Notes under the pieces: model-generated
The model's input: the letters and a program-made list of their open reading frames with translations, nothing else
Told to the model about the DNA's origin: nothing
Database searches by the model: none
Shown here: positions 1-64,000 of the stretch, in pieces
How positions within the stretch are numbered: position 1 is the stretch's first letter
Layout of the letters: each line of letters begins with the position of its first letter
Program-made: the position numbers and the translations under genes
Assembly (NCBI RefSeq): GCF_905475395.1
Contig: NC_058342.1
Span: 28,740,640-28,804,639 of the forward strand
Direction: 5' to 3'
Length of the DNA stretch: 64,000 nucleotides
DNA from: Chrysoperla carnea
Lineage: Eukaryota > Arthropoda > Insecta > Neuroptera > Chrysopidae

Positions 1-1366
1 CTTCGAGAAAGGAGACTTCAGTATTGAATAGGAAATATGCTCACCAAGGTATATCTTTCTATTGGTTCACATGGGCCCAGCGTCATTAAATTTATACGTA
101 AGGCAAAACAAGAGCTTAAGGGGGTCATAACCTGTGGCTTGAACAAATTTAACAAATTTTCTGATTTAATTACACTTTTCAGCAAAGAATCCATTTGTAT
201 ATAAGTTCTAACAGTTTCTGATAATAATACGTAAAACGGAATGGTTTTCGTATAGAAAGAACATACAATTTTAGAAATGTTCCAGTTAAATCGGAGAAAA
301 AAAAGGCGCAATTTTTAAACATGAATCATGTGCGGCTTTAAAAAGGAAATATTTACTATACAAACTTTTTATTTCGTGGGTTTACGTTCGTCAGTGTATA
401 GACAAATTTACCAAAAAAAATAAAAAAATAAATAAGCTCAATTTTTGTTTGAAATTATTGCTCAAGAAATTTCATTTTCTCATTAAATTTTTTTCTCGAA
501 TTTTGCTTTGGTTCAAAATTTCAAAAATACATTTTAGTCCATTTAAAAATCAGTTGATAAAAAGTTGCGTTTAAGTTTAATTTTTAATCAGATCAAAATT
601 TTAGCAACTCGAATAATTGGATTCTTTAAGGCACTATTAATTCTTCGCATATATTTTTTACATAACTTTTCGATAATAGGGATTACAGATGATTCAAATG
701 AGTTCTAGAAAATAAAATTCAACCAACCATAAATTTTTGTTCGGGCCCTTCCAACCATAATACGATTTTTTTTTTTGCTACCAGAGTAACTACTTTCTAG
801 TAAGAATGATTTTGGTAACTTTTTCATTAAAAACCTACAATCTATGAGGAAAAATGAAAATTCGTTGTCAAAAACCCTCAACATCTTTTAGAAGACACAA
901 AGGTTGGTCAGAAGTCAAAGTAGAATCTATCAAAGTATCTACCTAATATAAAATTACGGGGCCTATGTTAAGTCTTTAAATTTTATCTCGAAACAATTTT
1001 GTGCCCCTGGGATGTAGCTCAGTTTGCCCTGTAGTTAAGGCCTCAAGCCTCACTATTATATCAAACAAGCAAAAATATATGTATCTCGAGATATTCCTCG
1101 AAAAGTTAGTAATGTCTTGAAAATGGGGTCTTCGAGTTGTGAAAACACTTCGAGACAACCTCTCGAAAAGAATGAAAGAAATGGATTTATTTGGAAGCCT
1201 GGAATATTTCGTGCTATTTCAAACCCATAATTAAATTGGGACGCAATTATTTACAACTGATTTACAGTCAAAATCGGTTATAATGAAATTGAAAGGGCCC
1301 TAATAATTATAGTCGTTATAAGCGATATGTGTAAAAAAAAAAGCTGATAAGAGGGACATAATTTGT

Positions 1367-1600
1367 GATTCTTTCATTAGAATCATCGTTCTCTGAGGAA
1401 AAATTAAAGTCTGCTCGACGCAGGACAAGTTGGAACATCAAAAAGTCAGGTCGGAGCGCTCTAACCCGTTCTTTTTTTTTGAATCTATTGCCTTTTTGAG
1501 TCTCTTTCATTAAATCATCATTTTCTGAGGAAAAATGAAAGTCTATTCGACGAAGGTAAAGAATGAACATTAAAAATTCGGGTTATTGTAAGATTGGAGC
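1367..1600. repeat. Tandem duplication, about 133-bp unit
   Basis: Two diverged direct copies start near 1369 and 1502. Both contain a CTTTCATTA segment, then TCTGAGGAAAAAT, then an AAAGTCT..TCGACG block and a GAACAT segment. The copies are clearly related but carry many substitutions, so the duplication is old. It has no coding content. Confidence 0.6.
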
Positions 1601-1747
1601 TCCGACTCTATCCTTTGAAATTCCAGCTTGTCTTTTGACGACCGTGACTTTTTTAGATAACTAATTCGAATGATGGTTAGTCGCTATAAGCGATATGTCA
1701 TTTTATTCGATGTTGTTATAGACGATAAAACTCAAGTTATTTACTAA

Positions 1748-1870
1748 TTCGTGACGTTTCGAATTTATTTAAGTCTTCATCAGGCTCAATAAACGAAATA
1801 TAAAAACACAATTGTTTTATAAAGACTGATGAAGAATTAAATCAATTCGAAACGTTGGTATTTATATTTG
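1748..1870. repeat. Inverted repeat with 30-bp arms
   Basis: The left arm near 1757 contains ACGTTTCGAATTTATTTAAG followed by TCTTCATCAG. The right arm near 1826-1855 is its imperfect reverse complement (CTGATGAAGAATTAAATCAA then TTCGAAACGT). The loop is about 45 bp. The size and structure fit the remnant of a small fold-back element. Confidence 0.6.
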
Positions 1871-3126
1871 GATTCAGTTTGCCAACTGACTAAAAATCGA
1901 CGTTATAAGTAATTTTAACCGATTTTGACTTCATTTAATTTAAAAAATGAAACGAACAAAAAAACTATTGCCAAATATTGTTAATATTAAAAAGATTACT
2001 AATAAATAATAATTAAAAATTAAATTAATTAATAACTAATTAAAAAATAATTAAATAATGCTTTTTATGAAAAAAATAAAAACAAAAAAATAAATAATAT
2101 TTTTCCAAAAATTAAAAAAAAAAATGAATACAAATTGTTTAATCAATTTTTTTAGAACCAAAGTATAATTGTACTTAAAAAAAATTGTAATATTTTCGAA
2201 GAAAAATTCCATACAGATAATATAAATAGAGATAATATAAATAGATACAAACAAAGCGCAGATCCTGAAAGGGGCAACCGGGTCAGCCCTGTTCAAATTA
2301 TAAGAAAGTCAACTGTAACTAACAAAATTTTCAAATTTGCTCGAGTTCTTTGACGTCAACGCAAAATCCATCTCCTCATGGCAAGAGCTGGACAGTGTCA
2401 GTCTCAGGCGTTCAGCATGCCTGCCGCGCAGCCAGTACCCTAAGTATAACAAAGCTATCTGAATTGGGATTTTTTTATAACTGACTTTACTGAAGTGATT
2501 CAGTAAAGAATCTGTAAAGAGAAAAACTTTCTGTAAAGCATGGAATTTTGTGAAATTTAAAAAACAAAACGTTTTAAAATAAACGTGAGAGAATCTCTCT
2601 GTACAACCGTTCTGAAGGGTTAAAACTTTGATATGTCTTTTTGTAATATCTGTATGGAAAAAAACCTGACAACATAAAAACTTGTTCATAAAGAAATGTA
2701 CACCGATCCAAATGATCTTCCCCTCTCACTTCTCCCGTATACAAATGAATCTATTTTCGACGTAGCTCATAAATTTCAATAAATTCGCATACAATTTTTC
2801 TATTAAAAATATAAAAATAACGAGCAACTTTTTAACTATCATTTTAAACAAAAAAAATTGAAACAAATTGCAATGGAAACTAAATCGGGATTTATGTCAA
2901 TTATCTGTGCCAATTTAATAGATTTCTTGTCGAAAAAATCGGTAACATTATACGAATTAAAATACAATAAATCGTATACGGGACTAATTTCAAAATTCGA
3001 TAGAGAAAAAATCTAATAACTGCCTTAAACTGTCCAATGTTTTGGACGGATAACTATTTATATTTGCATGGTAGCTACATTTTAAAGAATATCTGAAAAT
3101 ACAAAACAATCGCCGGGGTAATTTTT

Positions 3127-3345
3127 TTAGGTAAGAGTGGCTGTCCTGAGGTTGGACACACTTCCACCAATAGGTCCGTTCCGATATCGAAAATAGCTTC
3201 TATAATAGAATTTTCCATGAAAATAGCTGCATCCAGAGAGCTACAACTTTCGGAAGTTGGGGATTTCTTCGCCCTGAGAGTAATTGGGGAATCCGGATAA
3301 AATCCAGAGAGGGTTCAACGTTGCACTTTCAATTTAAACCAAGAC
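3127..3345 (+). repeat. GGCTGTCC repeat family, copy 1
   Basis: The segment begins GTGGCTGTCCTGAGGTTGG and continues through a GGACACACTT block, a GGTCCGTTCCGATA block and a CCATGAAAATAGCTGCAT block. The same order of blocks recurs near 4745 and 20455. The design resembles SINE-like dispersed repeats of other insects, but I see no convincing Pol III promoter here, so its class is open. Confidence 0.55.
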
Positions 3346-4740
3346 TAATTTGACGTGTTTCTCCGGTGCCCCTAGGTAATTCGAAAATCAGATGGCATCT
3401 TTTTTTTTAGTTAGTCTTTGTAAATCACCTTGGCACCACCTTGTGCCCGGCTCTTCTCAAAATAATTTGACCTTTCCACCCTTTTTCCTTTTTTTAGTAT
3501 TCGTAAATCAACTTGGTGCAACCTTGTGTGCGACCTTTCTTATAAAAATGTGTGTCCCCTTGTAGCCACTCTTTTCGTACAAATTTGAATTTTCCCCGAG
3601 GCCCCTAATCGATGTTGGGCCTCTGAGAACTTGCCTAATCCGTCTAATGGGTTAATTCGTCACTGTGTATGAGTTTGAGAACAACTGGGTAATTTGTGGC
3701 TACCATGTTCTACGAAAAATAATACTCAAAATACTTGCCATTAAATATAAATAAGATTGAAAGGTTCTTAAAATTTTTAAGGACCCCCATTTTAAATTGT
3801 AAATTGAAAAGCTTTGATAGGTATTTATTGAAATTGAATATTATGTCAATGTATATTGAGTTTGTAAAATTCTTAGTGCCATATTTTATTTTTTTTAAAC
3901 GATTGAAACGAAGAGCTAAAATTAATTTGATAGTTAAAAAAAATTCAAATTCACAAAAGATGAACAAAATGGTTTTTTTGTAATTTTAATGAAAAGCGTA
4001 TTTTTACCAGAAAAATTGTAAAAAATTTACGAAAAATTATTGAAACAAGTGAAAAAAAAAGTGATTTGTTTTTTAGTTTTAAAATAATTATTGTTTTTCA
4101 ATTATTGTCTATTCTATGTAAGTTGAACACCCTATAAAATATTTCAGCTTATCTGAAATAGACTATATATATATATTATTATGTATAATTAATTTGAGCC
4201 ATGAGTCTTTTAAAAAAAGTTTAAGAACATCACGTGTTTTTTTTTTAATGAAAAAAAGGAAAAACTTTAAGAAAATTAATATATATATATATTATTATAT
4301 TTAATTTTTAGTTTATTTATTTTCTAGATTTTGTGTTGAACATTTTTTGTTGAATATTTTTATTAAAAAATTTAAAAGTAGATTTAAAAAAAAATTTTTA
4401 TATGTATTATAAAATAATCAAAATGATGTAAATATAAAAAAATTTCTTGAAAACAATTTTTTTTTGGAGTTTTTCATTTCCTTTGAAATATACGAAAGTT
4501 ATCCTCAAAAAATTTTTAGTCATCCTCAAAAATATAAATGTATGCACTGTATCGAAAGTCAGCAGAGAGAGTTGTGGGTAGTATTATCTATCGCTCTTTA
4601 AGTACGATCTGTGAGATTTAAAGTTTTTCTTTGTAAATAAAAAAATTATTTAAAAAACCAAAAAACCCTCAGAGGCTCAAGGACAGAGAAAGTGGAGATG
4701 CGCTACATTACGAAGCGCAAGCGTAATACCATTAGCTTAG

Positions 4741-4992
4741 TTCTGTTCGATTGGGTTACAGTGGCTGTCCTGGATTGGGACGGACTTAAACCATAGCATC
4801 TGTTGTGAAACCGAAAAAGGGTTGTACCATCCCCGGCAACTATTCCATGAACCATTTGGAGCTGTTTAAGAACAGTAGGAGTGCTTATACGTCAAGGGAC
4901 TTCAAATCGGAGAGGTCGTCAAAGATAGGTTAGCTCAAGTAAGTTCATCATCTCATGGCAAGAGTTGGACAGTGACAGTGAAGATGAGATAT
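4741..4992 (+). repeat. GGCTGTCC repeat family, copy 2
   Basis: GTGGCTGTCCTGGATTGG matches the start of the copy at 3127. Later blocks (TTGTGAAACCGAAAA, CCATGAACCATTTGGAGCTG) align with it. The 3' part, CTCATGGCAAGAGTTGGACAG, also occurs alone near 2377 as a fragment (CTCATGGCAAGAGCTGGACAG). The copy is diverged and non-coding. Confidence 0.55.
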
Positions 4993-7039
4993 CGTTTTTT
5001 CCCCCTCTCCACTGTGGCAGCTCCTTGCATGTGTAAGTAAAAATATACAAATACAACAAGGAAGGCGGCTAAAAGAAGATAATTTGGTGCTACAAATTTT
5101 AAAAAAAAATTTTCTTATTTTTAGTTAGGTATCTCGAAAACTACAAATTTTTTACCTCTATGGCCATTTTATTTTTACGGTCAAGACAATGCAGCCATAA
5201 CAATTCAGTTTATAGAAAAAATACGTCACACTACAAGTGGTTGTCTATTAAATAGCATAGGCAATTTATATTACATATATGTAAACTTGTGTATTACTCG
5301 AGATGTTGAGTTTTTAATTTCTTTGTAACAGGTTGGAATTATCCATCAAAGCAGTCGAATATCTGTGTATTGGAAATCACATACAAAATTCAAAAACATT
5401 TCCCCTTTTTCAACGAATTTCTTATTAAGAAAATCAAGGTATTGTATATTAACATATAACATAACATATCATAATGATGCCCTCTATTGCCGTGTAAAAG
5501 GTACAAAAATTGAACAATCAAAACGTTCTTCATCCAGCCTATAACAATGTGGGAAAAATTTTTCTAATAAATAGAGCAGATTTTTCGAAAAAAATGCTGA
5601 AAAAGTTTTTTTTTCTTTTTTGAAAGCGATTGCTCCCATAAAAATTATAATTATTAAAATTAACCAGCGATGGCTGACTATTTTTTGGTTTGTGTCTAGA
5701 CTGATAATAGCTTAATATTATGATAGATGGAAATACTAACCATGTTCTCAATGAAAATATATTTGTCACCAAAATTATAAATAAAAGTTTTTGATCAAAG
5801 CCATTCAATAATCTTCAAAATTAATTACAAAATTTTAGTCGAAAAAAGCGATTTTTTTTTAACTCCGACATCTCGAAATTGGCGAGGTTAGATGAAAATT
5901 GATACAAGACAAAAATTGTGTATAAATGTCCATAATATAAGATCAAAACCGTTAGTTTTGTCACTATCAAACTTTTATCAACATAACAATTTTTTTAACG
6001 CTTGTATCGGCTTGTACAACGGCGAGGTTTCAAAGAGAAATATTTCAAAGGATAAAAACTGCTTAGAATAGTTCAAAGGACAAAAAATACTTCTTATAGA
6101 ATGTTTATAACTTTTGAGCCATATTTTCAAAAAGCTGTAAAATTCACACTTTCGAATGATTTGTGCCATTTATCAATCGGGTCATTTTCACGAGGATACA
6201 GGTGTTTGAAATTACGTCATTTTTTCTGTATGGGCGAAATTTTTTACCGTAAGGAATATGTTTTTTAAATTTCAACTAAAAATTGTGTATTCCGGTAAAA
6301 GCGGGACGTTTGAAAAAAATATTTTACAAGTCTAATTTATTTTAAAACGCAAAAGTACGTGGAATTAATAAATATTTTAATTTAATATTTATTAATAATA
6401 ATTAACAATATCAACAATGTATTCAAATTGCATGATGTATCATATTCTATTCATAATAACATCAATAATACGAGAATGCACTGATACCAAACTGATAAAA
6501 TTACAAAATAAAGGTTTGATTAGATTACATTATCGTGGTTTCTTTTCTAATTCTGTCAATATATTTCTAATTTTGTTCTTAACTAGCCGATGCCCGTCAC
6601 TTCGTACGCAAATATCAAAAACACTGCATGATAATTATTCCATATAAATTTATCAACCCGTTTTGCATCTTTAGGGTCCGATAAAATTTGCGGATCCGAT
6701 ATCGGTTTTCGATCAAAATTTGCTTATCGTTTCAAAGCATGTACATCCCAAAAAACATGTCGATAAATATACTTTTTTTTTCCTTAGAGAAACTTTTCTG
6801 CGGTTCTAAAACGAATTTTAAAACAAAATTTTTGTTGTAAAAAAAAATATAGATATACCCTTTTACACCCTTAAAACTATGAGAGTGCGTTGATGTGATA
6901 TTAGAAACAATAAACCTATAATTCGAAGCTCCCCACAAATTGGCCACCTTCAATAGGTGTAGATCAGAATCTACATCCAACTTGGTTCTTCCGGTGTAAT
7001 ATACAGATAATATATAATAGAAAGATAAGTTGATTTGTA

Positions 7040-7390
7040 AAGTTTGTCGTGATCAGCGACCCGAAAACTCTCGAGTATTCTTTTTTGGCCCATTTTGTTC
7101 AATATTTATAGAATATTGCTGTTTTGGATCAGCGGAGAATGAATTACCTCAGGGGAGGGGGTTTATCCAAAAGATATCGGAATTGTAATCAGTGATCCTA
7201 AAAACTCAACGAGAATACATTTTCTCCCATTTTGTTGAATATTTACAGAATGTTGCTGTTTTTGACCGAGGGGTAAATTACCCCATTAGAAGGGGGAGGG
7301 GAGAAGTATATCAACTTTCTGACTTCGGAATCGTCATCAGCGCCTCCGAAAATCCCCATTTCTGGCCAGTTTCGTTAAGTATTTTCGAAG
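7040..7390. repeat. Tandem repeat, 140-bp unit, 2.5 copies
   Basis: Three diverged units begin near 7047 (GATCAGCGACCCGAAAACTC), 7186 (AATCAGTGATCCTAAAAACTC-like) and 7333 (CATCAGCGCCTCCGAAAATC). The first two continue into a shared CCCATTTTGTT..ATATTTA.AGAAT.TTGCTGTTTT segment and a GGGGGAGG-type purine block. A short open frame over it is a by-product of the repeat. Confidence 0.6.
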
Positions 7391-7547
7391 CTTTAAAATT
7401 TTCAAAATTCACTTCAGAAATGGATTCTAATAATTGACCTATTTGGCCAATATCATTGGCAAAACTTTCTAGCCGTACCAAGATTTTCATAAACTTTACA
7501 TACTATATTCAAAAGTATAAAATATAATTATCGAAAATAAGATACTC

Positions 7548-7690
7548 AAAAATAGGTTATTATAAAGTGTAGTTGACAATCCTACTCCTACGCCACATTT
7601 TGTAAATAAAATAAACCATACTTCGAATCGAAAATAGGATAGTTATTATAAAGTATAGTTGACAATCCTACTCCTACGCTACATTTTGTC
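7548..7690. repeat. Tandem duplication, about 87-bp unit
   Basis: A block reading GTTGACAATCCTACTCCTAC, then GC(C/T)ACATTTTGT, occurs twice, starting near 7573 and 7658. Each is preceded by TTATTATAAAGT(G/A)TA. The units differ at only a few positions, so this duplication is younger than others in the region. Confidence 0.7.
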
Positions 7691-8360
7691 ACAATATATA
7701 AAATAAATTTCATAAATTTGACGAATAGAAGTAAAATATTTCCGCTGATATAAAATTTTTAAAAATAAATATATCATGAACAATTTTTCAATAATAACGT
7801 TTTTCCAGTTATATTTAGATTCGTCCTCCACAAGAGGCTGTTTTTATTTTCCCTTGGAAATATTCATTATATTTAATTTTCTAAAAGATAGGCAATTATA
7901 TATACTTGAATGTATTTATATAGTCTAGAAATAGAAAATATGAAGGTTGAAATAAATCTATGAGACGGAAATTATAAATATGTTTTCTCATCTCCACAGA
8001 AATATTCAATAGAGATGGAAGTTTCGTGTTTGGTAGGAGGGGGGGTTCAAGGTATTGGTTTATTATGACTTATTTCCTATTATTTCGATTTGATTACATT
8101 AAAAGTGTTCAAAGGGGGTTAGCTATTTTTTGAGAAATCTTATTTTACCCCTTCCATCCCTTTTAATATTATCAGATGGTGTTGATATCAAGTTGAGCAT
8201 TAAAGATCAACAACTAGAAGCTACATTCCAATTTTCAACTTTCTATTTATATTAGTTTTGGCAAATAAATCGAAAAAAAAAAATATTGAATTCAAGAAAG
8301 CAAAACTGTGATTTATTTGCGATGACTTTACTAATTGGCATTACGGTTTTTATTAGGGTA

Positions 8361-8521
8361 GTTCTACAAACTAAGTATTTTTCGACGTCTGTTTCAGGTA
8401 AAATGTATTACAGACTAATTCATCTGAATAACATACTGTTATTTTCACTTATTTCTAGATCAATTTCTAGTTCTAGATCAATAAAAATTGTTTAGTAAAA
8501 TTTTTACTTAGTTTGTAGAAC
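8361..8521. mobile_element. Small TIR element (GTTCTACAAACTAAG family)
   Basis: GTTCTACAAACTAAGTA at 8361 is mirrored by TACTTAGTTTGTAGAAC at 8505-8521. The 161-bp element has no coding capacity, so it is a MITE-type element. The same termini bound a larger copy at 14051-14846, and a one-ended remnant lies at 53343-53385. Confidence 0.65.
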
Positions 8522-10557
8522 AATCTATATAGAAACAGAAGGCTAATTAGGTCGGCTTTGCTTTATCCGTTTTTCAGCGAAGAGTACACATAGGAAAACT
8601 GTCTTTAACTGTATACAATTCGGCAGATAAAATATATTATCAAATATTATCATGATTCATACTATATGAAATACATAAACTTTAAAAGATTATTATCTTG
8701 GATGAGCCCTTTCAGATAATTATTTTCAATCAGTTCAAGTTTATCACATCCACTTTATGGAAAAATTAAATAAAAATGATAATCTACAGAGTGGCTCCAA
8801 TTATATATACACTAGTGTCATCGTATTAGTATCTTGTGATTTTTTCGTAAAATTCACCCTTTCAAGACATTAACAGTTTAATGTTTGGAAAAACTATATA
8901 AAAACATTTTCGAAGCTGAAAAAATATGGTAAAAAAATTAAATTTTTGAGCTAACCAAAATCCTAAAATAATCTTTGAACATCTCTCTTATAGATTACTT
9001 CATCCTAAAGTCTCAATTTTCAGTCAAATCACGAGAGGCCTTTTCACGTAAAATAACTCAAAAAATTTGTTTATATATCATGAATAAGAATGCAAGCTTT
9101 TTCGAACGGTCCTTTGATTTAGCAGACGGAAATTTAGCAGGAAAATTTATGATATGAAATTCGTTCAGGATTAGCTAAGCTACTGATGCTATAGGTCCAG
9201 TGCTCGAATACCGGATTATTAGTTGTATGTTGGATAAAATTATATAAACCAAATTTTTCTTCCACATAACTGTAAATTTCTAAAAACTTAATGTTTTAAA
9301 TAAATAATTTCTTAAATAGTTTTTGATATTTGATAATACTTATTCATTTCTGTACTAATAAATAATAAACAGAATGAACTTTGACACTACTATAATATAG
9401 AAATAATATGGGATTGAGTATGTAAGAACCGGTGAGCGAATATTATCTTCAAGGCATTCATTCATGGACAAAAATTGACTCGGAGAAAAATCGAATTACA
9501 TTCAAGTCTCACTAAAGTCTTGTTTTCTCTTCATTTAATATTTCTTCCATAGTAAAATTTTCACAAAAAGGTTCGAAAGAGACTGGGAGGGGTTGTAAAT
9601 TTGTCACATCCAAAATACACTACTATAACAACTTTTTTTAGAAGGTTCTTTCGTGGAAAACTAAATTTGTGTCCAAATATTAAATTTTCTTACAAATATT
9701 TAAAAATTGTTTGTTTATGAGCTAAGTAACATTAAAAATTTACTTCAGTACATTACAAGTGAAAATAAACAATTCACTGAGTTAATTGTTAAAGTATCCT
9801 GGATAGACATTGTTGAATGGTATGGCATGCATTATTTTTATTAGCTAAAAAAAACGAGAGATGTCGTGGGACTTCCGGTAGAAACTATATTGCTTTTGCA
9901 CTTTATTTACAAAATATTTTTTTGAAAATTTAAGGTATTCACTGTAGAAGTCAAATTAAAAGAATTTAATTTTATAGCTACTTTTAGTTTTTACTGTATT
10001 AATTAATTGTAGTATTAAAAAAGACATACTTCTGACTAAATAGTAGTTAACCCAATATGTGCGTACATTATGTTTGGTTTGATCAAGATATTTATTATGA
10101 TATAACATAAAAATTTCATTGTATTTACTTTAATATTAGCTTTAGCTTCTGATAATTTTCACAACTCATAATTGACAGGTATCAACAAATTTTTGCATTT
10201 TATCTTCAATTCATGGCCAGCTGAATTGATTGAAAAAGTTTTAGCTTCTTAGGTAGCCTACATGTCGGTTTTTGGTGTCGTTTTTATTGCACTTTTTTGG
10301 TTTAACCTCTCAACGTGCGATAAGGAATATTGTTCCAAAAAGTCTGAAAATACATAGTAGGAAAAACTTTCGTCAACACTTGAACTTCGATCGACTATGA
10401 AAATAAATAACGATTGTACTTTCTGATTGAAATTGGTATTTAAAAAGTCGAAGAAATTGTTTATTAACTATTTAACACTCATTTCCGATATGTGCCTTTA
10501 TTTATAGTTATGATAGCAAAGAGGGAGAAATATTGCCTCTAAAGCAGAAGTGATTTA

Positions 10558-10600
10558 AATATAAAGTCTTATGAAGTAAATCATTTCTACTTACAGTGCA
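10558..10600 (+). promoter_or_regulatory. Candidate core promoter of spermidine synthase
   Basis: A TATAAAG box at 10560-10566 lies about 30 bp upstream of TTACAGTGC (10591-10599), which partly resembles an arthropod initiator (TCAGT). The start codon follows about 45 bp later at 10642. The spacing fits a TATA/Inr promoter, but the region is AT-rich and a chance match is possible. Confidence 0.3.
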
Positions 10601-10641
10601 ATTGTTATTCTTGCAATCTGTCTTGTCTTGTGTCAACAATC

Positions 10642-13120
10642 ATGGATTTATGGGAAAAGGGTTGGTTTACTGAAGTGTCTGAATTATGGCCAAATCAACG
10701 AGCATCATTTAAAGTGGAAAAAATTTTGGCTCACGAAAAATCGAAATATCAGGATATACTTATTTTTAAAACGTTTGTAATTTTATTTTTTTTTATAATT
10801 TTTATCTTATTGACCATGAAATGTTTTAAATTGTTATCAAAACTAATAAAAAACTTAAGTTAATAATCCATGATTTAAACTATTGTTTTGGATTTTGGAA
10901 ATATACTGGAAACAGTTTTGGATCCGTATGTATGTTGATATGGGGAGCCGAATGAAACTACTCGATTTTTGAGAGGTGGCAATCCTAATTTTTTTACTAT
11001 AAACACACTGTTTTTTGTGGAAATGTTCAAGAAAAAAAAGTTCATATTATCGCATAGTGTTTCAGATTGAAATATTTTCGTAAAAATATGCATTCAAAAT
11101 TCATATCTCGAAAATTACTATTCGTTTCATTTGGATTTTATTAGCTCATTTTAAATTTCCTTTGATTTATTTATCGGACGAATTCAGAGATGTTGAAAAA
11201 TTTTAAGTGTTCAAATTTGAGCATGAAGTGATGAATTTTCCACGTGGATAGATATAACATTTTCACAAACGTGTAAAATTTATGTTTTTGAGCGGGATAT
11301 TATTAAATATAAATTATTTAAGCGGAGCAATTGTATACTCTGAAAGAGCATTTTAGGAGCAATTTATTATCATATATACTTAAATTAATATTTGGCCCTA
11401 ACTTTTTATGGTTAATTTTAGACATATATTGTTGTTCATTTGTTTTTAGTCCATTATTTGAGTTGTTTCGCTCGATAGATGACCATAATACTTTATTAGT
11501 GTATAACTTACAAACACTTTTTTTACAGTGTAAGCCATGGACGAATGTTAGCCTTAGATGGAATTATTCAATGCTGTGAATTTGACGAGTTTTCTTACCA
11601 AGAAATGGTTTCATTTTTACCATTAAATTGTCATTTTTCACCCAAACGTGTTTTAATTGTTGGCGGTGGCGACGGAGGTAAGTTAGTTTAATTTATAGAC
11701 ATCAGGTAACAGAGTTTAATTCTTGGTTTTATGAAAATAGGTGTCGCTCGTGAAGTTTCTAAACACCCCTTGGTACAAACAATTGAACAGTGTGAGATAG
11801 ATGGCCGTGTTGTCGAATTATGTAAGGAGCATATGCCATTCATGGGCGTTGGTAAGTTAAACAAGAACTTATGGAAAGTATTCATAGATGGTTCTAAATG
11901 AAATACGCCGTAATGACCATCATGTACTATACAGTGATTAGTACCAGCAAATCTTTAAAATATGATATACAGTAATCTGATAAATCGGAACTGATAAAAT
12001 CAGAAAAATTGTGAAATCTGGTAAAATGAAAAAAATTATGGAAAATAAGTTATCGAAAACTAGTGATATTTACGAGAAATGTTCCAAATGTTTGTTTTTT
12101 TTTTAAGAAACATTTTTTACATTTAAACTTTTGTTCTATCTCTAACGGTTTACAAGATGAAATAAATCTTGCGTAAAATCGTGTAACTTGACAAAATAGA
12201 GAAATTTTGAAAAGGTGTACCACCGAAACTATCGGTCCTATAAAAGTCGTTCTTGTCTCAAATAGTTGCAAATTGAGCCTGCTTTAAAAATGAATACTAC
12301 AATTTTTGATAAAAAACCAGTCCTGCCGGGTCAAAATCGGTAACAAATTGAAATAAGGTCAACATTTTCGAGGTTTTTCTTATTTTCGACATGATTCGGT
12401 CGTTTGAAGTCGAAAACTTGAAAATCCTTTAAAAAAAATTAAGAATCTTCTTGAAAAACTGTTTGTTTCAGAATTTAACAACAATCAACAAATTTGCTTG
12501 GTTTAGCATGCCTATTAAATGCTTTTCTTTTTCAGGATTCAGCTCGCCAAAATTGGCACTGCATATTGAAGATGGGATTAAGTACATTGAGAACCATAAA
12601 AACGAATTTGATGTGATTATCACGGATTCATCAGATCCAGTTGGTCCAGCTGTTTGTTTATACACAGACGATTATTTTGCCAAATTAAAAGCAGCACTTA
12701 AACCAAAAGGCATTATTTGTTCACAGGGTGGAAATGCGTTCAATTATTCGCAGGAAGTAAGTTTTAAAATGAATTATCCACACGGGCCTGTCCGCGCTCC
12801 AAAACCGTAGAGATAGCAGATGTAATTATACCTATTTATCTTTTCTAATTGAAATTTGTTTGTAGATTCGTGAGTTAATCCAAGTTGCCAAACGTACATT
12901 TTCCAATGTAGCATATTCAACCACAAATGTTCCAACTTATCCAAGCGGTCAACTTGGATTCTTGTTGGCTACAAATGATAATACCGTAAATTTCGAGAAA
13001 CCATTAACTGTATTCAATGACAAGCAACGTGAAGAAATGAAATTGAGATATTACGATCAAAATGTGCATAATGCATCATTCCAATTACCTTTGTTCGTTA
13101 AGAAAACTTTAAATTTGTAA
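10642..13120 (+). CDS. SpdS: Spermidine synthase, five exons
   Basis: The enzyme transfers an aminopropyl group from decarboxylated S-adenosylmethionine to putrescine (EC 2.5.1.16) in the cytosol. Coding exons are 10642-10772, 11529-11677, 11741-11851, 12536-12756 and 12866-13120. All introns are GT-AG and in frame, giving 288 aa, the usual length for animal enzymes. The N-terminus [19 protein letters not shown] matches the family start, so the ATG at 10642 is preferred over an upstream GTG in the same frame. Visible motifs are LDGIIQC (53-59), DEFSYQEM (63-70), the nucleotide-binding VGGGDGG loop (88-94), EID (112-114), the catalytic DSSDPVGPA (161-169) and PTYPSG. Residues 59-62 read CCEF where most relatives have CTER, and the [10 protein letters not shown] stretch lacks the usual tryptophan. 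It looks intact. It lies convergent to the Pax gene. Confidence 0.96.
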
Positions 13121-13133
13121 AAAAATTTTATTA

Positions 13134-13139
13134 AATAAA
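13134..13139 (+). terminator. Polyadenylation signal AATAAA
   Basis: AATAAA lies 13 bp after the spermidine synthase stop codon, followed by an AT-rich, T-containing stretch. Position and sequence fit a short 3' UTR. Confidence 0.6.
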
Positions 13140-14050
13140 AGATTTTACTGAAAATATTTAATTTTTTACTAGAATTTTCCTTGTAATTCCATTTCTTATT
13201 TATAAAAATTACCATTTAATGGATATTCCATTTTCGATATTATTTTTGAATCAAAGAGTATAAAATAGAGGAAATGCTTCCATTACTGTTTCAATATTTG
13301 AAGGTCTACTCTAATGATCCTCAAATCATAGATGATCTGAAACTAAATATCTGCAATTCAAAAGATTAATGTGGACATTGGAAATTTTATCCAATTTTTT
13401 GATGAAAGAAGCGAGCGGGAATAAGCAAATAAAACAATAAATATATTTGAAAATAATTTTCATTTATTTGAAATATATTTGTACTAAAAATTTATTTATA
13501 GATTATAGTAATTTGATTTATTTGGTCTGGATATTACATTTTTTTAAACTAAAATAAAAAGTACAAAACTACACTTAATTAATAAATATCTATATATTTG
13601 TGTTATTATATGTATATATTATTTATAATAAATAGTCGAGTAAAAAAGCCGGAAAATACTGTAAAATGTGGAGAACTTAGAACCGTTTTCGTAATTTTTT
13701 TTTTCTACGAGTTTCTTATATCTTAAGGAACACTCATTTGAACATTGGAAGTGGGAATAATACCCTAATAAGAAACAGTAATAAAAAAAAATCCTCAATT
13801 TTCGAATTATACAGACCTTATGGTGATCATACATGTTCCTTAATGTCTAAGGAACACGCAGAAAAAATATTCGGCAGGTTTTCCACAATTTCCGGTTTAA
13901 TTATTCGACTAAAAATACAGAAAAATATTGGTGAATTGAAAAAAAAAAAATTAAATATATTGGTGATCAATTTATTTAATTCCGTTGTGTAATGAGACGT
14001 AATCTGGTTGCTAGGATAGATTCTGTGTACACTAAAACGTTTACTCAAGA

Positions 14051-14846
14051 TATGAGCAGTTCTACAAACTAAGGAATTTTCGGTGTCTCAGCTATCTCTC
14101 ATGAAAATGATACAAACTAATTTATTTATATAGCACACTGTTATTTTTGTCTTCTAAAAATAATTTGAAGTGTCCCTCGAACAAAATCTAGTAAAAAGTG
14201 TAATGTGATTTATTTACTAAGACATTATAAGGCCATAAATTATTCCTAAAATTGGTCTTCAGATCCATTTTCGGTTGTCCTTTTGTCTGCCCGCCAATCG
14301 TCTGTCTGTCTGTGGACACGATAACTCAAAAACGAAAAAAGGTATCAAGCTGAAATTTTTATAGTATGCTCAGGACGTAAAAAGTGAGGCAAAGTTCGCA
14401 AATGAGCAACATAGACCCAATGAGTTGGGTCTTGGGTTGACCGTTGACCGAGATAGAACAAAAGTTTAAATGTAAAAAATGTTTCTTATAAAAAAATAAA
14501 CAACTTTTGTTTGAAACATTTTTTGTTTGTTTTGAAAGTAGGTGCCAATTTAATAGTATATATTATATGGGAATGTGTGTATGTCACATGTATGTATGTG
14601 TGGCTATCTAAGAGTGTGTAATCAACACATGGTCTATACATGGTATTTCAACAACTAACTCAGCCATTTGTTTTTTTTTTTCACCTGTTTTTTTAAATTT
14701 TAGTTAACAATTAAATAAATCTAAAACGAATCTTAATATAGGCTTAAAGATTTTGTATTCTTGATAAGAGACTGAATTTCGCAACTCGAATGTACAAAAA
14801 ATTTCGAGCTGAAATAATTTTCTTTAGTTTGTAGGACAACTCATAT
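14051..14846. mobile_element. TIR element with nested family A insertion
   Basis: The left end reads ATATGAGCAGTTCTACAAAC then TAAGG. The right end (14822-14846) is its imperfect inverted copy (CTTTAGTTTGTAGGACAACT, CATAT). The termini match the small element at 8361-8521. The interior from about 14250 to 14688 is a plus-orientation family A copy, so this copy was larger or later hit by another element. No transposase frame is visible. Confidence 0.55.
14250..14688 (+). mobile_element. Family A (DINE/HINE-like) copy, A1
   Basis: It lacks the 5' segment and starts near the TCCATTTTCGGTTG block. A GTCTGTCTGTCTGT microsatellite follows, then GATAACTCAAAAACG, ATGAGCAACATAG, ATAGAACAAAAGTTTAAATG and TTTGTTTGAAACATTTTTT. 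The 3' end is a diverged TCAACAACTAACTCAG..TCACCTG terminus. It is nested in the TIR element at 14051-14846. Confidence 0.65.
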
Positions 14847-16375
14847 GAATTAATCCCTTTTAGCTGATGTAATACCTTCCTGTAAATTGACAAACGATAA
14901 CCTTATGACACAATAATTAATTGTCCAACTATTTTTTTCAATATTACACAACCAAAATTAAATAGATAACAGTTAGGCTCGTGTTCAATAGTGGCTCCAA
15001 ATTATTTATTAAAATTGACCTCAAGTTTAGGAAATACTTTCTGCTTGTGCAAACTCTTCAGGGACAGTTATAAAAACATGAAAATATGAAAATATTTATA
15101 ACAAAAAATCTAGCAATCAGAGGCAGTTTTAGCTTTTTTTACCCCTACACCACGGTTTGGTACTGCTTCATTTTTTAGTACTCGATCCCTCACGAATACA
15201 CTTTCACCAAAAATTTGCTGCTCCTTTTTACTTATTAGAAATACTAGAAATGGTTTTAAAGGCAAACAAATTCAGATAAAATTAATAAAATTTAATTCAT
15301 TTAAACTATTCAAAATTTACAATTTTTTTTCGATCACCTGTACAGTTTATAAAAAATAAAATTTATTTAAAACAAAGGATGAAAAATATGAAAATAAACA
15401 ATTAAAAAAAAGAACTTAAATATGAGAAGTTTTCTTTAAAATCCCTGATTCCCATAAAAATTTTCCTTGATATTTGGTAAAATAAAATAATATTTAACAA
15501 TTTTTATGGGTGAAATAAAAAATGGGTGATTTTTACTAAACAAATCTTAGGTTTTTCATTCAAAATTATTTAATAAATTTTTAATAACCTCAACAATAAA
15601 AATAAGGGGCAATAATTTACACTGGATCGGATATATATCAGGTTGTAATTTACGTAAATTACTTTTTTGATGTCGTAAACTACTTGTTACGCAAAACTAT
15701 ACAAAATGGCTGAAATTGAACTGACGTTATGCTTAAAATTCTCACGTGATAACCTTGTGATGTACTTATATTTTTTAAATAAAAGTTTCTTACAAAAGTT
15801 GTCATTTTAACGGCGGAAATACGAAATACCTACACTTCAAAAAAGTAAAAACAGGGATACTTTTTCTTTCGTTAAAAATACACAATATTTGCAGGATTGT
15901 AACTTTGTTATCCTTGGTTATTTTGGACTCAAACTGGGTAAATTTTAAGGATAAAAAAGTAATCTTTAAGATGCGCCCCTCCAACTTACTCGTACGCTCG
16001 AATGCTCATATCCCGGGAAAGAAGAACATATAAATTTCGTGTTCTAATATTCTTAGTTTTGACATGTGTTGTTACAAAGCCCCTTGATACACAATGTCAT
16101 ATTTCGTTGACCCCCTCCTCACCCCTTTATGTATGACGTAATTTATGGACGGCTCCTAAAGTCTAAGGAATAAAAATTTAGATAATACTTCAGGATGGTA
16201 TCGAGGTGATCATATTTTTCCCGTTACAGTGAAATTATTTTTGGAGAAAGGGATGTTTCTTGCCCACCCAATTTCAACCCTTAATTATTATTAGACTGAG
16301 TTGTTATTCTTGATAAATCATTAACACGAAGCAACCATCAAATTTTTTTTGGATTTTTGCGTAGGTATCTCAAAC

Positions 16376-16706
16376 TTGGAGAGAATTAGAGCCTTAGTTG
16401 GCCGAGCGGTCTAAGACGATAAACTTTGACCGTTTGTCTACTAAGGGTTAGGTTGCGGGCTCGAATCCAGGCAGCGACATTGTGAACAATTATAATCAAT
16501 GGGGCCGGTAGGATTGATCACATTGTTGTCGCTTGGATAAGAACGAAGTAACCGACTCCCCCCACATCAAAAATGTAATTGTAAGCATGGGTGTAGTTAA
16601 ATAAATAAATATTAACAAATAATGATGTGGGTGACCTCTGTTATAGGTGTATATACCAGAGAAACGGAGGTTAAACCAAATTATTATTATTATTGGAGAG
16701 AAATTA
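16376..16706 (+). mobile_element. tRNA-derived SINE, copy 1, with target-site duplication
   Basis: The body is about 16389-16692. Its head carries a Pol III A box (TGGCCGAGCGG) and a near-consensus B box (GGCTCGAATCC) as in a tRNA-Leu or tRNA-Ser type promoter. A unique body follows (GTCGCTTGGATAAGAACGAA), and the tail is an ATT microsatellite. It is flanked by TTGGAGAGAATTA (16376-16388) and TTGGAGAGAAATTA (16693-16706), a target-site duplication with one extra A. It shares its head, body and tail with the copy at 42626. It lies about 160 bp beyond the Pax stop codon. Confidence 0.88.
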
Positions 16707-16865
16707 AAATTTCTTGAAGTCGCACAACTTTCGTATGAAACTTTTCCCCCAAAAATGTACTCTTACAAGATAAATTCTCGTTTTTGTTCAAAATAGGACA
16801 CCCTATATATTTCCATAAATAAAACTTGCTTATGAATTCATTTTTAGAAAAATTAAGACCTAGTT

Positions 16866-17806
16866 TTAGTACCAACTATAAAACGGTTGATGATGTGATC
16901 CAAAATGTGTACTTTTATGATGTATATGCGAGTGTCCACTAATAGCGGCTCCAACCGCACTCGAAATATCACTCATTATATGATGATGATTCCCCATAAA
17001 TTGATTTGTCGCTGATGACGTGGTCGTATTTGGCTGCAATCCATGTAAATGATTCTGTGATAGCTGATCCAACGTGATTGTTGTTGGTATATTTGAATTC
17101 AACTCCATACTGTCTGCCATTTTAATACGATGATCCATATGTTCCAATTGTGGATGGTTCGATTGTAATTCCAATAAATGTGAATGTTTTTCTGTGTCGT
17201 GTAATTCTGGTGTTGACCATAATTGTTTCGGACTCATATTCCATGGATTTAAATGATTTTGGAATGTTGACGTATTATGATCTGGACTTAAATTCATGGT
17301 ACCCCAATGATGATGATTGTCTAGGCGTAAAAGGGCATTATTATCCTGTAAATTGTCCGAAATGTTGCTGTTACTATTCGCACTGTTGGGACCAATCATG
17401 GTTACACTTGTCAAGCTGCTTGGAGTCGGTGGTAAATGGTTTCCCGTGTACGTTGAAGTATTCTCGGTTTTATACTTATAGTTATTATTCGTATGGGTAT
17501 CCGTTGTGGTGGTAACGGAAAGACCTGTCGAAGTTGTCATTGGGGTGCGTTCATCATCTAGTTTACTTTTGGAATTCATATCGGAATGGATGTCTATGGA
17601 GGGAGAGGAAGATGGTACTTGAATTGCCGTCGATGGCATTAACGGTGGTAACAAATGATGCGATGAACTTGGAGGTATGTCGTTATTCGAAGAACTTTGG
17701 GTGTAGCAACATGTATTTGGTGTTGTGTGTTCTGGTAGTAGATATTGTTGATTCAAAATGTGGTCGGATGTTGTGGACGTAGACACTGGGTGATATAGTT
17801 CTGAAA
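16866..17806 (-). CDS. prd: Pax3/7 exon 5 (C-terminal domain and stop)
   Basis: This exon encodes about 313 residues of low-complexity sequence with Ser/Thr/Asn runs and many His clusters (NHHHW, HSHIHHK, GSHHQ), ending PFYSWY then TAA. Such tails act in transcriptional activation in this family; that role is inferred. Two in-frame acceptors six bases apart (exon starting at 17806 or 17800) would add or omit two residues. Confidence 0.9.
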
Positions 17807-20800
17807 CTGTCAAAAAAATGTCTGAATTAACATAAACTAAGTATTTGTGTTTTCTATTGAACAATAAAAAAAAATTGATAAGTGAAATTTAGTTATGTTA
17901 TTCATATTTTATCTGCCCTGAGTACTTGTATATTTCGAGAATCGTGTTTATTTTCCCAATTTTCGTACCAACGTACTTTTTCTTATTCTATTGTATCTGG
18001 GTGTAAACAATGAAAGTTGGGAAAATTAACAGGATTTTCGAAAAAAAATCGATAGAGTAAAGGCTGATAGAGCAAAATTAAATTTTTTTAGATCTGATGA
18101 CGTCATAAAGTAAAAAAATACGATTTTTTTGATAACACATGCAAATTTATTCCGGACTAATTGAAATTTTTTTTAAAACCCACTAATTTTGGGTCATTCT
18201 TTACAGCTGTGATGTCAGTTTTTCGCTAGCTATCACTTATTAGCTTAATTTCGGGACCAGGACTCCACGTTCTTGAAATCTATTAGAGGTAGGTTAATTT
18301 GGACCAAAAATTTGAAAAGTATGATCCAAATTTAGTAGGATTACATACTTGGTTTATCAAAATTGGATAAAATTGACTAATCAAAGCGAACTTTTGCCGA
18401 ATAAAATTTGGAATTTTCCTGTAACTAAAAATTTTTAAGGTCAACAAAAAACTTACTTTGGTTTGAACTTGAACTAGTGGTATTGAACGCAGATCCTTCG
18501 GTATTCAACCCCGAATACGAACTTGTGGTGATTGGTGTCGAAGTATAAGTAGACGATGTTAGGCCCATATTACTGTTACTATGATATGATCCAGTCGACG
18601 ATGTCGACGCCAATTGCTTGCGTAAACGTGCTCGACGATTTGAGAACCATACTTGTATACGTGCTTCGGTTAATTTTGTCCGTTGTGCCAGCTCTTCTCG
18701 CGTATAAATATCCGGATATTGTGTTCGTTCGAAGGCTTTTTCTAGTTCGTCTAATTGATTTGCCGTAAATGTTGTACGAGATCGACGTTGTTTACGTTTT
18801 AATGGAATACCTGGTTCACTATCACAGTCTGATACTTCAATTTCGTTATCTGTTGATTTACCTGTAACAAAACAAAAATATTATAATTTAGTTTGAGTTG
18901 TATAGGCAACTTGTTTTACATTATTGTAATAACAGTGGCATCGAATTTTTTAAATCGCTGTTAAGAATGTACGATCGTCAGGGCAATTTTGGATAAAACA
19001 TTTTTTTTATATGAAGTTGGACTAGGTCTAAATCAATTCTGAAAAGTTTTAGAGGGGGTTGTCTGATTATTTACATAAATAAATGACTTCAAAAGTAAGC
19101 TTCAAAAGTAGGCATGACTTCAAAAGTAGACATGAAGTATTTCGACTACCAAATAGTCATCATCAGTATGAATTAGCTAATTGGCCGATACTTTGAACAG
19201 TATAAATTGTAGGTACATGAAAACATCGATGTGCAGTCGGCCACCAAATTTGAAACAAGCAACGGGTAACATGAGAGTAATTACGATTAGGTAATTCATG
19301 CTGATGATGACTACCTGGTAGTCGAAATACGTATTTATAAGATAAAAAAAAATGATCTAGGAAATTGAGGCAAAAATCGAAATTTATTACGCTACTGGTA
19401 TTAAACTGCCGCGATACAAAAAAAAAAAATAATAAAATAAAATTTATTGGTTTAAAAGACCGCTTGGCAGTCTGATGCATTAAATTCGCATGTTTTTATA
19501 TAACGTAATGTTAAAAGTTATTCTAATCTTGCTTTACAAAAATACATTTTATGATCGAGTTCACATGATTTGAACCGCAGAAAACAGAAAACGGCTACCT
19601 ATTGAAATAAATCAAAATGTTATTGTAAAATTTAGACAGACGTTTGTATTGTTTGTTTTTTGAAAACACATAAGTGATACAGTGAAAACTGTCTATAGCG
19701 ATATCACTTTGTCGAAAATCAGTTTTATTTCAGTTTCAGTTTCAACTAGGCCAGGCCCGTGCGCAGGAATTTTCCAAGGGAGGCGTTCAAACTTTTGTTA
19801 GCCATGTTAGGCCATAAAGTCAATTCTTCGTTCGAGTAAAAGAACATCCAATTCTACATTGATTTAGTTTCTTAACATCGTTCATCCCTAGTACCATGCC
19901 GTATGCATATTATTGTAGTAAATATATTTTTAAGACCGTAAAAAATATAAATTTATTTTTGTAAAAACATTTATGAATATTTATTATTAGCTTATATTAT
20001 TTTGATATACAAAATTTGATTTATAGCTTACATGTATACGATGTAACAGTTATTATGGTCTTGAATTAAGTATTTTGTGAGTCATATTCCCCCCAAAAAT
20101 ATAGACCCATACACTGTACAGTCCCGGATCTACGTTTTTTTTAAGCCGGGATAGGAGTTTGAGATTAGCGATCTCTCTATCCAGCGTTTTAGATAAATTG
20201 CTAAAACAGTTTTACACGACATGATTTCGTCTGTGCGAAAGAATCTATTACAAAAAAATAACTAGCAGTTTAAGGATGTACGAGCGCCATGGCAATGTTG
20301 GATAAAAGGCTTGATTTTTTTATATAAAGTTGGACTAAGTTTAAAGAAGTTCTGAAAATTTTAGGGGAATTATTTAATTTAAACTTAAAACCTCAGTAAA
20401 TTAAAAAAAAAAAAACCATTGTGCCCGACTTATTAAGGATGTAGAACCACGTTAGATTAGGTTATATTGGCTGTCCACGACGGACAAACTTAGGCTATAG
20501 AGCCCATTGTGATACTAATATGTGTTTTACCACCTTTCCGCTGATAATTTCATTTATCAGCTCCTCAATTTCAGAGGTTGAGTGCACCTTCTTCATGCCT
20601 ATTTCATGCACTACACCAGCTCATCACAACTATTAATTAAATTAATTTTGTTGCGACGGCGGGAATCGAACCCGCTACCCTGAGCTACGTTCCATCCGAG
20701 AAAAAGTTGTAAAAAATTTGAAAAATTGACGTGTTTATTGACAAAATTACAAAAATTTTCATAAAGAACTGGTTTTTATGTGTAATAAGAAGACGGTAAG

Positions 20801-23800
20801 TATTCCTTATCCTTATAGTTATAAAATCGATAAGAATAAAACTCGATCGTCCGTCGGACAATAGAATCGAGATATTTTTAATGGATCAATTAAATTTTTT
20901 AACACATACGGTATATAAGAATTAATCATTGGAACATAATTATTTTGATTTTAAGATTGGCGTAACAGTGTCGGCTACACCGTTGTCAAAAAACTTAATC
21001 CAGTATTATTCCAATTAAATTTATTCAATATACTACAATCTTTTAAAAAATATTATTCCACAAATTTTTTCCCTTTGTACCTGAAAGGTAAACTTTTACT
21101 AACATGTAGAGTTCGATTCGTGAAATCCCAACAACCAAAATTTTGGGTCTTTATCCAGAAAAAACTTTGATTGCAATTATTTCGTAAACTGTTTGAAATA
21201 AAAACCGATTTAAACAATGTATAATTGTCGACAAAAAAAATATCTCATATAAATTTTCGTATTTTTCATAGGATCTGTATGTGTTTTTATTTTTTTCAAC
21301 AGTCCATAATAAAAAAGAGATCTTTTGTTAACAATTTAAAAAAGAACTTGGAGGTGCCGGGCATCGATCCCGGTACCTCTCGCATGCTAAGCGAGCGCTC
21401 TACCATCTGAGCTACACCCCCTTCTGTGATTCCTATTTGATTTTTTCAACGTTTAACAGTTATGGTCGATAACTCGGGTGCGGTTTCTCTTTCTTTAGGT
21501 AAACTTACATAAAAATCTGAGCTAATTTATAACTTACTTTAACCAACCGCCTTTCAAAAAGGACTAAATAGCTAAAAATTAGAAACAATCTTTAATAATT
21601 TGGAGTGCTGAATCCAAAAAACCTAAAAATCTCATTTCAATCCCATTTAATGAGCAACGAGTTCGTAAATGAGCAACATATGACAATTAAGTTTTGATAT
21701 AACAAAAGTTTAAATGAAAAAAATTAATAATTTACGTAAACGTCACTTTTTACTCGTGAGAGTGCAAAATTGTATAAAATTTTGGTATCTATTTTCTCCA
21801 AAACTATAAAAGATAGAGAGTTGAAAATTTGCAGGTAGCTTCGACTAGTGATCTTGAGAAATATTCTAGGAAAACACAAAAAAATTCTAAAAAATGCTCT
21901 CAAAAAATTTCGAAAACCAAATAAATGTCTGCTGACATATCGCCATAATTGTGTTGGTTTTTTAAACTCTTCTAATTTAAATAAAAATAATGTAAGCACT
22001 GATTTTCAACACATTCTATACAGGGTATTTCAACAATTAACTCAATTGTTTGTTTTCACTTGATTTTATATAATTTCTACAACAAAAATTATGAAATATT
22101 TCATTTACTTTTTTTACATTTAATAAATTTCGTTTAAAAACTTTCTTTAATAGTTTTTTTGCTGATTATTAAAAAAAAAAATTCAAAAAAAAAAAAAAAA
22201 CAGTAGCAGGTTTTCAATATATTGAATCAATAATAGGCGCGGTATCTTTTGTTGTAACATTTATTACTAGCCTGTGACTTGCATAAAATTTCATTATCAT
22301 GGTTTCCTTTGGTACTGTTGGGTTGCAACAACGTATAAAATTCTTAATTTAAAAAAAAAAAAAATGCCGAAATCGAATTTAATTTGTGAATACGCTGGTC
22401 GATGGTCGAACGAGACACCAGCATATTTTATTAATTTTTATATAAGGGTGTTGGAACTTTAACTGTTGATTAGATTTTTCGATTCGGTCATCTTTTGCCA
22501 GATAATTATACATTATATAATTAAAATATAATAAATTAATGATTGTGATTCGTGAATTTTGGCGCTAAATTAAATTCAAACACAATAAATGTTAAACTCA
22601 TTATATAGGTTGTTCTACAACTAAAGAAAAAAATTTAGGCTCCACATTTTTTGTACCTATTCACAAGAATATAACGTCTGTTAGGCTTTGTTAAGTGGAA
22701 CAATCAAAATATTTTTAAAATTTTAGATTTATAACAATTTTAATGAAATCAAGCGCCGAGGAATTGAAATTGTCTTCAAAATTGAGTCCAGGAAGAAATA
22801 AAGAATTGTACACTGAAAAAAAAATTCGATATAAGGTTGTCTTAACCACATCACAAGATCATATATGGCGAATGGTGCCACAAATGTGATACAACTACCG
22901 TACGGGATTGAGTGGTGAAGTTGACACAAACGCATGAGTTGTTTACTGTCAAATACAACAAATTTCAAATATTGTTGTTTTGAAATGCAACATAGTTTTC
23001 AATCTTTTTTTGATTGGTTCCACTTATAATTATAACAAAATACTGATGTGATTGTCACTAACCGCGCTGTCGATGCTTGCTGTGTTAACCAAATGCGCTA
23101 TCGATGCTTGTTGCGTTAACCAAATGCGCTATCGATGCTTGTTGCGTTAATACCGAAGAATGGTATATATTATAAAAATGATCAATAAGTTTATTTCAAA
23201 CTTTCTGTAAGTTAGTAACTACAATCTTCATGTAGTTGGCTCAATCACATACGGACTAGCCATGGTAGATATGCAATTTTTATAACCAAATACTCTATTC
23301 AAACCAAACGCAAAGAAATTTTCTTTTAATTCATCGACTCGCTTTATTTACACGATTATATATACCAACTAAGTACAATTTTATTTTCCATCAATAAAAT
23401 GCATTACTTTAAACTAAAGTAGTTTTCTTTCATAGAAGTCATGATTTTGTTTATTTAACTTCAGTGCTTTTGTATCAATGAATTCATATTTTAAATTCAA
23501 TCCCATTCTAATTGTAAATACAATATTTAGCTGGACTTGTTTCAATCATTAGGCAATTGTTTGAAAGTATTTTTACTTTATTTCAATATGAAACGGCTAA
23601 CTTCGGAATGAGGTTGTCATTATAACGTTAAATTTTTTTTCAGTGTAATTATATTCATATCCTTTGTTTTAAACTAGAATTTTATGTACAACCCTGGCCT
23701 CTAAAAATGTAAATACACAATATATATAATATATCCTTTAAAACATATCAAGTTACAAGTCAAAGAACAAAAAAATTTTTTTCAAAAAAAATAACATGGA

Positions 23801-26800
23801 TATGCCAATTTACCAATTATAATATTTAAAAAAAAATTAATTATATAAAGCAATTGTTTTTACACAATAAAGTTTTTTTTTTTGTGAAAGAATGGAAAAA
23901 ATAATTATTATTTTAGTTATTTTTGAGAGAGAAGAATACAAAAGTGTATTTTTAGTTATATTTCCCACGAAAATATGGACTTATGCACTGTTTCGAAAGT
24001 CAACAAACAGACAGAGGTGTGTTAAAAATTCTTTTTACAACATTTGAAAACATAATATTTATTTAAGGATACCCACCCGCGTCACTGGGTTTAAAAGTAA
24101 AGATTGAAAAAGACCACCGTGTTATAGCCTCCACCTCTAATGCTGTCACTTATCCCCTTTTTATAACATTCGAAATAATGAGGTAAAATATATGTACGGT
24201 TTTCTATTTTTTTAAATATAAAATGTAAAGTCATAATTCATTGAGTATATCAGAAAAGATGGCTATGAAATTTTTATATTGACTATTTTTACAGAAATCT
24301 TTAATTTATGGTAATGTCAAATTAAATTAAATTTTTTAATTTTTTTAACAATATATCTTGATTAATTATAGCTCATGTGCTTTCTCATGTATGAGCTATA
24401 TTATTGATATTGAGCTATAATATATAGGGATGTTATATGTTCTTACAAATAAATTTTTGGATTCTCTTAAGGACGTTTCCAAAAAAATGAGTTTATGCCA
24501 AATATACCATTCATTTCATGACTTTTAATGTATTTTATGGAAAAGCGAGTGCCGCTGCACATCACCAGTTCCATCAAATTTATTCAGATGATTCCCGCCA
24601 ATTTATGTGATGTATCTCATGGGGGAGGGGGTAATATGACCTTAGTGATGGAGCTTTGTGAGTTTTTTTTAATCAGTTTGTGTTTATTAACAACAATAAT
24701 TTTTGCTCCGAATAAAAAAATTTGCAAAAATCTTATTTAGTAGTGCAGAGTAAATTTAGTGACTCGTTTGAAAATATTTTTGCTTTGTTCTAAAAGTCTT
24801 TTCTTGTCAGGTTATTTAAACGTAACCAGCGGTACCGGATTGAGCCGTAAAAATTGAACTGTATACAGCAAGGTTAACTTCAGCATTACATTATAAATAA
24901 ATTACAAAGGTTTGCAACTAAAACCTTAACTGCTTTTTTTAAATTTTGTTCCACTGAAACTAGGTAACATATCAAAAAACTTCTTTCATGTAAAACTCAT
25001 TTCCAAAATAGAAAACTCTAAAAATTTAGAAGGATAATAGGGGGATGTTGACTCAAGAGGGAATCTCGTAGTTTTTTTACGTTCCCTTATTATTTTGTGA
25101 TAGCCCATGAAAACAAAAGATGAAAAATGTTTCAAAACCAAAACATTCAGAGTCTAGTATTATCACTAGTATTTTCCAATTCAATTTTAGAGGTAACAAT
25201 CATTTCTGCTGCTTATCCTTTCAATTAATCGAATTTCCGATTTTTTGCTTCATTTAGTTTTTCAAGAAAATCTGACGTGATAGAAGGAAATTGATAGCAC
25301 CTTTATTTTAGCTAAGAAATATATTATTTAGAAGAAATTAGACCTGTAAGCCCTGCACTAATAATTGCCAGTAAATAAATAATATTTTGAATTTATTGTT
25401 CTTATAGCTTTCTTATCACTTTTTTGAATCACTTAAAATGTTTGTTCTAATCTTATGGTCATTTCCAAATCCAAGGTTATGTATTTAAGTTTTTTATAGA
25501 TGATATATGCCATAAAAAAATTCCAAAATTGATTTTTCATTCTTCCCCCCTTAACCAAATTTCTTTGATAAAGAGTTATACCCACACGCTTCGCTGGATT
25601 AAAGATTGATAAATTAAAAATTTCTGTAAAATTTAAAATAGTAAATGTTAAACAATTCATGGCCATCTTTTCTAATATACTCAATGAAATATAACTATTT
25701 TATACTTTAAAAAAAATTTAAAACGGTGTATATATTTAAAACAATCCCATCAAGTTAAGGGAAGGGAATAAATGAGATCAAGACAGGTGGAGACTATAAA
25801 GCGATGGTTTTTACTTTTAAGCCCAGTGAAGCGTGGGGGTATCAAGCTTGTTAACTAATAAATAGATAATTTTAAAAGTTAATAATTTTATATGATTAAA
25901 ACTTCCCTAATTGAGGCTATTCAATAAAAAATCATATCAAATTTTCCCTTTATTAATATAATAACAATTTTACTATGGAAATATAATACGATTGATTAAT
26001 AAAAATACATCAATAAAATTTTTTTAAATAATAATAACATTAAAATAAAATATCTTATCTGAAATATTAAATATTATTCAAGATAAAATTGTTAGGTATG
26101 TTGGGCGTCTATATGTCTGCCCTGTTTCAATTGAATTAATAAACAAAGACAGTGATATAGGTATATATATTTATAAAAATGTATTATAATAATGTCAAAA
26201 TACAGAAATAATGACCATAAAAGAATTGATTTATTGATTTTTATGACGTAAAACAAATTAAAATTGTACCTTTATTGGTTTTTTAACAATAGATTTGTAC
26301 CTGTTTTTTAGTCATATTTTTCCCGAAAATAAAGACTTATGCACGGCATCGAAGGTTAATGGACAGGAATGGGGTGTGTTATAAATCCGTTTAATGATCC
26401 CCAGAACAGAATTTGTCTGATTTTTGAGATATACTGTGTAGTTTTTAAGCCATTCAATACATTGTTAGAGAGTACATACACATTAAGCAATGTGTATAAG
26501 AAATATACTATTAGATGCTTCATTGCATGCTTGTGAACAGAAGCTGTACAGGCATTTAATCTTATACACGCAAAGGACAGTGCAATGTACTCTCTTATCA
26601 GTTGCTGATATAAGGGTAAACAGTGATGTTTACGAAAATATGTTTCAAACAAAAGTTGTTTATTTTTTGATAAGGAACATTTTTTACATTTAAACTGTTG
26701 TTCTATCTCTAACGGTTTACAAGATAGGTCCTACGGACCCAAGACCCAATTGACCTATGTTGCTCATTTACGAGCTCGAACTCACTTTAATATTTTAGCG

Positions 26801-29800
26801 TCATATCTCTTTTTGTTTTTGAGTTATCGTGATGACAGACGGACAAACGACAGACAGACAGGCAGTTACAAACTTGGGACTAAACTTATTATAGCTTGAT
26901 ATATTTAATGTACATGGTATAATAATATATTTAATAATATTGATATATAAGTTGCTTACACGAAGAAGGCTTAATTTTGCTTAATTTGTGTTCGAATGTT
27001 TTAAATTGATATTTTTATTCATAACCACTAACTGTGATTATAAATAGTCAAATAGGTATAATTATGTCAAGTTTTGACGTTAATTAAGCCACAGGAAATA
27101 TTTGTGTAGGTAGTATTATTTATTAATTAGATATCTTTATAAATTATAAATTAATTAATTAAACAAACACATGTGTGATGTTTAATGTCTAGTCTATTTT
27201 TTTTGTGTGGCTCTTAATGACCGTTACATATAATTTAAACTTTTAAAGTAATTAGTTCATTTACAAAAATTATTTTTGATTCAAACTATAATAGTACAGA
27301 CAACAGAGTCAAATTTTCATCTTAAGCTGAAAAATTACGCGAAGAAAATGAAAATTTGGTTATAGATAAGTTGATAACATGTAAAATATTAAATTCAATG
27401 ACCTTGTATCATATTTTGAAAGACAGAAAAATTTTGAAAATGGAAAAATAACATAAAACAAATGAAAAATATACCAAGATATACTAAGTTTAGTCCCAAG
27501 TAACGCTTAAAAATATTGATGCTACGAACAAAATTTGGGTATACGTGGTCATTAAATCACCTAATTGGTCCATTTCCGGTTGTCTGTCTGCCTGTCTGTC
27601 GTCTGTCCGTCTGTCATCTCGATAACTTAAAAACGAAAAGAGATATCAAGCTGAAATTTTTATAACGTGCTTAGGACTTAAAAAGTGAGGTCGAGTTCGT
27701 AAATGAGCAACATAGGTAAATTGAGTATTAGGTCCGTAGTACCGATCTTGTAAACCGTTAGAGATAGAACAAAAGTTAAAGTATAAAAAGTGTTCCTTAT
27801 ATAAAAATAAACAGCTTTTGTTTGAAACATTTTTTCGTAAACATCACTGTTTACCCGTGAGAGCGCAAATTATGTCAATTGTTTGTTTTCACTTGTTTAT
27901 TATTAAAGTTTCTATTGCTTGTGCTATAAAAGTAACGCATATAATCAATTACGCGTTACTCATTTGTTTTTCTACCCTTAATTTTAATTAAGTGGGTGGA
28001 GTCAAAAAAAAAGGGTTACAACAAAAACTTACCATCCATACTTGATTTCTTGGAATCGTTATTGTTTGATGGACCACCTAGATGCGTTGCACTATCTTCT
28101 CTGCCCCGTAATAATCGGCTAATCGCTGATACAGATGGTGCTGTGGCTCGATCACATAATCCATCTTTGACTAAACGATCACGTATTTCCCAACTGAATA
28201 TGCCAGGATTATCACGTTTATATTGTTCAATTTTATGTTCCACTTCTGGTGAAGCGACTCGCGGCTTGGATCCACCAATTACACCCGGTCGTATTGAACC
28301 AGTTTCCTTCGACGGGGGATAAAAGAAAATTTTTTAAAAATTTGTGTTCTAAATTTTTGTCATTTTTGTTACAGGCAAAATGAATAAAAAATATTTACAA
28401 CGAGCTCTTAAAGTAGTTCGGGTGTTTCAGCAAGTACCTACGGTAACTGATAGTTCAAAGTTTTTTACGTTTAAGGATGTATGAGCATGGTAGTGGGGGC
28501 ACAAATTTAAAAATAGATATTTTCAATTTTGATGATAAATTTATATTATTACTCGACGATATAAGACGAAAAGTAAGAATAAAATTTTTCGATATCTGGC
28601 TTAATTTTCAAAATATCGAAAATTGGAATTTTTTTTTAATTATTTAGCTTTCGATATTTCGAAAACCAAGACACATATCGAAAAATTTTATTCTCATTTT
28701 TCGTCTACATTCATGAAGTTATAACAAAATTCATCATCAAAGTTGAAAATAAGATAAAAATAATTTCAACCCTTAATCTACCCTGCTCTTACATCCCTTA
28801 TATGGACGGTGACACTTAGTTTTTTTCTTTTCTAATTCATTGCTAATATGTTGATTTCTATTAAAAAGTTTTTTTTAAATTTGTTTTCATTCATTCCAAA
28901 TGAAAATTATCAAAAACTTCCAAAATATGTCGTTTTTTGAGATTCCTCCATAAGAGCCAATGTATTTTATATCGATTTTTAATGACTTTTTTCTTAAAAA
29001 TTTACGGATACCTAAGCTGAAATTTTAACCACATATTCTTTGAGTAAAAGACTACCTACAAACAAATTTTGAGCCTTTAAATCAAACATTGTTGTCATGC
29101 TCATACATCCTTAAACGTCAAAAACTAATCAAATTGACGTATAAATTTTATCTTTTACACCATAAGTCTTTGTTGAACGATTAATTCGATCGCACGGAAA
29201 CCATCTATCGATAAATATACTAGAAGGCTTTAATGGTTTACTTAAAACAACTTGGAATCATTTTACCCTGAGGGATCATTATAGACCACTTTCCCCTACT
29301 TTTTCTAGAATTAAAAAACTTGTTAAAAATACAACCTTTTCATAGGCGAATAACAAATTTTAAGGTCAGTTTTTATGACGAAATACAAATATGTCGTTAC
29401 GGGTAAAATGATCCCCTTTATATAGGCTAAAATGATCCCTATTTTGTGTGTAAAATTATAATAGATAAAATGATCTCCCATCATGTAACGGACCTTGAAT
29501 GTGTTGATTTAGATGAATTTACCCACTATCCTAACAAGGTCGTTCAAAACAATCCCTTTTGAGAAATATTGAATAGTTCTAAAAATTTTAACAGATCAAA
29601 AGAAATTTACATATCAATATTGTAACATTTGAATAAAGAATTCGAAAATATTTCGACGTTGTACATATTGCGAATAATTTGGCTATAAATTACATTTTTT
29701 CTTAAGGGGGTCATTTTAGACCACCTTCCCCTGTAGACAAATAAATATATCCCATCATTTGATTTTAAAAATAAATCAGATTGTAGCACTGTCCTTTTTT

Positions 29801-32800
29801 GAATAAATTGTACGATTATGGCTACTCTCCCTTATAAATTAAATTAAGGTCAAAAGATATAAAAATTATGGCAATATCCTCGCTTCGTCTCGCGATAAAA
29901 CTAACCGTGTAATGTTACTCGAATATCCCCTATTTATAGTTTTATGAAATTTAATTTAGAAAGTATCACATTTCACAACTTCAAAGTAGACAGTTTGATA
30001 TTTTTTTTTTCCAAATGTATAAATATTTACATTAAAATGAAAGAAATAATATCAATTTAATTAATTACACATCTAAGTTTGAAAACATTTAACGGTCTAA
30101 TGATTCAAAAACATTTGTTGCAATTTTATTTTAAAAAAATTTTAAAAAAAGTGTCATCTGTTCGTCAAATTGATGAAGCACGAAAAAATATAAGCATAAA
30201 AGAATTTATGTCGCGTAATCGAATATGAAAGTATAATATTATTGAAATCTTAACGACGTTCGACATGAAAAATACGTCTTTATAACAGATTCCAAGCACG
30301 GATACAATGAAAAGGAATCGACCCAATTAAATAAAGTAAGTAATCAACAGTACCGTACGAAAGAACTCCACACTCGGTTAATTGTACAAAAACTAATCGG
30401 TAATTAAACCTCAAAAAAGCTTTCATCATGAAGAAAATTTACGACGCTTTCCAAAAAGAAAACATAAAAAATTTGGTTTTTGACGTTTAAACGTCGAAAG
30501 TTAGTCAAATTGACGTATAAATTTTATCTTTTATGATATTTTTAAAGCATTAAAAAACATTTACGTGATACAAATATTATATTTATTAATATCCAAAACT
30601 TAGATTTAATAAATTCAATGAATATAAATTAGATGCTAACTTGGCTAATCCGCCGAACTACTTTAAATCATGATTTCAGAGCAATTATTCCGGGACTTTT
30701 CTAACACTTTATATAAGATTTAATCACGAGAAAGAAATTTTTTATAAAAATAATTACCTGATAACGATTTAATATTTTTGATACACAACCGTGTGATACT
30801 CGTAATTGTCTTGAGATAACACAAGGTCGAACTCCTGCAGCAGCCATTTCCACAATTTTTAAACGTATATGATTTGGTAATGGTCGACCATTAATAAATA
30901 CACCGCCAAGTTGATTTACTCGTCCTTGTCCTATAAAAATTATTACCATATCAGTTCATTATAATTTTACTAAGGACGTTAGAAGGGTCAAAGTTTTGAG
31001 AGGCAAGCGCAAGAGAGAACGAGAAGAAGTAAATTATCCGTTCTCTTTATTTTCCATGTCTTTTACAAATACTGAATTTTGGAATTTCTTGATTTCAAAC
31101 TATTTCGCAAATTTATAACTTTGATTCTCTGAACTCTGATCTATACACGGTTCTGATTTAAAAAATACGTAATATAGTAAAATAACTTCTATGATTTTAA
31201 AAAAAATATGTCTTTAAAGATGTGAAGAAAATTTGTAAAATGAAAAATGTTTTAACACTTATTTATTTCTACAAAAGCATCTGGAATCTTTAAGTTTGTT
31301 GTTGAAATTTATGTTACCCATTAACATTTTAGTTTTTATGAAATGAAATAGTAAAGTGCTTAATATCGCAAATTATTTCGAAGGATCAATAGAACAATTT
31401 CGGTTTAAGAATCTTGAATGATATAACTCTGCCATGAAGGTTTCGTAAAACTTAATAAAGTGATTAAAATCAGAAACGGACCTGATAGGAATATAATTTC
31501 AACATCGGGGGTGTAGCTCAGATGGTAGAGCGCTCGCTTAGCATGCGAGAGGTACCGGGATCGATACCCGGCACCTCCAATGTATTATTAACTAAAATTT
31601 TTAGTAAAATTATGAAATTAATATTCATTTTGTTTTGAGAATACTTCGATGATAAAAACAATTTAGGGAAAAATATTAGTCACTTTGAAGTTCTTAAACA
31701 ATTTAGAGAAAAATGTTTGTATAGAACACGCTTTTTCAGTTACAAGTACTAAAAGATCTTTAGTAAGAACGTATTTAATAAAGTTTTCATAACAATTTTT
31801 GACTAAATTTATGACTTGTGAAGTGGCTTTCCAAAATGTATTGAATGAATTTTAGGCTTTCAAAAAATGAGTTGTATATTAAGGATGAAATTTTTCTATT
31901 GTATTTTCCTAAGAGGTCATTGAAGTTCCAATTTAACCTGACTACTATGCAAATTAGTAATATGGATTTACTGAAACTTCATTGATCCGTTAAGAAAACC
32001 CTCTGAAAAAAGTTTCAATTTAATTTAACAAAACAGAGAAAAAATAATTTTTTTTTTCAATCATACAATTTGAAAATGAATTCAAATGAAAATATGTTTT
32101 TTTAAAAGAACTTAAATATTTTGTGGTTCAATATCAAAGTCCTTAAATTTTCTTCTACTAATAGGATTAATTTTAATCTATATTAAACAATTTTCAAGAT
32201 TGTTGAAGTTCTCAAAAAATTTTTTACTCAACATCTTCAAAATTTTAATAAATAATTATAGTAAAGACCAAAATTTGAATATTTCTTTACTAATTTCATT
32301 TTGAAATTTTATATGTCAGAAGGGTATTTTTCAAAAATTACACTTTTGATTGTCAATGTACAATGAAAAGCGATACAACGAAATTATAAGTGGATATGTG
32401 CATTTCATCTCCTAGAAATAATTATCTTCCAGAAAGAAAGATCACGAATTTATTCTCCGAAGAAAAATAAAAATCGTCGAAAGTCTTCTTGATCCTGTCA
32501 AAGGATCTGCAAACTGAGCCTCTGGTGAACTTAGTTTGGCCATTTATTAAGGCTTCATTATTTTCATAAGGTTCAAATTAAAGTGAACAAGTTCAAGCTC
32601 AAAATAGTACAAAAATGATATTTTTTCCATAACGGATATGTTCTTTTATCCTGCTCATTAATCTTCTAATTTGTTAATTTGATTAATAATAGACTCGACG
32701 TTATAAGTAGGGTTGATACCTCAAACTTCTGGAAAGTCGAAATATAGTGAAATTAATCTAATTATAATTATCACTAAGTAATTAAAATTATTTATTTAAC

Positions 32801-34763
32801 TCTGTAGAACTTATGTTGACATCAGGTCATCATCCAGGACCTCGCATTAAGAAAGACCTCGTCACACAAAAGACGCGAGTAACTTAAATGATCTATTCAA
32901 AGATGAGTATTCAAAATAACGTAAAAACGAGAGCTAAAAGATCGTTCTCAAAATTAAAATTGATCAAAAACTTTTTGAGATTAACTGTGGCTCACGATAT
33001 TTGCAAAACAAAAAGCTAGCAAAGTTAACTTTTATGTCTAAAAAGACGCGTTGTCTAACGCCGGAACTGATCTCCCGATCAAATTGAAAATACAACAATC
33101 TTACAGTAAACGATGTCGTTATAACCGATTTAGCTATATAATGTTTTTTTTTTTTTTTGTTGAATATCAGCAACAAGTTTCAAAATATGTATATAAAGTT
33201 GATTTATGACTTTTTAAAGAATTTGTGCTACTGAACACAAAGTATTTAAAAGTTAACTGAATAGATTTTTATGAGACCCACTCCGTATGGATAAGATAAA
33301 TGGGATCAATTTATGTGTATTGACAAATATGTCATCACTTTCTTTTCACATTTTTTTTCCATTATACAAGATTTTGAAATGACCTTTATCGTATTGACAA
33401 ATTTGTAACAGTAAATAATTTGACAATTCGTAAGAAATTAGGAGAAATATTTCATAAAAAAAAATAAAAAGAATAGAATTGCATAAAACAGATGAAAAGA
33501 TGAAAACAAGTGCTTTTAATCTAAAAGACCAAATTAAAGTATTTCTGCCATCTAATTGAGTAAAGAAATATATTTGGGAGGTGGGAATAAAGTGTTTCTA
33601 ACAAGTGAAATTAAAAACTAATTGTTCACAATAAAGTATTCAATTTTTATATTATTGAAAACAAAAGAATGTCATATGTCAAAATACATTTTAAATTCAA
33701 CCCTTAAATATGTGGCAATAAATAGGAACATTTTAAGTTTAGAATATAAGTTCAAATAATAACAATAAGTATTTTGACAGAATTTCCACAAAATTCCATG
33801 TTAATAAGTGAAAAATGAAACTTGAAAAAAAAACTGATATCCCGCAAAACTCTTTCGAGGCTGAGATTACAAAGATCGTGGCCTTGGTCCATAGGAGGAG
33901 GTAGTAGTGGTCCAGGATCAAAACTGATTTTGTCCACCACGTCTATGAATGCACAAATTTCCAACTGTTTATATTCGAATTTCTTCAAAATTAAATGTCA
34001 GATTACTAAGTTTGCCACCTCAAAGTTCTGGGAAATCAGGAGATAAATCAAAAAGTCGGGAGATAGTGAAATTAATTTACCTGCATATAAAACAAATAAT
34101 CAAAAAAATATCTTGTTTTTACTGAACTCTGGAGAATTTATGTTGACATCGGGAGTCGAGGAAGGCGACACAATTTCGAGAATCTCCCGTTGAAAAATCT
34201 CGAAAGGTGGCAACCCTAAAGATTACATATTTTGTTTCCCAACCCTAAAGATTACTTTGAATTCGAGACTAAATTTGAGGAAAAATAGGCAGCATTTTCC
34301 ACGAATTTCCTGTCGATTGCATGTAAGATACTTTTAGGGCTACCAATTCTCCATATTTGATCGGGAGGCTCCAGAAATCGTGTAGTGTCCTCTTGAGCAG
34401 TTTTTATTTTACATTATTTGAACAATATTTATTTTAGTTTGTAATCAAGGAAAAGCTGGGTTAAAAACAAAAAAAATATCGTTACAATTCGGTGATTATA
34501 ATTAATTTTCCGATTTTCCGGAGCTTTGATATGGCAACCTTATTTCTTATCCAATTTTCATATGTATTGATTATTGATTAACAACGTATTATCGAATATT
34601 TTTGGTCTTAAAGTCGACTTGGATTTATCATTTTTGTGGGAAATTCTTTTTGAGATTCACAAAATTGTTTACCTTGAAATGGATATCCACTAAAGCATTG
34701 TCGGTGCATATTATAAGTGTCTGGATCACTGTCTAAATTATTCGAATTTGTCACAACAGTCAT
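16866..34763 (-). CDS. prd: Pax3/7 transcription factor, paired-like, five coding exons
   Basis: This is a DNA-binding transcription factor of the Paired/gooseberry/Pax3-Pax7 group, which acts in the nucleus in segmentation and neural patterning. Coding exons on the minus strand are 34763-34673, 30930-30758, 28306-28033, 18861-18457 and 17806-16866. All have GT-AG borders and keep frame, giving 627 aa. The paired domain spans about residues 31-157 and is split after LNRYQ at a conserved site. An acidic linker (CDSEPG) leads to the homeodomain at about 204-263, with WFSNRRAR giving the Paired-class serine at homeodomain position 50. The C-terminal third is rich in Ser, Thr, Asn and His. [16 protein letters not shown] fits prd better than gsb as I remember them, so the orthology is likely but not proven. 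The octapeptide is reduced to SSMDG. Confidence 0.95.
17807..18456 (-). repeat. Pax intron 4 with a family H repeat copy
   Basis: About 18046-18378 of this intron matches a 320-bp repeat that also occurs at 60966-61430. Shared blocks include AACCCACTAATTTTGGGTCA, GATGTCAG.TTTTCGCTA and TTAGTAGGATTACA. The rest of the intron has nothing I recognise. The donor is GTAAGT at 18456 and the acceptor is TTTGACAG at 17807. Confidence 0.65.
18457..18861 (-). CDS. prd: Pax3/7 exon 4 (homeodomain)
   Basis: It encodes the acidic linker, the entire homeodomain (HD 1-60, with [12 protein letters not shown] in helix 3) and a Ser/Thr-rich start of the C-terminal region. The acceptor is TTACAG and the donor is GTAAGT. 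The exon enters and leaves in phase 1. Arg-rich KRKQRRSR at the HD N-terminal arm is typical and likely nuclear-localising. Confidence 0.95.
19138..19331 (-). repeat. Fold-back repeat family E, copy 1
   Basis: TTCGACTACCAAATAGTCAT at 19141 and the inverted ATGACTACCTGGTAGTCGAA near 19307-19326 form the ends. The next 15-20 bp are also inverted. The interior has a GTGCAGTCGGCCACCAAATT block that recurs in reverse orientation in the copy at 42191. No coding content. Confidence 0.7.
20273..20452 (+). repeat. TTAAGGATGTA repeat copy
   Basis: TTTAAGGATGTACGAGCGCC at its start matches the terminus of the TTAA element at 28471. The interior (TTGGATAAAA..ATATAAAGTTGGACTA) matches a second diverged copy at 18960-19070. 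A further TTAAGGATGTAG lies at 20444. The copies are decayed. Confidence 0.5.
20452..20700 (+). repeat. GGCTGTCC repeat family, copy 3
   Basis: It starts GATTAGGTTATATTGGCTGT and keeps the GGACAAACTTAGGC and CCCATTGTGATA blocks of the family. Its 3' part contains a tRNA-like inverted B box (GGAATCGAACCCGCTACC on the plus strand, that is GGTTCGATTCC on the minus strand). That points to a tRNA-related SINE component, at low certainty. Confidence 0.5.
21349..21421 (-). tRNA. tRNA-Ala (AGC)
   Basis: It is a 73-nt cloverleaf with acceptor GGGGGTG paired to CACCTCC (one G-U), anticodon stem CTCGC/GCGAG, loop TTAGCAT with anticodon AGC, T arm CCGGG/CCCGG and discriminator A. No intron and no encoded CCA. 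A T-run follows within 15 nt on the minus strand, as a Pol III terminator. It lies in Pax intron 3 on the same strand as its host. Confidence 0.95.
21655..22062 (+). mobile_element. Family A copy, A2 (alternative 3' module)
   Basis: The left part is truncated (GTTCGTAAATGAGCAACATA). Past the CTCGTGAGAGTGCAAA block it has the second type of 3' module (TTTTCTCCAAAACTATAAAA, ..CCATAATTGTGTTGG). It ends in the common terminus TCAACAATTAACTCAATTG..TTCACTTG. Confidence 0.7.
22811..23645. mobile_element. 835-bp TIR element with TA target duplication
   Basis: The ends are CACTGAAAAAAAAATT and the inverted AATTTTTTTTCAGTG, each flanked by TA (22809-22810 and 23646-23647). A GGTTGTC motif sits inside both ends in subterminal position. 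There is no transposase frame, so it is non-autonomous. TA duplication suggests Tc1/mariner-like mobilisation, by inference. A 31-bp tandem array lies inside at 23065-23150. Confidence 0.7.
23065..23150. repeat. 31-bp tandem repeat, about 2.8 copies
   Basis: Units start at 23065, 23096 and 23127, each CGCT(G/A)TCGATGCTTG then (C/T)TG(T/C)GTTAACCAAATG. The second and third are identical over their shared length. The array is notably GC-richer than its surroundings and sits within the TIR element. Confidence 0.9.
24067..24420 (-). repeat. Family F (Helitron-like) segment, reverse orientation
   Basis: GATACCCACCCGCGTCACTG at the left edge is the reversed 3' end of a widespread insect repeat type ending GCGGGTGGGTATC. 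The interior (GTATATCAGAAAAGATGGC, ACAGAAATCTTTAATTTATG) matches the copy at 52843 in reverse. No coding capacity is visible. Assignment to rolling-circle elements is uncertain. Confidence 0.5.
25570..25850. repeat. Family F segments, decayed
   Basis: ATACCCACACGCTTCGCTGG at 25568 and AGTGAAGCGTGGGGGTATCA near 25827 are two ends of opposite polarity. Between them are CATGGCCATCTTTTCTAATA and a GATCAAGACAGG block like that in the other family F copies. Probably two overlapping partial copies. Confidence 0.45.
26467..26592. repeat. Inverted repeat abutting family A copy
   Basis: AGAGAGTACATACACATTAA at 26467 pairs with GTGCAATGTACTCTCT at 26579-26594, and TGTATAAGA is mirrored by TCTTATACA. 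It lies directly next to the family A copy at 26613, at a place equivalent to the fold-back found in the 38-kb copy. Confidence 0.55.
26613..26921 (-). mobile_element. Family A copy, A3
   Basis: In reverse orientation it holds GGGTAAACAGTGATGTTTAC, TTTCAAACAAAAGTTGTTTA, TTTACAAGAT, CATTTACGAGCTCG, a short GACAGACAGACAGG microsatellite, CTTGGGACTAAACTTA and a TACATGGTATAATA end. Part between the microsatellite and the terminal block is missing. Confidence 0.7.
27466..27895 (+). mobile_element. Family A copy, A4
   Basis: It runs from ATATACCAAGATATACTAAG and TTTAGTCCCAAG through the GTCTGTCTGCCTGTCTGTCG microsatellite, GAGATATCAAGCTGAAATTT, AAATGAGCAACATAGG, CCGTTAGAGATAGAAC and GTTTACCCGTGAGAGCGCAA. 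The 3' module is almost wholly deleted before the terminal AATTGTTTGTTTTCACTTG. It sits just before Pax exon 3. Confidence 0.75.
28033..28306 (-). CDS. prd: Pax3/7 exon 3 (second half of paired domain)
   Basis: It encodes [17 protein letters not shown] and the C-terminal RED subdomain through [12 protein letters not shown], then a short linker with the reduced octapeptide SSMDG. The exon begins in phase 0 after AAG and ends in phase 1 at GTAAGT. Family conservation is strong throughout. Confidence 0.95.
28471..29114. mobile_element. TTAA-flanked TIR element in Pax intron 2
   Basis: TTAA (28471-28474 and 29111-29114) flanks 15-bp perfect inverted ends GGATGTATGAGCATG. The left 160 bp is also inverted internally up to about 28803 (ATCGAAAAATTTTATTCT in both arms), so the element is partly palindromic. 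There is no coding content. The TTAA duplication suggests piggyBac-type mobilisation, by inference. Confidence 0.75.
29190..30757. other. Pax intron 2, remaining part
   Basis: AT-rich intronic sequence without a gene. Two diverged direct blocks reading GATCATTATAGACCACTTTC / GTCATTTTAGACCACCTTCC, both followed by CCCT, occur at 29275 and 29708. At 30484-30536 lies a short repeat matching the right flank of the TTAA element. Confidence 0.6.
30758..30930 (-). CDS. prd: Pax3/7 exon 2 (first half of paired domain)
   Basis: It encodes [20 protein letters not shown] through [14 protein letters not shown], the beta hairpin and PAI subdomain of the paired domain, which bind DNA. The acceptor is TTTTATAG and the donor is GTAATT. 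It enters in phase 1 and leaves in phase 0. Confidence 0.96.
31507..31579 (+). tRNA. tRNA-Ala (AGC), second copy
   Basis: It is identical to the minus-strand copy at 21349-21421 except one T-loop base (ATCGATA against ATCGATG). The anticodon loop TTAGCAT gives AGC, and all stems pair. It is antisense to the Pax gene, in intron 1. A T-run appears only after about 20 nt, so termination may be less sharp. Confidence 0.94.
32702..32800 (+). repeat. AGGGTTGCCACC-type MITE, left part
   Basis: AGGGTTGATACCTCAAACTT, TCTGGAAAGTCG and TAGTGAAATTAAT match the left part of the element at 34009. A diverged middle (AACTTATGTTGACATCAGG) follows to about 32840. The right end is lost. Confidence 0.5.
33752..33988 (-). 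other. Unrecognised GC-richer open frame in intron 1
   Basis: A minus-strand frame (about 78 codons, TTG at its first codon) reads through a central non-repetitive stretch, [18 protein letters not shown] then [16 protein letters not shown]. Its composition is unlike the surrounding AT-rich intron. The plus strand is also open here. No family is recognised. It could be a captured gene fragment, part of a decayed transposon or chance. It abuts a MITE remnant. Confidence 0.25.
34009..34217 (+). mobile_element. AGGGTTGCCACC-type MITE
   Basis: GTTTGCCACCTCAAAGTTCT at the left and AAAGGTGGCAACCCT at the right form imperfect inverted ends. GGGAGATAGTGAAATTAATT inside is shared with the fragment at 32702. 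The element is about 200 bp, non-coding. A related pair of ends (TAGGGCTACCAATTCTCC, ATGGCAACCTTA) lies at 34338-34540. Confidence 0.55.
34673..34763 (-). CDS. prd: Pax3/7 exon 1 (start codon exon)
   Basis: ATG at 34761-34763 is preceded in frame, one codon further upstream, by TAA, so this is the likely start. It encodes [20 protein letters not shown] then [10 protein letters not shown], which resembles the MTVT..MHRPFFNGY start of Paired proteins. The donor is GTAAAC in phase 1. The 5' UTR and promoter lie above 34764 but show no clear core elements. Confidence 0.92.
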
Positions 34764-36669
34764 TATTTAGCTCGAAAACACTTCGCGATAAAACAAGGGA
34801 AAACCAAGAAAATTTACATAACTATATTACAAACACTAAAAACTCGGGAAAAATGCCGTCACCAAAAAACAAAAACAGATCACCACTCAAACACACTCAA
34901 AAAAAAAAAAAAAAAAATTGAGAAGTCAATGTTCACCGTATTAAATCTTACAATCAACTAAAAATTCTTTGAGTAACTCTATGACGCAAACAGAAAATTT
35001 GTATCCAAAGCCATAAAAAAAAAGTTTTGAAATAAAAATACAAAAAAATTCTGTTGAATAGTTTTTAATGAATTGAAGTATTTTTAGTTAGTAGGGATAT
35101 AATAGTTTATTGCCTAATTAACCGAGTATTACTCCGCCCATACTCATAATAGGTATGGGAGCCTTGGAACCTAATTGGATTCTTATGTTAAGTATACTTT
35201 ATGGTTGATTTTTGTTTGAAATTATTTCATAATTTCTTACCTTTAATTTCAATTTGTGCACGCCTTTGTAATTTTTTTCTTGTTATCCAAAAAATTGTAA
35301 TTTATACTTTGTTAACATTGGATTTTGGTTTTTGATTTTAATTCTATTTTTCCATAAATTTTTCATTTTTGTCGAATAATTTCAACGAGTTTTTCTTTAA
35401 CTTGCTATATATGCACTAACTTTCAAGAAAACTCCATCCAAATAGAGGTATGGACTATCAAAGCCAAATTGACACTTTTAAATTTAAACAAAATTTTAAT
35501 ACAAAATTCTTTTTAACGGACAAGCTTTTATTATATTAAAAAGTAGAAAATAATTTTATTTATCAGTCACTCATACCCAACTATTTGTAAAAGCATGAGA
35601 CGCTCAATTTAAAAATCAAAAATATATCGGATTGCCTTATCTACTCCACTACATGATTCATTCTTGATATTAAGCGCCTCAAGCTGATTACAGACAGACA
35701 ACGGGACAGGTGAAACTGAATAAAAGCTTGTAAATCGCTGTATTTTCTGGAATAATGTTCGCACAGAAGTCTTCCATCAGTGCCCTAATATTTTTATTTT
35801 GTGTTATTGTTAAACAAGAAATTTTTCGAAATCAAGGCTAAATTTTCCAACAAATCCAATAAAAGTGGTTCGTTTTTCTATAAAGATCGTTTTAATTCAA
35901 ATTGAATGAACAAACGCACAAAAAGCTAGATTTTTGCTATCAATTATTGTCTAAACTATTCGGTTTACAAAAAAGTATTTATAAAGAACAACTTTCTAAT
36001 TTAAAGCGTTCATCTGTTTGTCAGTTATGAATCAGAATGAGGTTTTAATTGAACCTGAAAATAAGATGTGTCAGTTTGAAACTTATATTTGTCGTTTGAA
36101 GCATTTTCCTCGATTAAATTAATTTATCGAGTTTCAAGCATAGCTCACTCTGTTGATTCGAACTTCATAATAATCCCATCCGATAATACCAAGGAGGTTA
36201 CCGGGATAAATTTTCGGCGGTAATTTTTTTTCCAAATTCATTTTTAAGCATGTAGATTTTAAAAAACATTTTATTACAATTTTCGGGAAAAAATGGCAGT
36301 TAATTGTATATTTTCACTTGTTAAATATAAGAAAAATTGTCGAAAATGGCATGCATGATCTGTCAAGGTGGTTTAGAAAAATTACAATAGCAATTATTTA
36401 TACAATACAAAATTTTGTGCAGTTATATATTATAAGTTATTTAAAAGTTAATATTGCATGCCATAAAAATTTTAACGTCAGGTTATAAATTTGGTTTTAC
36501 AGCTACCTATTATATTATGTTTCGCGTGGCAAATAAGAGAAAGTTCATTCCAACTACTGCATTTATTTTAAAAATATTAACTTTTCTGTGTACATGATAC
36601 CAAATTCATAGCGCAGAAATAGCGTAGACTAAGTGAACTTTCCACTTTCATGGTTTTAAGATAATTTAT

Positions 36670-37080
36670 ACTCAGCAAACACGATACCTTGGGTTAAAAT
36701 GCGATCTAGTTTATGGTTTTCAAGATATTAGCCTCATATTCGTGTAATACGAGCCTAGAAAAATTGGTTTTCTAACAATTTAAAATTGATAGTTCGGGCA
36801 TGCAAATTCGCACGATTTTTGTAATATTTGGGTCAAAATAACCGTATTAATTGATTTTTTTGAAGATATGAAACAATAATTTTTCGATTTCTTGAATTTT
36901 TTCAAAGGAGTACCCCTTAAAAAAATCATAAAGATTCACAAAATATTTTTTTCTTTCGTATTTTGATAAAAACATGGATTTAAGCTTAGTTTGACCCAGC
37001 GAAAACAATGCCATGGATTAAAATGTTATCTGGTTGATGGTTTTCAAGTTGTAAGCCATGGTTTTCAAGTTATATTCCAA
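36670..37080. repeat. Tandem repeat with 326-bp period
   Basis: The block AGCAAACACGATACCTTGGG at 36673 recurs as AGCGAAAACAATGCCATGGA at 36999, and both continue into TTAAAATG..ATCTGG/TAGTT.ATGGTTTTCAAG. The interior GGAGTACCCCTT..AAAAAATC resembles a stretch at 63875-63900. This looks satellite-like and diverged. Confidence 0.55.
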
Positions 37081-37082
37081 CT

Positions 37083-37615
37083 AGGGTTGCCACCTCGGTC
37101 AGGTCTCCCGCCCAGTACATTATGAAGATGGTTTTGTGGAGGGAGGAATGCAGAGAGAAGCGATAAATTCAAAAGAGTCCAATTTCGTCATATTTAATTT
37201 ATTTCAAGGATGAAGTAATATAAATATACTAGAAATTTGCACATTTTCTCCGTCATTTTGCACTAAATCTATCAGTCTGTTTGTTTTGGCATTAATCTTT
37301 AAATATCTATCAACATTTAGTCACAAAGTACAGACATACAAATTTTACCCAAGTATGACTCGAACAAAACGAACAAACATGAAAATTCTGCATGAATATA
37401 AGAGTTTTACAAATGACTTCTTATCGTGATACCAACAAAATGGGCTGAAAAGTCTTATAAACACTAAAATCATCCATAAAATCAATTCTCACTACTCTAG
37501 TTGCTGAGATCAAATCCATCATGGTGGCGATTCAGCAATCATAATGCTTATTTTTGCTTTTTCGACCCCGACTACGCGTCTCTGTCGGGCGAGGCCCGAG
37601 CATGGTGGTAATCCT
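37083..37615 (+). mobile_element. 533-bp MITE with AACT duplication (family J)
   Basis: The ends AGGGTTGCCACC and the inverted GGTGGTAATCCT are flanked by AACT on both sides (37079-37082 and 37616-37619). The inner right part has GGGCGAGGCCCGAG. The right 160 bp also occurs at 56290-56485. No transposase frame is visible. The terminal motif resembles the smaller elements in Pax intron 1. Confidence 0.75.
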
Positions 37616-38224
37616 AACTATATTATTAGGATCAGTGTTGTCAACTTAGTAGTTTTACCACTAAAACTAGTGTTTTTTTCTACTATTTTTTAAATTTAAA
37701 ATAATTTAAATAATTTAATATTTTAATATCATTTTTGGCAATATTATTGCTCTCTAGTTGTTTTTAGTGGTTTTCTATCGCCTGTTTAGTGGGTCTTAGA
37801 GTTGAAAGTTGGCAACACTGATAAGGATAGTACATTTATTAAATTATGTTAAGTCGTTATTACATTATACTTTAATAAACATGTTACGTTTTTAAACAAA
37901 CCACAAAAACGCGACTACATATTATTTTTTTAACCACAAGTTTTTAATATACAAAGTGTTATTACTAAACTCCACCTAGTGGCGCGACTTACATCACACG
38001 TTGACAACCAATCCGAAACGGTTGAACATATGTGTGCAATACAATATTGGGTAAAAAAAAAGGTTTTTATTTTACATTGAAAATCACAAAAAAATTCTAT
38101 ATAGAGAAATATTATAATAACCTATGTGGTCTCTGTGGAGTATGTAACACTATACGCCTAAACGATTAATTTAATAAAATCAAATATATTATTTTTACAA
38201 TAACTAATTAATATATACATTTAA

Positions 38225-39215
38225 CAAATGAAAACAAACAATTGCCTGAGTTAATTGTTGAAAAACCATGTATAGACAGTGTTGATTACTCTATCACATT
38301 ACACATACATATATACATGTCACATATACCGTGTGTGTTTGAAGCATCTAGGGATAGAATTATGTCTGTAGTATGACTGAATACAGAATACATTCATTAA
38401 GTAATGCATCTAAAAGAGAGGAGAAATTGTTATAATAATACCAATAAACAGAATACAAACACGTATTTCCAAAAGCATTCACATACTAGTAATGATTGAA
38501 CGTTATCAAAGCACTTAATAATATTTGTGTGCAACAAATCTCCCACTCTCTGCAAGCATACAACAGCTTGTCCTATCGTATCTGTTTATCGTATCTGTAG
38601 TCTTACTCTTTTAGATGCATTTCAAACGAATGTATTCTGTATTCAGTCATACTACAGGCATAATTCTATCCCAAGATGCTTCAAAACCACACGGTATATA
38701 ACTAATATTCTCATATAATACATACTATACAGTTTGCGCTCTCACAAGTAAACTGTGATGTTTACGAAAAAATGTTTCAAACAAAAGTTGTTTATTTTTT
38801 ATAAGGAACATTTTTATACCATGTATATAAAATATACCAAGGTATACTAAGTTTAGTCCCAAGTTTGTAACGCTTACAAATATTGATGCTATGAACAAAA
38901 TTTTGGTATAGGTGTTCATAAACACACAGAATTAGTCCATTTCCGGTTATCTGTCTGTCTGCTTGGCTGTCTTTAGTCTGCCTGTCCATCTGTCATCACG
39001 ATTACTCAAAAACGAAAAGAGATATCAAGCTGAAATTTTAGGACGTAAAAAGTGAGGTCAAGCTCGTTAAATGAGCAACATATGAGCAACAATTGGGATC
39101 TTGGATCCGTAGGATCCATCTTGTTCTATCACCAACGATTTATAAGATGGGTCCAAGACCTAATTAACCTATGTTGCTCATTTACGAACTTGATCTCACT
39201 TTTTACGTCCTACGT
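38225..39215. mobile_element. Composite of three family A pieces (A5)
   Basis: 38225-38815 is a minus-oriented piece (GAAAACAAACAATTG.. to ATAAGGAACATTTTTATA) with a fold-back inside. 38815-39123 is plus-oriented (TATACCATGTATATAAAATA to GATCCATCTTG) with a CTGTCTGTCTGCTTG microsatellite. 39124-39215 is minus-oriented again. The joins are abrupt, suggesting nested insertion or inversion. Confidence 0.7.
38328..38702. repeat. Fold-back sequence with 90-bp arms (family K)
   Basis: The left arm (TACCGTGTGTGTTTGAAGCA, TGACTGAATACAGAATACAT, AATGCATCTAAAAGAG) is inverted at the right (CTCTTTTAGATGCATT, ATGTATTCTGTATTCAGTCA, CACACGGTATA). The arms are close to 90% alike by eye. The spacer is about 190 bp. 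The arms share AGAATACAT and AATGCATCTA with the fold-back at 52085. Confidence 0.75.
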
Positions 39216-39534
39216 CTCTACTTACGGACCTGGGTATGTTCTATAACGTTTGATAACTTATTTCAAAATGTTGGCTGGAATCATACATAGTAAGTCTTGG
39301 ATACGATCGAACCGAAGCCAGCGCTTCCAGTGAATAATTTTGGATAATTTTATAGCTAATTTAAAATTTTCAATTATTAACATGTAAATAGTATAGTAAA
39401 TGTCAAATTGTGAGAATAAGCGACGAAGAATCGATTTTTGAATCATCAGCCTATTTTATCAAATTTTGCTTGTCTGTTTTCCAACAAAACGATAAATTTT
39501 GATAATTTTTGAATCATATTCTGTTATTTTGCAC

Positions 39535-39805
39535 GATAATTTCCGTGGCATCTGGGTCGATGAAGGTAAATGCAGTGGCGAACAGGACGTTAAAAATTCA
39601 CTCGAAGCACTCGATATTTGCAATGAAGATACGTTTCCAAATGTCTACCAAATTCTTCGCGTTGCTGCAGATTTATCTCTAACAAATGCGACGAATGAAC
39701 ATAACTTTAAACTTTGCGTCGTCTCAAAACATACCTTAGAACGACAATGGCTGACGATCGGCTAAAGGGGTTAGTATCGCTCAATATACATAGAGGTCGA
39801 TGTCC
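39535..39805 (+). pseudogene. hAT transposase C-terminal relic
   Basis: The frame reads EALDICNEDTFPNVYQILRV then AADLSLTNATNEHNFK, like the hAT dimerisation region (..FPN.. LATLPVSTATAERSFS.. in ZMYM1-type transposases). After ERQW the reading shifts one frame into MADDRLKGLVSLNIHR, the expected next motif. Thus there is at least one frameshift, and the catalytic part upstream is absent. It is a plain DNA-transposon fossil with no function expected. Confidence 0.7.
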
Positions 39806-40667
39806 GCAGCGTTTTGGAAAAGTTTTTTTCTGTATCTCGCAGAGTTGGCTTATTGAAGAATAATGACTGTATAATCACATTTTGACATAAGAAAATGTTC
39901 TCGAAAATAGAGTTTCTTGCTTTTATTAACTTTATGAACTAGCATGATGAAAAAAGTTTGAACAAACCCAAACCTCCCCTCCCTTTGAATGATTCATGTT
40001 TACTCACCAGAATGCCACCATGGAATGAACAATTCAGAAAATTCTACGCAACATTTTATATCTTACGTCACATGAAGGCTTCTGTAAGTCAAGAAAATGA
40101 ACTTTACTACTGTTCAGGGAATAATATAGAAAATTAGACAATTTTTCACTCAGTGGGTATTCTAAGGACTACTGTTAATATTCTTTGTACGAATTCAATG
40201 CTAGAACAGTTTTAACAAGAAAGGTTAAAATAATTAGAATTATTTTACGGAATCGATAATTAACCAAAATATAGCATTGACGTATTTATACGTACCCGGC
40301 GGCTACTAGGTCCACATGCTGGGTGCACGTAAGACCTGTTCAGTTTGCTTTTATTCGATGCATGTACAATTTTATATTGTGAAATTTCACCATCATGAAA
40401 AGAAGTACACTCGAAAACAAAAGATTAAGAAGTCAAATTGACTACCATAAAACTGTATTGTGATTTGAATAAAAGAAAAGTTTGTTGTTTTTTGTTTAAG
40501 GGGGTTGTAACAACTTCTGCGAAATTTTGTCAACAAAGTATCAATGTATTTATCTTTTTAATTTATGGCACTAGTTTTAGATAATTGGTAAACAGACGCT
40601 CTCAAAATGTTTTCTTTTTTACGTAACATATATTTTGATCATCATACTTAGATTTTCATGATAACAG

Positions 40668-40983
40668 TTAAGGTAGTATTATCGGTAATAGACTTTGCAT
40701 TCAGAATTTAATGAAACTTGGCATAGTTTTCCATTATCATATCATAATTAACCAGTTAAATTTTTAGGGGTCTTCAGAGAACTGAAAAAAAAAGATATTT
40801 TAACATTGATCCTTATGAAAAATCACAGATTTTATTTTATTTCACAAAACTGGACGTTCAGATTTTCAATTCTCTGAAGGCCCCTAAAAATTTAACTGGT
40901 TAATTATGATATAATAATGGACAACTATGACAAGTTTCATTAAATTCTGAATGCAAAGTCTATTACCGATAATACTACCTTAA
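40668..40983. mobile_element. Palindromic TTAA MITE, 316 bp
   Basis: The arms of about 120 bp are inverted with only a few mismatches. They start TTAAGGTAGTATTATCGG and pass AATAGACTTTGCATTCAG, AATTAACCAGTTAAATTTTT and AGGGG(T/C)CTTCAGAGAA. The centre is about 70 bp. Both ends carry TTAA, likely the target duplication. There is no coding content. It can fold into one long hairpin if transcribed. Confidence 0.85.
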
Positions 40984-41503
40984 ATTGCGACAACTTTATT
41001 TTTTATTCTTTCGTAGGCAAAGATTGGATTATTCGGGAATCAATTTGGAAAATGAGTTGGAACGTAATTAAAATTTAGAAAGACTAATTAGTCTCACGGA
41101 AATTTTCAAGATTTCAAAGATTTTCAAGAAAATTGTGCGAAAATAAATTCGAGTTTGTCAATTTAATGGGGTTTAATATTTACTTATGCGATTTTCGAGT
41201 AATTTTTGTATAAAATTAGTGCAGGTGGAAAGTGGAATACAAGGCGGAAATACATAAAATTTGACACCGAATCTAAACTACGTAAAAACATCTATAAAAA
41301 TAATTTTATAACATATAACATATCGGATATCTAACGAAAATTTGGAATCTATTTGGGAAAATTTATAAAATTATAGTGTTCTGTTGATTTATTTTTGAAA
41401 AGTTTGTAGCCAATAATAAAACAAAATATTAAGTATCACTTGCATACTAAATATACGGCAGCACTAAAAATGTTATTGTACAGTCAAAATCGGCTATAAC
41501 GAC

Positions 41504-41625
41504 ATATTATATGGGAGTATCAGTTATGTGTGTGTGACATGTATGTATGTGTAATGTGACAGTGTAACCAATACTGTCTATACATGGTTCAACAATTAAC
41601 TCAGTCAATTGTTTGTTTTCACTTG
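41504..41625 (+). mobile_element. Family A 3' fragment, A6
   Basis: Only the 3' module survives: GTGTGACATGTATGTATGTG, then CTGTCTATACATGG and the terminus TCAACAATTAACTCAGTC then TTGTTTTCACTTG. An alternative is a solo 3' end left by recombination. Confidence 0.7.
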
Positions 41626-42190
41626 ATTAATTTGTTATCCAGTTTCGTAATTAGGTACAAATCTATAAGAAGCAGATGAAAAATTCTGTGCAATTTTTTA
41701 GTTCATAACTGTGTTTAGGGGTTTATTTGGTAGCATCTTTTACTAAAATTGTAAATTCTTCATTATCGTTAAAATCGATTTTGACTCTATTTAAAAATTG
41801 TATACAAAATATTTGGTAGCACTAAAAATGTTATTGTATAACCATTTTAAAAACACCAATCACTTTATGGGTCTAATAAAATTTTATGACCATTATATTT
41901 CTATAACTGAATGAGTTATGAAAAATTATCTATTTTACAGCATTCGATTGTAAATTTTAAAGCTAAACAATAGAGCAAAATAGCCAAGAAATAAATTTAA
42001 AGATTTTTTTAATAGAAATAAAATAGAATTAATGTCAAAAATTTAGCCTATGCCAATTAATGATTTTTTAGTGGGTCTTAATTTACACGGGTAACTAAAA
42101 TGAAGATAATAAATGAGTACTCTAGGATGTTTCGAAATAAATTTCGCATTTTGCCCCAATTTCCAAGATCAATTTTTTGTATTATATTAA

Positions 42191-42328
42191 TATGTTTTTC
42201 GACTACCAAGTAGTCATCATCAGTATAAATTAGCTAATCGTAATTACTCTTATTGTGATGTTACTCGTTGCTAATTTGGTGGCGGACTGCACATTGATAT
42301 TTTCAGGTACCTACAATTTAATTAGGTT
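42191..42328 (+). repeat. Fold-back repeat family E, copy 2
   Basis: TTCGACTACCAAGTAGTCAT, TAATCGTAATTACTCT and TTTGGTGGCGGACTGCACAT match the reverse complement of the copy at 19138. The far arm is missing, so this copy is truncated. Confidence 0.65.
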
Positions 42329-42608
42329 TTTTTTTTTTTTTGATTTTTCAAACATTAATTTAATCTAATTGGAGTGTTTTTTGGTAATAATAAAAAACTG
42401 TGTTATGGAAAGAACAAATTATAGTTTAAATCCGGATATTCTTCGCTAAAAGCTATATTTTAAATCATGAGAATTCATACATTTGCCTGGAAATGTGATA
42501 CACATTTTATAAACTCGAAATTTGAACCCAAAACTGGAGAAATGACAACTCTATGTATGCGAGCCACATTCGACTATTTTTTGGGAAACTATGTGAAATT
42601 GTTAAATA

Positions 42609-42970
42609 TAAATATTTATTTATTAGAGCCTAAATGGCCGAGCGATCTAAGGCGTTTGTCTTCGACTGTTTGTCCATTTAGACTTAGGTTGCGGGTTCAA
42701 ATCCAGGCAGCGGCAGTGTGAACAATTTATAATTAATGGTAGTGCAGAATTGATCACATTGTCGTCGCTTGGATAAGAACGAAGTAACCGACTACACCCA
42801 CATCAAAATGTAATTGTAAATATGTTTGTAATTAAATAAATAAAGATTAACAAATAATGATGTGGGTGGCCTCTGTTATAGGCGTATATGTCAGAGAAAG
42901 GGAGGTTAAACCCCATTATTATTATTATTATATTATTATTATTTATTTGAAACTTAAATATTTATTTATT
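42609..42970 (+). mobile_element. tRNA-derived SINE, copy 2, with target-site duplication
   Basis: The body is about 42625-42954. The head has an A box (TGGCCGAGCGA) and a perfect B box (GGTTCAAATCC). The shared body has GTCGCTTGGATAAGAACGAA, GTAACCGACTAC and AATAATGATGTGGGTG, and the tail is an ATT microsatellite. The flanks TAAATATTTATTTATT are identical at 42609-42624 and 42955-42970, a 16-bp target-site duplication. A short open frame across it is not a gene. Confidence 0.9.
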
Positions 42971-43832
42971 TATTATATAAAAATCGGAAGTTATTTGGCG
43001 AAACTCTAAATTAATTTCATTTATTAAAATCCTGACTCAACCATATGACAAATACACTTAATTGTAATTACTAAAAAAAGACAAATCATCTACTTTCTTA
43101 ATAAATAGGTAACGCGGTAAGTAAAATTAATGTTTTATTAAATGCATAGGAAATTAAGAGATATAATTAAGCGCCCACCATGTAGAAACTATATTTTGTT
43201 TTTTTTTTTAAGTAATTGTATAAAATTAAATCAAATTTAAGTTTTTACATAGTTAATCAACTTTATGCAATCTAAATGAATTATCAAGGATTTTATTTTT
43301 AATTTCTTAAATTAACACTTTTAATTAAGTTATAATTTTGTACAAATTCTAAAATATTTTAATTTACTTTAACGAAAAATATAGACCAGAATTCCCAACT
43401 TAAGAGATTTCTTAAAAAAGGGATCTCAGTCAAAAATAAGATTTGACACAATAACTGATTCTTTTTCGAGAAATTTTAAAGGACCTTGGGATACCCACAG
43501 TTAATACCAAAGGCGTTGCTTGCCGATGGCAAATAGGGCAAGTTGATTTATGCAGAATAGGAAAAGTATGAATTCTAGGTATGTTCAAGTAAAAATATAG
43601 CAGAAAAAATTTATTTTTTATTTGAAGTTAGACTTCTTTAACCATAAATTTATCTGAAAACAGGGGTGGATCTAGAGTTAAATCTTGGGGTTTCACAGAC
43701 ATTGGAGTCCGGATTTATACTAGTGGGAATCGTTTACCAAAAAAATTTTTTTTTGCTAATATTTCCCCTTTCATCTTATGGGGACCCTTTTCCTAAAAAC
43801 TTGTTTTTAAAAATTTTTTTATTTAGTTTTTA

Positions 43833-44098
43833 GACCTTATGTATGAAATATATCAAAGTTTATTAAGTTTAGTCCCAAATTTGTAACGCTTAGATATATT
43901 GATGGTAGAAACAAAATTTTGATATACGTAAAATTAATCTAATTGGTCAATTTACGTTTGTTTATCCATCAACACAATAACTCTAAAACGAAAAGAGATA
44001 TCGAGGTAAAATTTGTTTATATCGAGCTCAGGGCATACAAAGTGAGTTTAAGTTCATAAGTCCATTAGGTCTTGGATCCGTATGACCCATCTTGCCAA
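43833..44098 (+). mobile_element. Family A 5' fragment, A7
   Basis: It retains TATGAAATATATCAAAG, AAGTTTAGTCCCAA, a decayed microsatellite zone (GTTTGTTTATCCATC), AAAACGAAAAGAGATATCGA and TTGGATCCGTATGACCCATC, then stops. The 3' half is absent. Confidence 0.65.
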
Positions 44099-44868
44099 AG
44101 CTAAGGATTGACATCGGTGGCATTGCTGTACTCAAAACTTCCGTAAATTATATGAAATTTCATCTAACTTGATGGGATTAAATTTTATATGTTTTACGTA
44201 TTATTCATTGGGTTATTTCTAAAACAAATCATTAGATGCAAAAAATAAAAAAATTTCCATAAAAATATTTATGTGAATCATGGCCATATTCATTGCTGTT
44301 GTGTCATATGCTTTGTTTACCAACATGAAAAAAAAGTACAAAATTAATTTGATTTTTTTTCTAACCAAAAAACTATAGACAATACCCAATTGTTTTCAAT
44401 TTTAAGAGTAGATCCGGTAAAAATATATTTAAGTTATGGGACAGGAAGTTAATCAATTATTTTTAACACTATTTTCAATATTTTCTAACAGGAAATCATC
44501 GAAATATATAGTACAGAATGATACCACCCGAAAAACATTTTTTCTTTGTATCGGCTAGATTAAAAGGTAGATATTTTGGTTTTTCGAAAGAAACTATTAG
44601 AAAATCTATAAATGTAAGGTCTTATTCTCAAATGTAAGGTAGTTTTTTTGTTAACAGGTGGCTTATTCTTCGAGGTTTCTCAAGTAGTATCTTGTCTATT
44701 TCATTTCAACCAAATTAATCGAAAGCGGCTCATATTAAATACGGTTCTCATCATTTTCCAGGAAAACAAATAAATCGTATTCGTACGTAACAATTTTCTG
44801 AATTAAAGTAGTGCAATAAAACCAAAAATTTCTATAAACTACGATGTGTAAACGTGGAAAAAAAACTA

Positions 44869-44938
44869 GTGCCCTTGCAAGGAGCGGAACATCGATTAAA
44901 ATTGAAGTACAATATTCTATCGACTGAGCTACCACCGT
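44869..44938 (-). pseudogene. Degenerate tRNA-Lys relic
   Basis: CGACTGAGCTACCACC and ATTAAAATTGAAGT keep the D arm and a decayed anticodon arm of the tRNA-Lys at 45643. Acceptor and T stems no longer pair. It is the outermost remnant of the left array. Confidence 0.6.
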
Positions 44939-45001
44939 TTTACATATTACAGCAATATTAAACATTAACCCATAGCATTATCAGTCCTAAAAATATAAGG
45001 T

Positions 45002-45055
45002 GAGCAAGGACTTGAAAACGATAACTTTGTATTAATTCCAACGAGGCACCCGATT
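45002..45055 (-). pseudogene. Strongly decayed tRNA-Lys relic
   Basis: Only AAGGACTTGAA, TTAATTCCAA and GGCACCCGAT remain recognisable. Flanking spacer (TTTACAAATTACAGCAGTG, TATTCAGAATAAATATTA) matches the spacer beside the relic at 46899, which identifies it as part of a copied block. Confidence 0.5.
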
Positions 45056-45150
45056 TTACAAATTACAGCAGTGTGCGCCATCAAGGGACAGGAATATTCA
45101 GAATAAATATTATTAGTAAAAATATTGAGTGTTCAGTGTGTAAAATATAT

Positions 45151-45223
45151 TGCCCCAGCAGGGACTTGAACCCTGGACCCTTGGATTAAAAGTCCATTGT
45201 TCTACCGACTGAGCTACCCGGGC
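45151..45223 (-). pseudogene. tRNA-Lys (UUU)-like, damaged stems
   Basis: It has the right length with anticodon TTT in CTTTTAA, but the acceptor 3' strand is CTGGGGC, giving a G-G mismatch. The anticodon stem starts ATGGA against TCCAA, giving another. Other arms match the intact copies. Probably non-functional or weak. Confidence 0.7.
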
Positions 45224-45313
45224 TTACTTTTTATAGCAACTTTGTATACATCAAGGAAGAAGGAATAGTTTACGATGATACTAAATATTTTATTTTTAAA
45301 TTGAAAAATATAT

Positions 45314-45386
45314 CGCCCGAGCAGGGACTTGAACAATGCACCCTTGGATTAAAAGTCCAATGCTCTACCGACTGAGCTACCCGGGC
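45314..45386 (-). pseudogene. tRNA-Lys (UUU)-like, broken T arm
   Basis: Acceptor, D and anticodon arms are like the intact copies, but the T stem 5' strand reads GCATTG in place of CCAGGG and cannot pair with CCCTG. The B box GGTTCAAGTCC is also damaged. Likely a pseudogene. Confidence 0.8.
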
Positions 45387-45479
45387 TTACATTCAATATG
45401 AACTTTGTATACATTTTCCAGAAGAGAAATTTAACGAAGATACTAAAATAAGTTACTTTTAAAGATGAAAAAAGTTAAC

Positions 45480-45550
45480 GCCCGAACAGGGACTTGAACC
45501 CTGGACCCTTGGATTAAAAGTCCAATGCTCTACGACTGAGCTACCCGGAC
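45480..45550 (-). tRNA. tRNA-Lys (UUU), one D-loop base missing
   Basis: The D loop reads AGTCGTAG where intact copies have AGTCGGTAG, removing one of the invariant G18-G19 pair. The acceptor 5' strand is GTCCGGG (U-G pair at 2-71). The anticodon loop CTTTTAA is intact. The same D-loop deletion is found at 59529, 59693 and 59857. Functionality is uncertain. Confidence 0.65.
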
Positions 45551-45642
45551 TTACGTTTGCTTGTAGAATCGTATATGTCAAGCAGAAGGAGATTTTATCA
45601 TAATGATTAAAATATGTTATTTCTTAATATGAAAAAAGTTAT

Positions 45643-45715
45643 CGCCCGAGCAGGGACTTGAACCCTGGACCCTTGGATTAAAAGTCCAATGCTCTACCGA
45701 CTGAGCTACCCGGGC
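45643..45715 (-). tRNA. tRNA-Lys (UUU)
   Basis: Full 73-nt tRNA: acceptor GCCCGGG/CTCGGGC, D arm AGCTCAGTCGGTAGAGC, anticodon stem TTGGA/TCCAA with CTTTTAA loop, T arm CAGGGTTCAAGTCCCTG, discriminator G. A T6 terminator follows (ATAACTTTTTTCAT). This is the best copy of its block. Confidence 0.95.
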
Positions 45716-46228
45716 TGATATCAATCAAATATATTGTATACATCAGATCGAAGACACCAAATATGTTTGGCGAATAAAAGTCTGAACAAAAATATCAATT
45801 TAGACCCTTTAGAAAATTAATACAATATATATTATTTAATTATTAGTTATTATTAACAAAAAATGAGCCACACATTTCTACGTGTTCGGCATTCACCGTC
45901 GATATGTCACAATATCGATATTTATCATCCGATTTTTACATAACGATAATCCTATTTCGAGTATCAATACAATTTTTGGATGTAGGTAAACATAATTACA
46001 CCCTGTATTTCTATATACATATGTGTTAGAAATGTTTTTAAAAACACATTGCTACAGTCATAAATTTTGAAATCTATTCAACCGTTAACTAACTATACAA
46101 TAAACATTAACAATTATTATTTTATTACAGTCGAGTACTAATTATTATAATTTTTACAAGGAAATTTTTATTGAAATTTGTATGATAGATACCCGCAGGA
46201 TAAAAAATTGTATAAATATAGTCTAAAA

Positions 46229-46730
46229 CAAGTGAAAACAAACAATTGACTGAGTTAATTGTTGAAATACTATGTATAGATAGTGTTGATTACTCTGATA
46301 CATACATGTCACACATATACAACTATACAATTTGCGCATAATTTGCGCTCTCACGGGTAAACAGTGATGTTTAGGAAAAAATGTTTCAAACAAAAGTTTT
46401 TTTTATTTTTTATAACGAACATTTTTTACATTTAAACTTTTATTCTATTTCTAACGGTTTACAATTTGGGTTCTACGAACCCAAGATCCAATTGACCTAT
46501 GTTGCTCATTACGAACTCGGCCTCACTTTTCACTCAGTACGCTGTAAAAATTTCAGCTTGATATCTCTTTTCGTTTTTGAGAAATCGTGATGGCCGGAAA
46601 TGGACTAATTAGGTTATTTTATGAACACCTATACCAAAATTTTGTTCATGGTATCAATATTTTTAAGAGTTACAAACTTGGGACTAAACTTAGTGTACCT
46701 TGGTATATTTCATATATATATATGGTATAA
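46229..46730 (-). mobile_element. Family A, near-complete copy, A8
   Basis: In reverse it contains the whole structure from CAAGTGAAAACAAACAATTG through GCGCTCTCACGGGTAAACAG, TTTCAAACAAAAG, ATTGACCTATGTTGCTCATT, CAGCTTGATATCTCTTTTCG, GAACACCTATACCAAAATTT and CTTGGGACTAAACTTAGTGT to TATGGTATAA. The microsatellite is reduced here. It separates two tRNA-Lys blocks. Confidence 0.8.
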
Positions 46731-46898
46731 AAATTATGTAGCTATTATTTGATTATGAAAATTATGTGCTATTGGAATTCTATTAGTTGGAAGTAATTTC
46801 CAATTTTATATTTAAATTTTATATTAAAAGTAATATATTTATAAAAATTTGTTGATTTTTGTTTTATTAAATTATACACAGGCAAACTTTTGAAGAAT

Positions 46899-46962
46899 GG
46901 TCCAGGCAAAGACTTAAACACTGGATTAATTCCATTGGTCTACCGATTGAGGTACCCGATCG
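46899..46962 (-). pseudogene. Degenerate tRNA-Lys relic
   Basis: GATCGGGTACCTCAATCGGT, CCAATGGAATTAATCCAG and TTTAAGTCTTTGCCTGG on the minus strand follow the tRNA order but no stem set remains. The relic and its spacer match those at about 45002-45120, so both belong to copies of one ancestral block. Confidence 0.65.
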
Positions 46963-47056
46963 TAAAAATTATAGCAGTATTAATCATCAGTTCACAGGAA
47001 TATTGACTAAAAATATTATTAGTAAAAATATCTAGAGTTTAGTGCGTAAAATATTT

Positions 47057-47129
47057 CGCCCGAGCAGGGACTTGAACCCTGGACCCTTGGATTAAAAGTC
47101 CAATGCTCTACCGACTGAGCTACCCGGGC
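47057..47129 (-). tRNA. tRNA-Lys (UUU)
   Basis: All 73 nt match the consensus of the intact copies, and every stem pairs. The downstream T-run is only four T (ATATTTTAC), a weak terminator. Confidence 0.94.
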
Positions 47130-47221
47130 TTATGTTATATGGTAACTTTGTATACATGATCCAGAAGGAATAGTTTACGATGATACTAAAAAAAGTTCTT
47201 TTTTAATATGAAAAAAGAAAT

Positions 47222-47294
47222 CGCCCGAGCAGGGACTTGAACCCTGGACCCTTGGATTAAAAGTCCAATGCTCTACCGACTGAGCTACCCGGGC
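47222..47294 (-). tRNA. tRNA-Lys (UUU)
   Basis: Identical in sequence to the copy at 47057. It is followed by TTTCTTTTTTC on the minus strand as terminator. The unit spacing to the neighbours is 165 bp. Confidence 0.95.
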
Positions 47295-47386
47295 TTACAT
47301 TTTCATACAGCATTGTGCATTTCAAGTCGAAGGAGAGTTAATCATACTGATTAAAATATGTTGTTTCGAAATATGAAAAAAGTTAT

Positions 47387-47459
47387 CGCCCGAGCAGGGA
47401 CTTGAACCCTGGACCCTTGGATTAAAAGTCCAATGCTCTACCGACTGAGCTACCCGGGC
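47387..47459 (-). tRNA. tRNA-Lys (UUU)
   Basis: Full-length and identical to its neighbours, with terminator ATAACTTTTTTCAT. It is the first gene of the second block in the sense direction. Its upstream spacer (CAGATCGAAGACAC on the plus strand) is the same as that of the copy at 45643. Confidence 0.95.
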
Positions 47460-47521
47460 TGATATTTCACATTTATATTGTATACATCAGATCGAAGACA
47501 CATCCTTCGATAACATAATAT

Positions 47522-47576
47522 GTTTGATTTTATGAACACCTATACCAAAATTTTGTTCGTAGTCTTGGGACTAAAC
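47522..47576 (-). mobile_element. Family A short fragment, A9
   Basis: ATTTTATGAACACCTATACC, AAAATTTTGTTCGTAG and CTTGGGACTAAACTTG remain. The rest is deleted. Confidence 0.6.
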
Positions 47577-48210
47577 TTGAAAGAAGTGAAATTATATTGA
47601 AAGAAATTTTTTATAAATTATAAATGGTTATAATTGATTATGTAGAATGTCAAGTACGCGAGCGCAATCTGTGAATCGTAAATAAAACTATTATTAAATT
47701 TTAGAACACGAGCACCATCTCTGAACGGAATATGAAATTATTTTTAATATCAGACAATGAGATGAAGAAGTAAAAAGGATGAAATTTCAAATTTCGAAAT
47801 ATCCCAGTATAATGACGTAAAGAAACTTCACTTAAAAAATTTAAAACAAAATTTCATGCGTTTGAATTCGCAAATAGTTTGCTATTTTCTCAAAATATAC
47901 ACAAGAAATTACTCACGCATGAAATCGCAAATTCTACGAGGTGTGGGGCGTCCTATAAAGACTACTCAGAGCATGATTTACTCCCGGTACTCTATATACC
48001 TACATGAATTCGTTACAAAAACAACACTTAAAAGTTGCTTCCTATAATTTTGCAAAACTGACGCCAACAATATGTGTTGCAATCGGATAAATACGATATA
48101 CGTCTACAAAATATTGTAAGTAACTAATAATAAAAATTTTTAATTGGTTATTTATTTAAGCGCTACAATTAACTTTTGAATCGGAAATTATTTTCTTATA
48201 TCATCATTGT
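47577..48210. other. No recognisable content
   Basis: AT-rich sequence with a short open frame at 47856-48047 that has no recognisable similarity. I see no RNA gene or repeat in it. Confidence 0.5.
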
Positions 48211-48783
48211 TATACCCTGTATATATGAAATATATATCAAGGTATACAAAGTTTAGTCCCAAGTTTGTAACTTTTAAAAATGTTGATGCTACGAACAAAA
48301 TTTTGATGTAGGTGTTCATAAAATTCACTTCTGGTTATCCGTTTGAATATCTATTCGTCCTTTTGTCTGTCTGTCTGTCTGTGGGCATGATAACTCAAAA
48401 AAGATCAAGCTGAAATTTTTATAGCGTGCTTAGGACGTAGAAAATGAGATTGAGTTCGTAAATGAGCAACATAGATCAATTGCATCTTGGGTCCATGAGA
48501 CTCACCTTGTAAACCGTTAGAGATTGAACATAAGTTTAAAAAATGTTCCTTATGAAAAGATAAACAACTTTGTTTGAAATGTTATTTCGTAAAAATCGCT
48601 GTTTACCAGTGAGGGCGCAAATTATATAGTACATATGTGCGTGACATGTATATATATTTGGCTTTCTAAGAGTGGCTATATTTCTTTGCTTACATGACGT
48701 AAAACAAAAAATTATGGCATAATCAACAATGTATATACATGGTATTTCAACAATTTACTCAGTCAATTGTTTGTTTTCACTTG
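48211..48783 (+). mobile_element. Family A, near-complete copy, A10
   Basis: It runs from TATACCCTGTATATATGAAA and AGTTTAGTCCCAAGTTTG, via TTTTGTCTGTCTGTCTGTCT, TGATAACTCAAAA, AATGAGCAACATAGATC and GTTTACCAGTGAGGGCGCAA, to a GTGACATGTATATATA module and the TTTGTTTTCACTTG end. About 573 bp, one of the longest first-module copies. Confidence 0.8.
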
Positions 48784-49163
48784 TTTTTATTATAAATATG
48801 TAAATAAAAGTTTCGATATATACTTGTAAACTATATATTTTTCCAATGCCATGCCATCTGATTTTAATTCACGTGGGTAATACTTTAATTTCGGATGGCT
48901 TTATGTGTTTTAGAATAATAAGTGCTTTACTTTGAATATTCTAGTTCAAAAAGTCGAGCAAGAGTTTTTATCAAAATTTTATTGAGAAAGAGAAGGTAAA
49001 TAAGATAAAAAAATTGCGATGGTTCAAAATTCGATCTATAATCTTTAACTGAATCTCTTGTGCTTGTTATGACGCGAACCATGGCTTCCTCACTTCAATG
49101 TCGTATTCATCACAGATATCGCTCATGCTCAATTTTACCGAGCTCTTTTCCAACGTTTCATCT

Positions 49164-49328
49164 TTATTCAATCAAAATATGTTTCGCAGCATCAGCTAGT
49201 TCAATAACCTGTCCAAGATCCAGGTTGTCTGTTTGAAGTATACTCGACTCAAAGACAAAGTCAAAGAATGTACCGAACTCAAAATAATATGCATGAATAT
49301 CTGATTCACCAGTGGAAATGCGTCTCAT
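49164..49328 (-). other. Short unrecognised open frame
   Basis: A 54-codon minus-strand frame, MRRISTGESDIHAYYFEFGT then FFDFVFESSILQTDNLDLGQ, ends with TAA at 49164. Its amino-acid mix is less AT-biased than that of other short frames nearby. I recognise no family. It may be a transposase scrap, as it lies beside repeat-like GGGGTTTTGATCCCCAAAAC sequence. Confidence 0.2.
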
Positions 49329-50155
49329 TCATGGGTGCATTTTCAGGACTATATTGACAAAATTTGTGTGAACAGATTCTCAATGGGAGGGGTTTTGATC
49401 CCCAAAACCCCTCGCTTTCGCACGGGTCTGGTTTGACGTCATACATCTTTCGAATTGGCTATAAATAACATTCTTAGGGGGATCATTTTGGGATACTCTG
49501 TTCTATTTTGCAATTTTCACGTCTGTTGCAAAAATCATATTTTCAAATAGATACCTAAAAAAATTGTGTGCAAAGTTCGTAGATTCAAATTTAAAATAAT
49601 AAATTCAATTGATGTAATAAAAAAAAAAAACAAATTAAACTAGGTGTCTTGTATATATATTCAGGTACTTATTGCTAAATTTTTGGAAAGTGGTTCAGAT
49701 ACGGATGATCAACCATACAGATCATGGTTTTCTCATCTTATAAACATATTATTGACAAGTTATTGTCATTTATTATTATTAAGAAACTACCATTTTATGA
49801 ATTAATCAATAAAATTCATAAAAATATTTAGGCAAGCTAGGTAAATTCGATTAATTCATAAAAATATATTGGTCTATTACAGCGAAACTTGGTTAAGTGG
49901 GACGTGGATAAGTGAGAAATCTCCATAACTCATGCTGAGGTCCCAAAACTTTGGCACTGAATTACCTCTGTTAGTGAAACGAAGCAAACCTCTAGATCTC
50001 TTGTTGTGTTTGTTTACTTACTTATTCATATTGTACCCACAAATTCCGCACTTAATTAATTCTGAGCCTCAATGACCTTCAGTTTTAGTTTTGCTTTACT
50101 ACTATGCAGGTGTTTATTTGAAAATCAGTACGTGAAACAGTTTTAGTGTGCCCTA

Positions 50156-50393
50156 ATTTGTGCCCTCACGGGTAAACAGTTAACGAAAAAATGTTTCAAA
50201 TTGTTTATTTTTATATAAGGAACATAAACTCGGTTCTATCTTTAACGGTTTACAAGATGTTGCTCATTTACGAAATCAAACTCACTTTTTACGTCCTGAG
50301 TACGCTATAAAAATTTCAGCTTGATATATCTTCTTCGTTTTTGAGTTATCGTGTGGAAATGGACTAATTAGGTGATTTTATGACCAAAATTTA
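50156..50393 (-). mobile_element. Family A internal fragment, A11
   Basis: In reverse: TGTGCCCTCACGGGTAAACA, AAAAAATGTTTCAAATTG, GGTTTACAAGATG, GTACGCTATAAAAATTTCAG and GAAATGGACTAATTAGG. Both termini and the microsatellite are missing. Confidence 0.65.
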
Positions 50394-51249
50394 AAAAAAT
50401 ATAATTAATGTTTAAAAATGCAGTAATTAAGGGTGATCTTATTAATATGTGATCTGTCAATTGGTGACAGTTCAATGTATAATTTACACTTTAAAAAAAT
50501 GAATTTATTCAATACGGAATTTACACAAGCTATTATTAAGTTTTCTTATCAAAAGCCGTCGAATAATATAACTCAATGTAATACTATACAAAATATAAGT
50601 AATTAATACCATACAGTATACCAACAAATCTGACAAGCCACATACTATGACGTCACGTCTGTTTAAAATTTGAATTTCCGTTTTAGAAATTTGAATTTCT
50701 CTCACTGAATTTGTATTTTTATTAATTAATGTTAAGTAATTGAAATGATATTAATTACTAAAATAATGGTTTCGTTGAAATATCCAGCCAATAAAGTTAT
50801 GGAAAAAAAGTATTTGAACCAAATTTAAATTTCATGAATACTCCCTATTATCACAATATCGGGCTACGCTGACAACAGTGGTGTCCTATTTATTAACGCT
50901 ATTATATTTATATGTAAGTTATACTCGTAATACATGTTAATGATACACAAAGGCTATTTGTCCGTTTCATAAAAACACCCCATACCATAAATTATATTTA
51001 CAAAACATGACTTTTTATATTTTTTTATTTAAAAAAATTAATTATAATAATCATTGCATTAATATTATTCATTGATTAGTTGATTAATGTGTATGAATAA
51101 AAAAAATGTGTAATTTAAGTCTTTGTTAAACACGCATAACTCTTAAGGTTCCATAAAGTCTGCTAACAATGAATTTATATAGAGGAGAATGGGATAAACA
51201 CGAACGGCGGGTAATTACGAACAGTGTAGTTTTAGATGAAATAAATGCA

Positions 51250-51559
51250 ACTGTTTACCAGTGAGGGCGCAAATTAGCAGAAAAATTTTGTGTCCATTTT
51301 CTCCAAAATTATAAAAGATAGAGAGTTGAAAATTTGCAGGTAGCTAGCTTCAACTAGTAGCTTTGTGGCTTCTAGAAAATACTTTCTAGAAAATCAAATA
51401 AATATCGGCCGAAAGGGTGCCAAAATTGTGTTGGTTTTTTAAACGCTTCTAATTTATAAAAAAAACTAATGCAAGCACTAATATTCAATAATTTCTATAC
51501 TAAATGTCAAACACAGGATAATTCAACAATTAACTCAGTCAATTGTTTGTTTTCACTTG
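51250..51559 (+). mobile_element. Family A 3' half, alternative module, A12
   Basis: It begins at CTGTTTACCAGTGAGGGCGC, carries the module TTTTCTCCAAAATTATAAAA .. AAATTGTGTTGGTTTTTTAA, and ends TTCAACAATTAACTCAGTCA .. TTTTCACTTG. The next base begins copy A13, head to tail. Confidence 0.75.
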
Positions 51560-51876
51560 TTATACAATGTATATATGAAATATATCAAGCTGTACTAAGC
51601 TTAGTCCCAAGTTTGTAACCCTTAAAAATATTGACGCCACGAACAAAATTTTGGTATAGATGTTCATAAAATCACTTAATTAGTCCCTTTACGGTTTTCT
51701 GTCTGTCGAGCTGTAATTTTTATAGCGTGCTCGGGATATAAAAAGTTAGACAGAGTTTGTAAATGAGTAACATAGGTCAATTGGGTATTCGGTCCATGTA
51801 TGTCTGGTTACCTTTCTGGCTACGATTGCGTAGTCAACACTATTTATACACTCAGTCATTTGTTTGTTTTCACTTG
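51560..51876 (+). mobile_element. Family A deletion derivative, A13
   Basis: The 5' part (TATACAATGTATATATGAAA, TTAGTCCCAAGTTTGTAACC) is joined to a shortened middle and directly to the 3' terminus CATTTGTTTGTTTTCACTTG. It follows A12 with no gap. Confidence 0.75.
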
Positions 51877-52084
51877 TTTTTCAATAATTTTAGTTTGACA
51901 TTTACTATACCATTTAAACAATTGAAAGTTCATAGTCATATTTTAAATAAAATGCATGATTTATTGCAAATTTTATAAGATAAGAGCGCTGCGGTCGATT
52001 TAACTGTCCCCACCGCGCCGTCTACTATTCTTTCTGCCAATATAATAAAGATTCTTTATAGGTTGGTATATCACTTATATGATG

Positions 52085-52344
52085 GTATACAGAATGTTCG
52101 ATTTACATCTAGGCATATAAATATCACGAGAATGACAGAATACATGTGTTAAGCAATGCATCTATTTAAGAGGTATTATAGGTGTTATATATTACTCTCC
52201 AAGCATCTTACAACTATCTCAAAGCATATCGAAGCTTCAATACATGTATATAATAACTCTCACTTAGATGCATTACTTCACGCATGTATTCTGTCATACT
52301 CGTGATATTTATATGCCTAGATGTAAATCGAACATTCTGTATAC
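52085..52344. repeat. Fold-back sequence with 90-bp arms (family K)
   Basis: GTATACAGAATGTTCGATTT, ACATCTAGGCATATAAATAT and CACGAG.ATGACAGAATACAT occur in both arms in inverted orientation. The spacer is about 80-90 bp and the arms differ at few positions. GAATACATG and AATGCATCTA tie it to the fold-back at 38328. Confidence 0.85.
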
Positions 52345-52842
52345 TGAATTGAATACAGCTGGAGTAGGTATTATATTTATTGAAAGTAAACTTTTTTGAT
52401 GGTGTTATTTAAGACTGTAATGACTACTGGAATATATTTTGGACACGCTTTAATACATCCATCAGTTTTTTTTATATTAAAAGTTTACTTACTACCATTA
52501 CACCTATAAGGGCTACCAACTACCAACCGGTTACCACATTTTCAAAAGCTACCCAAATAAACACAATTTATTTTTATTTATATAACATATATTATAAAAA
52601 CAGCTACCGTATTTTTTAGTCAACAATAAAAAAAGAAGATGTACTTTTTTTTTATTTATTTTTGTTGTTGTTAAATTATTATAGTTAATTTCATTTTAAA
52701 TTAGTTGCTATATGTGATATTAAAGTTTTATTTGAAATCCCACCCACGATTCTGTCGAAATTGAATTGCGAATTAATTTATCTTTGCGCAGTGTGAAAAA
52801 AATATCAAAACTATATCTATTGTTTCATCTCTATCTCTATAA

Positions 52843-53294
52843 ATTATAAATGTCAAAGTAAGCATGTTTGTTTGTTTGTTTGTTACGCTTTCACGCTAAA
52901 ACTAGCGAATGGATTTCAATGAAACTGTACACCAATATAGCTGATATATCAGAATAACTCATGAGATATAATTTATAAAAATATATTAATAAAAAAATAT
53001 AAAAAATTTAAAAATTATTTTAATTTGACATTACCATAAATTACAGGTTTCTGTAAAAGTAGTCATTTGACATTACCATAAAAATTACAGATTTCTGTAA
53101 AAATAGTCAATATAAAATATTTCACGGCCATCTTTTCTGATATACTCAATGAATAGTTACGACTATTATACATTTAAAAAAATAGAAAACCATACATATA
53201 TTTTACCTGTGTAAAACAATCCTTTTCATTATTTCGAGTGTTATAGAAAGGGGATAAACGAGAGCAACTAAGCGAAGCGGGTGGGTATCACTCT
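52843..53294 (+). repeat. Family F (Helitron-like) copy
   Basis: It starts TCTATAAATTATAAATGTCA then GTTTGTTTGTTTGTTACGCT and TTCACGCTAAAACTAGCGAA, and ends GCGAAGCGGGTGGGTATCAC. These two ends are typical of a repeat class common in insect genomes. An internal block TTGACATTACCATAAA..TTACAG is duplicated at about 53024 and 53068. Confidence 0.6.
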
Positions 53295-53391
53295 AATTAT
53301 AAAATATTTTCGATTATTTTTTAGATCGAAGTATATGTCTGGGTAGTTTTACAAACTAAGGAATTTCGACGTCTCAGCTAAAATATCATGA

Positions 53392-54003
53392 AAGTTTGTA
53401 ACGTTTAAAAATATTGATGCTACCAAAAAAATTTTGGTGTAGGTGTTCGTATAAACACCTAATTAGTCCATTTCATCAACACGATAACTCAAAGACGAAG
53501 AAGATATATCAATCTGAAATTTTTGCAGCGTGCTCAGGACGTAAAAAGTGAGTTTGAGTTCGTAAATGAGCAACATAGGTTATTTGGGTCTTGGGTCCGT
53601 AGGACCCATCTTGTAAACCGTTAGAGATACAGCAAAAGTAAAAAATGTTTCTAATAAAAAAATTAACCACTTTTGTTTGAAACATTTTTTTGTTTGAAAA
53701 TCACGGTTTACCCGTGAGGGCGCAAATTAGGACAATGAAGTCCATTTTGTTCAAAACTATGAAAGAGAGGGAGTTGAAAATTGGCATAAACTGATGGTTT
53801 TGTGAAATTTTCTCAAAAACGAAAAAAATTCTACAAAATACTTTCAAAAGTTTTTGAAAACCAAAACCAATGGCGGCCGAAAGTCCACCATAATTGTGTT
53901 AGTTTTTTAATATTTTCTCATTGATGAAAAATAATGCAAGCACTGACATTCAACACTTTATATAGAGGATATTTCAACAATTAACTCAGTTTGTTTTCAC
54001 TTG
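53392..54003 (+). mobile_element. Family A, long copy with alternative module, A14
   Basis: It starts inside the 5' block (AGTTTGTAACGTTTAAAAAT), lacks the microsatellite, keeps AATGAGCAACATAGG, GTCCGTAGGACCCATCTTGT and GTTTACCCGTGAGGGCGCAA, and then has the second 3' module (AAACTATGAAAGAGAGGGAG). It ends TTTGTTTTCACTTG. It directly follows a remnant of the GTTCTACAAACTAAG element. Confidence 0.75.
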
Positions 54004-54523
54004 TTTACTTTTAAAAAATTTATTTTTCATAGCAAATACCTCTAGCTCTTTCCAAAAAGAAACCTCAGCTTTGTGAAGTTAAAACTGATGTGAAATAGCT
54101 GCAAAATTAAAATGTTTTTAGAGTCCTAAAGTGAAATTACTTCTTGTCTCTAAATCACGCATTAGAGCTATCATTTAAGCATAAACTTATTTCCAAATTC
54201 TTTTAAAATTCTAAGTAATTCAAATCCGTAAGCAATGAATATATATATAGATAATTTTTGATTAAAAAATGAGAAAATTATTATTTTTATATAAAAAAAT
54301 ATAGTTTATAAGAAGAAAAAAAAACCCTGAAAAATGAAGACAATGGGAAGTTCTCTGTAACATAACAAAATTGTAAGAAGGTGTTTTTTGATAATTCTAT
54401 GAATACAGTACTTTTTTTGTAACAAAATATATATATTGGGTATAAATTATACAGATAGTCCCCCCTGATAAAAAAATCCAATACACAAATTGGAAAATTT
54501 CCAATTCAATCAATTGGAACGAA

Positions 54524-54820
54524 TGGGTAAACAGTGATGTTTACGAAAAAATGTTTCAAGCAAATGTTGTTTATTTTTTTATAAGGAACATTTTTTACAT
54601 TTAAACTTTTGTTCTATCTCTAACGGTTTACAAGATGGGTCCTACGGACCCAAGACCCAATTGACCTATGATGCTCATTTACGAACTCGACCTCACTTTT
54701 TACGTCCTGAAATTTCAGCTCGATATCTTTTTTCGTTTTTGAGTTATCGTGTCCACAGACGGACAGACAACCGGAAATCGACTAATTAGGTGATTCTATG
54801 AACACCTATACCAAAATTTT
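54524..54820 (-). mobile_element. Family A copy, A15
   Basis: In reverse: GGGTAAACAGTGATGTTTAC, TCTCTAACGGTTTACAAGAT, GGGTCCTACGGACCCAAGAC, CAGACGGACAGACA and AACACCTATACCAAAATTTT. It is cut at both termini. The GGGTCC..GGACCC hairpin is perfect here. Confidence 0.7.
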
Positions 54821-54829
54821 AGCTCCTTA

Positions 54830-56070
54830 ATATTGAGTTATGAACAAATGTGTGTAAAAAGTGTTTTCAACTTTTTACAGGACACCCTGTACATACGTAT
54901 ATACACATATAGGTATTGTGAATGGCTTTTAGATATTTTGATATGCCGCTCGTATGTCATGCGGATCCAATCAACGTTATATAAAAAAATAAATTAAATT
55001 TTTTTTTTAATGACTGCTTCTGAAAAAAGTTTGAACAACACAAAATATTGTAAGATATTTTTATATATTACAATTTCATTATATATGTACTGATTTTTTG
55101 GTGTTGTGATCCATTTTTTGGGATCAAAACTTTAAATGAGATTATTCATCCATTGTTGCCAACTCTTCATTATTATCTTACTTTTATATCGAAACTATGG
55201 AGGAAAGAGTTATAAGGAGAACCACATCATATGAGAGAAAATATAAAAAAGTGTCTAACTGTAAGCTATAAATAACAGTTCAAAAACCATTCAGAATGGC
55301 GCTGGTGTAAACAAAGGGTATTGTATGAATCCTTCCCTTATATAATTGTTTCCTTATCTATCCTACTCTTATTACTTTGAGCACATCTTTTAAAATGTAC
55401 ACTTTTGCTACAGCAGCGCCTTTCTTATTTAATGCTTTACTAGGGACACTTTTTGTATACAGAGATTCTCCTTTTACTCTACAGTCCATAATCGAAACGA
55501 GAATTGAAACTGTACAATTTTAGTTAAATCTTTTTAGATAAAAAACTTTATTAAAAAAAAAAAAAAAGTGGTAAGTTTTCGAAATCGAAAAAGTGGTAAG
55601 TTTTTGATTATTTTAGACTGGTCAAATTTTACACGCTTTTAGAATGAACTACGGTCCTACTTTGCCATCTGCCTATTGATTTTATCTCATCTAGAACCGG
55701 AGATATTAATCAAGATACGTTTAAGACTACCCTGAATCCAATTTTGGGCTTAAGATCCACGGTCCAAAAGGTCTAAGTACAACAAAATTAAATTACATGC
55801 AAAATATTGTGTAATTGTACATTTATGAATCAGAATGGTATAATTTGGCAACATAGCATTGGAATAAGTATATTTTATAATTTTAATAACATCATTGAAA
55901 ATGAAATGCACTTCGATCCTTTATTTAAAATACTGTTCGTTCTCAATAAACATTTCTTTAACAAGAAATAATACTACTAAAAGAGTCAATTTTTAAATAT
56001 CTTGTATACTTTGTAAATTAATTATCCTGTATGTGATTCTTTTAACTTAAGAGTTGTAATTGCAAGAAAT
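54830..56070. other. No recognisable content
   Basis: AT-rich sequence with poly-A stretches and a short duplicated AAGTGGTAAGTTTT motif near 55568 and 55590. No gene, RNA or repeat family is recognised here. Confidence 0.5.
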
Positions 56071-56121
56071 CTGGACCCTTGAATTAAAAGTCCAATGCTC
56101 GACCGACTGAGCTACCCGGGC
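56071..56121 (-). pseudogene. Truncated tRNA-Lys (5' part)
   Basis: The acceptor 5' strand, D arm and anticodon arm are present, with a D-to-anticodon GTCGAGC substitution. The sequence leaves the tRNA in the variable/T region, so the T arm and acceptor 3' strand are missing. It is non-functional. Confidence 0.85.
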
Positions 56122-56211
56122 TTATATTTTGTAGAAAATTTATATACATCAAACCCAATGGATATTTAAAATTGATACTAAAATATATATTTTTAACACG
56201 AAAAAAATTCA

Positions 56212-56284
56212 CGCCCGAGCAGGGACTTGAACCCTGGGCCCTTGGATTAAAAGTCCAATGCTCTACCGACTGAGCTACCCGGGC
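56212..56284 (-). tRNA. tRNA-Lys (UUU)
   Basis: Full length with all stems paired. One variable-loop base differs from the consensus (GGGCCCAGGG for GGGTCCAGGG). A seven-T run follows on the minus strand as terminator. Confidence 0.93.
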
Positions 56285-56289
56285 TTGTA

Positions 56290-56485
56290 TTTTCTATAAA
56301 CACTAAAATCGTGAACAAAATCATTTCTCACTACTCTAGTTGAAGACTTCAAATCAAGCGTGATGGCGATTCAGCAATCATAATGCTAATTTTTGCTTTT
56401 CCGACCCTGACCACGCGGTGGTCCGGCTAAACCTTTCAAGCCCATCACTGCCGGGCGAGGCCCGAAGAGGTGGCAACCCTAACTC
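56290..56485 (+). mobile_element. Family J MITE, right part only
   Basis: TCTCACTACTCTAGTTG, TGGCGATTCAGCAATCATAA and CGGGCGAGGCCCGA match the right 160 bp of the element at 37083, ending AGGTGGCAACCCTAA. The left part is missing and the left edge joins tRNA-Lys spacer. Confidence 0.65.
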
Positions 56486-57015
56486 CAACACAGTAAATTT
56501 TATGATGAACTTTTCTTACAAAACTATAACACATTTGTATATATATAACAATAAAAATAAAAAAATTATACGCATACTTATACATACAAATTCATTCAAA
56601 AAAATAAATTCAATATTTAAATATAAAAAATACAAAACATTCATGCCTTCTTATAACAAAATAAATAATAAATTGAAGAATATATATTATTCATTCTCAT
56701 ACAGATGTCATTACTATCTAGCTACTTCTCCAAGTCAGTTGAGAGCTACTTTATTAATTTATTTATATTTTTTATTATTAATTTTTTTTTTTTAATATAA
56801 ATTAGAATGGATGTATGTTGTTACAACATAGTAATAAAATTCAATAAAAATATCATTCATGATTTTAAATTAATATGTATAATAAATATATTCAAGTTTG
56901 GTAGACTGATTGGGGCCGACATTTACTTTAACATTTTATTGATTATACTACGATCATACTTCGATGTCTTACTTTTTATATTTAAATATGTTGTCTCTAA
57001 ATATTCAAAATATAT

Positions 57016-57088
57016 CGCCCGAGCAGGGATTTGAACCCTGGACCCTTGGATTAAAAGTCCAATGCTCTACCGACTGAGCTACCCGGGC
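57016..57088 (-). tRNA. tRNA-Lys (UUU)
   Basis: Full-length, with a single T-loop change (TTCAAAT for TTCAAGT) that also alters one B-box base. All stems pair. A short TTTT follows as terminator. Confidence 0.92.
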
Positions 57089-57180
57089 ATATGTTATATG
57101 GCAACTTTGTATACATCATGCAGAAGGAATAGTTTACGATAATACTAAAATATGTTGTTTTAAAATATGAAAAAAGAAAT

Positions 57181-57253
57181 CGCCCGAGCAGGGACTTGAA
57201 CCCTGGACCCTTGGATTAAAAGTCCAATGCTCTACCGACTGAGCTACCCGGGC
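57181..57253 (-). tRNA. tRNA-Lys (UUU)
   Basis: Matches the consensus over all 73 nt, with terminator TTTCTTTTTTC. The spacing to its neighbours is 165 and 164 bp. Confidence 0.95.
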
Positions 57254-57344
57254 TTACATTTTATAGCAACTTTGTATACATCAACCAGAAGGAATAGTTT
57301 ACGATGATACTAAAATATTTTATTCTTAAACATACAAAATATAT

Positions 57345-57417
57345 CGCCCGAGCAGGGACTTGAACCCTGGACCCTTGGATTAAAAGTCCAATGCTCTACC
57401 GACTGAGCTACCCGGGC
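57345..57417 (-). tRNA. tRNA-Lys (UUU)
   Basis: Matches the consensus over all 73 nt. The upstream spacer continues to about 57505, where the tandem unit is cut off without another tRNA. Confidence 0.95.
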
Positions 57418-57519
57418 TTATATTTTATGGCAACTTTGTATACATGAAGCAGAAGGAATAGTTTACGATGATACTAAAATATTTTATTCTTAAACATGCA
57501 TAATTATAGAAAACTACAA

Positions 57520-57690
57520 TTTCTCCCCAACGACCTATGATACAGTGCATAAGTCTATATCTTCAAGAATACATGATCAAAAAAGACAAGACTACTGCAT
57601 CTCCTCATCGTTGATCTTAAATACAATACATAAGTCTACATTTTCGGGGAAAATATGAATAAAAAAGACAAGACTACTGTTTCATATGAT
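57520..57690 (-). repeat. Short duplicated repeat (family G)
   Basis: Two diverged direct copies, near 57536 and 57620, contain AGTGCATAAGTCTA / AATACATAAGTCTA and AAAAAAGACAAGACTACTG. The reverse complement (TAGACTTATGCACTGTATC type) also occurs near 4540, 23975 and 26330, so it is a dispersed repeat. Confidence 0.5.
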
Positions 57691-57699
57691 CTGTCTAAA

Positions 57700-59300
57700 A
57701 AAATATAATTAATGATTTTTTGAAATCATTATTGTTGTTTAGATGTGGTCCAATTTATTTTTAACAACGATTTTTGTGAATGCTTGCTCGATTTTCTGAA
57801 TGAAATAGTTTTTTTTTTGTGCTAGTGTATAATTAATAACAATATATTTTTTAATGATTTTTGAGAAAGGCCAGTCTTCTTGTTTGTAAGAATATAAGGT
57901 ACATACCTTGCTTATGTGATTACTACCAGATTTCTTATTGAATTAATTTAACAATGCAAAAAAGAAACATACCTACTGCAAAGAATTCCACAGAAACTTT
58001 CATCCTCAGTTTGATCTTCTCTTTCTACGAAAAAATTCTTTCCAAACCAAAATTATGACGGACATACAGACAATCCGAGATGAACTAGTTAGGTTAATTT
58101 TATGAACATCTATACCAAACTTTTGTTCGTAGCATCAATACTTTTAAGCATTACAAACACTTGGGTCTAAAATTATTTTGTGGATTTGTTGTGAATTGTT
58201 ACAAAAAGTTTCAAATCTGCGATAATTTTTGTATTTTTATTTATAAGTTTTACTGTAATTGTTGGTAATGTTTTACATTATTTTATTTTTAATTTTGTGA
58301 AAAATGTTTGTAATGTGTTATATGAATAAATTAAGCTACTGACGATGGTTGCAATGCAATCGAAATAATCATATATAGTGAAATGTAAGTCTGTTGTATG
58401 TTTTTTGATTATATTTTTTAAATAGAATTTCTTAATATACAATTTTATTTCGAGTATCGTGGTATTTATTTCAATACCTATGTCTCAATTCGATGTCACC
58501 AAAGATTCATCATTAAAATTTTAAACTGGGTGAAAAATATTTTGGGTTTTTGACTAACAATATGTCAACATTCGTTTCAAAGCATTATGCATTCCTCTGG
58601 AAACATTATATTACGGAATTTAGTGCCCTGAGGTTTCCAGATCTTTTATCCGAAACGATACAAATAGAATGCGTCCATTTGGGAGAGAAGTTCATGTTAT
58701 TGTTTTAAGGGGAGTGGAAAATTGTCATGAGGAGTAAGGCACAATAGAAAAACTCGAAGCTTTGCATATGACATAAATTTTCTTAAATATTTTTCCAATC
58801 TAAGTATTTTGAAACGAAAAACCCCAAAATTTGAGGGGATAACAAATAACTTTCCCTAACTAGATTACAATAACTTCTATTTATCGATTTTTGCAAAAAC
58901 GGAAATAGAAGTTAAAACTAATAATATAGACCATTCATATGACCTCCATGTAAATAATTAACTTCTATTATTATTTAAAATCAATCCTATTTCAATGGAT
59001 GAATTTAATTTTTATGATACAGTCCACAATCACTTGTATATAAGATTATATTAGATTTATGTTTGGAGTAAGTCATAATAATTATTATAAAATCTTTTGT
59101 ACTGGAATCAGTTTGATTTATTGTACCTTTGCTTCAAAAGTGTTCCAGAAACCCACAGATTTTTAAACTTTCGAATAACCCTGGGCAATATTTCATTAAT
59201 TTCACTTTAGTGGAAATCATTTCATTATAGACTTTAATCCAAGGGTGCGGAGTTTTAGTCTTTGTTCGAGTTATATAAATTTGGCTTTTTAAAAATTACA
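57700..59300. other. Spacer between inverted tRNA-Lys arrays
   Basis: No gene is seen. A family A fragment lies at 58054-58172. At 58870-58915 a 12-bp inverted repeat (TAACTTCTATTT / AAATAGAAGTTA) with a loop of about 20 nt forms a small hairpin of unknown meaning. Confidence 0.5.
58054..58172 (-). mobile_element. Family A 5' fragment, A16
   Basis: In reverse: GGACATACAGACAATCCG, TTTATGAACATCTATACC, TTTTGTTCGTAGCATCAATA and CACTTGGGTCTAAA. The rest is missing. Confidence 0.6.
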
Positions 59301-59363
59301 AATTGAAGTAAGATTATTTCTATCACTTTGCTGTGATGTTTTATACATTTCTAGAAATATCAG

Positions 59364-59436
59364 GCCCGGGTAGCTCAGTCGGTAGAGCATTGGACTTTTA
59401 ATCCAAGGGTCCAGGGTTCAAGTCCCTGCTCGGGCG
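59364..59436 (+). tRNA. tRNA-Lys (UUU), plus-strand array
   Basis: Full 73-nt consensus gene with the complete D loop AGTCGGTAG. It is followed by GATAGCTTTTTTCAT as terminator. It is the first gene of the plus-strand array and the only intact one before three shortened copies. Confidence 0.95.
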
Positions 59437-59528
59437 ATAGCTTTTTTCATATTTAGAAACAACATATTTTAATCATTATGATAAAATCTCCTTCTGCTTG
59501 ACATATACGATTCCACAAGAAAATGTAA

Positions 59529-59600
59529 GCCCGGGTAGCTCAGTCGTAGAGCATTGGACTTTTAATCCAAGGGTCCAGGGTTCAAGTCCCTGCTCGGGCG
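59529..59600 (+). tRNA. tRNA-Lys (UUU), one D-loop base missing
   Basis: 72 nt. The D loop is AGTCGTAG, so one of the G18-G19 pair is absent. All stems and the CTTTTAA loop are intact. A T6 terminator follows. It could still fold, but tertiary D-T loop contact should be weaker. Confidence 0.75.
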
Positions 59601-59692
59601 GTATCTTTTTTCATATTAAGAAACAACATATTTTAATCATTATGACAAAATCTTCTTCTGCTTCACATATACGATTCTACAAGAAAATGTAA

Positions 59693-59764
59693 GCCCGGGT
59701 AGCTCAGTCGTAGAGCATTGGACTTTTAATCCAAGGGTCCAGGGTTCAAGTCCCTGCTCGGGCG
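59693..59764 (+). tRNA. tRNA-Lys (UUU), one D-loop base missing
   Basis: 72 nt and identical to the copy at 59529, with an almost identical spacer. This points to very recent tandem amplification of the 164-bp unit. Confidence 0.75.
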
Positions 59765-59856
59765 ATAACTTTTTTCATATTAAGAAACAACATATTTTAA
59801 TCATTATGATAAAATCTCCTTTTGCTTGACATATACGATTCTACAAGAAAATGTAA

Positions 59857-59928
59857 GCCCGGGTAGCTCAGTCGTAGAGCATTGGACTTTTAATCCAAGG
59901 GTCCAGGGTTCAAGTCCCTGTTCGGGCG
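59857..59928 (+). tRNA. tRNA-Lys (UUU), one D-loop base missing
   Basis: The D-loop deletion is as in its neighbours, with in addition a TTCGGGC acceptor 3' strand (G-U pair at 7-66). It ends TTCGGGCGTTAAC, the same as the minus-strand copy at 45480, which is its likely counterpart. Confidence 0.72.
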
Positions 59929-60020
59929 TTAACCTTTTTCATCTTTAAAAGTAACTTATTTTAGTATCTTCGTTAAATATCTCTTCTGGAAAATATATAC
60001 AAAGTTAATATAAAATGTAA

Positions 60021-60093
60021 GCCCGGGTAGCTCAGTCGGTAGAGCATTGGACTTTTAATCCAAGGGTCTAGGGTTCAAGTCCCTGCTCGGGCG
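60021..60093 (+). tRNA. tRNA-Lys (UUU)
   Basis: 73 nt with an intact D loop. One base (GTCTAGGG for GTCCAGGG) lowers T-stem pairing at its outer edge by at most one pair. Its upstream spacer equals the one between the minus-strand copies at 45314 and 45480. Confidence 0.88.
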
Positions 60094-60184
60094 ATATATT
60101 TTGAATGTTTAAAAATAAAATATTTTAGTATCATCGTAAACTATTCTTTCTGGTTGATGTATACAAAGTTGCCATAAAATATAA

Positions 60185-60210
60185 GCCCGGGTAGCTCAGT
60201 CGGTAGAGCA
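60185..60210 (+). pseudogene. Truncated tRNA-Lys (acceptor and D arm only)
   Basis: GCCCGGGTAGCTCAGTCGGT and AGAGCA are intact, then the sequence changes abruptly to unrelated AT-rich DNA. The break marks the end of the plus-strand array, on the 164-bp period. Confidence 0.9.
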
Positions 60211-60800
60211 ATATGTTTCAAGCAAGTCCCTAAAGTTTTTGAGCCCAAAATCTCCATTTCTTGTACTATGAGTACTTTATGAGTATATTGGTGCATTTAA
60301 TTTTAGTAGGTACAAATTTTGATGAATATTTTTCGATGTACGCCACTAAAAATATGTGTAATAATGTGTGTAATACAAATTATGACAGGCTTATCAAATG
60401 CATTAAGTCTTAATAACCATATCTTATGCAATATGGGTGGCCTCAATTTAACTAACGTTTGTTTTTGTATATTCATAATATTATATTTGTTAATTTTATT
60501 TAGTGGATATTCAAATTTAAAAACAAAAAACGTCCTCATCTCGTATAGTTTAAGAGTAATTATTCTAAAAATATAGTAATTAATAATTTTGCTGTATCAT
60601 TTTTAAAACCCTCATCACATAATAAATCTACTAACTTTATTTTATTTAATAACGTAAAGATATTATTTTTAAAGTTTTGAAAATTGTATGTGATTTTTAT
60701 AAAGGTTCGTGAAAGTTTAAAATATTTGAAGTTACGAATAGAGAAGCCAAAATCGTACCCCTCAACTTTAAAGAGTCAATACATTTTTCTGATTTATCAT

Positions 60801-60956
60801 ACCATGTACATTGTATATGTGAAATATATCAAGGAATACAAAGTTTAGTCCCAAGTTTGTAACGCTTAAAAATATTGATGCTACCAACAAAATTTTGGTA
60901 TAGGTGTTCATGAAATCTTCTAATTAGTATATTTTCGGTTGCCCGTCTGTTATTAT
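60801..60956 (+). mobile_element. Family A 5' fragment, A17
   Basis: TACCATGTACATTGTATATG, AAGTTTAGTCCCAAGTTTG, TGATGCTACCAACAAAATTT and GGTATAGGTGTTCATGAAAT are well kept. It stops in the microsatellite zone (GGTTGCCCGTCTGTTA). Confidence 0.7.
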
Positions 60957-60965
60957 AACTAATAA

Positions 60966-61430
60966 GTTTTTAAAATTTGAAAAGTATGACCCTAATTTAG
61001 TAGGATTACACACTTGGTTCATCAAAATTGGATAAAATTTGGATATGATAGAATAATATTAAACTTTTTGGATTTTGATTATGTCATTAAGTTAAAAAAT
61101 TCCATTTTTTCGATAACACAGACTAATTTTATCCGACCTTATTGGAATTTTTTTGAAACCCACTAATTTTGGGTCAAACTGTTCAGCTATGATGTCAGAT
61201 TTTCGCTACCTATCACTTATGTGCTTAATTTTGGGACCAAGACTCCACATTCTTGAAATCTATTATAGCTAGGTTAATTTTTATCATAAATTTGAAAATA
61301 ATGACCCAAATTTAGTAGGATTAAATACTTGGATTATCAAAATTGGATAAAATTTGGATGTGATAGATCAAAATTAAACTTTTGGACTTTTATGTCGTCA
61401 TTAAATTATTATTTGAAATTCGGATTTATT
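60966..61430 (+). repeat. Family H tandem repeat, about 320-bp period
   Basis: AAATTTAGTAGGATTA.A.AC then TTGG..(C/T)ATCAAAATTGG occurs near 60991 and 61312, with the same TTTGGAT(A/G)TGATAGA sequel. One full and one partial unit are present. The single copy at 18046-18378 in Pax intron 4 has the same content, so the family is dispersed. Confidence 0.7.
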
Positions 61431-62505
61431 TTCTGTAAACACAAATAATTAATTAAGTAGTGTAAATTATAAGGGTATTAGTGTGATACAGCAAATTTGA
61501 TAATTACAATTTAAAGTTTTAATTAATCATAATAAATGCACATAAGTATAAATCAATTGGAGTTTTAAAAGGATTTCACGATTTGCTTTTTATCAACAGC
61601 GAACATTTTTTGAAAAAAAATAAAAATAAATAAGTCGAAAATAAAAAGGTGAATATCGTAATAGAGAACTACTGGTTTTTACCTGCGATTTATTCATATC
61701 GATGTATATTGTTGAACGTACTCGCGTAATATGATCGCTAAGGGTATGCGAAATAGTCCACGACTCTGACATTACACAATTAAGTTTAGTAAGAGTTTAC
61801 GAGCGTTTATAACCAGTATTCGTCAAAAAATGGTAATAATCCCGACAAAATCCGTCATTGAGTATGCTTAATTTTCGCATGGAAAATTTATGCAAGGTTT
61901 CGTTTAAAACATGCTCATGAACGTAAAAGTGCAAAATTGCCGGTGGATAATCTCGTAGGATATTGGTTACTCTAGTTAAAAAAATAATTGGTTCAAATAA
62001 ATAATTTTGACCGAATTGCTTCGGAAAATTGGGGTCAAATTAACAAAAAATATTCTTAGGCATTTTTCTCTAAGCCTTCCAGTTTTCGAGTAAAAAATTC
62101 GTAAAATTTGAAAAAATAGGAATTTTTACTAATTTTATTCCTCAAAAACTGTATGAAAAGATTAGATTTTTAATATGTAAAAAATTTTGGCGATAAAGGA
62201 GCTGTTATGACTAATTTGCAATTCTTTACTTATTAATGTTATAAAAAATGTCAAATTAAAATTATTGAAAAACACTAATTAATTAAACTTAATGTAAAAT
62301 TGTGAAAATGTAATTAAAAAAATTGTGAAAATGTAAACTTAATGTAATTAAAAATTGTAAAAATAAGAAATCAAATTGCACAAATATTATTTTTTAAATG
62401 TAAATTATCATAATTATTTATTTAAATTTGTGATACAATAATATTAAATTTTCAATGCAAGTCATAAATGCAATCCATACAATTCTATAATTAAAGTAGT
62501 GTATC

Positions 62506-62519
62506 GTTACCATGGAAAC
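62506..62519. promoter_or_regulatory. RFX X-box motif
   Basis: GTTACCATGGAAAC fits the RFX consensus RYYNYY-N2-RRNRAC at every position. In animals such boxes often lie just upstream of genes for cilia. The local sequence (ACGCGCGGTGCG at 62536-62547) is GC-richer than its surroundings, which fits a promoter. No gene is proven next to it. Confidence 0.4.
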
Positions 62520-62904
62520 GCCTTCAATAAAACTAACGCGCGGTGCGAATAAATGTTTTCAATGCCTATTATGGACGAAATTATGGCTAAAAATTATATA
62601 CTAGTGATTTCTTTTAAGTTCTTTTAATAATATCAAATTCTAATTTTATATTTCAAGGACATTTTTTATATAATATTCTTAGAGTTTGTAAATAAATCTC
62701 AATTTCATTAAAAAATTCTTATTATTTAAGTTTTTTTTTTTTTTTTTTTGAAATGAAACTAATAACAATAATTATTTTTAATTACTCACTCATTTACTTA
62801 TCAATTATTAATCTTATATTTAATTAAAATAAATAATTTTATGTTTTGTGATAACGAAAATATTATTTAAATTGATTAGCTTGTGCGCAAGATGGGTATC
62901 TTTT

Positions 62905-63063
62905 TACATTAGCATATTTTATCAGTTGGGTTTAATTTATATCTATATACAAGGTGTTCTGTTATTGACTGCAGATCGTTGGCCTGAAAAAAAAGCTCAT
63001 AAAGACAAAGGGAAAAGTTATTTACCAATTTTCGATCTGAAGCCTACTTTGCGAGATAATTAG
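62905..63063 (+). CDS. Possible terminal exon of an unrecognised gene
   Basis: The frame ends QGVLLLTADRWPEKKAHKDK then GKSYLPIFDLKPTLRDN and TAG at 63061. It is charged and non-repetitive, unlike most frames here, and AATAAA follows 3 bp after the stop. An acceptor-like TTTTTACATTAG ends near 62909 and another (TATTGACTGCAG) near 62971. I do not recognise the protein. Earlier exons would lie upstream, possibly near the X-box, but I could not join them in frame. It may be chance. Confidence 0.25.
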   Translation, partial: YISIFYQLGLIYIYIQGVLLLTADRWPEKKAHKDKGKSYLPIFDLKPTLRDN

Positions 63064-63389
63064 CCAAATAAATTAATATAATATTAATACAAGGTAATTA
63101 AAGCAACTGGTTATCGAATGATAGTCTGTGAATGGACAAATTTATCAATTTTTGCCATATCTGTAGCGCCCAAATTAGGCCTCAGATCCAATTTGGAAAA
63201 GAGATTTTTTGTTGCTCTTGATGAGCTTATTTTGTTAAGCCAGGTATCTGAAGTCAATAACAGAACGCCGTGTATATAATAATGGAAGTTAACTGATCAA
63301 TCAACGCACACTTGAAACCGCTGGGTCTAGAATTCTGAAATTTTGTTAAAAAGGATTTTCGGAAAATTAATCCCTCAAGCAGTTAAAAT

Positions 63390-63700
63390 AAGAGTTGGAA
63401 GTTTGTATGAAACTTGGTCAATTTTGAAGATACAAATGTAAAAAATGATATATGAGTATGGCTCACTACAAAAGTTTCCGGTATTACTATTTACAAAAAA
63501 TTCATTCGTCAAGGGGGTGAAAGTTTATATGAAACTATAAATGTCTTTTTTAAAGTTGAAGAAATATAAAACTTGATATATGAGCTTATGGTTTGAGACA
63601 AAAGTTTATTTTACTTTTTTCATAAAAATTCATTCTTTAAGAGGGTCAAATTGAAAATGAGAGTTTATATGAAACTCTGTAATTTTGGTGGTGAAAAGGG
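63390..63700. repeat. Tandem repeat, 130-145-bp unit, 3 partial copies
   Basis: GTTTGTATGAAACTTGGTCA (63402), GTTTATATGAAACTATAAAT (63523) and GTTTATATGAAACTCTGTAA (63662) start successive diverged units. Two also contain AAATTCATTC(G/T)T.AAG.GGGT and TGATATATGAG. Its continuation past 63700 is satellite-like AT-rich sequence to the window end. Confidence 0.6.
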
Positions 63701-64000
63701 GATCATAGTTTGTATGAAAATTGGTCATTTTTGACTTAACAACTAAATCGATTTTAAAAATTATTTCACCTATGATGAGTTACAATTGGATCAAAATTAC
63801 CTTATATACTGAGTTTTATCGAAACTGGGGATTAAAAAAATTTCTCGATTTTTTGCAATTTTTTTAAAGGTACCCCTTTGAAAAAATCGAGAAAAACGAA
63901 AAAAAAAATTTTGTTTTGGAATTTGATTAAACTCCAAATAGGTGGATGGGGTAATTTTGATCCAAAAATTATAAAAATCAGGTTAATTTAATGCTTGGAT

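Follow-up and report, generated by a model that had tools for sequence, protein, structure and literature searches.

A cluster of tRNA-Lys(UUU) genes in ~164-bp units in Chrysoperla carnea, probably shaped by local duplication and birth-and-death evolution

The window analyzed here, namely the whole 64-kb stretch of Chrysoperla carnea DNA, contains 16 full-length tRNA-Lys(ttt) genes and two tRNA-Ala(agc) genes recognized by ARAGORN, and the same 18 tRNA genes are recovered by the Rfam family RF00005 at its gathering threshold. The full-length Lys(UUU) genes are all situated at 44.87-60.21 kb, and each of the 16 passes the Rfam gathering threshold and displays the anticodon loop CTTTTAA. An nhmmer search for decayed Lys loci, with a profile built from the 16 full-length genes, returned 24 rows in the window, viz., 22 Lys loci and the two Ala genes (E 0.18 and 0.21). 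Of these Lys loci, 21 were retrieved at E <0.001, and the remaining one, A5 (45002-45041), at E 0.31, i.e., no better than the Ala genes; it was accepted as a Lys locus only because the downstream-flank alignment between blocks A and B passes through it and the relic B4. In the reversed-window control, the gene profile yielded a single row (E 0.87) and the unit profile none. The total is thus at most 22 Lys loci, made up of 16 full-length genes plus six that are truncated or decayed, a single one of the six being weak; the 19 loci counted in an earlier, sequence-only reading come close to the full-length genes plus the clearer fragments. Similarity and profile searches detected no further Lys gene in the rest of the 64-kb window, and spacer queries found outside the units in this window only short (19-35 bp) AT-rich matches (E 0.004). 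In viral contigs, scanned for hints of taxon, neither the complete 73-base gene nor a 24-base motif from the interspersed repeat had any match. Sub-threshold rows for mir-722 (one) and mascRNA (seven) in a permissive Rfam scan were taken as chance or cross-matches, the mascRNA rows lying on the tRNAs themselves. The Lys loci fall into five blocks, A-D on the minus strand and E on the plus strand:

A6, 44873-44933, minus: decayed tRNA-Lys relic (nhmmer E 4.5e-05)
A5, 45002-45056, minus: strongly decayed, weak tRNA-Lys relic, outer end placed by eye (nhmmer E 0.31 for 45002-45041; block A/B flank alignment)
A4, 45151-45223, minus: tRNA-Lys, three broken stem pairs, spacer type I (ARAGORN, Rfam)
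A3, 45314-45386, minus: tRNA-Lys, two broken T-stem pairs, spacer type III (ARAGORN, Rfam)
A2, 45479-45550, minus: 72-nt tRNA-Lys with one D-loop G missing, spacer type II (ARAGORN)
A1, 45643-45715, minus: consensus tRNA-Lys, first unit of block A (ARAGORN)
B4, 46902-46958, minus: decayed tRNA-Lys relic (nhmmer E 3.3e-07)
B3, 47057-47129, minus: consensus tRNA-Lys, spacer type I (ARAGORN)
B2, 47222-47294, minus: consensus tRNA-Lys, spacer type II (ARAGORN)
B1, 47387-47459, minus: consensus tRNA-Lys, first unit of block B, near flank common to A1 (ARAGORN)
C2, 56066-56121, minus: 3'-truncated tRNA-Lys relic (nhmmer E 2.1e-16; Rfam 25.2 bits, under the gathering score)
C1, 56212-56284, minus: tRNA-Lys, one variable-loop substitution (ARAGORN)
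D3, 57016-57088, minus: tRNA-Lys, one T-loop substitution, spacer type I (ARAGORN)
D2, 57181-57253, minus: consensus tRNA-Lys, spacer type I (ARAGORN)
D1, 57345-57417, minus: consensus tRNA-Lys, spacer type I (ARAGORN)
E0, 59230-59268, plus: decayed 3' part of a tRNA-Lys (nhmmer E 5.5e-04)
E1, 59364-59436, plus: consensus tRNA-Lys, first full unit of block E (ARAGORN)
E2, 59529-59600, plus: 72-nt tRNA-Lys with one D-loop G missing, spacer type II (ARAGORN)
E3, 59693-59764, plus: 72-nt tRNA-Lys with one D-loop G missing, spacer type II (ARAGORN)
E4, 59857-59928, plus: 72-nt tRNA-Lys with one D-loop G missing, spacer type II, extra substitution common to A2 (ARAGORN)
E5, 60021-60093, plus: tRNA-Lys, single T-stem G-U change, spacer type III, partner of A3 (ARAGORN)
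E6, 60185-60210, plus: truncated tRNA-Lys, first 26 nt, spacer type I, partner of A4 (profile and similarity match)

Ten of the 16 full-length copies have every stem paired and an intact 8-base D-loop, the same number that the sequence-only reading had given for full-length copies with paired stems. Four more are fully paired but have lost one G of the D-loop, a deletion common to A2 in block A and three copies (E2-E4) in block E, and the other two have broken stems; seven of the 16 have identical gene bodies. A run of at least four T starts 5-7 bases past the gene in all 16, extending the earlier remark that most copies bear a Pol III T-run, and a TATA occurs at -40 to -15 in 16 of 18 upstream regions as against 7.1 in shuffles (14 of the 18 begin at -25), with the stricter motif TATA[CTA]A present in 12 of the 18 as against 2.8, although the copies are paralogues, so that neither the TATA nor the T-run counts are independent.

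Within the blocks the 5'-ends are spaced 163-165 bp apart in 13 of 13 intervals, as first proposed, the measurement covering 18 loci and leaving out the relics A5, A6, B4, and E0. The earlier description is to be qualified in that there is no single continuous 15-kb array; rather, five short blocks, with E on the opposite strand, are separated by gaps of 1186, 8606, 731, and 1812 bp. By the rule used for homogeneous clusters (same-amino-acid tRNA genes within 1000 nt), blocks C and D merge, giving the four clusters A, B, C+D, and E. The region has a GC content of 31%, and repeat stretches are numerous between the blocks.

We compared the spacers as the 91 bp upstream of the gene in 18 upstream regions, and these resemble each other by spacer type and not by block. 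Type II spacers (A2, B2, E2-E4) are 79-96% identical, type III (A3, E5) 93%, and type I (A4, B3, D1-D3, E6) 77-95%, with 55-77% identity across types, the upper end of which is reached between types I and III. In a FastTree phylogeny of these sequences, types II and III are supported (0.999 and 0.940, respectively), but type I does not form one clade (nodes of 0.54 and below) and is a similarity group only. Upstream of A1, B1, E1, and C1 the sequences have for the most part little in common (32-57% identity), with A1 and B1 having just a near flank in common, and the block boundaries are consequently blurred. The order of the spacer types repeats from block to block in A, B, and E. An inverted match of 523 bp at 94.5% identity pairs A with E; A and B can be aligned in two registers offset by one unit, over 456 bp (88.4%) and 517 bp (82.8%), and share near flanks on both sides. 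Taken together, the recurring spacer order, the inverted A/E match, and the offset A/B match indicate, at the level of sequence comparison, that units were duplicated in tandem and that whole blocks were copied later. The proposal that whole tRNA-plus-spacer units were amplified is borne out by the spacers, which show homology from one unit to the next and sort into ordered types. The further proposal of an ongoing expansion-decay process stands as regards expansion and decay, given that unit number varies among the blocks and copies range from identical to relic, but not as regards "ongoing", for even the closest unit pairs already differ by 4-7% in the spacer. E4 and A2 carry a substitution absent from E2 and E3, and the difference in type II copies between A and E represents either an expansion in E or a contraction in A.

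The Lys genes have changed much less than their spacers, a contrast that goes beyond the sequence-only reading, as do the block-level duplications (one of them inverted) and the D-loop deletion of four copies. Across five disjoint unit pairs, there are nine changes in 363 gene sites versus 47 in 454 spacer sites (Fisher p 5e-06), eight of the nine gene changes coming from the two pairs with a stem-broken copy; the three pairs without such a copy show 1/217 versus 20/273 (p 7e-05). Likewise, in the set of D1-D3 and B3, 1 of 73 gene sites is changed versus 28 of 91 spacer sites (p 2e-07). A six-pair test including A1-B1 (p 1e-14) was set aside because the upstream region of that pair lies partly outside the repeated unit. 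We propose, with a probability of roughly 0.88, that the locus is a nuclear birth-and-death cluster of ordinary tRNA-Lys(UUU) genes that arose via local duplication of a ~164-bp unit. This unit, comprised of the gene with an upstream TATA-like element and a terminator, is repeated head to tail. Unequal crossing-over between near-identical units, or replication slippage between them, would have shifted the number of units, and segmental duplication with inversion would have copied whole blocks. The copies with an intact cloverleaf, internal promoter, and terminator are predicted to be transcribed by Pol III and to supply tRNA-Lys, and selection would retain these copies while surplus ones decay, as in birth-and-death evolution.

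The low divergence of the genes could partly reflect gene conversion, and the suggestion that homogenizing conversion, not selection on each copy, keeps the gene bodies alike is the strongest of the alternatives, although we regard it as unlikely. It is in keeping with the seven identical bodies occurring despite spacers that are up to ~45% different (B2 versus B3), and tRNA families have been characterized as evolving in concert (PMC4981973). Conversion might, however, pull in the neighboring spacer, yet distinct spacer types flank identical genes, and the D-loop deletion persists in four copies. Further, the stem-broken A3 differs from its partner E5 at 4/73 gene and 6/91 spacer sites, i.e., at a spacer-like rate in the gene, which is what one would predict for a copy released from constraint by loss of function; this counter-evidence is not decisive, as the gene of the likewise stem-broken A4 differs from that of B3 at 4/73 sites, still below the 21/90 of the spacer.

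Tandem repeats are prone to misassembly, and the 94.5% identity of the inverted A/E copy might suggest duplicated haplotypes or misordered repeats. We consider even a partial assembly artefact very improbable, as the units are distinguishable (the closest spacer pairs keep their 4-7% difference), several copies have private changes, A and E differ in unit number and lie on opposite strands, and the sequences upstream of A1 and E1 match only weakly in local alignment. No more probable is the view that the cluster is kept less for tRNA supply than for chromatin organization, with its Pol III genes acting as insulators or boundaries: the human 1q23.3 tRNA tandem repeat is described as implicated as a boundary element (PMC4041453), but here the constraint sits on the tRNA body rather than on the spacer DNA. 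Least probable of all is the chance accumulation here of a tRNA-derived mobile element, whether a SINE or a short Pol III-promoted LTR element; while tRNA-derived SINEs are reported as abundant in many eukaryotic genomes (PMC9935246), hymenopteran Helenus LTRs as containing sequence alignable to a tRNA-Lys (PMC10886601), and many repeat stretches lie between the blocks, the seven identical bodies and 10/16 intact genes do not look like a degraded SINE head, 0/16 copies have CCA after the gene, the longest A-run in the 91 downstream bases is 2-6, the units follow one another head to tail with fixed spacing, and no Lys gene was detected elsewhere in the 64 kb.

The favored birth-and-death cluster belongs to an already known type, of which this locus is a well-preserved example and not a new system. 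It resembles the homogeneous tRNA clusters of a 74-genome survey, which, as described there, have same-amino-acid genes within 1 kb that are mostly parallel, derive from local DNA duplication, and include pseudogenes; it differs from those mostly small clusters in the near-constant spacing within blocks and the unit order recurring between blocks (PMC2888827). By the same survey, the earlier view of such arrays as unusual in insects is correct only in part: drosophilids are reported to have mostly same-amino-acid (homogeneous) tRNA pairs, while most of their clusters are small (PMC2888827). Like the Arabidopsis SYY cluster of tandem tRNA-Ser/Tyr/Tyr genes, as reported, the locus shows growth by tandem duplication, a major sequence with minor variants, and tRNA-like pseudogenes; unlike that Ser-Tyr-Tyr repeat, it has one isoacceptor and fewer copies (PMC12308677). 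The human 1q23.3 variable-number tandem repeat likewise has tRNA genes in tandem units of varying number, there varying between alleles, but its unit is given as 7.3 kb and GC-rich, as against ~164 bp in a region of 31% GC (PMC4041453). Entamoeba arrays also comprise tandem units carrying tRNA genes; however, by the published description, almost all tRNA genes are arrayed there, with up to five per unit and microsatellite-like repeats, unlike the one isoacceptor in one cluster found here (PMC2652664). Judged by title and opening lines, no nuclear tRNA-Lys tandem array in an insect is reported among the matches listed, which are mostly non-subscription literature, and this is no evidence of absence. 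A tandem-tRNA case from Culex was rejected as a parallel, being described as a tRNA-Lys/tRNA-Glu pair that carries CCA and lies head to head within a retrotransposon, along with SINE-like Twin elements and no gene array (PMC3286476), and an earwig genome paper gives, in the part consulted, genome-wide tRNA counts (PMC9935246).

While leaving the general understanding of tRNA gene clusters unchanged, the locus offers a compact record of the growth and decay of a tRNA family: unit order, spacer types, and shared mutations allow a partial ordering of the duplications, and the comparison of genes with spacers suggests which copies remain under selection. The broken A3 with the intact E5, and the D-loop-deleted copies, constitute small natural tests of when constraint on a tRNA gene ends. 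Among A2 and E2-E4, at least two changes are found in 72 gene sites versus 11 in 91 spacer sites (Fisher p 0.04); that these copies encode a functional variant tRNA-Lys or a tRNA-derived RNA, held by selection despite partial loss of the D-loop GG pair, appears quite doubtful.

ARAGORN recovered 16 full-length tRNA-Lys genes with the anticodon UUU in the window (45151-60093), and the identical 16 were retrieved by the Rfam tRNA model. A profile of these genes added six further relatives in the same stretch, which are relics or truncated loci (A6, A5, B4, C2, E0, and E6; named by block letter and unit number in transcription order). With 22 loci in all, this bears out in substance the 19 claimed by the sequence-only reading. 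The gene profile finds 21 of the 22 in the window with E < 0.001. A5 matches weakly (E 0.31 with the gene profile; 0.27 with a profile of the whole unit, i.e., gene plus spacer), and is counted as a Lys locus solely on the strength of an alignment between the block A and block B downstream flanks that passes through A5 and B4. Against the Lys gene profile, two tRNA-Ala genes score E 0.18-0.21, while the reversed window used as a control yields one row (E 0.87) with the gene profile and zero with the unit profile. The Lys loci are grouped in five blocks:

Block A: 44873-45715, minus strand
Block B: 46902-47459, minus strand
Block C: 56066-56284, minus strand
Block D: 57016-57417, minus strand
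Block E: 59230-60210, plus strand

Inside the blocks, the 5'-end intervals are 163-165 bp in all 13 measured cases (the relics A5, A6, B4, and E0 being set aside). The gaps separating successive blocks (1.2, 8.6, 0.7, and 1.8 kb) are AT-rich, and a single interspersed repeat family recurs in them several times. Two frames of at least 90 aa lie in these gaps and one more just past block E; none of the three has a Pfam match at E 0.01. The repeat family forms 17 merged stretches in the window, 11 of them within 43838-60950, and is seemingly denser near the tRNA blocks than elsewhere, a difference possibly biased by queries taken from the tRNA region. Oppositely oriented copies (46298-46740 and 48202-48660) flank block B, and a fragment (47525-47562) sits where the A/B flank homology ends. 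A short stretch adjoining block C (56404-56480) is, by eye, GC-rich amid AT-rich DNA and is possibly a retroelement end.

When the upstream regions (91 bp) of 18 copies are compared, three spacer types emerge, with 55-77% identity between them: type I (A4, B3, D1-D3, and E6; 77-95% identity), type II (A2, B2, E2, E3, and E4; 79-96%), and type III (A3 and E5; 93%). A FastTree analysis of these regions supports types II (0.999) and III (0.940); type I is not recovered as a single clade. C1 and C2 are untyped, with C2 reaching up to 70% identity to type I. The first units A1 and B1 have a near flank in common, and the likeness of E1 to B1 is, by eye, confined to the last upstream bases. In the direction of transcription, the order is first-II-III-I in block A, first-II-I in block B, and first-II-II-II-III-I in block E. 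Blocks A and E show an inverted match (94.5% over 523 bp), and blocks A and B can be aligned in either of two registers, offset by one unit (88.4% over 456 bp; 82.8% over 517 bp). This spacer order and these block matches are what would be left by tandem duplication of units, duplication of blocks, and subsequent additions or losses of individual units, with unit number changing, we infer, through the usual mechanism of unequal crossing-over or slippage.

Seven of the 16 full-length copies have identical gene bodies. Ten have every stem paired and a full D-loop, in keeping with the ten well-paired full-length genes claimed earlier. Four (A2, E2, E3, and E4) have fully paired stems but keep only one G of the D-loop GG, which is important for tertiary contacts with the T-loop; the other two have broken stem pairs (two in A3, three in A4). 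A run of at least four Ts begins 5-7 bases past the gene in 16/16, and a TATA, an element of the kind often used upstream by insect tRNA genes, occurs within -40 to -15 in 16/18 upstream regions versus 7.1 in base-shuffled controls (starting at -25 in 14/18), although the relatedness of the copies means that the T-run and TATA counts are not independent.

Across five disjoint pairs, genes differ at 9/363 sites versus 47/454 in spacers (p 5e-06). The three pairs without a stem-broken copy, two of which consist of D-loop-deleted copies, give 1/217 versus 20/273 (p 7e-05), and the set of D1, D2, D3, and B3 gives 1/73 versus 28/91 (p 2e-07). For the stem-broken A3 compared with E5, gene and spacer show no such difference (4/73 versus 6/91). 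The gene of A4, likewise broken, is still less changed than its spacer relative to B3 (4/73 versus 21/90; p 0.002), and hence its decay would need to be recent. Among the four D-loop-deleted copies, the lower gene change (2/72 versus 11/91; p 0.04) is only suggestive. These numbers are best fitted by selection on working copies and release of broken ones; the main rival is gene conversion confined to the gene.

The observation of the cluster is itself sound, and the cluster is a new example of a known tandem or clustered kind. According to a survey covering 74 eukaryotic genomes, tRNA clusters are dynamic and unstable, their prime suspected source is local duplication, drosophilids have mostly homogeneous pairs, and most clusters are small (PMC2888827); tandem tRNA units are reported from Arabidopsis (PMC12308677), human (PMC4041453), and Entamoeba (PMC2652664). 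The earlier interpretation as ongoing expansion and decay is largely right; its 'ongoing' part is unproven.

Elsewhere in the window, frames on the minus strand match a homeodomain (18425-18880) and a paired box (28016-28333). Among solved structures, both have a Paired protein as their closest relative in sequence (1fjl and 1pdn, respectively, both Drosophila Paired), which together with a GC content of about 30% is consistent with insect DNA. The two frames probably represent exons belonging to a single paired/gooseberry-type (Pax3/7) gene (18425-28333). Downstream of the homeodomain frame, a 340-aa frame (16866-17888) without a Pfam match may be its last exon. The tRNA-Ala genes found by ARAGORN are:

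21349-21421, minus strand, tRNA-Ala(AGC), between the paired-box and homeodomain frames
31507-31579, plus strand, tRNA-Ala(AGC)

They show one difference across a 74-bp match, and their 300-bp flanks have just 10-15 bp chance-level matches. An open frame at 12433-12810 (plus strand) matches the spermine/spermidine synthase domain.
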